From positions 61,979,493 through 62,043,492 of the forward strand of contig NC_080575.1 in NCBI RefSeq assembly GCF_029962835.1: 64,000 nucleotides of DNA, in the 5' to 3' direction. Under the pieces are notes generated by a model. It worked only from the letters and a program-made list of their open reading frames with translations. It was not told the origin of the DNA and did no database searches. Position 1 is the first letter of the stretch. The number at the start of each line of letters is the position of its first letter. This DNA comes from Magnolia sinica. Taxonomy: Eukaryota > Streptophyta > Magnoliopsida > Magnoliales > Magnoliaceae. Shown in pieces: positions 1-64,000 of the stretch. The position numbers and the translations under genes are program-made.

Positions 1-778
1 TACCATAAGAATGAAAGGGAGATAGAAAGAGTGGGAGAAACGTGATGGAGGGGAGGGACGCCACTACTATGGGCCCTCCCTTTCTTACAATGTATTCATC
101 AAATGGGTCCCATTGAATGTGGGCCTCAAATCATAAAATCAATAAATAAAAGCACCCACCTCAAGATCTCTTCTTCCTTCTTCTGTCAATGCATGATAGA
201 GTCCCAAAGGGACAATTTCAACGGTTGAGATGGGCTTAGGATGGTGGGATCGGGTGGTAGAAAGGTGGGCCACACTACTCTCTCCCATAGAGCTTGGACG
301 TTAGTTGCTCTCATTGAACTTGGGAGAAATGAGAGAGAAATGAGAGAGAGAGAGATGATAGGTGAGAGATGTGAGTGATGGGTGGGAGTACTTATGTAAG
401 AGAGAGTTGACTTTAAGGAATGGTGGTTGTACTTGGGGATGGGTGTGAGTGATGGGAGTGATGTGTACTTGATTGATGTAATTGATGAGATTGATGTGAT
501 GTTTTCTAGGGATTGCAATGCGCGGCATTTATCCTCGAACTGAACGTGGGCCCACATCTCCTGGCCTGGGTATTACCTCAGCGCGTAATATGTGGCATCA
601 GAATCGCGGTGATGGCGCAGTCGCTAGAGTACAAGTCTTAGGTTGAGTCGGCTTGGATATACTGGACACGACTTAGGATCGCGCACAAATGTTAGTAACA
701 GATCACGGGTTGCCGAAATTCAACCGGGAGGACCGTGGAAGCTTACGGAACGGTACGGTATAGGATACGGGCCTTACA
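1..778 (-). repeat. 3' LTR (5' portion only) of the minus-strand element
   Basis: The minus strand begins TGTAAGGCCCGTATCC at 778 and matches the starts of the LTRs at 19810, 23987 and 41478 (minus). It contains the same pyrimidine-rich leader seen in those copies (here purine-rich on the plus strand, about 300-480). The window edge cuts the rest. Confidence 0.8.
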
Positions 779-1172
779 GCTCTCCCTACCTAATAAAAAT
801 TTTATCCTCAAAATTTACAAAACAGACAAGAGAAGAAGAAACATCATCAAGTATATAAGTCAAGGTACAATCAATCTACCAAAGGATGAAGATAATGCTC
901 TCTAATCTCAACATCGCCCTCCCAAGACGCATCATCAACATTATGTTGACTCTACTTAACCTCGAATCCTGAATCAGAGACGATCGAAATTGAATACTAT
1001 GTAGCTTCACAATCTTAATGGTAAGGGGGCTATGTCAGAAAATCTCTAAGTTATTCAAACTTGGGGATCTAACCATTCTAAGTTCTCAACAATCATATAG
1101 TGTAGGGCAGCTATCAGCAAATATGTGATGTTTTCTGCAAGTATTCCTAAGTTATGCTATGATACCAACTTT
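779..1172 (-). other. Short non-coding interior of the minus-strand element
   Basis: Lies between the purine tract (779-791, read GGTAGGGAGAGC on the minus strand) and the primer-binding site. AT-rich, no reading frame or motif recognised. The purine tract and the sequence upstream of it match those of the complete relative at about 42790-42829. Confidence 0.65.
1156..1167 (-). promoter_or_regulatory. Primer-binding site (tRNA-iMet type)
   Basis: On the minus strand reads TGGTATCATAGC, one base from the TGGTATCAGAGC that pairs with the 3' end of initiator methionyl-tRNA. A five-base spacer separates it from the LTR, as in the copy at 28060-28071. Confidence 0.75.
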
Positions 1173-2490
1173 TATCACGCCCCAAATTCGAAAATCGGAT
1201 TCACGGGAATCTCGATCGCCGAATCCGGTGCCGACAACCTCCATAGTACCTCATTCTCAGCTCCTAGCACCTAAATGCCAGGTTCCGATCCTGGGATCCT
1301 ACAATGAGGATTTTCCAACATACATTTATCTCGTAAGAAGCATAGCCACAAGTTTACCCAAATCACAAAGGTAACATCATCATCACATATCACTAATATA
1401 ATCATTTGAGTACAATGCTGAAAGGGAAATACATATGGAAAAATTACAGAAGTCAACTACATACTTCAAGCTCCACGCTGCTGCAACCTAACATCACCTG
1501 CACGCATCTATCGTGCATAAGCTTATAGAAAGCTTAGAGGATGGTGTATGTGCACAAGGTAAGTGCCAAGTATTCAACATAATGCCATAATCATACAATC
1601 TCGAAATAGGCGCAAGATCATGAATCATATGTTATCAGAGTAAGCGAAAATACTGACAAGTCCATGAGTCAATCAATATTAGAATATGCAATACAGATCA
1701 GCTATATAAATGAGGAACAATATCAGAATATGCGATACAGATCAACTATACAAATGAGGAGTCATAAAGAGTCAAATATCATATGCGGTCTCTAAACCAT
1801 ATAAATGCAGAAACACAGGTAACCCAAAATGTCATATGCCGTAGATGTAATGCAATATGCGGTGTGAATGGAATGACCATATTGGAGTGTGAAGTCGGGA
1901 TGATAGTACATAGTATCGTAGGCTATAAGGTCCATCACAAGGGACTTCTATCCAAACCAGTCTCATACCTAAATTTGGATAGTCAGACTCAATGTGGTAA
2001 ACTCCTGATCTCAGGTTAATCGCGCGCCCCAACCGAAATCCTAGCCATTACGAAGGTACACGTAACAAATAGTTGTGCACCACCAGCCTGAGTGGATAGT
2101 GAATGAATGAATGAATGAGTATGCAACTCCTGCTCAATAAGTCCACATATCAGTACTATTCATCTCTGGGATCATCACCGGGGTTTAGTACACTTCAAAT
2201 GGCACTGCCCTCTCCCAGTAGCATAGTCCAAGTGAGTGTAAGAAACCTCACTATCCGCTTGGCCAATAGTCTGCCAATATCTATCCGGCACGTCGATAGC
2301 AGACCCATTTACGAGCTGGTCAAACTCAACCTAGCTATGCCCCCTACCCTCGGGCAGGTAAGGCCACATCCCCTCCCAACTGACTACGACACAGTGGGAG
2401 ACGGCCTCCTGATATTCGACACTCGAGCGCTAATGTATCCACTCGGTCTCGACGTTGGGGCATCTCCTGGCCTGAAGGTTTAGGGATTTT
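1173..2490 (-). repeat. 5' LTR (3' portion) of the minus-strand element
   Basis: Matches the 3' third of the long-LTR family in reverse, including the conserved AAGCTT palindrome (1519-1535) and the segment also found at 36260-36930, 7550-8110 and 47640-48190. Similarity stops near 2490, where unrelated short repeats begin, so the far end is missing. Confidence 0.75.
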
Positions 2491-2592
2491 CAACGCTAAA
2501 GTGAGAATTTCCACTCCAAGTTTTTTCGTAACATTTTCTGTCCAATGATGGTCACACTATTTAAATTATTCCTTAATCAGTTCATGACTAGA

Positions 2593-3127
2593 GATGACGC
2601 AGATTGCACACCAAAAGTGACAATGTGACCTGCCATTGGACGTTTCTCTGTGGATCCCACAATGATGCGGGTGTTTTATCAATGCCTTTCATCCATTTGG
2701 ATCATTATAAGGAATGAACGCAAAAATAAGGCAGATTCAAATCTGAAGTGGACCACAACACAGGAAAAGTGTGATAAATCAACGCCCACCGTTAAAAGCT
2801 GACTAGGCCCACTGTAATGTTTATTTTCCATCCAACATGTTGATTACATCGCAAGGGTTTGGATGAAGGGAAAATACAAATATCAGCTTGATTTAAAACT
2901 TTTGTGGCTCCCAAGAAGTTTTTAATGGTAGATGTTCAATCACCGTTGTTTTCTGTGGTGTGGTACACCTGAGATTTTGATCTGCTTCATTTTTAGGCTT
3001 ATACCCTAAAATGATATGGAAAAATGGATGGACAGCATAGATAACACAAATACATCATTGTGGGGCCCAAAAAGCACCGCCTAGCAGCGACCGGCTATTG
3101 GCAGTGTAAGCAGGCACTCCGCATCGT
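2593..3127. mobile_element. MITE-like dispersed repeat, copy 1
   Basis: Its ends are inverted and imperfect: GATGACGCAGATTGC near the left end against GATGCGGAGTGCC read from the right end. The interior carries the phrases of a family also seen at 52544-53081, 54952-55265 and 61045-61240, for example AATATCAGCTTGAT and TTTTTAATGG...GTTCAATCACC. No coding potential. Assignment to a transposon superfamily is not possible by eye. Confidence 0.6.
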
Positions 3128-4080
3128 ACTGGAAAGGCTTTCCTCTTGGTCAACTCCTGCATTGCACGCCTCCGAATGTCAAAGTCCTTGAAGATTCCAG
3201 CTGTCCACTGGGTGGGCGCAAGGAGCTATAACATCACATGAATCGTCTGCAGCACACCGTGCTATGTGGAGTCCATAATGTTGTTTATTAAATCCACACC
3301 GTTCATCAGGTGACAACTTTATTTTAACCGTACATACAGAATATGGGAATGATAAGAAATTCCATGGACTAAAAAGTTGATCCTAGAACTTGTATGTTCA
3401 CGCGGTGTTGCTCCTCTGAGTTTTAGACCTGGATGATCTTATATATTCATTACATCCTCTGAATTACACCTAATTAAAGTGTTTGATGAAAAACATACAC
3501 TATGGTGGCCCACACACAAACCCATGGTTGGCATTTCACCGATTTTTCCCTGTTGTGCGGTCCACCTGAGTTGTGGATATGTCTAACTTTTTTTCTCGGG
3601 TCCTAGAATCAAGGATAAGACCTGATGAACATAGTGGATTTTGCATATACAACTAGCGGACCCCGCAGAGTATGATGTATTAAAGAGGAACACAATAACT
3701 TAAAGTAAGCCACCCAAAAAGTTACTCTTATTTAATCAATGAGATTGCTTGAGATTTAGACTATCAACGTGAAAAATATTCAATACAAGTGTCCACCAAT
3801 AAGATATAGGATTGTTTAATCGATCTCATTTTTACACCATAGCTTAACAAAAATGAGTTCCACAATCAAACTGGTTTAGTTTGAGTTTATATATGCAACC
3901 TGATGTACCCTATCTTCTAGCTATTATAGGAAAACTAATAGGAGGGGGACGTGACATTGCACAAGAAATAGGAAGTGAATCAAAAGATCTTCAAGATACT
4001 TAAAGTACTTTTTGTGGAATCATAGCTGGCGTAAATCTAACTTTACATGTCAGTGGATGGTCGATGAAATAATATGGTTA
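3128..4080. repeat. Gene-free stretch with short dispersed repeats
   Basis: No reading frame of note. About 3230-3680 resembles a second short dispersed repeat: it starts with GTGGAGTCCATAATG, ends with CTAGCGGACCCC, and has host-type phrases such as ACACCGTTCATC and GTGGCCCACAC inside. The rest, to 4080, is AT-rich with nothing recognised. Confidence 0.4.
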
Positions 4081-4799
4081 AGTTATTTAAAAGTTTAACA
4101 AACGAAGAGAGAAATATAGTCAAAGTATTTCGAAATACAGAAAGCAACCGAGATTAACAAAGTTTGACCGACAAAATAGAAACAATAACAAAAGTGAAAT
4201 ATAATAAAAGAATGATCTAGAGAAAGGCTTTTCAACAACCGTAACCATTGCATTAATGAAATAAGGATCTCGAAGAATAAGCCATGCAACAGAACTCTAT
4301 AGATACCAAAAGAAATCTATAGAGCAAAACCCCAATCTCCAATCAACAACAATTAATTATCTACAAATCAAACAAATTTATCTTTTATCTCAACTTATCC
4401 TATGATAATTGCTTCGTCCAGAAACGAAAAGCATTTGATTTGAGGGAATTCATCCAATGATAACAAAGAAAGCATGAGAGAACAGATATCATAGAGTATT
4501 TTATTCGGTCTGAGTTCTTTTACATCCTCACATGTCCCTTGATTCTGAAAACAAAGTACAATGCATGAATATAATGAATAAGAGAGAGAAGTCTAATGGA
4601 AATTTCAGCAGCATTTCGACGCTTTTTTATCATATCTCTAAGGGAGATGAGTTATGCGGGTCTGAAGCCTCATGCAGACTTAGAACCCTTGATTTGGTCA
4701 TGCAATAAGCATTGATCGTCCTTCCATTCATCCTTCCAATAACATGGATAGGCTCAACAGGTGTGGAGGTCATCTACTTGAAGGTAGAACTGCACAAGC
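4081..4799. other. AT-rich stretch, nothing recognised
   Basis: Only short chance reading frames. It may be part of the old element that also supplies the minisatellite immediately to its right, but no LTR end, primer site or protein motif is visible. Confidence 0.3.
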
Positions 4800-4962
4800 T
4801 TAGACAGGGAATGTGGAGTGTATAGGGTTTACTTTCAAACAAGAGCCAAGCATTAGGACAAGCTTCCTCTCAAAATAGTGCAAAACCCATCCTTCAGGAC
4901 ATAATTCCACATGAAGTGGCACATAAGAGCTTCTCCTTAAGACAAGTGCATGTAAAAGCCTT
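4800..4962. repeat. Degenerate minisatellite, left half (split by an LTR element)
   Basis: Degenerate units of about 40-45 bases containing AGGACA...CTCC...AAGTGGC. The array resumes at 17983 after the inserted Ty3 element. The five bases GCCTT at 4958-4962 are repeated at 17983-17987. Confidence 0.65.
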
Positions 4963-6545
4963 TGTAACGTCCCGTCCAACCAGAACAATGTCCTGGGGCG
5001 TCCACGTAAGATTTGACGTATGACCGTTCGATTAAACTACTCATGGTGAGGTACCACAAATAAATTAATCTAAGATTAGCCCAATTGAGTAGACCAGACG
5101 GGTCATGACAAGACTAAGTGCGGGCCGCCAAGCCAAATGGCCGTTTACACTTAGCAATAGCCCGTGCATGTTATACCGCGACGAGGGAAGGTCAAAAAAT
5201 TATAAAATTTTAAGAAAGTATAGATCTCACTGGGCTTGTGGTCCATCATGGACCACGGACCCAATGGATACCCAAAAATAAATTATCCACGTCGTCCCAA
5301 CGGCACTTGCCAAATGCAACCCACCAAGGCCAGAGTTGAAATCTGGCACTTATAAGTGAAACTGAGATTCCAGCCTTTCCAGCTGTCGAATCTCTTCTAC
5401 ATTTACGATGAAGGTCTAATGTATTGTTTTACGCCCGTCCATAGAATCTGGGACCTGATCGTGGATGGGTGACCGTTGCTCACATATCGGAGCCGTACGA
5501 TCAAACCCCATATCCGATCGTTTCTAAATTTTGCATGACCCTACATCGGGCCATGGAGTACCTATCCTATAATTTTCATGGCCAGAGAGCTACCAGAACC
5601 ATCTCAATCAACGGAATGGACCCCACAAGCCATTTAAAGATGAGAACCGTATGATCAAGCCCCATATTCGTTTATCCGTTTGTTCCTAAACTTTGCATGA
5701 CCCCTCATCGAGCCATGAGGCACCTACATAACAGATTTGGTGGCCAAGGGGGTGTTAGGGCCACCCCAACACCAATAGGGAGTCCTAGAGGGCTATTTTG
5801 GGGAGTTATTGAAACTTGAGGCCAAAGGGCCCAAGTCTAAGAAATAAACCCTAGCTCTCTCATAACTCCCTCCTTTACCACAACCACCAAGGAGTAAAGT
5901 GAGAGCAAGAGAGTAAAGAAAGAAGGAAGAAAGAGTGAAGAAGAGCAAGGAGGACCTTAGATCAAGGTGGGGCCAAGCAAACCAAATCTTGCAACTCCCT
6001 ATCCCTTCTCCAAAGGAAAACCCTACACCACAACCACAAGAATCATTCCGTTGATCATCTAGGTAAGATCTCTCATCCCTTTTTCTTGAAACTCTTGTGT
6101 TGAGAAGGGTTTTGCATGGGATTCTAACATACAAATGTTTGCTTTAGGGATTCTGGCCGTTCGACCCCAAAAATCCACATTCCTAGGTCATCTCATAAGC
6201 CTTCAATGATCTGCAGGTGCGGACTATTATCCTTAACTGGCCTAGCACCAATTATACCATGAGTCTAATGATTTTGATTTCTTGGATGATATAATTGGAG
6301 AATCTAGAGAAAACCTAAGATTTGGGTGTTTGTTTTGGAATGTATGGAATTGTATGTTTGTCTAGTTCTCATATGATGTTGTTCATGCCTCTCACATGAT
6401 GAGGTTACAATGGATGATTACATGTTCAGGTCTTACGTGATTTTTCAAATATGGTGTTGCTTTATGACATGTATGATTCATTAGCCCTTTTGACATGTTT
6501 GTCTAGTTCTCATATGATGTTGTTCGTGCCTCTCACATGATGCAT
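4963..6545 (+). repeat. 5' LTR of element B (5' half only)
   Basis: Begins TGTAACGTCCCGTCC and aligns with the 3' LTR from 15005 to about 16520. Near its right end a block of about 50 bases (from about 6355) is repeated at 6490-6541, after which the sequence changes to a different LTR family. The second half of this LTR is absent. Confidence 0.8.
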
Positions 6546-8927
6546 TTTGGACGTGGCCCATTGAGGTGCACTTCCAGCCCATTTGGTAAGGCCCATTATG
6601 ATGTATTTTCAGCCCGTTTGATAAGGCCCATTGTGATATATTCAGGGCCCATGGGTTGTGGCCCATTGTAATGTATATGAGGGCCCACATGCTATGTATT
6701 CGAGGCCCAAGTAGTGCGGCCCACTTGTTGTATATGAGGCCCACGTGTGAGGCCCACTGAAATGCATTTACGACCCGTGGGTGAGGCCCAATATGATGTA
6801 TTCAAGACCCATGGGCGAGACCCAATGTGATGTATTTAAGACCCATGGGCGAGGATCAATGTGAGGTATTCGAGGCCGATTATCGATCGAAGCCGATTCC
6901 GATTTGTTGAGGGTGATTTCGATTGCCAAGGCCGATTGTTGAGGCCCAATGTTATGTATATGAGGCCCATGTAATAAGGTCTATTGTGATGCATTTGAGG
7001 GTCAGGCGATGGAGCCCATTATGATATATATTAGGCCCATGTGAGAGGCCCATCGTGATGTGTATTAAGCTCTCGAGTGGGGCCTATGGTGTTGTATATT
7101 TGGCCCTTGTATGAGGTCATAGGTCCATTGTCTGTTAGGCTCTATGTAGGTCATTCCTTGGGGGCAATGTTGGTTAAATGTCCACATTGTCGAGGCCGAT
7201 TGTCGATGTTAGTTATTGATACTGATTATGAGTATGTGACAGCATAGCATCATGATACATACCCATATACATCATCTGCATGTTTGTTATGAGATGTGGT
7301 TAATCATTGCATATGTCATTGAGTATGTTGTTATGAGACTCCCTGATAGGCGAAGGTTATCTCACATGAGTGCACGGTATGCACAGGATTGATGCATGAC
7401 TAGATTGTATGACTCATGCATCTTGCATTGTGTGTCCTAGCGACATCAGGGCCGTAGCCTCCACAGGCATATCGTGGATGGCCAGATGGGACACCGAAAA
7501 TGTTTGGTTCTAGCATACGGGCATAATAGATGTCCCTAGGTGAAAATCTCTAAACCTCCGAGGCCAGGAAACGCCCCAACATCGAGACCGAGTGGATACA
7601 TGAGCATCCGAGTACTGAATACCAGGAGGTCGCGTCTCCCACTGTGTCGTGGTCGGTTGGAAGGGGGTGTGGCCTTACCCGCCCGAGCGTAGGGGGCAAT
7701 ACTAGGCTAAGTTTGACCAGCTCGTGAATGGGTCCGCTATCGACGTGCCGAATAGGTATTGGCAGACTTTTGGCTAAGTGGATAGTGAGGTTTTTTATGC
7801 TCACTTGGACTGTGCGGCTAGGAGAGCTGCAGTGCCATTTGGAGTGTACTAAACCCCGGTGATGATCCCAAAGATGAACTGTACTGATATGTGAATTTAG
7901 TGAGCAGGAGTTGCATACTCATCCATGTATTCATTCATTCACTATCCACTCAGGTTGGTGGTGCGCAACTATTTTTTACGTGTGCCTTCGTAATTGTCAG
8001 GATTTCGGTTGGGGCACGCGACTAACCTGAGATCAGGAGTTTACCACATTGAGTCTGACTATCCAAATTTAGGTATGGGATTGGTTTGGATAGAAGTCCA
8101 TTGTGATGGACCTCATAGCCTCCGATACTACATACTATCATCCTGACTTCACACTCTAGTATGGTCATTCCATTCGCACCGTATATTGCATGACATTCGC
8201 GGCATACGGCATTTTAGGTTACTGCGTTTCTGCATTTATATGGTCTAGATACAGCTGACATTATTCGTGATCTCATCAAGAGTTGTATATTGCATCGCAT
8301 CCTCGGCATCTGATATTTGACTTTTTATGATTCCTTATTTACATAGTTTTTCTATATTGCTTACTCTGTTATCTTATAATTTATGATCTTGTCAGTATTT
8401 CTGCTTACTCTGATAATTCATGATCTTGTCAGTCTTTCTGCTTATTCCGATAATGTACGATTTATGGATTAGCAGTATTTCTGGTATTATATGATGATGG
8501 CATTGTATTAAATACTTGACACTTACCTTGTGCACACACTTACACCACCCTCTAAGCTTTCTATAAGCTTATGCACGATAGATGCGTGCAGATGATGATA
8601 AGTTCCACAGTGTTGAGCCTGGAGCTTGCAGCGGTTTTCTGGAGCTTGACTTTTGATTTATATATTTCCCTTTCAGTACTGTATTCAAATGTTTATATTA
8701 GTGGATATGTGATGATAATGTTGTCTTTATAATTTGGGTATACTTGTGATTATGCTTATTACGAGTTAAATGTTCATTGAAAAAAAAAAATCTTCCTTGT
8801 AGGATCCCAGGATCGGAATCTGGCTTATGAACGCTAGGAGCCGAGAATGGGGTACTACGAAGGCTGTCGGCACCAGATTCGGCGATCGGCATTCCTGTGA
8901 ATTCGATTTCCAGGTTTGGGCGTGACA
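6546..8927 (+). repeat. Foreign LTR 3' part fused to the 5' LTR of element B
   Basis: This stretch is the 3' portion of the long-LTR family seen at 19810-48993. It has GGCCCA-type repeats at 6550-7130, a few CGATT-type units (6880-6950), the conserved end region with the AAGCTT palindrome (8554-8570), and the terminal GGGCGTGACA at 8927. The 5' portion of that LTR is missing and no target duplication is visible. It looks like a recombination or template-switch product rather than a simple insertion. Confidence 0.7.
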
Positions 8928-9095
8928 ACGCGTGACCTCGCCCAGACTCCAGCATGTCTACATGACCCCGCTCGAGTGGGTGTGACCCCGCCCAAACTCC
9001 CAGTGTGTGCACGTGACCCCGCCCAGGCCTCCAGCGTGTGCGCGTGACCTCGCCCGGACTTCCAGCGGTCGGGCGTGACCACGCCGGATGTCCAA
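8928..9095 (+). repeat. Minisatellite, ~30-bp CGTGACC units
   Basis: About five or six degenerate units of roughly 22-32 bases, each with CGTGACC(C/T)CGCCC followed by a CCAG-containing spacer. GC-rich and distinct from both neighbours. It starts directly after the TGACA end of the preceding LTR part, and no primer-binding site is visible there. Confidence 0.7.
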
Positions 9096-9787
9096 AATTT
9101 GGGATCCCCCTTCCCCTTCAATGTACACACGAGTGGGGCTACTTATGACTATCTAGAGTCCATAAACCCTATTCCTATTACTCCCATTACCCTCCACCTT
9201 CCTTTCCCATCCCCTTTACTCCCACTCCATCACACTCGCTCCCTCATTTCACCCCATCACTCTCAAGCCATTTCTTCAAAATCCACATTCACTCTTTCAC
9301 CTCTTCCCCATTTCCAAACTTCATTTCCAAAACCCATCAAACCCATCCCATTCTCAAGTCCACCTACAAAACCCCTTCAACAAACCCATTTCAACCCATT
9401 CACCAAACCTCACTCCATACATTTATTCACCTTCAAAACCCATTCAAAAAAAAAAAATCCATACACTCATTCATCCCCAAAACCCATTCCTCAACTCATC
9501 TCCATTTCTCAACTCCCATTCCCTAACTATACTCACAAACCCAACATTAAACCCACTCTCAAATCCCTTTCCTCCAACAAACTCCCATTTCTTCTTTCTC
9601 ACATCCAACCCAAATCCATCTTCCCTTTCCTAAGTCCCATTTCTCCCAAACCACTCTCAAGTCCATCCTCAACACCCATTCACCAAACCCCACTCTATTC
9701 ACTTAAGCACTCATCAAAACCCATCCAAAATACCTTCCCAAATCCTACATAAACTCCTCTCTTACCTCAACTCCTTTCTCTGACCCC
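9096..9787 (+). other. G-starved leader of element B
   Basis: From about 9164 to 9779 the plus strand is almost free of G (about six in some 615 bases) and made of C, A and T, with many ACCCATTC-like phrases. It lies just upstream of the first ATG of the element's coding region (9788). An open frame across 9075-9752 is a by-product of this composition. Shorter pyrimidine-rich leaders occur in the other LTR family (for example 20110-20330 and 24290-24600). Confidence 0.6.
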
Positions 9788-10840
9788 ATGGGAAAGAAGA
9801 GATCGACTACCGCCGAGCCGAGACCGAGCTGAGAAAGACGTAGTAAGCAGAAGGCCGATCCAAAGGGGAAGGCGGTCTCAGAGGTCCAATCCAAGTGAAG
9901 AAACAATTCTCAAAGGGCTCTCGTGATTCAAGCGTCCCAACCACCCGTAGAAGATGTAGGAAACTTTCGCATATGCAATATTGCCTTTGAAGCCTCCGTG
10001 GAAGAGCACTTGTTCGATGATATCGCCCTACTCGATCGGCTTATGGAGAAGGGATGGGGTCCAATATTCTATGGAGATTCCTAGGCAGGTGAAAGACAAG
10101 CTAGGGCTTTTTACGTGCGAATCAGAAACCCTCAATTTAAGCCACTAGGCTTTGACCTGGTAGTGGGAAGCAAGAGGTTCCCATTCGAGGTGGCGGACAT
10201 TTCAAACGTACTTGGGGTGCCGCTAGGGGAGGTGCAGATTGAGGAAGGAGACTTGGATACGAGTCAAGCTCGTAACGAGCGGACTCGCTTCTTATGTGGA
10301 CAGGTTGCCCAGTGGAGGCGAGAGGTCGGCCAAAACTCGTCTAACTTGACCCCAGAGTACCGTGCGCTTCACCGCATTTGCACCCATAACATGTACCCGA
10401 GGTTGAAAAACCGCACCGAGTGCTCCCGCTATATGGTGGAGTTTTTATATCAAGTAGGACAGGGAGCAGATGTGTGCCTCCCTAGCGTAGTACTCCACTA
10501 GATCGTGAGGCCCGCAAGGGCAACGCAGAAGAATGTATGCCTCCCATTTGGTCACCTGGTCTGTCAGTTGGCCCTGCAATATGGTGTGGGCGGATCAGAT
10601 GGAAATTATACACCAACACAAATATTGGGTGATGATATGTTGAACTAGATGAAGATGAGCCCTAAGTAGCGACAGGCCCACATCGATCAATTAAAAATTT
10701 TGGCAGGGAGCCCCTTACCATCCCAGATATACACGAGCGTTTGGATGCGCTCCAAGCTAAGGTAGCAGAGATCAAGGAGAACCAAGCGAGGATCGAGGAG
10801 AACCAAGCAAAGCAGGATAAGTGGAACAAGAAGATATACG
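9788..10840 (+). pseudogene. Remnant of a 'putative plant transposon protein' ORF upstream of gag
   Basis: The frame opens with MGKKRSTTAEP at 9788. An intact stretch at 10115-10501 (128 residues) has phrases such as FDLVVGSKRFPFEVADISNV, GVPLGE and LHRICTHNMYPR. The end (about 10690-10840) is a short heptad-like Glu/Lys-rich segment (LDALQAKVAEIKENQARIEE). These resemble, from memory, the uncharacterised 'putative plant transposon protein' domain found in many plant retroelement ORFs. It is not part of a standard Tekay gag. Role unknown; broken. Confidence 0.5.
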
Positions 10841-10849
10841 GAAGCGGAG

Positions 10850-11421
10850 AATGTTGAGCTCCTCTCATACCTCTTTGAGAAAGAGGCGAACCTATGGTCG
10901 GAGAGTGTTCTCCGGTCCATTTCCGAGAACTACATGTGGACGTGGGAGGCATTCGAGAGCCACTTCAATAAGAAGTACCTCCCTCAGACGTACCAGCATG
11001 AGAGGAAAAATGAATTCCTCCACCTCCAACAAGGGGGGATGACCGTAGCGCAATACGAGAACCGTTTTACAGAATTGTCACGCTATGCTTCCGAAATGAT
11101 CGCCAACGAGGTGATTAAGATGAGGCGATTCACTGCAGGATTAAGGAACAGCATCCGCTTGAAGATGTGTTGTGCAAGCATCCGGACCTATGCCAAGCTC
11201 ATCGAGATGTCCATACGGGCGAAACAGGATGAGGAACGAGTCTCACGGACCTGTTCATAACTAGGGCCACGGAACAGGATGGAGGGATCGTCCTCTTCTT
11301 TTCCGGGAAAAGGCCGCGTCCAAACTCTTTGCCCCGACTAGCTGCCACAACGGCCCCTTCTATACGATCTACTTAGGTGTGCAGGTATTGTAGGAGGATA
11401 GGTCACTTGGAGCCGTACTGT
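10850..11421 (+). pseudogene. gag of element B, with zinc knuckle
   Basis: The retrotransposon gag domain is recognisable at about 10930-11260 (WEAFESHFNKKYLP, then MTVAQYENRFTELSRYA and RRFTAGLRNSIR). A CCHC knuckle follows at 11380-11421, with C-x2-C-x4-H-x4-C spacing. The upstream gag portion merges directly with the preceding unrelated reading frame. Fossil, broken. Confidence 0.75.
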
Positions 11422-11599
11422 TTCACGAGGATGAGGGACCTTGGCTTCACGCCACCCCAGCTCAACAACGGACCCCCACAGCAGGCATTGCAGATTCTGG
11501 CCCTACGAATGACAGGACCTAGCCAGTAGTTCCGTCGTCCACCGCTACCTCAAGTTAGGCCACTACAACGGCCCATACAACGCCCGAACCTTCCACAGC

Positions 11600-11940
11600 A
11601 GGCTCGAGTACATGCATTAGTGGCCGAGGGCCAGGATGCAGTCATCCCCACTCCTACAGCCTTCGAGGTGACGGCCTACATTCAAGGTACTCCCATATTT
11701 CTTTTGGTGGACACCGGGTCCACTACTTCTCTCATATCGCATACAACCGTCAAGCATCTAGGGCTGCACCCTACCCCCTTCGTTGGAGTAAAGATCATTG
11801 CCATCGCCGGTACTTTCTCAGAAGCAACGAAGATGTGTTGTGACTGCCCCATTGACTTGGGATGCAAGGTGGCGCTTGTGGATTTAATAGTGACTAAGAT
11901 CTTCCATTATGAAGTCATCCTAGTATGGACTGGTTAACCA
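11600..11940 (+). pseudogene. Aspartic protease part of element B
   Basis: A 105-residue open stretch (11620-11937) carries LLVDTGSTTSLIS, the retropepsin DTG active-site motif (about 11710), then the usual FSEATKMC...DLIV region. It follows gag and precedes RT, as expected in a Ty3 polyprotein. Fossil. Confidence 0.8.
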
Positions 11941-12079
11941 TGATGAAGGTAGAGATTAACTGTGACACTCTGACAGTGAAGATATACGAAGACGACAACA
12001 CTTCCCTCACATTCTCAGTCCAGGTTAGTCATGATCGTAGAATTTTCTGTTATACATCATTAGAGGAGGGTTATCAGGG

Positions 12080-13430
12080 GCCTTCATTAACTTGAACTCT
12101 CGTGGTCCAAGAGTTCGTCGACATGTTTAAGGCCATACCCGAACTTCCCCCTCGATGTGAGATAGACTTCACAATCAATCTGACTCTGGGTGCCACACCC
12201 ATTTCCTTGCCTACTTACTGCATGCCCCCATGTGAGATGGAAGAGCTAAGGTCTCAAATTGACAAATTGCTAAAGTCAGGCTTCATCCAACCCAGCGTCT
12301 TGCCTTAGGGAGCCCTGGTCTTATTTGTGAACAAGAAGGATGGCTTATTATGATTGTGTGTAGATTACAGGAGATTGAACCAAGTGACGGTTTGGAACAA
12401 GTTTCCGTTGCCCAGAATTGATGACTTGTTTGACCAGCTGAGGGGTGCCCAATACTTCTAAAAAATTGATCTACAATCAGGGTACCATCAGCTGCGAGTC
12501 AGGGAGGAGGATATACAGAAAATGGCCTTCAGAACCTGCTTTGGCCATTATGAGTCCCTAGGTATGTCATTTAGGCTCACCAATGCTCCAGCGGTATTCA
12601 TGGATCTCATGAACAGAGTCTTCAGGCCGTTCTTATACAGATTCATCATTGTATTCATCGATGACATATTGATTTATTAAAAAAGCCGTGAAGAGTATGA
12701 AGATCATTTAAGAGCAGTCCTAAAAATACTTAAGAAAAATCAACTGTTTGCGCAATTCAGAAAATGTGACTTCTGGAAGGATGAGGTCAAATTTCTGGGA
12801 ATGTAGTGTCCAAAGAAGGAATATCTGTGGATCTCGCCAAGGTGGCGGCCATGCAAGATTGGAAGCAACAAAAGTCGATTACGGAAGTGAGAAGCTTTCT
12901 CGGTCTCACCGGCTATTATCGAAGATTCATTAGAGACTTTTCGAAGATAGCCCGACCGTTATCCCAGCTGACACGGAAGGACCTTAAATTTTTCCGGAAT
13001 GAGAAGGCGAAGGCGGCCTTCCAAGAGTTGAAAGATAAACTGACATCGACACCTATGGGTCAAGTACACTGTGTATACGGACGTCTCTCAAGTGGGCTTG
13101 GGTTGCATGCTCATGCAAAAGGATAGGGCAATTGCTTATGCGTCTCGGCAGTTAAGGAAACATAAAGAGAACTACCCTACACATGACCTTCAGTTTGCGA
13201 CAGTAGTTTTTGCGTTAAAGCTATGGAGGCATTATCTCTATGGTGAGGAGTTTGAGCTCCTTTGTGATCATAAGAGTCTCAAATATATCTTCACTCAAAG
13301 GGAACTGAACATGAGACAGCGTTGCTGGATGGAAACGTTGAAGGACTTCAAGTTCGATGTCTCATATCACCCTAGCAAGGCCAATTTGGTGGTTGACACC
13401 TTGAGTCGCAAAAGGACAATTGAATTTGTG
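12080..13430 (+). pseudogene. Reverse transcriptase and RNase H part of element B
   Basis: RT signatures include [20 protein letters not shown] and the catalytic FIDDIL (about 12655). The RT thumb/connection region ([19 protein letters not shown], near 12895-12950) follows, and then RNase H ([16 protein letters not shown] from 13071, through DTLSRKR near 13410). Typical Ty3/gypsy wording. Broken in several places. Confidence 0.85.
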
Positions 13431-13689
13431 GCCCCGCTAATGGTGAGAGAGTGGGACATGGTGGAATTTGTACGGGACTTCGACATGAAGCTAATCGTGG
13501 AGGAACCGTATGAGGTCATAGCTCACATTCAGGCCCAGCCTATGATTAACAGTAAAATCATTGAAGCCCAGGAGGGCGATGAGTTATTAAAGAAGATGAC
13601 AGAAAGATCAAAGAATGATGTAGGGTCCGAGTGGAGGATCGGTACCGAGGTCGCCTTTGTATCCCAAATCTTCAGGGACTACGAGAAAA

Positions 13690-14904
13690 AGTCTTAAATG
13701 CCGCTCACAACTCCAAGTTGGCGATGCATCCCGGTAGTACCAAGATATACCGAGATCTGAGGTGAAACTATTAGTGGGACAACATGAAGAAGGAGATAGC
13801 GGAGTATGTGTCCAGATGCCTCACCTGTCAACAAGTTAAGGCCAAACACCGCCAACCATCAGGCCTTTTGCAACCAATGCCCATAGCAAAATGGAAGTGG
13901 AATTTTATATCTATGGACTTCATTTCTGGCTTACCCAAGACTAGGAAGGGACATGACTCGATATGGGTGATTGTGGATCAGTTAACCAAATCGGCTCATT
14001 TCCTGCCAATTAAGACTTCTAGCTCCACCGATGAATTAGCGAAATTATATATCAAGGAGATTGTGTGGCTTCATGGCGTCCCGTTGGAATTGTGTCGGAC
14101 CGTGACACTCGATTCACGTCGATTTTCTGGACACGTATCCAAGAAGCCATGGGAGTGAAGTTGAAATTTAGCACCGCATTCCACCTGTAGACTGATAGGC
14201 AAACCGAGCGGGTGAATCAGATATTGGAAGACATGTTACAAGCTTGTGTTCTAAACTTTCAGGAGAGTTGGGACGATTGCCTCTCATATGCCGAGTTCGC
14301 CTACAACAATAGCTTCCAGGCTAGCATCGGTATGGTACCTTACGAGGCTTTGTATGGGCGTCCATGCCGAGCCCCGCATTGTTGGGAGGAAATTAGCGAG
14401 AAGAGTTTGTTAGGGCCAGACTTTGTGCGGATTACGACCAAAAAGATTGAAATCATCCGACACCGCCTCTTGACGGCTCAAAGCAGGCAAAAGAGCTATG
14501 CCGACATGAGGAGGATGGACTTGGAATTTGAAGCTGGGGACCACGTATTTCTCAAAATCTCCCCAATGAAGGGTGTTGTACGCTTCGGCAAGAAAGGAAA
14601 GCTCACACCACGATTCATTGGGCCCTTCCAGATTTTGGACCGCGTAGGTGCAGTTGCCTATCGTTTGGCCTTACCTACACCGCTTGCCGGAGTGTACAAC
14701 GTCTTCCATGTATCCATGTTGAAGAAGTATGTCCCCGATCCTTCGCACATCATCAAGTGGAAGCACGTGGAGCTCAAGAAAAATGCCACATATATTCTCC
14801 AGCCCACTAAAATACTGGATAGGAAGGAGCAGGTCTTACGCAACAAAGTCATCTCATTGGTCAAGGTACTATGGACCCATAACGATGAAGAAGAGGCCAC
14901 TTAG
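13690..14904 (+). pseudogene. Integrase part of element B
   Basis: The zinc-binding end (CLTCQQVKAKHRQPSGLLQP) begins near 13810. The catalytic core follows with MDFISGLPKTRKGHDSIWVIVD, then EFAYNNSFQASIGMVPYEALYGRPC in the 230-residue open stretch from 14212. The C-terminal part (GPFQILDRVGAVAYRLALP, KKYVPDPSH, ILDRKEQVLRNK) is of the kind that leads into a chromodomain in Tekay/Del elements. Broken. Confidence 0.85.
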
Positions 14905-14992
14905 GAGACGAAAGCAGAAGTCCACAAGCATTACCCAACATTGCTTCAGCAATACGAACATGTACAAATTTCGGGGATGAAATTTATTTATA

Positions 14993-15004
14993 AGGGGGGT
15001 AGAT
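14993..15004 (+). promoter_or_regulatory. Polypurine tract of element B
   Basis: AAGGGGGGTAGAT-like purine run immediately before the TGTAAC start of the 3' LTR at 15005. It is the expected primer for plus-strand synthesis. Confidence 0.75.
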
Positions 15005-17982
15005 TGTAACATCTCGTCCAACCAGAACAGTGTCTTGGGGCGTCCACGTAGGATTTGCCGTAAGACCGTTTGATTAAACTACTCATGATGAGGTACCATA
15101 AATAAATTAATCCAGGATTAGCCTAATTGAGTAGACCAGACGGGTCATAATAGGACCAAGTTTGAGCCGCCAAGCCAGATGGCTGTTTACATTTAGCAAT
15201 AGCCCGTGCGGGCTATACCGCAACGCGGGAAGGTCAGAAAATTATAAAATTTTAGTTAAGTATAGATCTCACTGGGCTTAGACCCAATGGACACCCAGAA
15301 ATAAATTATCCATGTCGTCCCAGCGACACTTGCCAAATGCAACCCACTAAGGCCAGAGTTGAAATCTGTCACTTGTAAGTGAAACTGAGATTCTAGGCTT
15401 TCCAGCCATTGGATCTCTTCTACATTTACGGTGAAGGTCTAATGCATTGTTCTACGCCCGTCCATAGAATCTGGAACCCGATCATGGATCAATGACCGTT
15501 GATCACAAATCAGACCCGTACGATCAAAACCCATATCCGATCATTCCCAAATTTTGCATGACCCTTCATCGGGCCATAAAGCACCTATCCTATAAGTTTT
15601 ATGGCCAGAGAGCCACCAAAATCGCCCCAATCACCGAAATGGACCCCATAGGGCCATTTAAAGATCAGAACCGTATCATCAAGCCCCATATTCGTTTATC
15701 CGTTTGTTCCCAAATTTTGCATGATCCCTCATCGAGCCATGAGGCACCTACACACCAAATTTGGTGGCCAAGGGGGTGTTAGGGCCACCCCAACACCAAT
15801 AAGGAGTCCTAGAGGGCTATTTTGGGGAGTTGTTGAAACTTGAGGCCAAAGGGCCCAAGTCTAAGAAATAAACCCTAGCTCTCTCATAACTCCCTCCTTT
15901 ACCACAACCACCAAAGAGTAAAGTGAGAGTAACAGAGTAAAGAGAGAAGGAAGAGAGTGAAGAAGAGCAAGGTGGACCTAAGATCGAGGTGGGGCCAAGC
16001 AAACCAAATCTTGTAACTCCATATCCCTTCTCCAAAGGAAAACCCTACACCACAACCACAAGAATCGTTCTGTTAATCATCTAGGTAAGATTTCTTATCC
16101 CTTTTTCTTGAAACCCTTATGTTGAGAAGGGTTTTGCATGAGATTCTAACATACAAATGTTTGCTTTAGGGATTCCGGCCGTTCGACCCCAAAAATTCAC
16201 ATTCCTAGGTCGTCTCCCAAGCCTTCAACGATCTGCAGGTGCGAACTATTATCCTTAGGTGGCCTAGCACCAATTATACCATGAGTCTAATAATTTTGAT
16301 TTCTTGGATGATATAATTGGATAATTTAGAGAAAACCTAGGATTTGGGTGTTTATTTTGGAATGTATGAAATTGTATGTTTGTCTAGTTCTCATATGATG
16401 TTGTTCGTGCCTCTCACATGATTAGGTTACAATGGATGATTACATGTTTATGTCTTGCGTGATTTTTCCCGTATGGTGTTGCTTTATGACATGTATGATT
16501 CATTAGCCCTTATGCATTTTGATTCTTTAAGATTGTAAGAAGCACTTCACTTCCTCACTAACCCACACGACTCACATGCACCTTGTTCATGATAATGCAG
16601 CTTGCTTGTTAGGAGTATCTGAATCGTATGTTGAGTTGTATGTAAGCATGATGCAACTATGCTAGCGATAACCTTGATAGTTGGCATGTTATGGATCACC
16701 ATCAAACCCTTAGATTGGTCAGGAACATGAGAAGAGACGATAGTCCCATTAGTAGGGCTATCCTAAGACTACACTCGTGGATTGGGCGGGTGCATATGGG
16801 CGGCAGTAGTCTGACTACATGGGTCTCTTGTACCTGATGTCATTCATCATGTGCTCGCCTGACTCGTGCGGTCTAGCCTACTTACTAACCAATCTTGATT
16901 GTTAACCCTGTTTGCTCACATATGTATGGAACTTGGAATGCCCTACAACTATTATAGCCCATCGATAGCCACCTGAAGCCGATCCACCGACTCGTGAGCT
17001 GGACATGGTGGAATGGGACACTGTGGCCGAGCTGTCAGCCTACGCTAGGGTGATGCGCCTCCCCGTAGTGACCGCGAGCGATCCCTTTCTTAGTACTCCC
17101 CATGTGCTTAAAGTCGGGGATGGGAAACCAGACGCGATCAAGGATCACGGTGCCCTGGCCTCGCACATTGAGGGGCCTTGGCATCACAACCAGTTGAGGG
17201 CATTGATACGTGGGGTGTATCAGTTTCTCCAACCTGCTGGATGAATGAAATTAACTAAGAACTTGGCTAGCATTATCATTGCATCGCACTAGCTAGGTTG
17301 GCGACTTGGGAGTCGAGGTCGCTCTAAGGGAGTGTTGGTCATACATGATCGTTAGATGGAGTCACTCGAGGGAGTGTTGTGGCGAGGGCATGCATCATAT
17401 TATCTATCATACATATGCATTAATAAGATTAGTTAGGTATTTATGAATGATTGCTTTTCATTAAGTTTATAATGTAATTGATGTCTGTTACAACTTAAGA
17501 TTAATAACACCCACTGAGTTGATCACTCACTCTCAATTTGAGACTGTGTTTTAAAACACCAACCAGACTCACCCATAGATGTAGGTGATGCAGAGTATGA
17601 GGAGCCCGGCAACGCGAGCCTCAAGGAGGAGGACAAGTTCTCCTACTTCCAATTGATGAGCGGGTCTTCATCGGCTCAGTAGATGGGACGTTGGATCGCT
17701 GAGTAATAGACTCAGCTTTATTCTTTTGGACATACTATTCTTTTGTGATTTTGTTGGGCACGCCTGGTGCGACCCATGTATATTTTTGGACCTGTATATA
17801 TATATACTTGATCTCTTTCATTTCAGTAGACAAGTGTGGTTGTGTTTCATGTTGTAGGAAATTTCAGGCTGTGTATTTAAACCTGATTAATCATATTTTA
17901 ATAAGAAAAAATCGGTTATAAGTGATACCTGGGAACTCGGAAGTCGAGTGTATGCACGACCCCCGATTTTCAGGGCATTATA
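15005..17982 (+). repeat. 3' LTR of element B
   Basis: 2978 bases, starting TGTAACATCTCG and ending near CAGGGCATTATA, directly followed by the GCCTT target duplication. The segment around 16985-17060 (GAGCTGGACATGGTGGAATG, then CCGTAGTGACC) recurs in the solo LTR at 33380-33450, so the two LTRs belong to related families. No protein-coding content. Confidence 0.85.
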
Positions 17983-18560
17983 GCCTTGCATTAGGACCAT
18001 GCTCCATACAAAGTGGCGCAGGGAGGCTTCCTTCAGGACACAATCCCAAACAAAGTGGCCCACAAAGCCAAGCTCTAGGACAGACTCCTTAAGAAATGGT
18101 GCAGGAGGGCCTTCATCAGGACAAACTCCTTAAGAAGTGACGCAGGTAGGCTGGCTTTAGGACAGAGTTGTGTGGATCCGCGCAACTCTCCTAAGATAAG
18201 GACAAGGGAGAGAGAACAGTGGTGCAATCTCATTTCTCACTTTCTCCATCTCCTCTCAGCGTAAGTCCTTTTGGATTCCATAAAAAGTGGCGCAAAGGCC
18301 ATTCTTCAGGACAAGCCTCCACAGACAGTGGCACGTAAGTCCTTGCTCAAGACAACCTCCCATGGAGGGTGGTGCGCAAGTCCTTCCCCTTTAGGACAAG
18401 AGCACAAACTTCTTTGAGAAGTGGCGCAACTCCTTCTCATTAAGACAAACCCCATGAGAAGTGGCGTATAACTTTTTCCCATCCACAAAAAAGGTGGTGC
18501 GCAACACCCTTTTTCTCTCCACTAAAAGTGGTGCAACACCACTAGTGCGCAACTTCCTGG
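17983..18560. repeat. Degenerate minisatellite, right half
   Basis: Continuation of the array cut at 4962. Units of about 40-45 bases contain AAGTGGCGCA and TTCAGGACAAAC-like phrases, about a dozen in all. The array grades into GTGGTGCGCAAC repeats by 18550. Confidence 0.7.
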
Positions 18561-19378
18561 TGCGCAACTCTCTCCCAATGCTCTCCTCACTTCCAACCTC
18601 CAACCTCTCAAATGAGGAATGGGAGGGGGTATTTATAGGCCTCCCAATCCCCTCACTTAAATAGTAGCGATCACCACCACTTCTTACTTCACACAATATC
18701 TAACCTCCTTTCTTAGACAATGGTGTTCACCAAGCTCTCCCTTAAATAGCGGTGACCACCCACTTCTTCCTTCATATAAGACAACATCCATCCCTTCTTC
18801 TCGCCAAATGACGCCTGTGCACCCCTCCATATCAGATGAGGCCCATCCATTCTTCTATATCAAATGATACCTGTCCATCCCTCTACATCAGATGACGTCC
18901 ATCCATTCTTCTACATCAGAATGTGGAGCGTACAACCTCCTCTATCATGGAGCAACGCTTCACAAGGCTTCTATACTGTCATAAGCGCACAACCTTGAGA
19001 GGGATCTGTACAAAGGAATTCTCCTGCTAGGTATGAGATGAGATTGGAATATTTTTGTGCCCCAACAGTAATGGTAATAAAGTAGCAATAATTCTTATCT
19101 ATAATCTTTAGTTGTAATCCAAATCTAAGTTCATACACTGGATTTGATCTCTATCCAATATCATGCAGTTCTTTCAAGATACGCATTCTTATAGTCGCTA
19201 CTAGTGACTGATTGTGAATGTTTTTTCTTTTGTTTGATTACACTCGTATTCTGCAAGTCCTTTCATGTGTAAGGCATAAAGCAACCCATCTTCGGAGGAA
19301 GAACCCCACCCTCCAATTATCACCAGATCATTATAAAATTTTGCAAGCGGCTAAGTAACCGACCAATCTTCTTATAAT
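18561..19378. other. Gene-free stretch, probably LTR or leader of an old retroelement
   Basis: About 18800-18925 holds about four degenerate ~32-base units with CATCAGATGA and CCATCCATTCTTCTA. GTGCCCCAACA near 19060 could be an LTR end, but no convincing primer-binding site follows. The remainder is AT-rich. No host gene signal. Confidence 0.35.
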
Positions 19379-19809
19379 ATGGTCATATACGTTCATATTG
19401 GTTGTATCTGCTTATTTCAGTGCTTGGGGTTGAAGTTGATTGGTTTGGATCGAGCCACTTTATCGATTCTGGCACACCCGCATACATTACACGTGATTAA
19501 AAAACAAACTGGACAGCCAACATTTTTTAACATGGTTGGTGGAACTCAAAAAATTAATTGGTCGTCATTAATATTCATTTTGCACCAACTATGCAAAAAG
19601 AACACTTTTAACACAAGTATATTTACCGATGCAATAATATCTTGGAATCATGAGTCAAAGGGGTAGTCGTAATACTTTAACAATTGCTACCAATGTTGTT
19701 GCAGCCAATGAGCCTCTACTTATGAGGAGTTGCAAACTCAAAAGGTGCCTGAGTAAGAAAATCCACAACCTAGTCTAATGCCTATTCCACCGAATCTAAA
19801 TATACCATC
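19379..19809 (+). pseudogene. 5' part of decayed Ty3 element (element E), left of insertion
   Basis: AT-rich coding-like sequence ends at the CCATC duplication (19805-19809). It precedes, across the inserted LTR, a gag region at 49817-50140 in the same orientation. The link to element E rests on position and composition; little of the protein can be recognised here. Confidence 0.4.
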
Positions 19810-20604
19810 TGTGAGACCCGTATCCTATACCGTATCGTTTCGTAGGCTTCTGCGGTCCTTTCGGTCGAATTCTGGCGACCCGCGACGCGTAAATAGCAAT
19901 TGCGCGCACCCCTGAGTCGTATCCCGTATTCGAGAGTCGGCTCAACCCGAAACTTAAACCGTAGCGACCGTGCTGTCACCGCGGTTCTGATGCCGCGTCT
20001 CGCGTACCGGTGCGATACCCATGCCAGGAGTTATGGGCTTGAAAATAAATCGAGGAAACACCGCAGGCAACGTGTGCGCTATTTCCAGGAAGATTCCTGG
20101 TTGAGAGAATGGAATCTCTACCCATACCCTCCTCTTTCCACCAAGTCAACCAAGACCTTACCTCTCCCATGCCTTTCATGCCAACAAGGCAATGCTACCC
20201 ATACCCCATCTCATCTCATGCCCAAAAAGTCAATTTGCCCCATCCCTCACCCATACACTCCATGTCATCCATCCTTACAACTCCCATCACTCTTTCATTT
20301 TCTCTCATTCTCCTAAGCAACCCCAAGAGAAAAATCGTTCATGGCTTCCATGGAGAAGCCATGTGTGGCCCACCTTCCTATCACCCAATCCCAACCCCTA
20401 AAATCGATCTCAACCATTGAATCTTGTTCCCTTGAAGCTCTACAACGCGTGGATGGAAGAATGAAGAAGAAGATCCTAAGGTGGGTGATTTTTTTATATG
20501 ATTTTGATGATTAGAGGGCCCACATATGGTGGGACCCATCTCGATGTATGATTTGTAAGAGGAACCCATAGTGGCGGGGTCCCTCCGCTCTTCCGATCTC
20601 ATGT

Positions 20605-20628
20605 ATCTCTCTCTCTCTCTCTCTCTCT
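20605..20628 (+). repeat. (CT)n microsatellite
   Basis: Run of about twelve CT units inside the LTR of element F. The solo LTR on the minus strand has its counterpart, (GA)n, at about 40664-40688. Confidence 0.9.
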
Positions 20629-20779
20629 TTATTTCTTTACGATGGAGTGTGGTCCACCAGATCCAGCCGCCTGTGGGGCCCATCTTGCTGCATCCAGCAG
20701 CTAACTGGATGGTCCAGCATTGCTGGAACTGTCCAGTTAGCCTAAACGAAAGTGATTAAAAAAATATATATCAGCTTTA

Positions 20780-22030
20780 TCCCCAAAGCTGTGGTGGTCC
20801 ACACATGTGGACCCACCATTGATGCGTGTGAGTCATTCACGTTGCATGGGCCAGCACAATCCAACCGTCCATTTACTGGCTGCCCCACCAGCAGTTTTAT
20901 AGTTGCTGTTTGGTGCAGTAAGATCCGTGGGTCCCACCGGATATGGGCCAGATCCACACCGTCCAGCTGTTTGGACGGTGGGGCTACACTGATGTACATA
21001 TTAGTCCACCGTGCAGTGGACCCCACCTAGGGGAAAGCCGATTGGTTGATGTACGTAACATCAGCAAGTTGGTGGAAACCACCATGATGTATTTGCTGTA
21101 TATCCACTCCGTCCTTGTCCAGGACGGTGGATCCCACGGTGTTCACTTGCACCGTCCATCTGTTCTCAGATTATGTGGGGCCCACCCACATGTACTGCAC
21201 GTGTGGGCAGGTGGGACCCACCTTGATGTACGTGCCATACATTTTAGCCGTCCATCTGTTTGGGGACGGTGGGTCCCCCATGCATGTGTCTTATCAGGGC
21301 CGTCCAAATGGCCAGCAGCTAATAGTTGCATTGATGTCAGCAGCTCTGTGGGCTACCTTAATGTATGTCTTTTATACACACCGTCCTTTCATTTGAGAAG
21401 TGGGCCCACCCCACACGTGTGACACGTGTAGCAGGTGGGACCCACCTTGATGCATCTGTTCTATATCCACACTCGTCCATTTGGACGGGTGGTGTGGGCC
21501 TAGTGATGTATGTGCTCCTCAACCGTCCATCAACCTGGCTGTCCAAATGGTGGAGCCCACCATGATTTATGTATTTTCCTAGCACCGTCCAGCAGGGACT
21601 GGATGGTGGGCCCTGGCAATGATGTATGTGTTTTATCAACGTAGATCATATGTGGCTCACCATGATTTATGTACTTCAGTGGGGACCACCGTTTTCAGTG
21701 CCGTGTGGGTCGATAGTGATGCATGTGTTTCATCCTCGCCAGTCATCCATTTTGTGGCCCACCATAGGTATGTACTTCATCCAGGCTGTCCAACCGTTTG
21801 GGTGCTCAAACCAAGCCAGCAGCAGGGGGGCTGACCGTCTAGTGGTGGCCCACCCTGCTGAATATACATTGTACATTCATGTTGCCCACTCATTGCATTA
21901 TGTGGCCCACCGTGATATGTGTGTTGTGTGTACACACTGTCCACCTGATTTTCTGAACCATGGGCTGCCCCTTCAGGCCCATTTGTTGCCTATGTGGGAC
22001 CCACTTATTGAGCATTTGAGGGCGATGTGT
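20780..22030 (+). repeat. LTR array 1: ~75-bp units with CCGTCC/GGACGG hairpins
   Basis: About fifteen degenerate units of roughly 65-85 bases. Most hold CCGTCCA, a short loop and GGACGGTGG, followed by GGGCCCACC or GGACCCACC and GATGTATGT. Counterparts are at 25090-26060, 43930-44900 and, reversed, 39380-40650. Reading frames across it are chance products of the repeat. Confidence 0.75.
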
Positions 22031-22450
22031 ATGAGGCCCACCTTAATGCATTTGTGGCCCGTCCATTAAGGCCCACCTTGATGTATATTGGGCCCAAGGG
22101 ATGAGGCTCATTGCAATTTGTTTGAGGCTCATGTGATGCGGCCGATGTGTTGTTTATGAGGCCCATATTATAAGGCCCGATGTGATGCATAAGGCCCGAT
22201 GTGATGTATAAGGCCCATGTGATGTATGAGACCCATTTGTAGGGCCCACATTGTTATATATTTGAGGCCTAGGTGCAGGGCCCACCTGTTGTGAATTTAA
22301 GGCTCATGTGATATGGCCTGATGCGATGTATCTGAGGCCCATGGGCGTGGCCCATTGTCGTACATTCGGGCCCTTGTATGAAGCCCGATGCGATGTATGT
22401 GTGGCCATGACGTTGTGTATGAATCCCTTATGTGGGCCACTGATTGGGAG
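22030..22450 (+). repeat. LTR array 2: ~35-40-bp GGCCCA units
   Basis: Repeated (A/G)AGGCCCA(T/C)...GATGTAT phrases, roughly a dozen units. Counterparts lie at 26180-26630, 45020-45460, 6550-7130, 46920-47220 and, reversed, 37320-37600 and 38330-38710. Confidence 0.75.
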
Positions 22451-22629
22451 CAATGTTGGTTAAATGGCCACATTGATGGGCAATGATGGTTTAACGCCCA
22501 CATTGTGACATTCCCTTAGGCCTTGTTAGGCCCATTCTCGCCATCCTCTAGTGGGTTAATCCAAATGATTGGGCCCCGTTGATATTACTTGATACATCGG
22601 TCGTTCATCTAGGGACCCCACCTTGCATG

Positions 22630-23980
22630 GAGACCGATTCTGATTATCGAGGCGATTATTGATCGAGGCCAATTATCGTGGCCGATTGTCGATTCTGATT
22701 ATTGTGACCGATTTGCCGATTCTGATTATTGATCGATCCCGATTGCTGTGGCTGAATGCCGATTCTGATTGACGTGACCGATTTACCGATTCTGATCATC
22801 GATCTATCCCGATTGTTGTAACCAATTTGCCGATTGGATTATCGATCGATCTGATTGTCGTGACCAATTACCGATTCTGATTATTAATCGATCCTGATTG
22901 TCGTGACCGATTTACCGATTCTGATTATCGATCTATCCCGATTGTCGTGACTGATTTACCGATTCTGATTATCGATCTATCCCGATTGTTGTGACCGATT
23001 TGCCGATTTGATTATCGATCGATCTGATTGTCATGACCAATTACCGATTCTGATTATTAATCGATCCTGATTGTCGTGATCGATTTACCGATTCTGATCA
23101 TCGATCTATCCCGATTGTTGTGACCGATTTGCCGATTTGATTATCGATCAATCTGATTGTCATGACCAATTACCGATTCTGATTATTAATCGATTCTGAT
23201 TGTCGTGACCGATTTACTGATTCTGACCATCGATCTATCCCAATTGTTGTGACCGATTTGCCGATTTGATTATCGATCGATCTGATTGTCGTGACCGATT
23301 TACCGATTCTGATTATCGATCGATTCCGATTGTCGTGACCGATTACCGACTCCGATTGTCGTGACCATTTTACCGATTCTGATTATCAATTGATTCGATT
23401 GTCGTGACCGATTTGCCAATTCTGATTATCGATTAATCCCGATTATCGTGACTAATTGCCGATTTCGATTGATGTGACCGATTTGTTGATTCTGATTATC
23501 GATCGATTCCAATTGTCGTGACCGATTACCGACTCCGATTGTCGTGACCATTTTGCCGATTCTGATTATCGATTGATCCGATTGTCGTGATCGATTTACC
23601 GATTCTGATTTTCGATCGATTCCAATTGTCGTGACCGATTGCCGATTGCGATTGACGTGACCGATTTGCTGATTCTGATTATCGATCGATTCCGATTGAT
23701 GTAACCGATTTGCCGATTCAGATTATCGATTGATTACGATTGTCGTGACCAATTACCGACTCTGATTACCTTGACCGAATTGCCGATTCTGATTATCGAT
23801 CGATTCGATTGTCATGACTGATTTGCCGATTCTGATTAGCGATCAGGGATGAATATCGTGACCGATTTACCGATTCTGATTATCGATTGATCCCGATTGA
23901 CGAAGCCGAGTATCGAAGCTGATTCTAATTGTCGAGGTCGATTGTATAGGCCGACCCCGATTGTTTAGACCGATTCTGAG
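22630..23980 (+). repeat. LTR array 3: ~44-bp CGATT minisatellite
   Basis: About thirty degenerate units on the theme CGATTCTGATTATCGATCGA, then CCGATTGTCGTGACCGATTT. Unit length is near 44 bases with 20-30-base partial units. The array is cut at 23986 by the nested element. A reversed counterpart lies at 37620-38240. It is absent from the LTRs of the nested element at 23987-46891. Confidence 0.85.
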
Positions 23981-23986
23981 TGTCGA

Positions 23987-26900
23987 TGTAAGCCCCGTAT
24001 CCTAGACCGTACCGTTTCATAGGCTTCCGCGATCTTTCCGGTCGAATTCCGGCAACCTTCGACCCTTAATAGGTATTTGCGCGCGACCCTGATTCTCATG
24101 CCGTCAGCCCGAATCGACTCAACTCAGGACTTGTACCTTAGCGACCGCGTCGTCCCCGCGGTTCCGATGCCGCGATTCGCGCGCCGAGGCGATACCCTGG
24201 TTGGGAGATGTGGGCCAGTGTTCGGTGCGAGAAAAACGCCGTGCGTGCGAATTCTGAGAGAATCTCTACAAGGTGTCACATCAATCAATTAATCCCATCA
24301 ATCCCATCATGTAAAGTACACATCACCTTTCACCCTTTCCCAAGCAAGCCCCAAAGTCAAAAAGCTCTTACACAAGCCTTACCTCTCTTACAACTTTTGC
24401 CACAAAAGTCAAAAAGAAGCTCTTACACCCATCCCTCTCTCTCCCATCCATCACTCCATCACCCATCACTCTCTCTCTCTCTCCCTTACAAGTCTCTCTC
24501 TCATTTTCAAACTTTCCCAAGCAAAAAAAAATCCATACGTATGAGCCTCTCCCCATATCTCCCAAGCTACATGTGTGGCCCACCTTTCCATCCCTAGATC
24601 TCCCATCTTAGCCATCCATTTCTCATCTTCCTCCATCAAAGAGAAGCACAAGGAGCTAAGGAAGCCAAGGGAGTAAAAACATCAAGTGGTGGGTGCTTCG
24701 ATAGGGTAGTTTTGATGTTTTTAAGATGGGCCAAGTGAGGCCAACCGATCAATGGTTTGGATCTCACTTTGGACCCTAAGATGTAGCCAATGGCCCACTT
24801 GGATCATCATGATCATTCCATGATGGGGCCATTCTTCATGGACCCCATCATGATGTTTATTTTCTTGCATATTTAGGGTCATCTAGACCGTCTAATTTAG
24901 TGGAGAAGGGATCTCCACCGTTGGATTTTAATTTAATGGGTCCACATGTAATGGGACCCACTTGATGTATGATTTAGTGCAAGGAAGGGCCCATAGTGCC
25001 GAGGTCCCTCCATCACGCGGGTCTCACTCTCTATCTCTCTCCCTTTTATTTTATTTTTTATTTTTTTGGTGATGATAATGAGGTTGTGTGGCCCACTTGA
25101 ATGGACCCCACTATGAAGTATATATTTTGTCTAAGTCGCCTAAGTGGGACCCACTTCATGTGTGTAGTACCCACACTACCCATCATTGGTGGCCCACCTG
25201 AGCAGGCCCACTTGCATGGCCAAACCGTCCAGCGTCCCTGGACGCTGGACGTTTGTTGGAAATCACAAATATCATCTTGTTTCAAAGGATATGGGTGGCC
25301 CACTCATATGGGTCCCACCTTGATGTATGTATTAAATCCATGCCGTCCATTCCTTTCCCAAGCTTGTTTTAGGCGTTGAGCCGAAAGATGGGACCAATCA
25401 TACTTTCAGGCGGGCCATGGCATGTCAAACAACAGGTTTACCATTGAATTATTCCCTGTTGTTTCTATACGCCGAAACAGGCCCAATATTGGGCTTGTTT
25501 TGCTTGTCTGGAGTCATGGAGGGCCGTTGGACGGAGTAGATTGTTTAGATGTGGACTCCACCTGCAAAAACCATAGAAAAACTGAAATAAAAAAAATACA
25601 AACACAGCAGCGTCGGCTGCTGTGTCAGAAAGGCAGCAGGCGCTGCCTGCGCACCAGCGTCCGGGCGGACGGGCAGTCGGGCAGCCACCCACAGCTGTAG
25701 CCATGGGCCCCACCTTGATGTTTATCTGTCATCTAATCCGTTCATAGGGTGGGCCACTCCCTGACTTGGGCCCACTCCAAAAATCAGCCTGATCCAAGAC
25801 TCAGGTGGCCCACACCGTAGGAAACAGTGGGATTGAACCTCTACCTTTGAAACCCTTTTTGGGTCCACAGAAGTTTTGGATCAGGGTGAAATTTGTTTTG
25901 ACCCTTCATCTAGGCCCACGTGGCCTTATCAACGGGTTGGATGGCATATCAACATTATGGTGGGCCCCACATGGAGCCCACAAGGATGTATGTGTTTCAT
26001 TTCCACCGTCCAGGCCACTGTGTGTTTGTATTAACCCCACCGTCCTGGACGGTGGGTGTGATCTGTGCATGCATGTGTGGGTGTGTACGTGTGTGTATAT
26101 ATATATAAAATATTATATTATATATAATATTGTATGTATTATATATATATATTATATATTATATTATATATAATCTACTGGTGATGGGAGGCCCATCTCA
26201 ATTTACTTGTGGCCCGTGGTCGAGGCCCACTTTGATATGTATTTAAGGCCCATCTCAGCTTACTTCTGGCCCATGGTTGAGGCCCACTTTGATTTATATG
26301 TAAGGCCCATGGGTCGAGGCCCATTTGATGTATTAGGGGCCCATGGGTTAAGGCCCATTAAAATGTATTAGGGCCTATGGGTTGAGGCCCATTTGATGCA
26401 CGTATGGGGCCCAATTGGCGATGCCCATTTGATACATATAAGGCCCATGTGAGTAGGCCCATTTGATGCACCCTAAGGCCCACGGGTTATAGCCCATTGC
26501 AATGTACATAAGGCCCATCGGTGCGGCCCATTGATGTGGCCCACTTAATGAATATAAGGCCCATGTGATTTGACCCATTTGATGTATTTAAGGCTCAATG
26601 GGATGTACTTAAGGTCCATTGCAATGTGTGATCCCAACATGGGTTATGTAATGATGTTTACGTCGGGCTATGCCTTGGGAGCAATGGTGGTTTGACGTCC
26701 ACATTGCAAGTATAGTGTTGGTTAAATGTCCGCATTATGACTCACCCTAGGGCTCATTATAGGCCCGTACGTGTTATGTGTAGGCCGTCTAGGCCCATCT
26801 TCGTTATGAATATCATCCATCCCATATAACATGCTTAGTTCCATGATTCATGATCATATGCATCATACGTATGCTTGATATGAGAAATGACTGATCATAG

Positions 26901-28054
26901 CATATGCCTTTGGGCAAATGATTTAGGGGCTCCCGTACAGGGGGTGTTTCCCTACATGAGCGCACGATACGCGCAGGATTGCTGCATGACTGGATAGTGT
27001 GATTCATGCATTCGCATTGTGTGATATGGTTACTGTACGCCCTAGCGACATCAGGGCCGTAGCCTCCACAGACGTATCATGGTTGGCATGATTGGATACC
27101 GAAAATACTGTTATACATGGGGTGCGATAGATATCCCTTGGTGAAAGTCCCTAAACCCTTATGGTACCAAGAGGTTGCTCCAACGTCTAGACCGAGTGGG
27201 TGCATGAGCGCCGAGTACCGATTACCAGATGGTTGCGCTTTCCACTGTGTCGTGGTCGGTTGGAAGGGGGTGCGGCCTTACCCGCCCGAGAGTAGGGGGC
27301 AATGCTAGGCTGAGTCTGACCAGCTAGAGGAATGGATCCGCTATTGACGAGCCGAGCCCAATTTTGGCAGGCGGATAGTGAGGTCTTTTTCACTCACCTT
27401 ATTGTGCGCAATGGGGCAGCAATCTGGCTTGGAGTGTACTAGACCCCGGTGATATTCCAGATTTTGAGCTGTATCGATATGTGGACTTAGATGAGGATTT
27501 GTATGCTTGAGTTGCATTTCGCATTGCATGGCCTTGGTATGGTCGACATCATCCTTTGCACCGTATGGCCTTGGTACGGTTAATGGTATTCTTGGCATTC
27601 ATCAGCATGTTCCGCATTACTCTGATACTACATAACTGTATTACCACCTTGAGCATATACTTTCACCACCCTCTAAGCTTTCTATAAGCTTATGCACGAC
27701 TGTTGCGTGCAGGTGACGTTGGATCGCAGCAGCGCTGAGGCTTCGACGCGTGGCAGATCATTTTGGAGCTTTTGGTCTATCATCATTGTATTTCCCTTTA
27801 TGCTCATTGTACTTGTAAAGTTTTTTATCATAGTGGAAATGTGATGGAGTTTTTGGTTGTTGTTTGTGGGTTATGCCTTTGGTTATGCTTATTACGAATC
27901 AAACTGATGTTGAAAATCCTCCCTGTAGCATCCCAGGATCGGAACCTAGCGAATGGGCATTGGGAGCCGAGAATGGGGTTCTACGGAGGCTGTCGGCGCC
28001 AGATTCGGCGATCGAGAATTTTATGAGCCCGGTTTTCGAGTTTGGGGTGTGACA
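23987..28054 (+). repeat. 5' LTR of element A
   Basis: 4068 bases, TGTAAGCCCCG to GGGGTGTGACA. Contains array 1 (25090-26060), an AT-rich stretch (26095-26175), array 2 (26180-26630), and a conserved end region with the AAGCTT palindrome (27675-27691). It lacks array 3. Short open frames in it recur in the 3' LTR because of sequence identity, not because they are genes. Confidence 0.9.
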
Positions 28055-28059
28055 GAAGT

Positions 28060-28071
28060 TGGTATCAGAGC
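28060..28071 (+). promoter_or_regulatory. Primer-binding site of element A (tRNA-iMet)
   Basis: TGGTATCAGAGC, a perfect complement to the 3' end of plant initiator methionyl-tRNA, five bases after the LTR. Usual for Tekay/Del chromoviruses. Confidence 0.92.
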
Positions 28072-28228
28072 ATAACTCGGGAATAACCAAGAACAACATT
28101 ACATATCTGTTATGAATGATTTAAGTCCTTAGTTCGGATAGCTAGCGATCTTTTATTACCGACCCTTAACGAGTGTGCCTTTGAGAGTTTTCAAAGTTGA
28201 TAGGCACCTTCGCTCTTTCCTGTAGAAC

Positions 28229-29353
28229 ATGTCGCCGCGTAGGAGAGTGACTCGATCGACTCCGACTCCACCACCTGCGACTCCCGCACTACCACCTACG
28301 ATTCCTGCTCCACCACCAGAGATTCCTACTGCCCAGCCTGAGGATGTCGCTCCTCTACCAGGGATTCATGCTGCCCAGCCTATGGATACAGCTCCTCCAC
28401 TAGAGACCGGTGCGAAGCCGACCGTATCCGTGAGTGCTTCCCAGTTACAGCAGATGCTGCAGGCTGTGACGGCCGCACTTCAGGGGCAGGGCAGACACCC
28501 AGTCATTTCACCAGCGCAGGCAGAGCAGGAGCGTGCGAGTGCCCTCCTTCGAGAGTTCCAACGACTCGATCCCCCGCATTTTTAGGGTGAGCCAAACCAG
28601 ACCGTGGCTGAGAAATGACCCGCCGATGTAGAGAAGATATTTGAGACGATGGGATGCTCGACTGAGCGACGAGTCCGATTAGCCGTATTTCTTCTCCATG
28701 GTGAGGCTGAGCACTGATGGGCGTCAGTCTCCCGAGCAGCAAGCGCTGATTTTGTATGGACTTGGGAGGATTTTGTGGATCGGTTTGACCGACAGTATTT
28801 TCCTGATCACATCCGACGACAGCGAGCGTTGGAGTTTGAGGCCTTGGTGCAGGGCGATATGATAATGGCTCAATATGCCGCTCGTTTTGTAGCACTGTCC
28901 AGATTTGCACCATTCTTGGTAGATGATGAGGAGCGGAGAGCCCGCCGATTTGAGGGTGGCTTGCGTTACGGTCTTCGAGGCCGTGCTATTGGGCATGAGC
29001 TCCCGACCTTCGAGGAAGTGGTGCGGAAGGCCCAGATTTTTTAGGCTGAGTGGGATGGTTCTCAGTCTGATCGCGGTCAGAGGAGAGACCGGAAGAAGCA
29101 GGCTCCTTCCAGTGATACCCAGCAGGTTCGACCTCAGCAGAGGCGCACAGGTCGCCCAGCCTTCCGAGCGCCAGCAGCACCTTCAGCACCACCTCCGAGG
29201 CAGTTCATCGGCACTTGTTTTAGGTGCGGTGTGGCAGGACACCATATGTGGGAGTGTCCTCGCCCCCAGCAGCAGCAGCAGAGAGGTCCACAGCAGCCTC
29301 CACCACCACAGCAGCAGCAAAGACCCCCACAGCAGCAGCGACAACAGCCCCCA
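28229..29353 (+). pseudogene. gag of element A with CCHC zinc knuckle
   Basis: Starts MSPRRRVTRSTP with a Pro/Ala-rich N-terminal segment (28229-28500). The gag domain core is at about 28740-29040 (FDRQYFPDHIRRQRALEFEAL, YAARFVALSRFAPFLVDDEERRARRFEGGLR). A CCHC knuckle at 29215-29257 (CFRCGVAGHHMWEC) is followed by a Gln/Pro-rich tail from CAG repeats. The solo LTR at 29354 interrupts the tail. Typical Tekay/Del gag. Fossil. Confidence 0.88.
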
Positions 29354-32300
29354 TGTAACACCCCGTACTTTCCAGTACTCGAGTGTTACCATTTAATGTA
29401 ATTTAATATAAAAACATAAATATATATATATATATATAACCTAAATATATATACTATGAAATGTTATTTATATATTTTATAAATATTTAAAGTTTCATAT
29501 TAAAATGATATGTAACTATAATCCATGTTATGTGCATATACTTACAACCTCATTAATATAAATTACGAACTATAGAATCTGTAATACATAAAAATAAAAT
29601 ATACTAGAAAATCTAATGACTTATATAAAATTTAAAAACCTAACACATATATGACCATACAAATAATAATATATATTTATTAATCTCTGCATACTGATAT
29701 TCATTAACAATTTGTATTAATATAAATTATATATGACAAAATATATAAAGGAAAATAATAATAATAATAATAATAATAAACATTAAAACTTATTCCAGTA
29801 ATAGCATTTAATATTCTAAATTCATAGCGTAGGTGGTCCCAGTTGTCTGAATAGATCCCTTAGCCCTTTTAACCGTTGTCGTTCAAATTCGATATGATCC
29901 GACCGTTGGAATTGCAGGAATCCACCAATACGACCCAAATCAAGTTGTGGGCCCCACCTAGGCTTTGGATCCACCTCATCTTTAGTTTGGTGACCTAATA
30001 TGACCTCTAGAATCATTTAGACGGTGTGGATTTCTCAAAAGCACCACGGTGGACCCCACACCTGCGTCGCATGTGCACCACAGGGGATGCACCCGCTGTG
30101 CACCAGGCTGGTTAGACCGGTCAGCACGGGCTGACCCGTGCTTCTCCAAAAAAAGGAGAGTTTTTCTCTCTCCCTCTCGTTGCGCCAGCTGACGGACGTC
30201 GTCCGTGTGATTTGCAAATGGCCCACCACCATGGATCCCACAAAGAATCCAAACCGTCCATCATGTGCGAACCTTAGCCCTGACCAAAACCCTAAAACCT
30301 CCACCTGCTAGGTGCACCCACATGCACTCGTGAGCTGGCGCAACAAGGACCCGAAAACACAACGTTTCCAAAAGTGGAAACTGTTTCCACTCCACATCAG
30401 CGATCCGCGTGAGGGGCGTCTAGCACGATCTCGGACGTCCATCCAAAGCAATCTCAGCCGTTCATTTTAGCTGAGCGGTTTAGGGCTCCCTTAGCAAACA
30501 AAACCACAAGCAGTTTTGGATTCGCCCACCGTATTTGGAGACGGTTTCAGCCAGGACGATCTGGACCATTTGTTGTCAATCCTACGGTTCTAACACGTTA
30601 GGGTAAAGGAATAAAAGGGCGTGGATCGAGCAACAGGAGCTCATTCCCCATTCTTGCAGCCGCCTGAGAGAAAACCCATCCGAAAGCTTCTTCCTTCCAA
30701 CCCATCTATGAAACTCCATTGGAGCTTCAACTTGAAGCATCCCCTAGCTTTATCCCACCAAATCAGACCATCCAATGCATTCGGATCTGAGAAAAATGCC
30801 CCGCATCGAGATCTGCCATTAATGGCCGGTCTTCTTCCTCGGCGAGCCACGGTTCCTGTTTTGCTGCGGGCCATGTTCTGATGCAGCTGGGGTGAAGGGA
30901 ATGAATAGGATAAGGAGGAAAGAGAAGAAAGAAACGGAAAGAAAAGAAATGGAGGAAGAAATAGAAGGAAAGAGAGTAGAGAGAGGGTTGACGTGGTGCA
31001 GCTGCACCTGCACCACGTTGCTGACTCAAACCGAGCCGAGGTTGGACTGAGTTGGGCTGGGTTTGGTTCATCTAGTCTCACTGCTGGACGTCCCAGCAGG
31101 GAGAAGAAAAAGAGAGAAACAGTGGGAGAGAGCGAGGGAGAGGGCAAGTGCAACTGTTGCACTCACTGCCGAGTCAAGGGGACCCTACTCGCCGGCATCT
31201 TCTGCCTTCATTGAGTCGAGCTGACCCAGCTGAGTTGCATGTCTGGTAGGATTCAGGCCTGCCAAGCATCCCTTCCATCAATTGAAATATGGAGTGTGTG
31301 TGCTTGTGTGCGGCATTGGCTCAACCCAACCGAGTCGCTTGTGCGACTGCTCGACTCACTGGGTTGAGCTAGGCGATTGGAGTTGGGGTTAGCTCGAGCT
31401 AGCTGCGAGTTTGGTCTGTCCCAGACCCTGTGAAAAACCAGGGAGAGTATAGGGGCATGTAATAGAAAGAGAGAAAGCAAGATCGGTTGGTGGGTTGCAT
31501 GGCAAGCGAGTTGACTTGACTCACCTATGTTGGGTCTCGCCAGCCTCCTTGCTGGAGTTTTCCAGCTAAAGCAAGAGAGGAAAAGAAGAAGAAAGAAATA
31601 GAAAAGAGAGATTCTAGAGAGAGAGAGAAGAGAGAAAATGAATGAGAAGAAGATGGGCTGTCCGGCCCAAACTGAGTCAACTCATCGAGTCTGAGCGAGT
31701 CGAGCTGGGTTGGTCTGTCCAGACCCATTGCTGGACATCCTAGCAAGGGATAGAGGAATGGAGGAATGAAAGAGAAAAGAAAGAAAAGAAAGAAGAGGGA
31801 GAAGGTGAGATTGAGAGAGTTGAGCTGAGTCAACTCAAATGCCAAGTTGTGTTGATTCAAGTCAAATGAATTACAGGTGCGTTTTCCCTAAAAACCTCGT
31901 ATTGGAATTTTAATTAGAACATTGGTAAGTTATTTATGCTATAACTAGCTATTATAATCAAAGGCTGTAATTATCAAATCTTAGTATTTATTACCATCAT
32001 TAATGTGGCTATAATTATTGCGATTATTAAATATGGCTAACTATTTGTTAATTCTGCTAGTGTTAGTTACAACATTTATCATGCTATACCTTTTATCAGT
32101 GTAGGTTATTAACAATAAGATTAACATTGATAGCATTAATAGGAAATTATTATCTACTTTTACTTCATTCTAAAATTAATATGAATTAATTATATGAATT
32201 TGATTTCTAAACTCTAAGCCAAAGCCTAAAGTTAGGTTAGTGGATGAAATCCTGAGTCTAAGTAACCTAAACCATAAGTTATGATCCAAATCGTACAAAT

Positions 32301-34304
32301 TAATAAGTTGTTCTCTAAGATATCATTATATGTCCCTTTTACCGTTGTTATTACTATCATGAGTCACTATTAGTATCACCACTCGTGTGTTGTTAGGTAA
32401 TTTAATATAATATTAGCCGTTGTAATATTCTTAAAATTTACAACAATTTATTTATTAATTTTACCCATTCATTACTCCCATTAACAATATCATTAATGGC
32501 CACACGAAATAGAGTTTAAATTCCATAATCTAAACTTAGAACTAAATCCTAAGATGAAGCCCTAAACTTTACATTAAAATCCTAAAATCTAAGTATGGGA
32601 CTAGACTCTAGAATAAAACTCTAAACATAAGTAACCTAAACCCTAGGTCATATTAACCTTGACCTTAAGTACTTTGTAGAAACCTGATCTCACGTACAAC
32701 TTCACAATCCATGGTAGGATTCAATCCTGAGGGTGCACGCGCTTCGTAGCAACGCCAATTGGCGATTCGATGCATGAGGTGATGATTCTTCCCCTTGAGC
32801 TTTCCATCTTCTCATTAGCTTAAGTTATAGTTTTTATTAAAAATTATAATTGATATCTCTCTCTCTTATAATCACATGTATTAGCTGGTGGAAATTGAAT
32901 TGCTATATTACCTGTTTAATGTTCATCCTGTATATTTGTTCATGCTTGTGGATTATTTGTGTATTGCTTATGGACTTTGAACTGGTACATTAGTGGGAAA
33001 CCCCCACCTATAATTGTACACCCATACTTGGGATGTAACCCGACTAGTTGTGATTAAAATGGACCTTCGACTTAGTGGTTATTGAGTAGTGGTCTAAATG
33101 AATCATTGATGTGGGCCTACCATCTAGGGTTATTGTGTCCAAACGGTTTTCAAGGATGGTCTTTTATCGCATAGTTTTGACACTCGCCCTATGAGGCCTA
33201 TTTTTATAATTACCCTATGTGGCTTGTTTGATATCGCCCTATGTGGCTTTGTTCTGATATTTTCCCTATATGGGTTCGAGGTTTTATACTGTGTAACCAT
33301 GCGATGGTAAGCCCCATATACTGTAATATGATTGGCCACTAGTCGACGGGTTTCCATTAAACATCCTAAGATGGTAGCCTCATGAGCCGGGGATGGTGGT
33401 AATGGGACACTATGCCCGAGCTGTCGGCCTACGCTGGGCCATGTGCTCCCCGTAGTGACCTTTGAGCTTATCTAAATTGGCTGGTTGTAAATGGACTAAT
33501 AATGACTTGGCTAATCATGCATGCATAGCATATTACGACGGCTTGGATCATTATGCCCATACGATTACGCTACGAGTTGCGCTAATGACCAGCCGATCGA
33601 TTTTTGATGATGACTTGGATCACTCATGCCCATACGATTACGCTGCGTGTTGCGCTGATGACCACTCACATCTTTGGGTGACGACCCCATTGCCTGTCTG
33701 GATATTTTTCCTGGGGCACCGACCGTCCGGATAATTTACCCGGGTCGATGATTGCATTCATGCATCCATGCACCTAATAAGACTGCATTTACTCTGTTTT
33801 GGTTGTCTGGATGTTTTATACTATTTCTTACCTAATGCGGCAGTGTGTAATCTTGAGGGGAATTCACACTGAGTTGGCCACTCATCCATCAAATATACAA
33901 CCGTACAGGTAGTACAGGTGGCTTTAGTGATATGCATGTTCAGACTTGATGAGGAGCAGGGTACGATTGCCAGGGATGCATGGCTGTAATTACCTGGAGG
34001 AGCTGCGTGATCTTGCGGCTTATATTCATATGCTTTCCGCTATTCTTCATGTATTAAATGCTTGTAAATTTTGTACTTGTTAAATTCAGAGACATTGGTT
34101 TGTATAAGTCATTATGGGCAGCTTCTCGTAAATTTGAATGATAATGGAATTTTCCTTTATGACGATTTGTCCACACTACGCTTAGTTGCTTACTCTGATG
34201 AAGGAAAAAAAAATGTACACACGAATTTGACCATCCTTTAAAGCTAACACTCGGGTTTCTGGGACACGGGTCACATACTCGGGTCCTGAAAACCGGGGCG
34301 TACA
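29354..34304 (+). mobile_element. Solo LTR of a Tekay-like family (element D), nested in element A
   Basis: 4951 bases from TGTAACACCCCG to GGGGCGTACA with perfect CCCCA duplications at 29349-29353 and 34305-34309. No primer site, purine tract or coding region, so it is read as a solo LTR. It shares a segment (33380-33450) with the 3' LTR of element B (about 16985-17060). Content: AT-rich 29390-29820 and 31870-32690, with purine-rich and GAGTCGAGC-rich tracts at 30900-31860. Orientation is inferred from that shared segment. Confidence 0.85.
29755..29779 (+). repeat. (AAT)n microsatellite
   Basis: About eight AAT units within the AT-rich part of the solo LTR of element D. Confidence 0.85.
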
Positions 34305-34309
34305 CCCCA

Positions 34310-35220
34310 CCACTGAGGCCACCTCAGCAGCAGCATCAGCACCAGCCTCCGAGACCGCAGCAGCAGAGGCAGCAGTTTCGACCACCTCAGCGATAGCAGC
34401 AGCAACAGCACGCTCAAAGGGGACAGGCATCTCCTCAGCCAGCTCAGGCTCGATTCTATGCGGCCCAGCAGGATCCTCAGTCATCTGGAGGAGTCGTTGA
34501 GGGTATACTTCCAGTATCTGCATGCATTGCACGTGTGTTGTTTGATTTTGGTGCATCTCATTCTTTTGTGGCCGAGAGTTTTTGCCGATCGACTGGTTTC
34601 CCATTGGAGTCTGCTCGTGAGGGGTTGACAGTATTGACTCCCTTGGGGAAGACTGCAGTGTTGAGCCAATTTTGCTCGTCCTTCCCCGTTCTAGTTGGGG
34701 ATATCTTTTTGCCTGTCGATCTGTTTGCTTTGCCGATGTCCGAGTTCGACGTCATCCTGGGCATGGATTGGCTTGCCGAGTACCACGCCATATTGGATTG
34801 CTCCGCGAGGACAATCACGTTTTGTATACCTGGCTTGCCGCAGTTCCAGTTCATTGCTGAGCCCAGAGGAGAGCCGTTGTCTTGTTTGATGTCTTGTGCC
34901 ATAGAGGAGCCCATAGCGGTGAGCATCGACCAGTTGCCTGTGGTTTGCGATTTTCCCGATGTGTTTCAGGAGATTCTGGGATTACCGCCTCGTCGACTCA
35001 CCGAGTTTCAGATTGATGTCGTGCCCAGTACTGCGCCTATTTCAAAGGCCCCATATCGTATGGCACCATTGGAGTTGCAGGAACTGCAGAAGCAGTTGGA
35101 CGAGTTGCGTGAGTTGGGCTTTATCTGTCCGAGCAGTTCGCCATGGGAAGCATTGGTACTCTTCGTGAAGAAGAAGGATGGCGATTCAGGAGTGGCGGAT
35201 GCTCGAGGATATAGCAGAGT
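34310..35220 (+). pseudogene. Gag tail, protease and start of RT of element A
   Basis: After the inserted LTR the Gln/Pro-rich linker resumes. From 34535 a 231-residue open stretch opens with LFDFGASHSFVAESFC (the D-x-GAS active-site form usual in plant Ty3 proteases) and continues through FDVILGMDWLAEYHAILDC. It ends with the start of RT (ELRELGFICPSSSPWEALVL, VKKKDG). Fossil. Confidence 0.85.
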
Positions 35221-35495
35221 ACGACTTTGAGTTTAGCTTGCAGTCTTCTATTATGCAGTTATCGAGCCTGTCGATTCAACCCTCTCTTGTCGCAAGGGTG
35301 ATCGAGGCTCAATAGGCAGACGAGTCGTTACAGGATTACCGAGCAGAGGCAGCATCTGAGAGTCAGACAGATTGACAGATTGGTTCTGATGGTGGACTTT
35401 GCTTCAGAGGCCGATTATGTGTCCCGGATATTCCTGAGTTACATAGAGATCTTATGACCGAGGCACATCAATCGCGGTTTTCTATCCATCCTGGC
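35221..35495 (+). pseudogene. Residual pol sequence of element A before the minus-strand insertion
   Basis: Low similarity to the region ahead of the integrase zinc-binding end in related elements, for example a CPDIPELHRDLM-like phrase near 35420-35455. It ends with the CTGGC duplication (35491-35495). Fossil. Confidence 0.55.
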
Positions 35496-37619
35496 TGTCA
35501 CACCCCAAACACAAAAATCAGATTCACAGGAATCCCGATCATCGAATTTGGTGCCGACAGCCTCCGTAGTACCCCATTCTCGGCTCCTAGCGTTCATACA
35601 CCAGATTCCGATCCTGGGATCTTACAAGGAGGATTTTTTTTTTCCAACATACGTTTAACTCGTAATAAGCATAATCACAAGTATACCGAAATTACAAAGA
35701 CAACATCATCATCACATATCCACTAATATAAACATTTGAATACAATATTGAAAAGGAAATACATAAATCGAAAGTTAAGCTCAAGAAGACCGCTGCACGC
35801 TCCAAGCTCAACACTGCTGCAACTTATCATCATCTGCACGCATCTATCGTGCATAAGCTTATAGAAAGCTTAGAGGGTGGTGTAAGTGTGTGTACAAGGT
35901 AAGTGCCAAGTATTCAACATAATGACATCATCATACAATACCAGAAATACCGGTAATCCATAAATCATACAATATCGGAATAAACAGAAATATTGATAAG
36001 ATCATGAATTATCAAAGTAAGCAGAAATATTGATAAGATCATAAATCATATGATAACAGAGTAAGCGGAAATACGGACAAGTCTATGAGTCAATCAATGT
36101 TAGAATACACAATATAGAACAACTATGCAATGAAGAATCATAGATAGCCAAATATCAAATGCAGAGGATGCAATACAATATACATTCCTGATGAGTAACA
36201 CAAATAGCGTCAGCCGTACGTAGACCATATAAATGCAAAGATACAATAACCCAAAATGTCATATGCCACTAATGTCATGCAATATGCGGTGCGAATAGAA
36301 TGACCATACTGGAGTGTGAAGTCGGGATGATAGTACGTAGTATCGCGGGCTATGGGGTCCATCACAAGGGACTTCTATCCAAACCAGTCCCATACCTAAA
36401 TTTGGATAGTCAGACTCAATGTGGTAAACTCCTGATCTCAGGTTAGTCGCGCGCCCCAACCGAAATACTAGCCATTGCGAGAGCACACGTAACAAATAGT
36501 TGCGCGCCACCAACCCGAGTGGATAGTGAATGAATCAATGTATGAATGAGTATGCAACTCTTGCTCACTAAATCCACATATCAGTACAGTTCTTCTCTGG
36601 GATCATCACCGGGGTTTAGTACACTCCAAATGACATTGTCTCTCTCCTAGCAGCACAGTCCAAGTGAGCGTAAGAAACCTCACTATCCGCCTGGCCAATA
36701 GTCTGCCAATACCTATCCGGCACGTCGATAGCGGACCCATTCACGAGCTAGTCAAACTCAGCCTAGTAATGCCCCCTACCCTCGGGCGGGTAAGGCCACA
36801 CCCCCTCCCAACCGACCACGACACAATGGGAGACGCGGCCTCCTGGTATTCAGCACTCAGGCGCTCATGTATCCACTCGGTCTCGACGTTGAGGCGTCTC
36901 CTGGCCTCGGAGGTTTAGGGATTTTCACTCAAGAACATCTATGGCGCCCGTATGCTAGAACTAAACATTTCCGGTGTCCCATCTGACCATCCACGATATG
37001 CCTGTGGAGGCTAAAGCCCCGATGTCGCTAGGGCACACAATGCAAGATGCATGAGTCATACAATCCAGTCATGCATTAATCCTGTGCATACTGCACTCAT
37101 ATGAGATAACCTCCACCTATCAAGAAGTCTCATAACAACATGCTCAATGACATATGCAATGATCAACCACATCTCACAACAAACATGCAGATGGTGCGTA
37201 TGGGCATGTATCATGATGCTATGCTGTCACATACTCATAATCGGTATCAATAACCGGCATTGACAATCGATCTCGACAATGTGGACATTTAACCAGTGTT
37301 GCCCTCAAGGAATGACCCACATAAAGCCTAATATATAGTAGACTCATGGCCTCATACAAGGACCTAATATATAACACCATGGGCCTTACTCAAGGGACAC
37401 ATATACATAACAGGTGAGCCCTGCTCATGGGCTTCAAATATATAACATGTGGACCTTACACATGGGTCACGAATACATCAAATGCGTCATACATCATGGG
37501 CCTAATACATACCACAATGGCCTTACCCATGGGCCACGAATACACCACAATGGGCCTTGCCCATGGGTCATAAATACATCACAGTAGGCCTCGAATACGG
37601 TTCGTATATACATCATATA

Positions 37620-38240
37620 GGTCTCAACAATCGGAGTCGACACTCGAAATCGACCTCAACAATCGGAATCGATCTATACAATCGACCTCGACAATCGGAA
37701 TCGGCTTCGATACTCGGCCTCGACAATCGGGATCGATCGATAATCAAAATCGGTAAATCGGTCACAGCAATCGAATCGATCGGTAATCAGAATCGGCAAA
37801 TCGGTCATGACAATCGAGATCAATCGATAATCAGAGTCGGCAAATCGGTCACGACAATCAAATCGATCGATAATCAGCATCGACAATCGGTCACGACAAT
37901 CAAATCGATCGATAATCAGCATCGGTAAATTAGTCACGACAATCAGAATCGGCAATCGATCACGATAATAGGCCTTGATCGATAATCGACAATCGGCCAT
38001 GACAAATCAGAATCAGTAATCGACAAATCAGACTCGGTAATCGGCCATGATAATCGGCCTTAATCGATAATCAACAATCGGCCACGACAAATCAGAATCG
38101 GTAATCGGCCTCAATCGATAATCGGCAATCGGCCACGACAATCGGGGTTGATCAATAGTCAGAGTCGGCAAATCGGTCACGTCAATCAAAATCAGCAATC
38201 GGCCTCAAAGATCGAAATTGGCAATCGACATCGATGAGAA
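37620..38240 (-). repeat. LTR array 3 (CGATT minisatellite), reversed copy
   Basis: Units on the plus strand read TCGATCGATAATCAGAATCG and CGGTCACGACAATCGA, the reverse of the array at 22630-23980. About fourteen units, roughly half the length of that array. Confidence 0.8.
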
Positions 38241-38900
38241 TGGCCTAGCAAGGCCTAAGGGAAGGTCATAATAAGGACATCTAACCGTCATTGCCCATCA
38301 ATGTGGACATCTAACCAACATTGCTCCCAAGGAATGGCCCACATAGAGCCAAACATAAAGTGGGCCCATAGCCACACACGCAAGGGCCAACATATATCAT
38401 AAGGGGCCGCCCACACGGGCTTTATATACTTCACATCAGGCCTCACCCATGGGCCCAATATACATCGCAACAGGCATCAGACACGGGCCTAATATACATC
38501 ACAAAGGGCCATATCACATGGGCCATATAAGTATCAAGTGGGCCGCATTACATGGGCCTCCTATGCAACACGTCCGGCCTCATGGACGGGCTTCAAATTC
38601 ATCGAGGAGGGCCTCATGGACAAGCCATAAATACATCAAGGTGGGCCTCATAGGCAGCCACAAATATATCAAGGTGGGCCTCAAATACATCTCATTGACA
38701 AGGCCGTGAAGGTGCATGCAATGCACTCACATGTACGGCTAAACTCCTATGCAAGCATGCATTCAAATAATATTACCAGTGAGTGCTTACTCGACCTCAA
38801 GCCTTACACGTGCCTTTCTACCATAGTTTAGGTCATGTGCAGATCAGGTGTCCATCCATATACGTCACATATACATTCAACATACATTCAACGTAACCTA

Positions 38901-39041
38901 TCACTCATGCAGTATTACTTGCATCCATGCATGTATAACACACAACCCATCACTCATGCATGTATTACTCGCATCCATGCATGTATAACACACAACCCAT
39001 CACTCATGCATGTATTACTTGCATCCATGCATGTATAACAG
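38901..39041. repeat. 50-bp tandem repeat, ~3 copies
   Basis: Nearly identical units beginning CACTCATGCATGTATTACT at 38902, 38951 and 39001 (period 49-50). It lies in a segment (about 38710-39380) of this solo LTR that has no obvious partner in the sister LTR at 19810-48993. Confidence 0.9.
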
Positions 39042-39379
39042 ATAATGTAGTGTCATGCACCTTATCGCACACCCATCATACATGTATGCATGCATACTAC
39101 TATTACAGGTACTAACTAGTCATGCATCTCACGTGTACATACACACATGTCATGTATTCAAGTCATTCAACATGACATGCATACATGCAATCTGTAACCC
39201 ACAAAAGGCATGGGCCCATATCACTTTAAAATGGTGCCCTATGGACCCACGATGTTGCATGTACCTCATCCAAGTGCACGGTATAGATATAGTACATACA
39301 TCATGGCTGGTCCACGTCCTCAAATGGACGGCTGGTATAAATCACATAAATCTGATCAGACCCACATGACTGGCTGATG

Positions 39380-40650
39380 TCAAACAGCTGCACTAGCTGC
39401 GTGGGACCACCGTCCCCGGTTTGGACGGTATGGATGAAATCAAGGTGGATCCCACGTGTGGATACACGTACATCATGCACACTCCACCGTCCAGCCTATC
39501 TGGACGGTGTGGAATAAAACACACATCATGGCTGACGTCAGCATTGTCCAAAAGGACGGCTTGGATACAATACATCAAATAGTGGGCCACGTCCTCAAAC
39601 AGATGGACGTCTTGAATATAAAATTCGTACATCAAGGTGGGTCCCACATGGGCCCACCAGACATATATATATGTTGTGTATATATATACATATATAATAT
39701 TATATAATATTACTTTATCTTTCTTTCTTCCATCTTCTTTTTCCTTTTTTTTTGTTGAAAATAGGTTCCAGCGTCCAGACCTGGACGCTGGACAAATCGA
39801 TGACTTGATATTCACATTCATGCATGTGGAGTCCACACGCGCATGGGTCCCACAGCTGCTCTGCAGCATGGATGAATCACATATATCATGAGTGGGGTCC
39901 ACAGGACCTGCTGACGTGCGGTAGTAAGGTACATCAGCCGATCCACTCCCACCGTCCAGAGATTGTACGGTGGGGATAAACAACATCAAGTTGATTTCCC
40001 ACTGTCCTCAGACGGACGGTGAGATTAGAACCACCATCAGGTGGGGTCCAGCCCACGTGGCCCACAAATATAGTAAAAATGGACGGACGGCTTGGATGTT
40101 CATGTACAGGAGGGTGGCTCTCACCAATCACCGTCCAGCAATGGACGGTGAAATGTTCAGCGAATACATCTGGTGGACCCCATCTCCACACGTGTAACAC
40201 ATGTGGAGTGGGCCCCACAACAGACGGGCAGCGTGGGTTAAAAACCCATATGTTGCAGTGCCGACACAACGGTTGGATGAAGCTGCCGTTTGTGTTCCCT
40301 CACGCCCAGGGGCCTGTTGACATCGTGGATATAACTGGTATCATGGTGGTCCCATGATTTGGGTGGTGTGGATCACCTCAAAATTACAGCAGAACCCACA
40401 CGTCCTACGCTGTCTTGAACGATGGGGATGAATACATGCATCAAGGTGGCACACGTGGGTGGGCCACCAGGAATTGAATCAAGCTGATATTTCTGCTTTC
40501 TTTGGTGTAGTCTAGCAGCCTTTGCTGCTGGATGCTCCCCAGCTTGGACGGTCTGAGTGCTACATGTCTATCAAGGTGGGGTCCACATACATGTGGCCCA
40601 CCAGTCACACATTTCAAGGTGGGGTCCATCTCGTGGACGGCATGGATCAA
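39380..40650 (-). repeat. LTR array 1 (hairpin units), reversed copy
   Basis: Degenerate ~75-base units with CCGTCC...GGACGG and ATACATCA...GGTGGG(T/C)CCAC, reversed relative to 20780-22030. A (GA)n run ends it at about 40664-40688. Confidence 0.75.
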
Positions 40651-41483
40651 GTGGGCCATAAAAAGAGAGAGAGAGAGAGAGAGAGAGATAGGGAGATCGG
40701 ATGATGGAGGGACCCCGCCACTAAGGGCCCCTCATAGATACAAAACATACATCAAGATGGGTCCCACCACAAGTGGCCCCTCAAACCATTAAAATCACAC
40801 AAATCAAACCTTAGAAAAACACCCACTATGATCTAAAGGTCAAGATCTACTCAAAATAAATTCACCCACCTCGAGATCTCTTCTTCCTTCTTTCGCCAAT
40901 GCGTGATAGAGTCCCAAAGAAGCAATTTCAATGGTGGAGATGATCATTGGATGGTGGAGATGGGAGATAGGGAGGTGGGCCACACTAGCTCTCTCATGGG
41001 AGCCATGGACGTGGGTTGCTCCATGGAGGGATTGCTTAGAGGAAAAAAGATGAGAGAGGAAGTGATGTAAGAGAAGTGATGGGAGAGAGATGGTGAGGTG
41101 ATGGGAAAGTTGACTTTAGGTAAGGGTGATGTAAGAAAAATGTTGCTTGTACTTGACTTGATGGGATGGAGTACTTGACTTTTGATATGATTGATGGGAC
41201 ATTCTCTTGGGATTGCAACGTGCGGCGTTTTTCCTTGAACTGCGTGCGGGTCCACATCCCCCTGCCAGGGTACCGGATCGGTATGCAAGATGCAGCATTG
41301 GAACCGCAGCGACGACGCAGTCGCACTGGTACAAGTCTCGGGTCGAGCCGACTCAGATATACGAGACACATCATAGGGTCACACGTAAATGCCGATAACT
41401 GATCGCAGGTCGCCGAAATTCGACCGGGATGACTGTGGAAGCCTACGGAACAGTACAGGCTAGGATACGGGTCTTACACTGGC

Positions 41484-42620
41484 TCGACGAAGATGTACCG
41501 CGACATGAGGCGACAGTATTTTTGGGCGGGGATGAAGCGTCAGATCGCCAGTTTTGTGGCCGAGTGTGACACATGCCAGCGTGTCAAGGTCGATCATCAG
41601 AGACCCCCTGGTCTATTGTAGCCATTGAGTGTCCCGATGTGGAAGTGGGAGCATGTGTCGACAGATTTCATTATGGGCTTGCCGAGGACTCAGCGCGGTC
41701 ATGACGCCATTTGGGTAGTTGTGGATTGTCTGACGAAGTCGGCACATTTTATTGCGATACGTGCGACTTGGCCTTTGGACTGGCTTGCGAGATTATTCAT
41801 CGAGGATATTGTGAGACTGCATGGCGTTCCAATCTCGATCGTTTCTGACCGAGACCCGAGGTTCACGTCTCAGTTTTGGGGGAGCTTCCAGAGAGCGATG
41901 GGTTCTGATTTGCAGCTCAGCACCGCGTACCATCGGCAGACCGATGGCCAGACCGAGAGGGTCAACCAGATCCTTGAGGATATGCTTCGGGCCTGCGCGA
42001 TTGATTTCGGGGGTAACTGGGATGAGCATCTGCGATTGGCTGAGTTCTCATACAATAACAGCTATCAGGAGACCATCGGCATGGCTCCTTTTGAGGCACT
42101 ATATGGCAGACCATGCAGATCACCGAGTTATTGGACCGAGGTTGGAGAGCGTCGTCTCCTAGGTCCTGAGCTTGTGCAGGAGACGTCAGAGGCTATTGAT
42201 ATCATCAGGCAGAGGATGCGCACAGCTCAGAGCCGGCAGAAGAGTTTTGCTGATCATCGGCGTCGTCCCTTGGAGTTTGATGTAAGGGACCATGTGTATC
42301 TCAAGGTCTCGCCCATGAAGGGCGTAGTGCGATTTGGAGCGAAGGGCAAGCTTGCCCTGAGATTCATAGGACCTTTTGAGATCACTGGGCGCGTTGGCGC
42401 CGTGGCCTATCGGCTTGCCTTGCCATCCCAGTTGTCTGGCGTCCACAACATTTTTCATGTCTCCATGTTGAGGAAGTGTGGGTCAGACATTGTTCCTGTT
42501 ATCGATTGGCAGCCGTTAGAGGTTCGTGAGGACGCTTCCTATATTGAGCAGCCAGTCCGTATCCTTGATCGGAAGGAGCAGGTCCTCCGGACCAGGGTCA
42601 TTCCGTTGGTGAAGGTTTAG
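41484..42620 (+). pseudogene. Integrase of element A
   Basis: The zinc-binding end ([18 protein letters not shown]) lies near 41568-41620. The 331-residue stretch from 41625 keeps the whole core: the DDE catalytic residues sit in STDFIMGLP, VSDRDPRF and TERVNQILEDM. The C-terminal GPFEITGRVGAVAYRLALP and ILDRKEQVLRTRVIPLVKV regions precede the chromodomain position. This is the best-kept protein segment among the retroelements here. Fossil as part of a broken polyprotein. Confidence 0.9.
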
Positions 42621-42817
42621 TGGGGTTCTATTGAGGAGGTTTCTTGGGAGCGCGAAGCTGAGATTCGAGAGCGTTATCCCCATCTTTTTTATGATTGATC
42701 ATGTATTGTATTTTGTATGTTATCTCTGATGTTATATGATGATGATATGTTTCTTCTTCCTTGTGAGTTCTGCTTAGTTGCGATGATTGTGTAAATTTCG
42801 AGGACGAAATTTCTATT

Positions 42818-42829
42818 AGGAGGGGAGAG
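42818..42829 (+). promoter_or_regulatory. Polypurine tract of element A
   Basis: AGGAGGGGAGAG, one base before the 3' LTR. The preceding AAATTTCGAGGACGAAATTT is the usual upstream context in this lineage and is also seen reversed at about 792-825. Confidence 0.85.
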
Positions 42830-42830
42830 C

Positions 42831-45800
42831 TATAAGCCCCGTATCCTAGACCGTACCGTTCCATAGGCTTCCGCGGTCTTTCCGGTCAAATTTCGGCAAC
42901 CTTCGACCCTTAATCGGTATTTACGCGTGACCTTGATTCTCATGTCGTCAGCCCGAATCGACTCAACTCAGGACTTATACCTTAGCGACCGCGTCGTCGC
43001 CGCGGTTCCGATGCCGCGACTCACGCGCCGAGGCGATACCTTAGTTGGGAGATGTGGGCCAGTGTTCGGTGCGAGGAAAACGCAGTGCGTGCGAATTTCG
43101 AGAGAATCTCTATAAGGTATCACATCAATCAATCAATCCCATCAATCCCATCATGTAAAGTACACATCACCTTTCACCCTTTCCCAAGCAAGCCCTAAAG
43201 TTAAAAAGTTCTTACACAAGCCTTACCTCTCTTACAACTTTTGCCACAAAAGTCAAAAAGAAGCTCTTACACCCATCCCTCTCTCTCCCATCCATCACTC
43301 CATCACCCATTACTCTCTCTCTCTCTTCCTTACAAGTCTCTCTCTCATTTTCAAACTTTCCCAAGCAAAAAAAATCCATACGTATGAGCCTCTCCCCATA
43401 TCTCCCAAGCTACATGTGTGGCCCACCTTTCCATTCCTAGATCTCCCATCCTAGCCATCCATTTCTCATCTTCCTCCATCAAAGAGAAGCACAAGGAGCT
43501 AAGGAAGCCAAGGGAGCAAGAAGATCAAGTGGTGGGTGCTTCAATAGAGTAGTTTTTGATGTTTTTAAGATGGGCCAAGTGAGGCCAACCGATCAATGGT
43601 TTGGATCTCACTTTGGACCCTAAGATGTAGCCAATGGCCCACTTGGATCATCATGATCATTCCATGATGGGGCCATTCTCCATGGACCCCATCATGATGT
43701 TTATTTTCTTGCATATTTAGGGTCATCTAGACCGTCTAATTTAGTGGAGAAGGGATCTCCACCGTTGAATTTTAATTTAATGGGCCCACATGTAATGGGA
43801 CCCACTTGATGTATGATTTAGTGCAAGGGAGGGCCCATAGTGCCGGGGTCCCTCCATCACGCGGGTCTCACTCTCTATTTCTCTCCCTTTTATTTTATTT
43901 TTTATTTTTTTGTGATGATAATGAAGTTGTGTGGCCCACTTGAATGGACCCCATTATGAAGTATGTATTTTGTCTAAGTCGCCTAAGTGGGACCCACTTC
44001 ATGTGTAGTACCCACACTACCCATCATTGGTGGCCCACCTGAGCAGGCCCACTTGCATGGCCAGACCGTCCAGCATCCCTGGACGCTGGACGTTTGTTGG
44101 AAATCACAAATATCATCTTGTTTCAAAGGATATGGGTGGCCCACTCATATGGGTCCCACCTGATGTATGTATTAAATCCATGCCGTCCATTCCTTTCCCA
44201 AGCTTGTTTTAGGCGTTAAGCCGAAAGATGGGACCAATCAGACTTTCAGGCAGGCCATGGCATGTCAAACAACGGGTTTACTATTGAATTATTCCCTGTT
44301 GTTTCTATACGCCGAAACAGGCCCAATATTGGGCTTGTTTTGCTTGTCTGGAGCCATGGAGGGCCGTTGGACGGAGTAGATTGTTTAGATGTGGACCCCA
44401 CCTGCAAAAACCACAGCAAAACTGAAATAAAAAAAATACAAACACAGCAGCGTTGGCTGCTGTGTCAGAAAGGCAGCAGGCTTTGCCTGCGCACCAGCGT
44501 TCGGGAGGACGGGCGAGCAGACTGGATCCCACGGGCCCCACTGATGTTTATCTGCCATCTAATCCGTTCATAGGGTGGGCCACTCCCTGACTTGGGCCCA
44601 CTCCAAAAATCAGCCTGATCCAAGACTCAGGTGGCCCACACCGTAGGAAACAGTGGGATTGAACCTCTACCTTTGAAACCCTTTTTGGGTCCACAGAAGT
44701 TTTGGATCAGGGTGAAATTTGTTTTCACCCTTCATCTAGGCCCACGTGGCCTTATCAACGGGTTGGATGGCATATCAACATTATGGTGGGCCCCACATGG
44801 AGCCCACAAGGATGTATGTGTTTCATTTCCACCGTCCGCCTGGACGGTGGAGCCCACTGTGATGTTTGTATTAACCCCACCGTCCTGGACGGTGGGTGTG
44901 ATCTGTGCATGCGTGTGTGGGTGTGTACGTGTGTGTATATATATATATAATATTATATTATATATAATATTATATGTATTATATATATATTATATATTAT
45001 ATTATATATAATCTACTGGTGATGGGAGGCCCATCTCAATTTACTTGTGGCCCGTGGTCGAGGCCCACTTTGATATGTATTTAAGGCCCATCTCAGCTTA
45101 CTTCTGGCCCATGGTTGAGGCCCACTTTGATTTATATGTAAGGCCCATGGGTCGAGGCCCATTTGATGTATTAGGGGCCCATGGGTTAAGGCCCATTAAA
45201 ATGTATTGGGGCCTATGGGTTGAGGCCCATTTGATGCACGTATGGGGCCCAATTGGCGATGCCCATTTGATACATATAAGGCTCATGTGAGTAGGCCCAT
45301 TTGATGCACTCTAAGGCGCACGGGTTATAGCCCATTGCAATGTACATAAGGCCCATTGGTGCGGCCCATTGATGTGGCCCACTTAATGAATATAAGGCCC
45401 ATGTGATTTGGCCCATTTGATGTATTTAAGGCTCAATGGGATGTACCTAAGGTCCATTGCAATGTGTGATCCCAACATGGGTTATGTAATGATGTTTACG
45501 TCGGGCTATGCCTTGGGAGCAATGGTGGTTTGACGTCCACATTGCAAGTATAGTGTTGGTTAAATGTCCGCATTATGACTCACCCTAGGGCTCATTATAG
45601 GCCCGTACGTGTTATGTGTAGGTCATCTAGGCCCATCTTCATTATGAACATCATCCATCCCATATAACATGTTTAGTTCCATGATTCATGATCATATGCA
45701 TCATATGTATGGTTGATATGAGAAAAGACTGATCATAGCATATGCCTTTGGGCAAATGGTTTAGGGGCTCCCATACAGGGGGTGTTGCCCTACATGAGCG

Positions 45801-46891
45801 CACGATACTCGCAGGATTGCTGCATGACTGGATAGTGTGATTCATGCATTCGCATTGTGTGATATGGTTACTATACGCCCTAGCGACATCAGGGTCGTAG
45901 CCTCCACAGACGTATCGTGGTTGGCAGGATTGGATACCGAAAATACTGTTCTACATGGGGTGCGATAGATATCCCTGGGTGAAAGTCCCTAAACCCTTAT
46001 GGTACCAAGAGGTTGCTCCAACGTCTAAACCGAGTGGGTGCATGAGCGCCGAGTGCCGATTACCAGACGATTGCGCTTTCCACTGTGTCGTGGTCGGTTG
46101 GAAGGGGGTGCGGCCTTATCCGCCCGAGAGTAGGGGGCAATGCTAGGCTGAGTCTGACCAGCTCGAGGAATGGGTCTGCTATTGACGAGCCGAGCCCGAT
46201 TTTGGCAGGCAGATAGTGAGGTCTTTTTCACTACCTTATTGCGCACGATAGGGCAGCAATCTGGCTTGGAGTGTACTAGACCCCGGTGATATTTCAGATT
46301 TTAAGTTGTATCGATATGTGGACTTAGATGAGGATTTGTATGCTTGAGTTGCATTTCGCATTGCATGGCCTTGGTATGGTCGACATCATCCTTTGCACCG
46401 TATGGCCTTGGTACAGCTAATGGTATTCTTGGCATTCATCAGCATGTTCCGCATTACTCTGATACTGCATAACTGCATTACCACCTTTAGCATACACTTT
46501 CACCACCCTCTAAGCTTTCTATAAGCTTATGCACGACCGTTGCGTACAGGTGACGTTGGATCGCAGCAGCGCTGAGGCTTGGACGCGTGGCAGATCATTT
46601 TGGAGCTTTTGGTCTATCATCATTGTATTTCCTTTTATGCTCATTGTACTTGTAAAGTTTTTTATCATAGTGGAAATGTGATGGAGTTTTTGGTTATTGT
46701 TTGTGGGTTATGCCTTTGGTTATGCTTATTACGAATCAAACTAATGTTGAAAATTCTCCTTGTAGTATCCCAGGATCAAAACCTGGCGAATGGGCGCTGG
46801 GAGCCGAGAATGGGGTTCTACGGAGGCTGTCGGCGCCGGATTCGGCGATCGGGAATTTTGTGAGCCCAGTTTCCGAGTTTGGGGCGTGACA
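42831..46891 (+). repeat. 3' LTR of element A
   Basis: 4061 bases, nearly collinear with the 5' LTR. Array 1 is at 43930-44900, the AT-rich stretch at 44936-45012, array 2 at 45020-45460 and the AAGCTT palindrome at 46512-46528. It ends GGGGCGTGACA. The first base pair is TA rather than TG. Confidence 0.9.
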
Positions 46892-46896
46892 GTCAA

Positions 46897-48993
46897 TTCC
46901 AATTGTCGAGACCTATATGATATATATACGAACCATACTTGAGGCCTACTGTGATGTATTCATGGCCCATAGGCAAGGCCCATTGTTGTGTATTTGTGGC
47001 CTATGGGCAAGGCCATTGTGATATGTATTAGGCCCATGATGTGTGACGCGTTTGATGTATTCATGACCTATGTGTAGGGCCCATATGTCATGTATTTGAA
47101 GCCCATGAGCAGGGCCCACCTGTTGTGTATATGTGGCCCTTGAGTAAGGCTCATGGTGTGGCATATTAGGTCCTTGTATGAGGCCATGAGTCTATTATAT
47201 ATTAGGCTTTATGTGGGTCATTCCTCAAGGGCAATGCTGGTTAAATGTCCACATTGTCGAGATTGATTGATGATGCCGATTACGAGTGTGTGACAGCATA
47301 GCATCATGATACATGCTCATACGCATCATCTGCATGTTTGTTATGAGATGAGGTTGATCATTACATATGTCATTGAGCATGTTGTTATGAGACTCCCTAA
47401 TAGGCGGAAGTAATCTCATATGAGCACACGGTATGCACAGGATTGATGCATGACTGGATTGTATGACTCATGCATCTTGCATCATGTACGCCCTAGCAAC
47501 ATCAGGGCCATAGCCTCCACAGGCTTATCGTGGATGGCCAGATGGGATACCGAAAATCTGTTCTACATGGGGTGCTATAGATATCCTTAGGTGAAAGTTC
47601 CTAAACCCTCTTGGTTCCAGAAGTTGCTCCAACATCTAGACCGAGTGGATGCACGAGCGCATGAGGGCCGTATACCGTTAGGCCGCGTCTCCCACTATGT
47701 CGTGGTCGGTTGAAAGGGGGTACGGCCTTACCTGCCCGAGAGAAGGGAGCAATGCTAGGCTGAGTCTAACCAGCTCGAGGAATGGATCCGCTATCGACGA
47801 GCTGGGCCCAATTTTGGCAGGCGGATAGTGAGGTCTCTTTCACTCACCTTGTTGCACGCGATGGGGCGGCAACCTGGTTTGGAGTGTAATAGACCCCGAC
47901 GATTTTCCAGAGAGTAACCTTACTGATATGTGGACTGATTGAGCAAGAATTGCATATTCATTCATTCACTATCCACTCGGGCTGGTGGTGCGTAACTATT
48001 TGTTACATGTACCTTCGCATGGCGAGGATTTCGGTTGGGCGCGCGACTAACCTGAGATCAGGAGTTTACCACATTGAGTCTGACTATCCAAATTTAGGTA
48101 TGGGACTGGTTTGGATAGAAGTCCCTGGTGGTGGACCCCATAGCCTGCGATACTACGTACTATCATCCCGACTTCACACTCCAGCATGGTCATTTCATTC
48201 GCACCGCATACCACATTGTATCCGTAGTACTTAGCATTTTAGGTTGCTATGTTTCTGCATTATACGGCCTAGATACGACTGATGGTATTCGTGGACTCAT
48301 CAGGATTTGTATATTGCATTACATCAGCAGCATCTGATATTTGGCTTGTTGTCTTCGCATTGCATAGTTGATCTACATTGCTTCATCAGTATATGATATT
48401 GTTTTTATTATATTTCTGCGTCGCATAGCCTGGATAAGACTGATGGTATTTATGGGCCTATCAGTATGTTTTCGTATTACTCTGATTTCGTATGATTTAT
48501 GATCTTGCTAGTGTTTCTGATATTGTATGATTATGCGTTTATCAGTATTTTCGCCTACTCTGATTACTCTGATATTGCTTACTTGGCACTTACCTTATGC
48601 ACACACTTTCACCGCCCACTAAGCTTCCTATAAGCTTATGCACAATAGATGCGTGCAAGTGATGTTAGGTTGTAGCAGCATTGAGCCTAGAGCGTGCAGC
48701 GGTCTTCTGGAGCTTTGATTTATTTTATATATGTATTTCTCTTTCAGTATTGTACTCAAACGATTATATTAGTGGATATATGATGATGATGTTGCCTATG
48801 TGATTTGGGTAATCTTGTGGTTATGCTCATTACGAGATAAATATACATTGGAAAATCCTCCTTGTAGGATCCCAAGATCGGAATCTGGCGTATATACGCT
48901 GGGAGCCGAGAATGGGGTACTACGGAGGCTGTCAGCACCGGATTTGGCGATCGGGAATTTTATGAGCCCGGTTTCCAAGTTTGGGGTGTGACA
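46897..48993 (+). repeat. 3' part of the solo LTR of element F
   Basis: Resumes after the GTCAA duplication with the last array 3 and array 2 units (46900-47220), then the conserved 1.7-kb end with the AAGCTT palindrome (48621-48637, one change in the loop). Aligns with 7150-8927 and, reversed, with 1173-2490 and 35496-37310. Confidence 0.85.
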
Positions 48994-51700
48994 CCATCGA
49001 CATCCCGAGTTGAACCTCTTGAGATTATGTTAGTCGGGATAGTCAACTTGCAAAGGGGGGTTCAGCATATCACAGAATTGTCGCGAGTTTAGGTTGAACA
49101 CTCTCGAGCCTAGAGTAAGACCTTTAACATGTGGATGGTCGGTTATACCAAGAGTATGAATTGGTTGGTGGCTTTGTTTGCTGAAAGAACACTTGTTGTA
49201 CCTTATCAACAGGTCAATACTAGTTCTATTGGGAATCTAGCACCTATACCACTAGCCCCAGCCAGTGTCACCACTTATTCATATCCTTGGTCTAATTCAA
49301 GACATGCAAATTTCACTGATACCGGTAAATTTCAGACGTACTAAACGTATTCTTGTCTAGGATATGCGAAATTCACCACTACCGATAGATTTCAAGAGTC
49401 CTGAACATAAGAATAGAAACTTAATCCCTAAACTCAAGAATCAAGGGATACCTTAGGGACAATATTTACTTAAAAATCAATCATATAATGAAAAGCAATA
49501 TCAGGTTGGTCTAAAAATATCGCTAGTTAATGCACAATAATACTAAGGGCGTAACTAAATTGTTCAACTGGTTACAGGAAGTAACAGGCCAAGTTCTCAG
49601 TTGAACTACTACTCCAGTTTATCACCTAACTTTACATTGTTTACAGGTGATACAGGTTAATCAACCATAAAACACATAGGCTAATTTACCATACAATGTG
49701 AAGAGTTGGCCAATAATGAGTATTATAAATTACAACTATTTTGTCATTCACTTATTGGAGTAGCTTTCACTCAGAATTCCAATTTGCTACCAAATTTCAT
49801 ATAGAATTGGCAAGAGATGGAAGAAAAGTTTCATGCTCAATTCTTTTATAAAGATAAAGAAATTTTCATGGCTAATCTTACTCATTTTCGGCAATTGCCA
49901 GGAGAATCAGTCAAAAATTATATTGCTCCATTTAAAAGAGCAAAAGGTCAATGCAAGGTAATCATCACTCAAGCAGAATTTGTCCAATTACCTCAAGATG
50001 GTCTAGAATTCAAGCTTCATAAGAAGTTTATCGGGACAAAATTCACATATCTTTATAATTTGACCAAAAATGCATTTCGATATGAGATCATGATTCAAGA
50101 GTCAATACGACAAAAGAATTCGTCAACAGGAACATATTAGTGTGACCTTAATGATGATGTTACAGTGGTTGAAGTAGTGGCTAAACAACTATTCACATGT
50201 TCAACTTTAGTTAAAACAAAGATAACAACATCCTCTAATCAGAGAGTTCAATGAACATACACATTTGATATTTCTCGCGCTAACGGAATCTTTGATATCA
50301 TGTTAGTCGGCAAATTTATCAAAATTCATGTTAACCATAAGATTCCGATAAACGAAATATTGAAGAAAATTAATTATTGTAAATAGCATGGAACTCGGTC
50401 ATATCCCACTGATAAATGCGTTGTTTTTAGGAATGTTATTCAAGACAACATCGATAAAGGGTTGTTGAAGTTCCCTGAAAAAGAAAAAGAAGCAATGCTA
50501 ATCAATACTGATATGTTTCCTTCTAATATGAAGATCAATATAGCCACCATTAATCCTCAAAGGTCAATTCAGCCGCGACAAAAAATTAATCTTAAAGTGC
50601 AAATGGGTCGAGCCAAGGAGCGAAAAGATGACAAAAGGAGTATGAGGCATAAGCCTATGTTTAACATGACCGAAGCATGTCTGGAGGTAATAATTTCAAA
50701 CTATCAACGCTTTTGTCATAAATGTGCGAGCTTGACTCAATTAAATGGGATATTTTATCTACTAAAATATCAAGCAAGACAATCGGTCAATCAAAACTAT
50801 GAAAAAAGAAATTCTCTTTACCCACAAAAGGTCAAACATGCTAGTGATCATACTAGATTCGTCCAACGGTTAAGGATGATTAAACATCGGCATGTTTGAG
50901 AAGGAGTGTGGAAAAAGCCCAGTCATTCGAAATTCTTAGCAATACCAGAAGGGATGACTCATACTTATAAATGATATTGGCAAAGGCAATATGTAGCAAA
51001 AAGAAGACAATCGGCCGTTGTATTGGATCAATCTCAAATGAAGTACCCGCCAACCCGATCAAGCTTGGCAATACCAAAGACAGAAGAACAAGAACATATA
51101 TTGGTAAATATGACTAAGCTTCATGTGGGCCTTGACTCAGTTGAAAACTAAAATTACGATAAGGTAAGAATGGATATATAAGGATCGACCGAATACATTA
51201 GAACTAGCTTGATCATATATGCGATAAAGAGTTTTTGGATAATCTTTTAATTGAAGAATTGTTTGTTAAAGCAAAAACATTAGAACTAGCTTCTTCTAAA
51301 CCGAATGAAGGAACCAAGAATGAAGTTGTAAATGAACCGAATTCGGACACACATGAGGGGTTAGTGTCCGAATTCGGTTATACAGTTTGGCTCATTCCCT
51401 CCAATTACATTATATTACATTATGGTGCTAACACTGCCATTGAGTTTCTAGGCTAAAACATCTCAACCAAATCATTTGGCTGATAACAAACCGTTCTTAT
51501 CCATGTCTAACACGGCTGAGGCTTATTTTTACGAAAATGAGATCGGACTAATATGATTTACAGGATGAGACAAGAACGGAAAACCAATTGGAACTGATGT
51601 CAGACTTAACCCTGATAATGTCGAACTGGATATTGTTACCATGATTTTACTAAACAAAGAGTTGTCAAAGCTCCTAAGCTCTCCCCTCCAAGTCGGCTCT
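48994..51700 (+). pseudogene. Decayed Ty3/gypsy element E (Tat/Athila-like gag region)
   Basis: A 107-residue stretch at 49817-50140 (MEEKFHAQFF, ANLTHFRQLPGESVKNYIAPFKRAKGQC, GLEFKLHKKFIG) is a retrotransposon gag domain of the kind found in Tat/Athila-lineage elements. About 50380-50520 has a CxxHG...HPTDKC-like phrase and EKEKEAMLIN. The rest (to about 51700) is coding-like but heavily decayed. No LTR ends found. Broken many times; the oldest layer of the nest. Clade assignment is from memory of motif wording. Confidence 0.6.
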
Positions 51701-52240
51701 AGCAGCACTGAGCTTTTGATTCACGTTGTTGACCCAAGCCTTTAGGTCAAGCAAGAAGTGATGAACTGCAAGGGTCCCAAGCAACCCTACAAGAGTGAGG
51801 AAAATAAGTTAGCGAGAAGACATCCAAAAAAAAGGGGGCAACCTGACCCCGACACTACGACTACAAACTCACCTCGATATGCAAGTTCACTAGCATAGAT
51901 AAGTGTTTAGGGATAGAGGAAGAGGAACCCCCCCATTGGCCCAAGTTTACTCGGCGAGGGAAGGAGGCACGTCGAGGTCCACCACCTCCCTCTGCCAAGC
52001 GTCATGTGAAGAGGAATGGGCTGGTGCAGCTACCAACTCGCCACTACGCGCTGCCTGGCTCTCTTTGGGAGCAACAACAATCTTAGCCTCTGCCTGGGCA
52101 GCTGGGGGAGGAATCTCATAGGCCACCTTGGCTACTGGTCATTCTACCGTAGCAGACATGCCTAAAGGAGCACTAGCAGCAGAGGGTCGAACTGCAACTG
52201 CCGGGACCACCTTCGCTAGAAATATCAGCCGTCCCGTGGG
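51701..52240 (-). pseudogene. Ala/Pro-rich coding-like remnant, probably transposon-derived
   Basis: GC-richer than its surroundings. On the minus strand (about 52200-51900) it reads as Ala/Pro/Val-rich protein-like sequence (for example EIPPPAAQAEAKIVVAPKES). No domain recognised. Its position next to element E suggests mobile-element origin, but a low-complexity host fragment is possible. Confidence 0.3.
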
Positions 52241-52543
52241 ATCTATGTAGGCCCAATTAGACTAGTGGACCGAGCGGATGGGACATTACGATCCCATCCC
52301 TCCTAATCCCGCTAAATCCGCCCGCCAAACAAGCCCTTAGAATAAGCTGTCAAAACAGATGGACGGTATGGATGTAATGTGATGGCCCCACGGTCAAGGA
52401 TCCACCCCTACTTTTAACACTCTGGCCACCCTGATTCACCGGAGTGCCGTCTGGGCACATGTGAAGGCATACATCGGGATTGGGGTAGTCAAGCCTGGAA
52501 TTAGCAAACCTCCTGATAACAACAGATGAACAAAGGTTATGTA
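52241..52543. repeat. Short dispersed repeats upstream of the kinase gene
   Basis: About 52241-52337 ends with CCGCCAAACAAGCCC, which read in reverse (GGGCTTGTTTGGCGG) looks like a hAT-type MITE terminus. It is followed by host-style phrases (GATGGACGGTATGGATG). No gene signal. Confidence 0.35.
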
Positions 52544-53081
52544 TGCGGATACCGCCAGCAGCGAGAGTGAGGTGGCTATTGGCCAGTACTACATGGGCTT
52601 TACATGATGTATGTGTTTTATCCCCGTTTTTAATCTATTATTTCACATATTTTTTAGCATTAGCGCAAAAATAAAACACATCCAAATGTAGCTGCATTAC
52701 AAGAAAACAATGGTGATTGAACGCTCACGTTAAAAAAAATTTTGGGGGGCACGAAAGTTGTAGAAGCTGATATTTGTATTTTCCTCTCGTCTGGGTCCGT
52801 TTGACCTAATCAAGATGTGGGATGGCAAATAAGCATTACATTGGGTGAAGCTGATATTTGTGTTTTCTCGCACAGGTTGGATGGCAAATAAACATTACGG
52901 AGGTTTTTAATGGTCGGCGTTCAATCACTGCTGTTTCCTGTGGTGTGGTCCACGTGACATTTGGATCTGCCTCATTTTTTTGCTCATGCATAAAATGATC
53001 TTGTAAAAATGGATGGACGGCGTTGATAAAAACCAGAACAATCTACCAGCTACTGACAGTTTCAGTAGTCATTCCGCGTCC
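52544..53081. mobile_element. MITE-like repeat directly upstream of the receptor-kinase gene, copy 2
   Basis: Same family as 2593-3127. Imperfect inverted ends are ATGCGGATACCGCCAGC on the left and GACGCGGAATGACTAC read from the right. The interior has AAGCTGATATTTGT and GGTTTTTAATGG...GTTCAATCACTG. Its right end touches the putative TATA box of the gene. Confidence 0.65.
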
Positions 53082-53082
53082 T

Positions 53083-53091
53083 TTTTATATA
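53083..53091 (+). promoter_or_regulatory. Putative TATA box of the receptor-kinase gene
   Basis: TTTTATATA, starting two bases after the MITE-like repeat ends. A start of transcription 25-35 bases downstream would fall near 53115, between the ATG at 53114 and the one at 53153. This favours 53153 as the start codon. Not proven by sequence alone. Confidence 0.45.
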
Positions 53092-53152
53092 GATTTCAGC
53101 GTGCGTTTCCCAGATGATAAAGCAAGCTGTAGGTTTTTTGCAGAATAGGGCG

Positions 53153-54490
53153 ATGGCAAAAACCAGAAGCATCCATGGATGGTGTGTTTCTTCTACCACT
53201 GCAATCCTCTTATTCTTCTTACCATGTATACGCTTGCTTCCATTTGCCGCTGCGACAAACACATTATCTACCTTCCAATCACTTAGAGATGGACGAACCC
53301 TTGTTTCAACTAACAAGCTATTCGAATTGGGATTTTTCAGTCCCGGCCAATCCAAAAATCGTTACGTTGGAATATGGTTATCGAAAAATATTACCTCCGA
53401 CAGCACCACTGTTGTTTGGGTTGCAAACAGAGAAAACCCAATTGCGGATTCCTCTGGATTATTAGTCATTGATGGTACTGGAAACCTTCTAGTCTTGGAT
53501 GGAATCAGCAAAATTCGGTGGTCATCGTCATCAGCAGCAGCGAATGCAGCAACATCCGTTGGTTTGATTGCAGTGCTGCAAGATACCGGCAATCTGGTCT
53601 TGAGAGAAGGGAATTCTAGTAACTCAGGAAGAGTAGTATGGGAGAGCTTCGACGATCCCTCTAATACACTACTACCTGGTATGAAGATCGGTATCAATCT
53701 CACAACCGGTAAGACCCAAATACTCAGATCATGGAAAACCGACGATGACCCTGCGCCTGGAAGTTATGCATTCGGCATCGATCCTCAATCACCAGACCAG
53801 TTCTTTATCTGGCGGAAATCGGCTCCGTACCAAAGGGTCATTTTCTGGAATGGAAGTAGCTTCGATAGTCTTGCATTTCCAGGGAGCTGTCTCAACTACA
53901 GCATCACAAGCAAAGAAGAAGAGAGATATTTCACCTACTCCTTCCTTCCTAGTACAGATACAGTATATATGGGTTTGGTAATGGAATCATACGGTGTTCT
54001 GAATAGCTACTCAGTATCAATGGCTGATGGTGTGTCGATTAACGCCTGGTCTGGACGGGATTCGATGTGCGATTCATCTGGTGCTTGTGGACCTAACAGT
54101 AGCTGCAACGAGAACGGCGAGCCGATGTGTAAATGCTTGCCGGGATTCAAGCCCAAGTCGGCTAGGGCTTTGAATTCTGGAAATTGGCTCGATGGGTGTA
54201 TGGCAAGGATCAAGTGGCAATGTGGGGCTAACGATGGGTTCTTGGATTTGAAGAGGGTGAAGTTGGTTGATCCTACAAATACTTCATCAGCTGAAAATTC
54301 TACAATATGTAGGCGGGTTTGTGATTCTTATGGTTGTAGTTGCAGGGCGTATGCTTTCAAGATTGATAGCAGAAACAGTAGCTCTCTTCCCTGTCGCTTT
54401 TGGTTTACTGATGTGGCTGATCTTCGGGAGGTGGACGATGATGGATTGGAGGTGGACCTTTTAATGTTCGACTCGCGGCTTCTGAATTGA
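53153..54490 (+). CDS. Exon 1: signal peptide, B-lectin, S-locus and PAN domains
   Basis: 445 residues open from MAKTRSIHGW. An in-frame ATG at 53114 would add 13 residues but precedes the likely transcription start. Residues 1-34 form a signal peptide (TAILLFFLPCIRLLPFAAA). The B-lectin domain is at about 36-165 (SLRDGRTLVS, FELGFFSPG, YVGIWLS, VVWVANRENPI, LVLQDTGNLVL-like). The S-domain spans about 180-330 (WESFDDPSNTLLPGMKIG, SWKTDDDPAPGSYAFGID, then the cysteine-rich CDSSGACGPNSSCNENGEP and CKCLPGFKP). The PAN/apple domain is at about 350-440 (ICRRVCDSYGCSCRAYAF). A GTAAGT donor lies at 54491. The frame ends LLMFDSRLLN-stop, whereas the plus-one frame reads NVRLAASEL, the family ending. 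As it stands this exon would make a secreted S-domain protein. Confidence 0.9.
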   Translation: MAKTRSIHGWCVSSTTAILLFFLPCIRLLPFAAATNTLSTFQSLRDGRTLVSTNKLFELGFFSPGQSKNRYVGIWLSKNITSDSTTVVWVANRENPIADSSGLLVIDGTGNLLVLDGISKIRWSSSSAAANAATSVGLIAVLQDTGNLVLREGNSSNSGRVVWESFDDPSNTLLPGMKIGINLTTGKTQILRSWKTDDDPAPGSYAFGIDPQSPDQFFIWRKSAPYQRVIFWNGSSFDSLAFPGSCLNYSITSKEEERYFTYSFLPSTDTVYMGLVMESYGVLNSYSVSMADGVSINAWSGRDSMCDSSGACGPNSSCNENGEPMCKCLPGFKPKSARALNSGNWLDGCMARIKWQCGANDGFLDLKRVKLVDPTNTSSAENSTICRRVCDSYGCSCRAYAFKIDSRNSSSLPCRFWFTDVADLREVDDDGLEVDLLMFDSRLLN

Positions 54491-56741
54491 GTAAGTTTTG
54501 ATTATTAGATCATTTAGATTAAGCTCATTCATTTGGTGGGCCCCATAAAATTTAAAAAAAAAAAAAAAAATTTAGGCTCGGTGGGGTATGCATGTGCGTA
54601 ATGGATGGTGGATAAGGATATCCAACGGTTTAGATTCAACTCATGCCTTGTGAACTTGATTGTGTGAGACGATTCCCCTTGTGAAAAAAGCCGGGATCTC
54701 GTACACAGTGTCCTCATGGCAGGTTAGAAATGGTGAGAGGCTACGATAGCTCGGATAAGCACGTTTGATGCTTGGTAACGATGGGATCATGGCACGTGAC
54801 GTTGCCTCCATACACTCGGTCTTCACACAAGCTAATCAGGCCCATCCACCTGGTTGGGCCACGTAGATGACCGGTCGATAAAGGAGAACGATATTTGCAC
54901 TCCCTCTCGCTTCACACGTGGGAAAAAAAAAAAAACAAACGCGTGTGAAGCGGACGCGGATTACTGCACCGGAAACCTAGGTGGGCCCACGGTGATGTTT
55001 GTGAGAAATCTAACCGTCCATCTGTTTTGTAAGATAATTTTAGAACTTGAGACTAAAAAGTGAGCAGACCCAAGACTCAAGTGGGCTGCACTGAAGGAAA
55101 AGGTGGGTAGGGAAATTCCTACCGTTGGAACCTCCCTTGGGTCGACAGTGATGTTTAAATGCCATCCATACCGTTCATAACGTCATTCATAAATGATCTA
55201 GAAAAATGAATGGACGGTGTAGATAAAACACCCCGCTACTGGCACATCCTTTGGCGATCCGCACCCACTGATTCAACGTCCCACCTGATGAGCGCATGCA
55301 TTTTGCTGATTTTACACACTTATTAAAAGTAAATGAATGGTCCACATCCGACTGAAATGGTGGTTGAAGATCTCATGGTAGACCGCACCTTTATCAAAGT
55401 CGTCCACTGTCAACTTTTTTAAAATAAGTGCATACGCCCACAATTCCATTTACCTCATTCACACTGGAAAGTGGATCAAAATTAAATATAGCACATGTTA
55501 GAGAGATGTTGAGCAATCAGTGGGTGGGGCCAAACCTCAGTATATCATCTCTCGTAAATTTGGGCCGTCTATACATCAATTCGGCCACAGTTGCGTGCTG
55601 AGAATAAGTGCATGGCCCACCAGTTTTGCTGATAGTGTGATTTTCTCAAGTGGGCCTAAAGTTACACGAATGGGTACATACATGTAGATATTTTTCAAAG
55701 ACCATACCGAGCCAGAATATGGCGTAACTGAATTATTCAATGCACGAAAGATTTTTTTTTTAAAAAAGCCCACCCATCCACCAAAAATAGCAAGATAAGA
55801 TCCATCCAACGTGGGTTTTCTTTTCTCTTTATTCACTATATTTTATTTTTTATTTCATTTTAAATTAATTAATATCTAAATCCCTTCTCTGGCTGAAGAA
55901 ACCAACTTCTATGAATAAAATAAATTCCTATTTTAGTAATCTCATGGAAAACAAAAGTCAATAAATTACAGGGCTACCTGCATCCTCGTGAAATCTGCAC
56001 GCAGTTGATAAAACTCCCTTTTAAAATCCATGTTATAGAAGGAAAAAACAAAAAAAAAAAAAAACCACCTCATCTTTTTTGGACAAATCAAATTCAGAAT
56101 GTTTTTCTTTTGAAAATTGTTATTATCATCATCATCTAACCATTCCACTCTAGCAACCACTTTGGATTATCATAATATTGGGATGCATGATGAAAAGTTA
56201 TGGTATAAATTTAAATTACCTATATAGATAATTTCTTATTTATGATATCTAGAAATTTCAATTAACTTAGTTGAAGTTTTTCACTTTTAACCTTATTTAA
56301 AGATAATATATACACACATAAATTCATATATAACAATTTTTTTCATTATGTTTTATTCTCCAATTTTTTTGCATTTTTGTTTTTTTTTTTTTTTAAACCA
56401 AATTTTTTACATCTTTTTAATGATTTAAACTCAATAAAACTCGAATACTTTTTTCTTAATGATGTTTAGCCAACTATGAATCTGTACCCACCTAATGAGG
56501 GGCATTCAGTTATTTTTTAAGCCATGCATATTCAGAATGAGCTTTTACCTATGAATGGCTTAGATTTCATGTCTGTGGTTGTGTGACCCACTCTTATGAA
56601 GACCTACACCTATCAATTTCAATTTTGCTCATCTAAGATCCAATAATACAAAATGTGTATAACCAAAAGTAGAAATTATGTACATTATTCTGCCGCCCTT
56701 TTAATGGAATTTCTCTGTTTGTCTTCTCATAGATTTTACAG
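54491..56741 (+). other. Intron 1 of the receptor-kinase locus
   Basis: 2251 bases, donor GTAAGT, acceptor TTTTACAG ending at 56741. It holds a MITE-like copy (54952-55265), other short repeats (about 54500-54560 with a poly-A run, 55270-55660) and an AT-rich second half with poly-T tracts. No coding sequence. Confidence 0.8.
54952..55265. mobile_element. MITE-like repeat in intron 1, copy 3 (short)
   Basis: Begins GGACGCGGATTACTG and ends GGCGATCCGCACC (inverted GGTGCGGATCGCC). The interior has GGGCCCACGGTGATGTTTG, AACCGTCCATCTGTTTTG and GGACGGTGTAGATAAAACA. About 310 bases, a shortened relative of copies 1 and 2. Confidence 0.65.
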
Positions 56742-57452
56742 GAATACAGTGTGAAAGCTGTGGTACCAATACCATTCCTCATCCTTTAAATCCCGGACTC
56801 AACTGCGGCGATCCCGCTTATAATAGCTTCGAGTGTAATAACTCCACTGGACAGCTCCACTTTCACACACCTAATGGCGCATCTTTTCCAATTATCAACA
56901 TCAATCCAGAAACTCGGACATTTGTGATCAAACTAGAAGGTGTGGATCTCTGTTGGGCTGGGAGTTTGAAACCAAGTGATATTCATCTTAATAGCAGTTT
57001 AGCATTTCATGTGAACAGAAATAACACTATTCTGTTGCTAAATTGTTCTTCAACACCCAAAAACCTGTCACCTCTTAATTGCAACTCTTCTAGTCCATGC
57101 CATAGCTATATACAGCAAGGAAGAGCACCTTGTTTCTATTCAGAGATTTGTTGTGGTTATGGTGCTGGAGGTTTGCAGTCATCGACATCACATAAGATTG
57201 GGATTTCTGATACTGGGTGTAGCTCTTATTCGAGCATTGTTAATTTACGATCATCTGTGGAAGTACGCATGTGGCAGGAGGGAGTTGTGATTGAATGGGA
57301 TGCACCACCGGAGCCAGTTTGTGAATCGGAGGAGGATTGCAATGCTTGGACAAATTCATCATGTTTGTCAGATAAGGAAGAAGTTGGAAGGAAAAGGTGC
57401 TTTTGCAATGGAAATTTTCAATGGGATCCATTACGTATGAACTGCAGGCGTG
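56742..57452 (+). CDS. Exon 2: WAK-like cysteine-rich extracellular region
   Basis: Joins exon 1 in phase 1 and reads IQCESCGTNTIPHPLNPG, LNCGDPAYNSFECNN and so on, for about 237 residues. The first part resembles the galacturonan-binding (GUB_WAK-type) domain of wall-associated kinases. A middle section has paired cysteines and NNS/NCSS glycosylation-type sites. The end (CESEEDCNAWTNSSC, KRCFCNGNFQWDP) is EGF-like. This block sits between PAN and the membrane segment and is a hallmark of the At4g03230-type subclass; most S-domain kinases lack it. Intact across the exon. Donor GTAAGT at 57453. Confidence 0.85.
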
Positions 57453-57722
57453 GTAAGTAAGAGTCTTGATCTAACTTCTATTAAACATCCCAAAAAATCA
57501 CAGTTGTAAGTTGAGGACAGAATTTCCAGTGGGAAACAATCTGATTACCATTAGAAGGTGGTCATAGATTGGGTTCATACCATGTGGATTCCACTCATTG
57601 TCATGGTTTTAATAGTAATTAGATCACTTATCATAGCAAATATGTTTGCAGAATCAGTATTCCATGAATCCTCCTCCAAAGCATATGACTTGAGTGTATT
57701 TTCTTTCTTGTATCCACGGAAG

Positions 57723-57848
57723 GCAGTGTTAACAAATCAAGTGGGAAGAAACGGTTGTTGCTAGTCATCATAATAACTGCTGCTATAGGAATTCTGTTGT
57801 CTATGACATTGATCTATGGATTGTGGAGGAGGAAGAATAAGAGAAAAG
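57723..57848 (+). CDS. Exon 3: transmembrane segment
   Basis: Phase 1 in, phase 1 out. Reads SVNKSSGKKRLLLVIIITAA, then IGILLSMTLIYGLWRRKNKRK: a hydrophobic span of about 20 residues with a basic stop-transfer end, placing the kinase inside the cell. The acceptor is the AAG at 57720-57722; the nearby CAG four bases on would give an immediate stop. Confidence 0.85.
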
Positions 57849-57932
57849 GTTAGTGACAAACTGATACTTCTGAATACTCGCATCCATCATACTTATATGT
57901 TTCATGACTTCTATTGTTTTTCTTTGTATCAG

Positions 57933-58114
57933 AGAAAAAAATGCCGAACATGTCATTACGTTGTTTGGGCACAAGCTTTCATGACAATGAGTTGATGGAT
58001 GGAAAGAATAGCTTTGATATACTATTTATTGATTTTGAATGCATAGTAGAAGCAACGGAGAACTTTTCAGATTCAAATGAGCTTGGAAAAGGGGGTTTTG
58101 GGCCTGTCTATCAG
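57933..58114 (+). CDS. Exon 4: juxtamembrane region and glycine loop
   Basis: Reads from [20 protein letters not shown] through [20 protein letters not shown] to [10 protein letters not shown], the nucleotide-binding glycine loop. Ends in phase 0 at a GTAATC donor (58115). The usual F-D-(F/L)-x-T-(I/L)-x-x-AT-x-NFS wording before the loop is present as [15 protein letters not shown]. Confidence 0.88.
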
Positions 58115-58421
58115 GTAATCGTCCATGACCAAAACCTATATTACTAAAAGATGAAAATAGATCACCTATTTTTCTTGGATGATGAGCTGTGAGCTATACT
58201 AGGTTCATGTGCACCTATGCATACAGTCAACATGCCTGCAAATGGCCCTACCAAGTTCTTGGGTGGGACATCCAAGTCATCTGTCATGTGGGCCCCATTT
58301 AGATTACTCAGCCCAATGATCAATCCTTTGAACTCATCAGGGTACGTATGTGGCCCACCTGATGGCCCTAACCATCTATACTTCAATTGACATTGTCTTA
58401 TACTTTTTCATCTTATATTAG
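58115..58421 (+). other. Intron 4 with short dispersed repeat
   Basis: 307 bases, longer than its neighbours. It carries a host-type dispersed repeat (GTGGGCCCCATTTAG, GTGGCCCACCTGATGG). No coding content. Confidence 0.7.
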
Positions 58422-58632
58422 GGTAAGCTTCCAGGAGGACAAGAAATAGCTGTAAAAAGACTGTCTAAGACTTCTGGACAGGGCCTTGAAGAGTTCAAGA
58501 ATGAGGTTTTACTGATTGCTAAACTACAACACAGGAATCTGGTTAGGATCTTAGGTTATTGCATTGAAGGAGATGAAAAGATGTTGATCCATGAATACAT
58601 GCCCAATAAAAGCTTGGATTTCTTTCTCTTTG
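58422..58632 (+). CDS. Exon 5: kinase N-lobe
   Basis: Phase 0 in, phase 1 out. Reads [20 protein letters not shown], then [20 protein letters not shown] and [20 protein letters not shown]. It contains the ATP-anchoring lysine (IAVKRL), the helix C glutamate (FKNEV) and the hinge [10 protein letters not shown]. All as expected for the family; VRILG replaces the more usual VRLLG. Confidence 0.9.
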
Positions 58633-58736
58633 GTATGCTCCTATATCCAGAAAAGCTCCAATCTATTTCAGATTCATGTTTGAATTCTACTAGGTAAGAA
58701 CTTGCATTGTTGGTGAAACTACATTTTCTTCTCTGA

Positions 58737-58988
<252 letters not shown>

Positions 58989-59139
58989 TGAGTGCCTTAA
59001 ACGGATTCTACTTATTTTATAATATAAATATTATCGTTTTACGACACAATTTTTCAACATTCAAAGAAAGTAAATTATGCATTACTTGCAACGTATCTTA
59101 TATGGCACCATACTAATTTTACATAATTGTGGAATGTAG

Positions 59140-59290
59140 TGGCTACATGCCTCCTGAGTGTGCGGCCAATGGGCTTTTTTCTATGAAATCCGATGTCTTT
59201 AGCTTTGGAATTGTATTGCTTGAAATCGTCAGTGGAGAAAAGAATTTTGGATTTTACAACTACGAAGACGCTTCTAGCCTTACAGGACAT
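59140..59290 (+). CDS. Exon 7: kinase C-lobe, APE region
   Basis: Reads [20 protein letters not shown], then [20 protein letters not shown]. The usual GYMSPEYA is GYMPPECA here, keeping the PE of the APE-type motif. Phase 0 out at GTAAGT (59291). Confidence 0.88.
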
Positions 59291-59342
59291 GTAAGTGTCA
59301 AAATGATTATTCATCCATTACTTGTATGGATTGCTTTTATAC

Positions 59343-59622
59343 ATTGATTTTATGGATCCTTCACTAAGTGAGACATACAATCCATCTAAAGTATTGAGAT
59401 GCATCCATGTGGCGCTTTTGTGTGTGCAAGAAAATGCAAGAGATCGACCGACCATGGCTTCTGTTCTTACCATGCTTGACAGTTGATGGTGAAACTGCAA
59501 CTCTGCCAACACCGAAAAAATCTGCTTTCTACATGAGTGTCTCCACTGGAAACTCTGATTCTAATACGCAAATGAATTGTTCTATTAATGAGGTAACAAT
59601 TTCCACAGTAAAGGGTAGATAG
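59343..59622 (+). pseudogene. Last exon, damaged: end of kinase and C-terminal tail
   Basis: Reads DFMDPSLSETYNPSKVLRCI, HVALLCVQENARDRPTMASV and LTMLDS, the kinase subdomain XI region with its RPTM motif. The tail (ETATLPTPKKSAFYMSVSTG and on to STVKGR, stop at 59620-59622) is in another frame after a one-base slip near 59482. The opening A-W-x-L-W-x-E-G region is missing and no AG acceptor is found between the exon 7 donor and 59343. This is the main reason to call the locus a pseudogene. Confidence 0.8.
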
Positions 59623-60200
59623 AGATGAGAAGCAAAATTTGCCTTCTTGTTCTAAACTATTGTGATTTTCTAGCCATGTATAAAGAATGATTATGAGGCT
59701 TTCTTCAATTGGAAGCCAAAGGGTTGAACCCAATCATAGAATCCATATTTGTTAATTTGTTGTTGACATTCATACAATAGAAATTTCACTTTTGATGCCT
59801 GCAAACACAGGTTGAATTTTAAGTTAACCAACATGCAGTTGTGAGCAATCACTTTCCACAAGAAGATGGCTAGAATTGAAATACAGAATACAAAACATCA
59901 AAAAAAAAAAAAAGGCCCAGCATTAGCTTTTAGGATTTTTCTAACCTTGGAGATTTCAGGGGTTGTTGTTGTTAGTCTGCCTATCAAATCATCAACTGAA
60001 TGAGTGGATGTGTTTAATTCTACAAACTAAAAACCCAATTCTACATATCCCCCCATTCAAGATCATCCCATGAAAACCTGGCATAACACCAGCCTTACTG
60101 TGTTCGATCTGGATCAGACTCCTAGTGTGCATTTGGTTGCAACTACAGCAGAGGAGTTATGTTCAAAAGTGTCTCAGTCCTGTCATAGGTAAATGTCTAG
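59623..60200. other. 3' flank of the kinase locus, nothing recognised
   Basis: AT-rich with a poly-A run near 59900-59912. Possible polyadenylation region, but no AATAAA in a persuasive position was noted. Confidence 0.35.
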
Positions 60201-60204
60201 CTTT

Positions 60205-60845
60205 TGAAAATATCTTAATATCAGTCTAATCAGACCATTTATCTTTAATATCATTCAAATAGGACCATTTGGCTTCTACTTAGGTTGATTTACCTGTTGA
60301 TTTTCAATATCAGCCAAATATGACCATTCATCTCTAATTCCAGCACAATTAGTCCATCAAACTTTGTTATTAATCCTATTAGATTGTTCATCTATGATGT
60401 GGGTTCAATCTAACTGTATATCTTTAGCGTCATTCAAGTCGACCACTCATTTTCGACATCCGTCATTGATTTTCAATATAGGCTCAGTCGAACCAATATG
60501 AAAAACACTAGAGACCAATGGTAGTTTGAGCCCAGCTACCATTACAGATCAAAGGTGTAGTCCACATAGACTTGGCCAATCCATCATGTAGCTCCAACTA
60601 ATTAGAGGGATAAGTCTAAAATGGAAGATCGATGTACCCTTGTTGAAGATGAACGATTCACTCATGTTAAAATTTAGGTGAATGAATCAATTGGATTGAT
60701 ATTGAAAATGAACGGCTAGATTTGACCGATGTGGAAGCCAAATGGTCTGATTATACTAATAACAAATGGCTGATGATGATTTGATTAGTCCAAAATAGAA
60801 GATTATTAACAGTTTGATTGGATTGTTATCTAAAATGAAAGGAAA
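60205..60845. repeat. Fold-back repeat: two opposed arrays of ~30-bp units
   Basis: The left arm (60205-60500) has degenerate units like GACCATTCATCTTTAATATC...CAAAT. The right arm (about 60620-60845) has the reverse complement (GATATTGAAAATGAACGGC, GAAGCCAAATGGTC). Between them about 120 bases are non-repeated. The arms could pair as a long imperfect hairpin. No coding sequence. Confidence 0.7.
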
Positions 60846-61044
60846 GCAATCCAACCTATAAGAATTAATCCTTGCATCACCCCTGCCATGTATCCTGTGG
60901 CCTATATCATATATAAGTGTTTATTCACTTATTTTCCATGTCTGCTACGGTGGTAGAAAAGATCAACAAGATGGGACTAGGCTTGAATAAGTAGGAGAGG
61001 AAATTTCATTTTGCCTTGGCATGGGCTCACAGGCTTACTTCCAT

Positions 61045-61240
61045 TTTGCAAGATTATTTTAGGGCATGGACCAACAAATGAGGCAGATTTAAAGCTCAAG
61101 TGGACCACACCATAGAAAGTAGTGGAGACAATGACACCCACCGTTGAAAGCTTCCTAGGGCTCACCATGATGTTTATTTGGCATCCAACATGTCCATTCA
61201 TCAGGTTGTCTACACTAATGGATAGAAGAGAGAGAACCAA
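61045..61240. mobile_element. Partial MITE-like repeat, copy 4
   Basis: Matches the middle of copies 1 and 2: AATGAGGCAGATTTAAAGCT, AAGTGGACCACACCATAG, CACCCACCGTTGAAAGCTTC, ATGTTTATTTGGCATCCAAC. Ends not found. Confidence 0.6.
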
Positions 61241-61379
61241 CTCCGACTGGCCAGAGCCATAATGCATTCTCAATGCGGCCCACCTGATGTGCCTATTAAT
61301 TAGATCAGACGTGTGCCAGCAACATATTGACAAACAAGTGCATTCAATAGGACACGGAAGTGAAACTCGCTCATTTTCC

Positions 61380-61380
<1 letters not shown>

Positions 61381-61418
<38 letters not shown>
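61381..61418 (+). repeat. (TA)19 microsatellite
   Basis: Uninterrupted TA run of 38 bases, flanked by CCG on the left and CGG on the right so that the whole is a palindrome. Confidence 0.95.
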
Positions 61419-63985
<2,567 letters not shown>

Positions 63986-64000
63986 GGGGGGGGGGGGGGG
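63986..64000 (+). repeat. G homopolymer at the window edge
   Basis: Fifteen consecutive Gs to the last base. Could continue outside the window, or be a sequencing artefact next to an assembly gap. Confidence 0.8.

Follow-up and report, generated by a model that had tools for sequence, protein, structure and literature searches.

Minisatellite-like arrays inside the oversized LTRs of a probable Ty3/gypsy-type retrotransposon family of Magnolia sinica

In the literature on plant retrotransposons, as far as the sections cited here go, tandem arrays are placed in non-coding regions, for example before the 3' LTR (PMC6317226, PMC7004042, PMC11963269); in the family described below they lie within the LTR. 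For the largest non-chromoviruses, the part cited of Neumann et al. 2019 mentions LTRs of up to ~5 kb, along with tandem arrays in their non-coding regions (PMC6317226). Family-specific tandem arrays in non-coding retrotransposon DNA are a trait that our family shares with Ogre and Retand, at least as these are presented in the passages cited (PMC7004042, PMC11963269). However, the arrays of Retand are located there between pol and the 3' LTR, and its LTRs measure 315–1194 bp (PMC11963269), whereas an array inside the LTR means two array sets per element. Sirevirus LTRs also bear palindromic motif repeats clustered upstream of the LTR TATA box, but these are Ty1/copia elements with a short CGG-CCG motif, and the sections cited make no mention of GGCCCA or CGATT minisatellites (PMC2829016). 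CRM1TR and CRM4TR are likewise tandem repeats tied to LTR/UTR, for which unequal exchange and conversion were discussed; there, according to the portion cited, a part of the LTR/UTR becomes the satellite monomer, while here the arrays remain intra-LTR (PMC3648361). With this placement, each transposition copies the arrays into the two ends of the element, and they differ by units across very many copies. They also make the timing of change testable: it may fall within reverse transcription, follow insertion, or accompany the formation of solo LTRs.

The window, i.e. the whole stretch of DNA analysed, comprises 64,000 nt of Magnolia sinica (GCF_029962835.1, NC_080575.1:61,979,493-62,043,492, forward strand). 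No known RNA family was found in these 64 kb at the gathering threshold. The features discussed are the following.

1..778, minus: beginning of the 3' LTR of N, truncated where the window ends
779..1171, minus: N interior, 393 bp, from PBS to PPT, between two LTRs of the same family
1172..2492, minus: end of the 5' LTR of N
2650..3069, minus: 420-bp dispersed foldback (MITE-like) element, with ends like the hairpin modules
6541..8927, plus: F, 3' part of another LTR (GGCCCA at 6551-6868 and 6940-7118)
19810..23986, plus: solo LTR B, left part, up to the insertion point of A (TG start, self-BLAST)
20635..22029, plus: hairpin-module zone of B (repetitive, irregular spacing, excess stems, strong fold)
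22030..22400, plus: GGCCCA array I of B, 33-35 bp units (nhmmer units, period peaks)
22401..22632, plus: spacer 1 of B
22633..23986, plus: CGATT array of B, 44/42/43/26-bp units, 129-bp higher-order repeat
23987..28054, plus: 5' LTR of A (one GGCCCA array, at 26188-26640; CGATT array absent)
28055..42830, plus: interior of A (PBS-like start, protease 34397-35230, integrase 41622-42620), interrupted by M
35496..41478, minus: solo LTR M, 5983 bp, exact TSD GCCAG
37348..37626, minus: GGCCCA array II of M
37640..38240, minus: CGATT array of M
38393..38684, minus: GGCCCA array I of M
42831..46891, plus: 3' LTR of A (GGCCCA array ~45026-45459)
46892..48993, plus: solo LTR B, right part
46907..47186, plus: GGCCCA array II of B, overlooked in the original prediction
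47159..47304, plus: spacer 2 of B, related to spacer 1
47305..48993, plus: 3' block of B (TATA-like block ~48620-48643)

Element A, with LTRs of 4.07 kb, is thus nested in B, a solo LTR of 6.28 kb; the exact TSD CCATC borders 19810..48993 on each outer side. Profile matches of B's CGATT array reach 23886, A having inserted near the array end. F retains a CGATT remnant at 6870-6940, ~70 bp by eye and one unit by profile.

TG...CA LTRs with 5-bp TSDs, exact for B and M, mark these elements as LTR retrotransposons. A Pfam search of A returned RVP_2, then rve (E 8e-4, below the cut-off) and the Tf2-1 SH3; RT/RH was not found within the pieces searched. After the integrase, a stop-interrupted tail reads by eye as chromodomain-like; Pfam found no chromodomain in the piece searched. 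The PBS string TGGTATCAGAGC is of iMet type. The gypsy-type protease and integrase of A, this PBS TGGTATCAGAGC, the long LTRs and the 5-bp TSDs recall the Tekay/Del-type chromoviruses (Ty3/gypsy), a likeness of features; unlike Tekay/Del, the LTRs here reach 6.3 kb and carry two minisatellite families. We think it likely that these oversized LTRs belong to an abundant Ty3/gypsy-type family, in which arrays evolve unit-wise and part of the members have a shrunken interior.

From 5' to 3', the long LTRs are composed of a hairpin-module zone, a GGCCCA array, a spacer, a CGATT array, a second GGCCCA array, a second spacer and a 1.7-kb 3' block. This order is common to B and M, as predicted for the plus and minus copies. 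Internal repetition, taken as the number of 14-mers matching with at most 3 mismatches and compared with the maximum of 50 dinucleotide shuffles, is also non-random as predicted: it exceeds this maximum in the CGATT arrays (6435 vs 443 in B, 1553 vs 142 in M), the GGCCCA arrays (370 vs 31 for array I of B, 556 vs 31 for A) and the hairpin zones (393 vs 73 in B, 186 vs 52 in M, 150 vs 58 in A). Two array-free blocks of B also pass it (3' block 122 vs 59, 5' block 37 vs 34), the 3' block of A without arrays does not (36 vs 46), and of two non-LTR controls one is slightly above (53 vs 44) and the other below (85 vs 89). The description as three successive families of tandem repeats must be amended: the GGCCCA family is present twice, and the hairpin zone is no tandem array. 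That tandem repeats make up most of the LTR body was overstated, strict arrays covering 32% of B, 20% of M and 11% of A, or 54%, 53% and 39% if the hairpin zone is added.

The ~37-bp GGCCCA units form a real array, but distance peaks put the unit at 33-35 bp; the ~44-bp CGATT units are present, but mixed with units of 42/43 bp and 26 bp. GGCCCA arrays stand on either side of the CGATT array in each long LTR, each followed by a related spacer. At least two of them were found in 20 of the 21 LTRs holding at least 100 bp of CGATT, and the order GGCCCA-CGATT-GGCCCA in 14 of the 15 such LTRs whose order was listed, L006 being the exception. The higher-order CGATT repeats are lineage-specific (44-42-43, 44-26, 44-26-57).

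All 61 GGCCCA and 43 CGATT unit matches of the window (nhmmer profiles) fall within LTRs. Eight further CGATT arrays, chosen down the best 40 of 4,397 candidates, all continue into GGCCCA array II, spacer 2 and the 3' block. Arrays lying mostly outside LTRs, or long free arrays of satellite type, were thus seen neither in the window nor among these eight; in this sample the arrays are confined to LTRs. Many of the complete LTRs fetched are solo: an exact 5-bp TSD borders the nominal ends in 17 of 25, and an 18th has one after a one-base shift.

Variation in LTR length was followed in 29 complete LTRs of the same genome, a non-random sample of best-scoring places selected by likeness to B. Their CGATT span ranges from 0 to 1746 bp and their length from 3.8 to 6.3 kb, the two being correlated (Spearman 0.86). 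CGATT accounts for a share of 0.49 of the length variance, GGCCCA for 0.10 and the rest for 0.41. The proposal that gain, loss and slippage of arrays change LTR length is therefore supported, also by unit-sized steps, but for only ~59% of the variance; in the 21 LTRs whose CGATT amounts to 100 bp or more, ~41% is due to arrays and the remainder to other indels. Lengths are continuous, which rules out the discrete length classes that arrays were to explain. As for A, its LTRs do lack the CGATT array, but the first of the "two arrays" left to them is the hairpin zone, not a tandem array. They are indeed 2.21 kb shorter than B, arrays giving only part of this gap: by segment boundaries, ~1.62 kb correspond to CGATT plus GGCCCA array II and ~0.48 kb to a non-array indel in the 3' block.

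Some close relatives differ by steps of unit size. L007 and L009 (K 0.028) show only two indels of at least 20 bp, of 128 and 44 bp, both in CGATT; the sole such indel between L001 and L002 (K 0.057), of 71 bp, is also in CGATT; L003 and L004 (K 0.035) have none in CGATT and one of 21 bp elsewhere. On the tree of 3' blocks array content is labile: one clade is CGATT-less (A5, A3, L008b, L012, L013; support 1.0), although its grouping could be favoured by the cutting of CGATT-less blocks to 1300 instead of 1750 bases before alignment, and a sizeable CGATT array is again absent in another clade, at L016 and the pair L018/L021. L016 and L021 underwent that cut too and do not cluster with A.

The TATA-like block CTATAAGCTTATGCAC, a match by sequence only, lies ~365 bp before the LTR terminus in all six of the ends aligned. 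The extra LTR length is located between the conserved 5' end and the conserved 3' block with this sequence, and because of that position the arrays most likely belong to U3. A GGCCCA-spacer unit may have been duplicated, and the CGATT stretch between its two copies amplified to a minisatellite-like array; thereafter whole monomers or higher-order units would be gained or lost, possibly via unequal exchange, slippage or template switching.

The chances seem about equal that the arrays are selfish or neutral, a slippage-prone sequence passive in U3 and later perhaps a seed of free satellites. The unit-sized indels and lineage-specific higher-order repeats agree with this, as does the loss of arrays at more than one place in the tree; in Lathyrus, according to the part cited, satellites were seeded by retrotransposon-borne arrays (PMC7004042). 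On the other hand, no CGATT span exceeds ~2 kb in the best 40 of 4,397 places, where scoring windows could cut longer ones, and a GGCCCA array of at least 231 bp is kept in all 29 complete LTRs.

The hairpin zone raises the somewhat doubtful possibility that arrays entered LTRs by separate insertion of outside repeats, the zone being made of captured foldback/MITE ends. The period of ~75 bp attributed to the hairpin units is ruled out: TRF makes no call there, and distance peaks are irregular (98, 248, 137 and 223 bp in B). Stems exceed the shuffle maximum (8 vs 5 in B, 10 vs 5 in M, 7 vs 4 in A), as they do in one non-LTR control, 29500-32500 (13 vs 9), and folding is strong (z -7.4 for B at 20900-21640, and -8.4; 20 shuffles each). 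The modules resemble the ends of the dispersed 420-bp foldback element, a family abundant outside LTRs (13,078 first-look candidates). Its end profile scores the hairpin zones of B, M and A above 100 of 100 shuffles, and the zone of A contains a long foldback match at 25704-25966 (69%), all of which favours capture. But one of the two non-LTR control zones, 29500-32500 again, likewise scored above all 100 of its shuffles with this profile, which GGCCCA array I of B only just missed; LTR modules may, conversely, have been the founders of the foldback family; and capture is no explanation for the CGATT and GGCCCA arrays, which were found in LTRs alone within the window and the sample. GGCCCA units compared with the three hairpin zones give a summed score above 60 of 60 shuffles and a single best match equalled in 2-4 of 60, which weakly suggests, from sequence, a relationship between units and modules.

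A regulatory or enhancer role of the arrays can at most be inferred. We hold it unlikely that they are functional enhancer modules retained by selection, whose number tunes LTR transcription. On this view, the GGCCCA/TGGGCC repeats would be bound by host TCP-type factors, as the site II motif is. In the first motif copy, the columns of the GGCC core rank with the best conserved of the unit (0.92-1.0), but T and A columns also reach 0.94-0.95, and the GGCC context may just mutate slowly. The arrays lie upstream of the TATA-like block common to the six LTR ends; palindromic repeat clusters upstream of the TATA box appear in the passages cited on Sirevirus LTRs (PMC2829016). However, array length varies widely, and we found no paper linking TGGGCC, site II and TCP binding sites together to transposable elements.

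In one form of the family, the two LTRs are separated by ~393 bp. The best 40 of 3,190 candidates for the N interior, the window included, all cover its 393 bp at full length (389-394 bp), with flanks seen for 24 of the 40; with 150 bp of LTR added to each side of the query, the best 40 again include the window and all cross both junctions, i.e. all are LTR/0.39-kb interior/LTR. The interior of N can be aligned over its whole length with that of L023 (411 bp), end to end, the L025 interior (425 bp) aligns over ~290 bp, and the short interiors share their first ~55 bp and last ~40 bp with A. The LTRs of L023 and L025 measure 5450 and 5697 bp. Both A and N have a PBS after the 5' LTR and a PPT before the 3' LTR. 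The interior would have shrunk to ~0.39 kb in part of the family while retaining PBS and PPT. Such elements are non-autonomous and would be copied in trans by proteins of coding relatives such as A, which shares both interior ends. Two ~6-kb LTRs in such proximity should recombine readily, which may be why most sampled copies are solo LTRs.

This form is like TRIM (Cassandra) and LARD (Sukkula), which are, in the part cited, non-coding and presumed trans-mobilised, tandem copies of Cassandra being known (PMC7215508); it is like TRIM also by its nearly absent interior, ~393 bp at the best 40 places scored. It differs from TRIM, which has short LTRs, by its giant LTRs, and from LARD, with its large non-coding core domain, by an interior of 0.39-0.43 kb; ~6-kb LTRs around 0.39 kb make a layout between the two classes. 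Detection with a maximum of 6000 bp, as described in the section cited of Neumann et al. 2019 (PMC6317226), would overlook any LTR longer than that. We consider rather improbable the fuller picture of a non-autonomous "giant-LTR miniature" lineage, ~96% of it being two 5.5-6-kb LTRs, in which a U3 minisatellite cassette with host-factor sites tunes transcription by array number and the short interior favours solo-LTR collapse, spreading arrays as regulatory DNA. Even less credible are repeated internal deletions or tandem recombination products in place of a transposing lineage: the distance of 6116 bp between two interiors on C4 points to LTR-interior-LTR-interior-LTR tandems, and P1 has an extra partial LTR-module set on its 5' side, but the common 389-394 bp of the best 40 interiors (of 3,190 candidates), full length, argue against independent deletions, which would not share end points, as does the end-to-end alignment of N and L023.

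LTR pairs of single elements bear on the timing of unit-wise change. Between the LTRs of A (K 0.036) there is no unit-sized change, only indels of 12 and 13 bp in the hairpin zone; those of P2 (K 0.052) differ by one 34-bp GGCCCA unit; the more diverged pair of P1 (K 0.15, part of the LTR) differs by 69 bp in GGCCCA and by smaller CGATT indels; the presumed pair of C2, matched by spacing, has 1259 vs 1258 bp. A CGATT difference of at least 70 bp, by alignment or span, occurs in 4 of 6 close independent pairs vs 0 of 2 LTR pairs, a contrast that is not significant at these numbers (Fisher p 0.43). Between the two LTRs of A, the GGCCCA array has a lower non-CpG divergence (1.2%) than the outer blocks (3.3-3.4%).

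In the searched genome (1.84 Gb, 127 contigs) the window corresponds to G000:C3:61979493-62043492. It is plant-type DNA with LTR retrotransposons nested in one another, in which the LTRs of the giant-LTR family were delimited by self-comparison and by their termini.

19810-23986 plus 46892-48993, + strand: B, a solo LTR with exact TSD CCATC
23987-28054 and 42831-46891: LTRs of element A, inserted in B; TSD GTCGA/GTCAA, one mismatch
35496-41478, - strand: M, a solo LTR inside A, with exact TSD GCCAG
6541-8927, + strand: F, an additional LTR represented by its 3' part
2492-1, - strand: N, two LTR parts flanking a 393-bp interior (779-1171)
2650-3069, also 52604-53031, 54983-55232 and 61040-61213: foldback (MITE-like) element, inverted ends of ~155-166 bp

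Most of the reverse transcriptase region is apparently missing from the interior of A (28055-42830), where ~5 kb between protease and frames gag-like by eye are unexplained. Another gypsy-type element occupies 4962-16514; its repeats, 4962-6492 and 15004-16514, are 90% identical, and the left one abuts F's LTR abruptly at ~6541. Host gene fragments of receptor-kinase type are found at 53093-54490 and 56705-57460 (B_lectin/S-locus/PAN; GUB_WAK_bind below cut-off).

B and M display the same modules in the same order: 5' block, hairpin zone, GGCCCA array I, spacer 1, CGATT array, GGCCCA array II, spacer 2 and 3' block. The original prediction had recognized the shared order and overlooked GGCCCA array II; it was right that A's LTRs are devoid of the CGATT array, with one GGCCCA array and one spacer. 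In F, ~70 bp of CGATT are left by eye between two GGCCCA arrays (one unit by profile). The surroundings of spacers 1 and 2 are related (37277-37442 and 38299-38462, 72% by self-comparison). On a simple reading, duplication of a GGCCCA-spacer unit would have been followed by amplification of the CGATT sequence lying between the duplicates. M also bears, between its hairpin modules and GGCCCA array I, an extra tandem array (38895-39040, - strand; 2.9 copies of a TGCATG-rich 50-bp unit, 95%). The sequence CTATAAGCTTATGCAC is invariant in 6/6 aligned LTR ends, where it lies ~365 bp from the terminus; if it marks the promoter, an assignment made by sequence match and not from a mapped start site, all arrays would lie in U3.

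Compared with 50 dinucleotide shuffles, the self-similarity of arrays and hairpin zones is far above chance; 2/3 array-free LTR blocks also pass the shuffle maximum, more weakly than the arrays, and of two non-LTR controls one is just over it and one under. Unit profiles find 61 GGCCCA and 43 CGATT matches in the 64-kb window, every one within LTRs, including stray GGCCCA matches in the hairpin zones of B (one) and A (two, reversed). The hairpin zones lack a fixed period, contrary to the ~75-bp units first described. The repeat-built LTRs are real, their layout being corrected by adding array II and dropping the hairpin period. Stems number 8 in the zone of B, 10 in that of M and 7 in that of A, for shuffle maxima of 5, 5 and 4, and one of two controls, the non-LTR segment 29500-32500, also exceeds its maximum (13 vs 9). 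Folding of zone parts gives z of -7.4 (B) and -8.4 (M), with 20 shuffles each.

These zones resemble the ends of the dispersed 420-bp self-complementary foldback element (window copy 2650-3069). With a profile of the foldback ends trained on non-LTR copies, all three zones (B, M, A) outscore 100/100 shuffles, as does 1/2 non-LTR controls; a long foldback match (25704-25966, 69%) lies within A's zone. The foldback element is abundant, with 13,078 first-look candidates in the genome (a loose number); not counting the copy in the window, the 40 best match it at 76-81%. The segment 29500-32500 of A's interior, with its surplus of stems and its match to the foldback-end profile, perhaps holds a foldback copy.

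In N, a non-autonomous element, two LTRs of the giant-LTR family are separated by only 393 bp. Its interior aligns end to end with that of L023, a copy fetched from the same genome (411 bp, 74.6%), and over ~290 of the 425 bp of the interior of L025; at its start (~55 bp) and at its end (~40 bp), A's interior matches all three. Among 3,190 first-look candidates in the genome, the 40 best all span the whole interior (389-394 bp, 86-89%, not counting the one in the window). With 150 bp of LTR added per side, the match is continuous over both junctions at 40/40 best places, the window included; by hand count, this junction-crossing set includes 24/40 best interiors, those whose flanks were read. 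The small-interior element is apparently high-copy and almost entirely LTR, and it is the most interesting part of this analysis, outside the region of the original prediction. Two interiors 6116 bp apart (G000:C4:52972451-52979215, - strand) suggest a tandem with one common LTR, i.e. LTR-interior-LTR-interior-LTR. L033 shows a second partial hairpin/GGCCCA/CGATT module set on the 5' side of the L023 element.

The best explanation, a family with giant, array-bearing LTRs and, in part of its members, a small interior, is quite probable; the stem control that exceeded its shuffles and the limit of flank reads to 24/40 interiors count against it. For large non-chromoviruses, Neumann et al. 2019 (PMC6317226) mention LTRs reaching ~5 kb and arrays of tandem repeats in non-coding DNA, with the LTR search limited to 6000 bp. 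Vondrak et al. (PMC7004042) and a Retand survey (PMC11963269) describe arrays within elements, or located after pol and before the 3' LTR, and report satellites arising from retrotransposon arrays. Other papers deal with palindromic motifs that lie 5' of the TATA box in LTRs of Sirevirus elements (PMC2829016), TRIMs with short LTRs and an interior nearly absent, and LARDs with a core domain (PMC7215508), and CRM-derived tandem repeats (PMC3648361); the accessible part of PMC8282616 does not touch on arrays in LTRs. Within the titles and abstract openings covered by the literature searches, subscription papers being mostly outside this scope, neither LTRs with such an array order nor ~6-kb LTRs flanking a 0.4-kb interior are described.

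Thirty-two loci were fetched, 24 around matches to B's hairpin zone and 8 at even ranks among the best 40 places of the B 3' block search (28,414 first-look candidates), both sets being biased toward B relatives. They gave 25 complete LTRs (for L008, the second LTR only) and none from L014, L015, L017, L019, L022, L024 and L031. Exact 5-bp TSDs, as in solo LTRs, stand at the nominal ends of 17/25; those of L016 are shifted by one base and those of L013 match at 4/5. L012, L023 and L025 are 3' LTRs, because a polypurine tract (L012, L023) or an interior (L025) precedes them; L011, L018 and L020 were assigned neither to the solo nor to the 3' LTRs. Together with A5 and A3 (the 5' and 3' LTRs of A), B and M (n=29), LTRs range from 3791 to 6318 bp, CGATT spans from 0 to 1746 bp and summed GGCCCA from 231 to 943 bp. 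LTR length tracks the CGATT span (Spearman 0.86), its variance being shared between CGATT (0.49), GGCCCA (0.10) and the rest (0.41), or 0.33, 0.08 and 0.58 in the 21 LTRs with at least 100 bp of CGATT. Twenty of these 21 have at least two GGCCCA arrays, and the order GGCCCA-CGATT-GGCCCA holds in 14 of the 15 in which it was read (exception L006), L026-L030 and L032 being known by counts only.

The possibility that arrays lie mostly outside LTRs was looked for at 8 unfetched places, picked down the CGATT list and read just downstream of the array: 8/8 lead into GGCCCA array II, spacer 2 and the 3' block. The best 40 of 4,397 first-look CGATT candidates span up to ~2 kb, and scoring windows could clip arrays longer than those measured.

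Between close independent copies, counting indels of at least 20 bp, L007 and L009 (divergence K 0.028) are distinguished by just two, of 128 and 44 bp, each within CGATT, and L001 and L002 (K 0.057) by a single one of 71 bp, also within CGATT; L003 and L004 (K 0.035) have no CGATT indel. The CGATT spans of the sister LTRs B and L025 are 1254 and 705 bp, and higher-order unit spacings are lineage-specific (44-42-43 in the B group, 44-26 in L027, 44-26-57 in L032). Within single elements, A's LTR pair (K 0.036) is free of unit-sized changes, its indels being of 12 and 13 bp and confined to the hairpin zone; P2 (L034/L025, K 0.052) differs by one 34-bp GGCCCA unit, with CGATT of 699 and 705 bp; the presumed C2 pair, 6606 bp apart, has arrays of 1259 and 1258 bp (search coordinates); and P1 (L033/L023, K 0.15, part of the LTR) differs in GGCCCA by 69 bp and carries smaller indels in CGATT. 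Arrays appear steadier within elements than between independent copies, but the difference (4/6 vs 0/2) is not significant. Between A's two LTRs, non-CpG divergence is 1.2% in the GGCCCA array vs 3.3-3.4% in the outer blocks. In a midpoint-rooted 3'-block tree (n=30, CGATT-less blocks trimmed shorter before alignment), A5, A3, L008b, L012 and L013 form a CGATT-less clade with support 1.0; L016 and the pair L018/L021, within the other clade, are also without a sizeable CGATT array.
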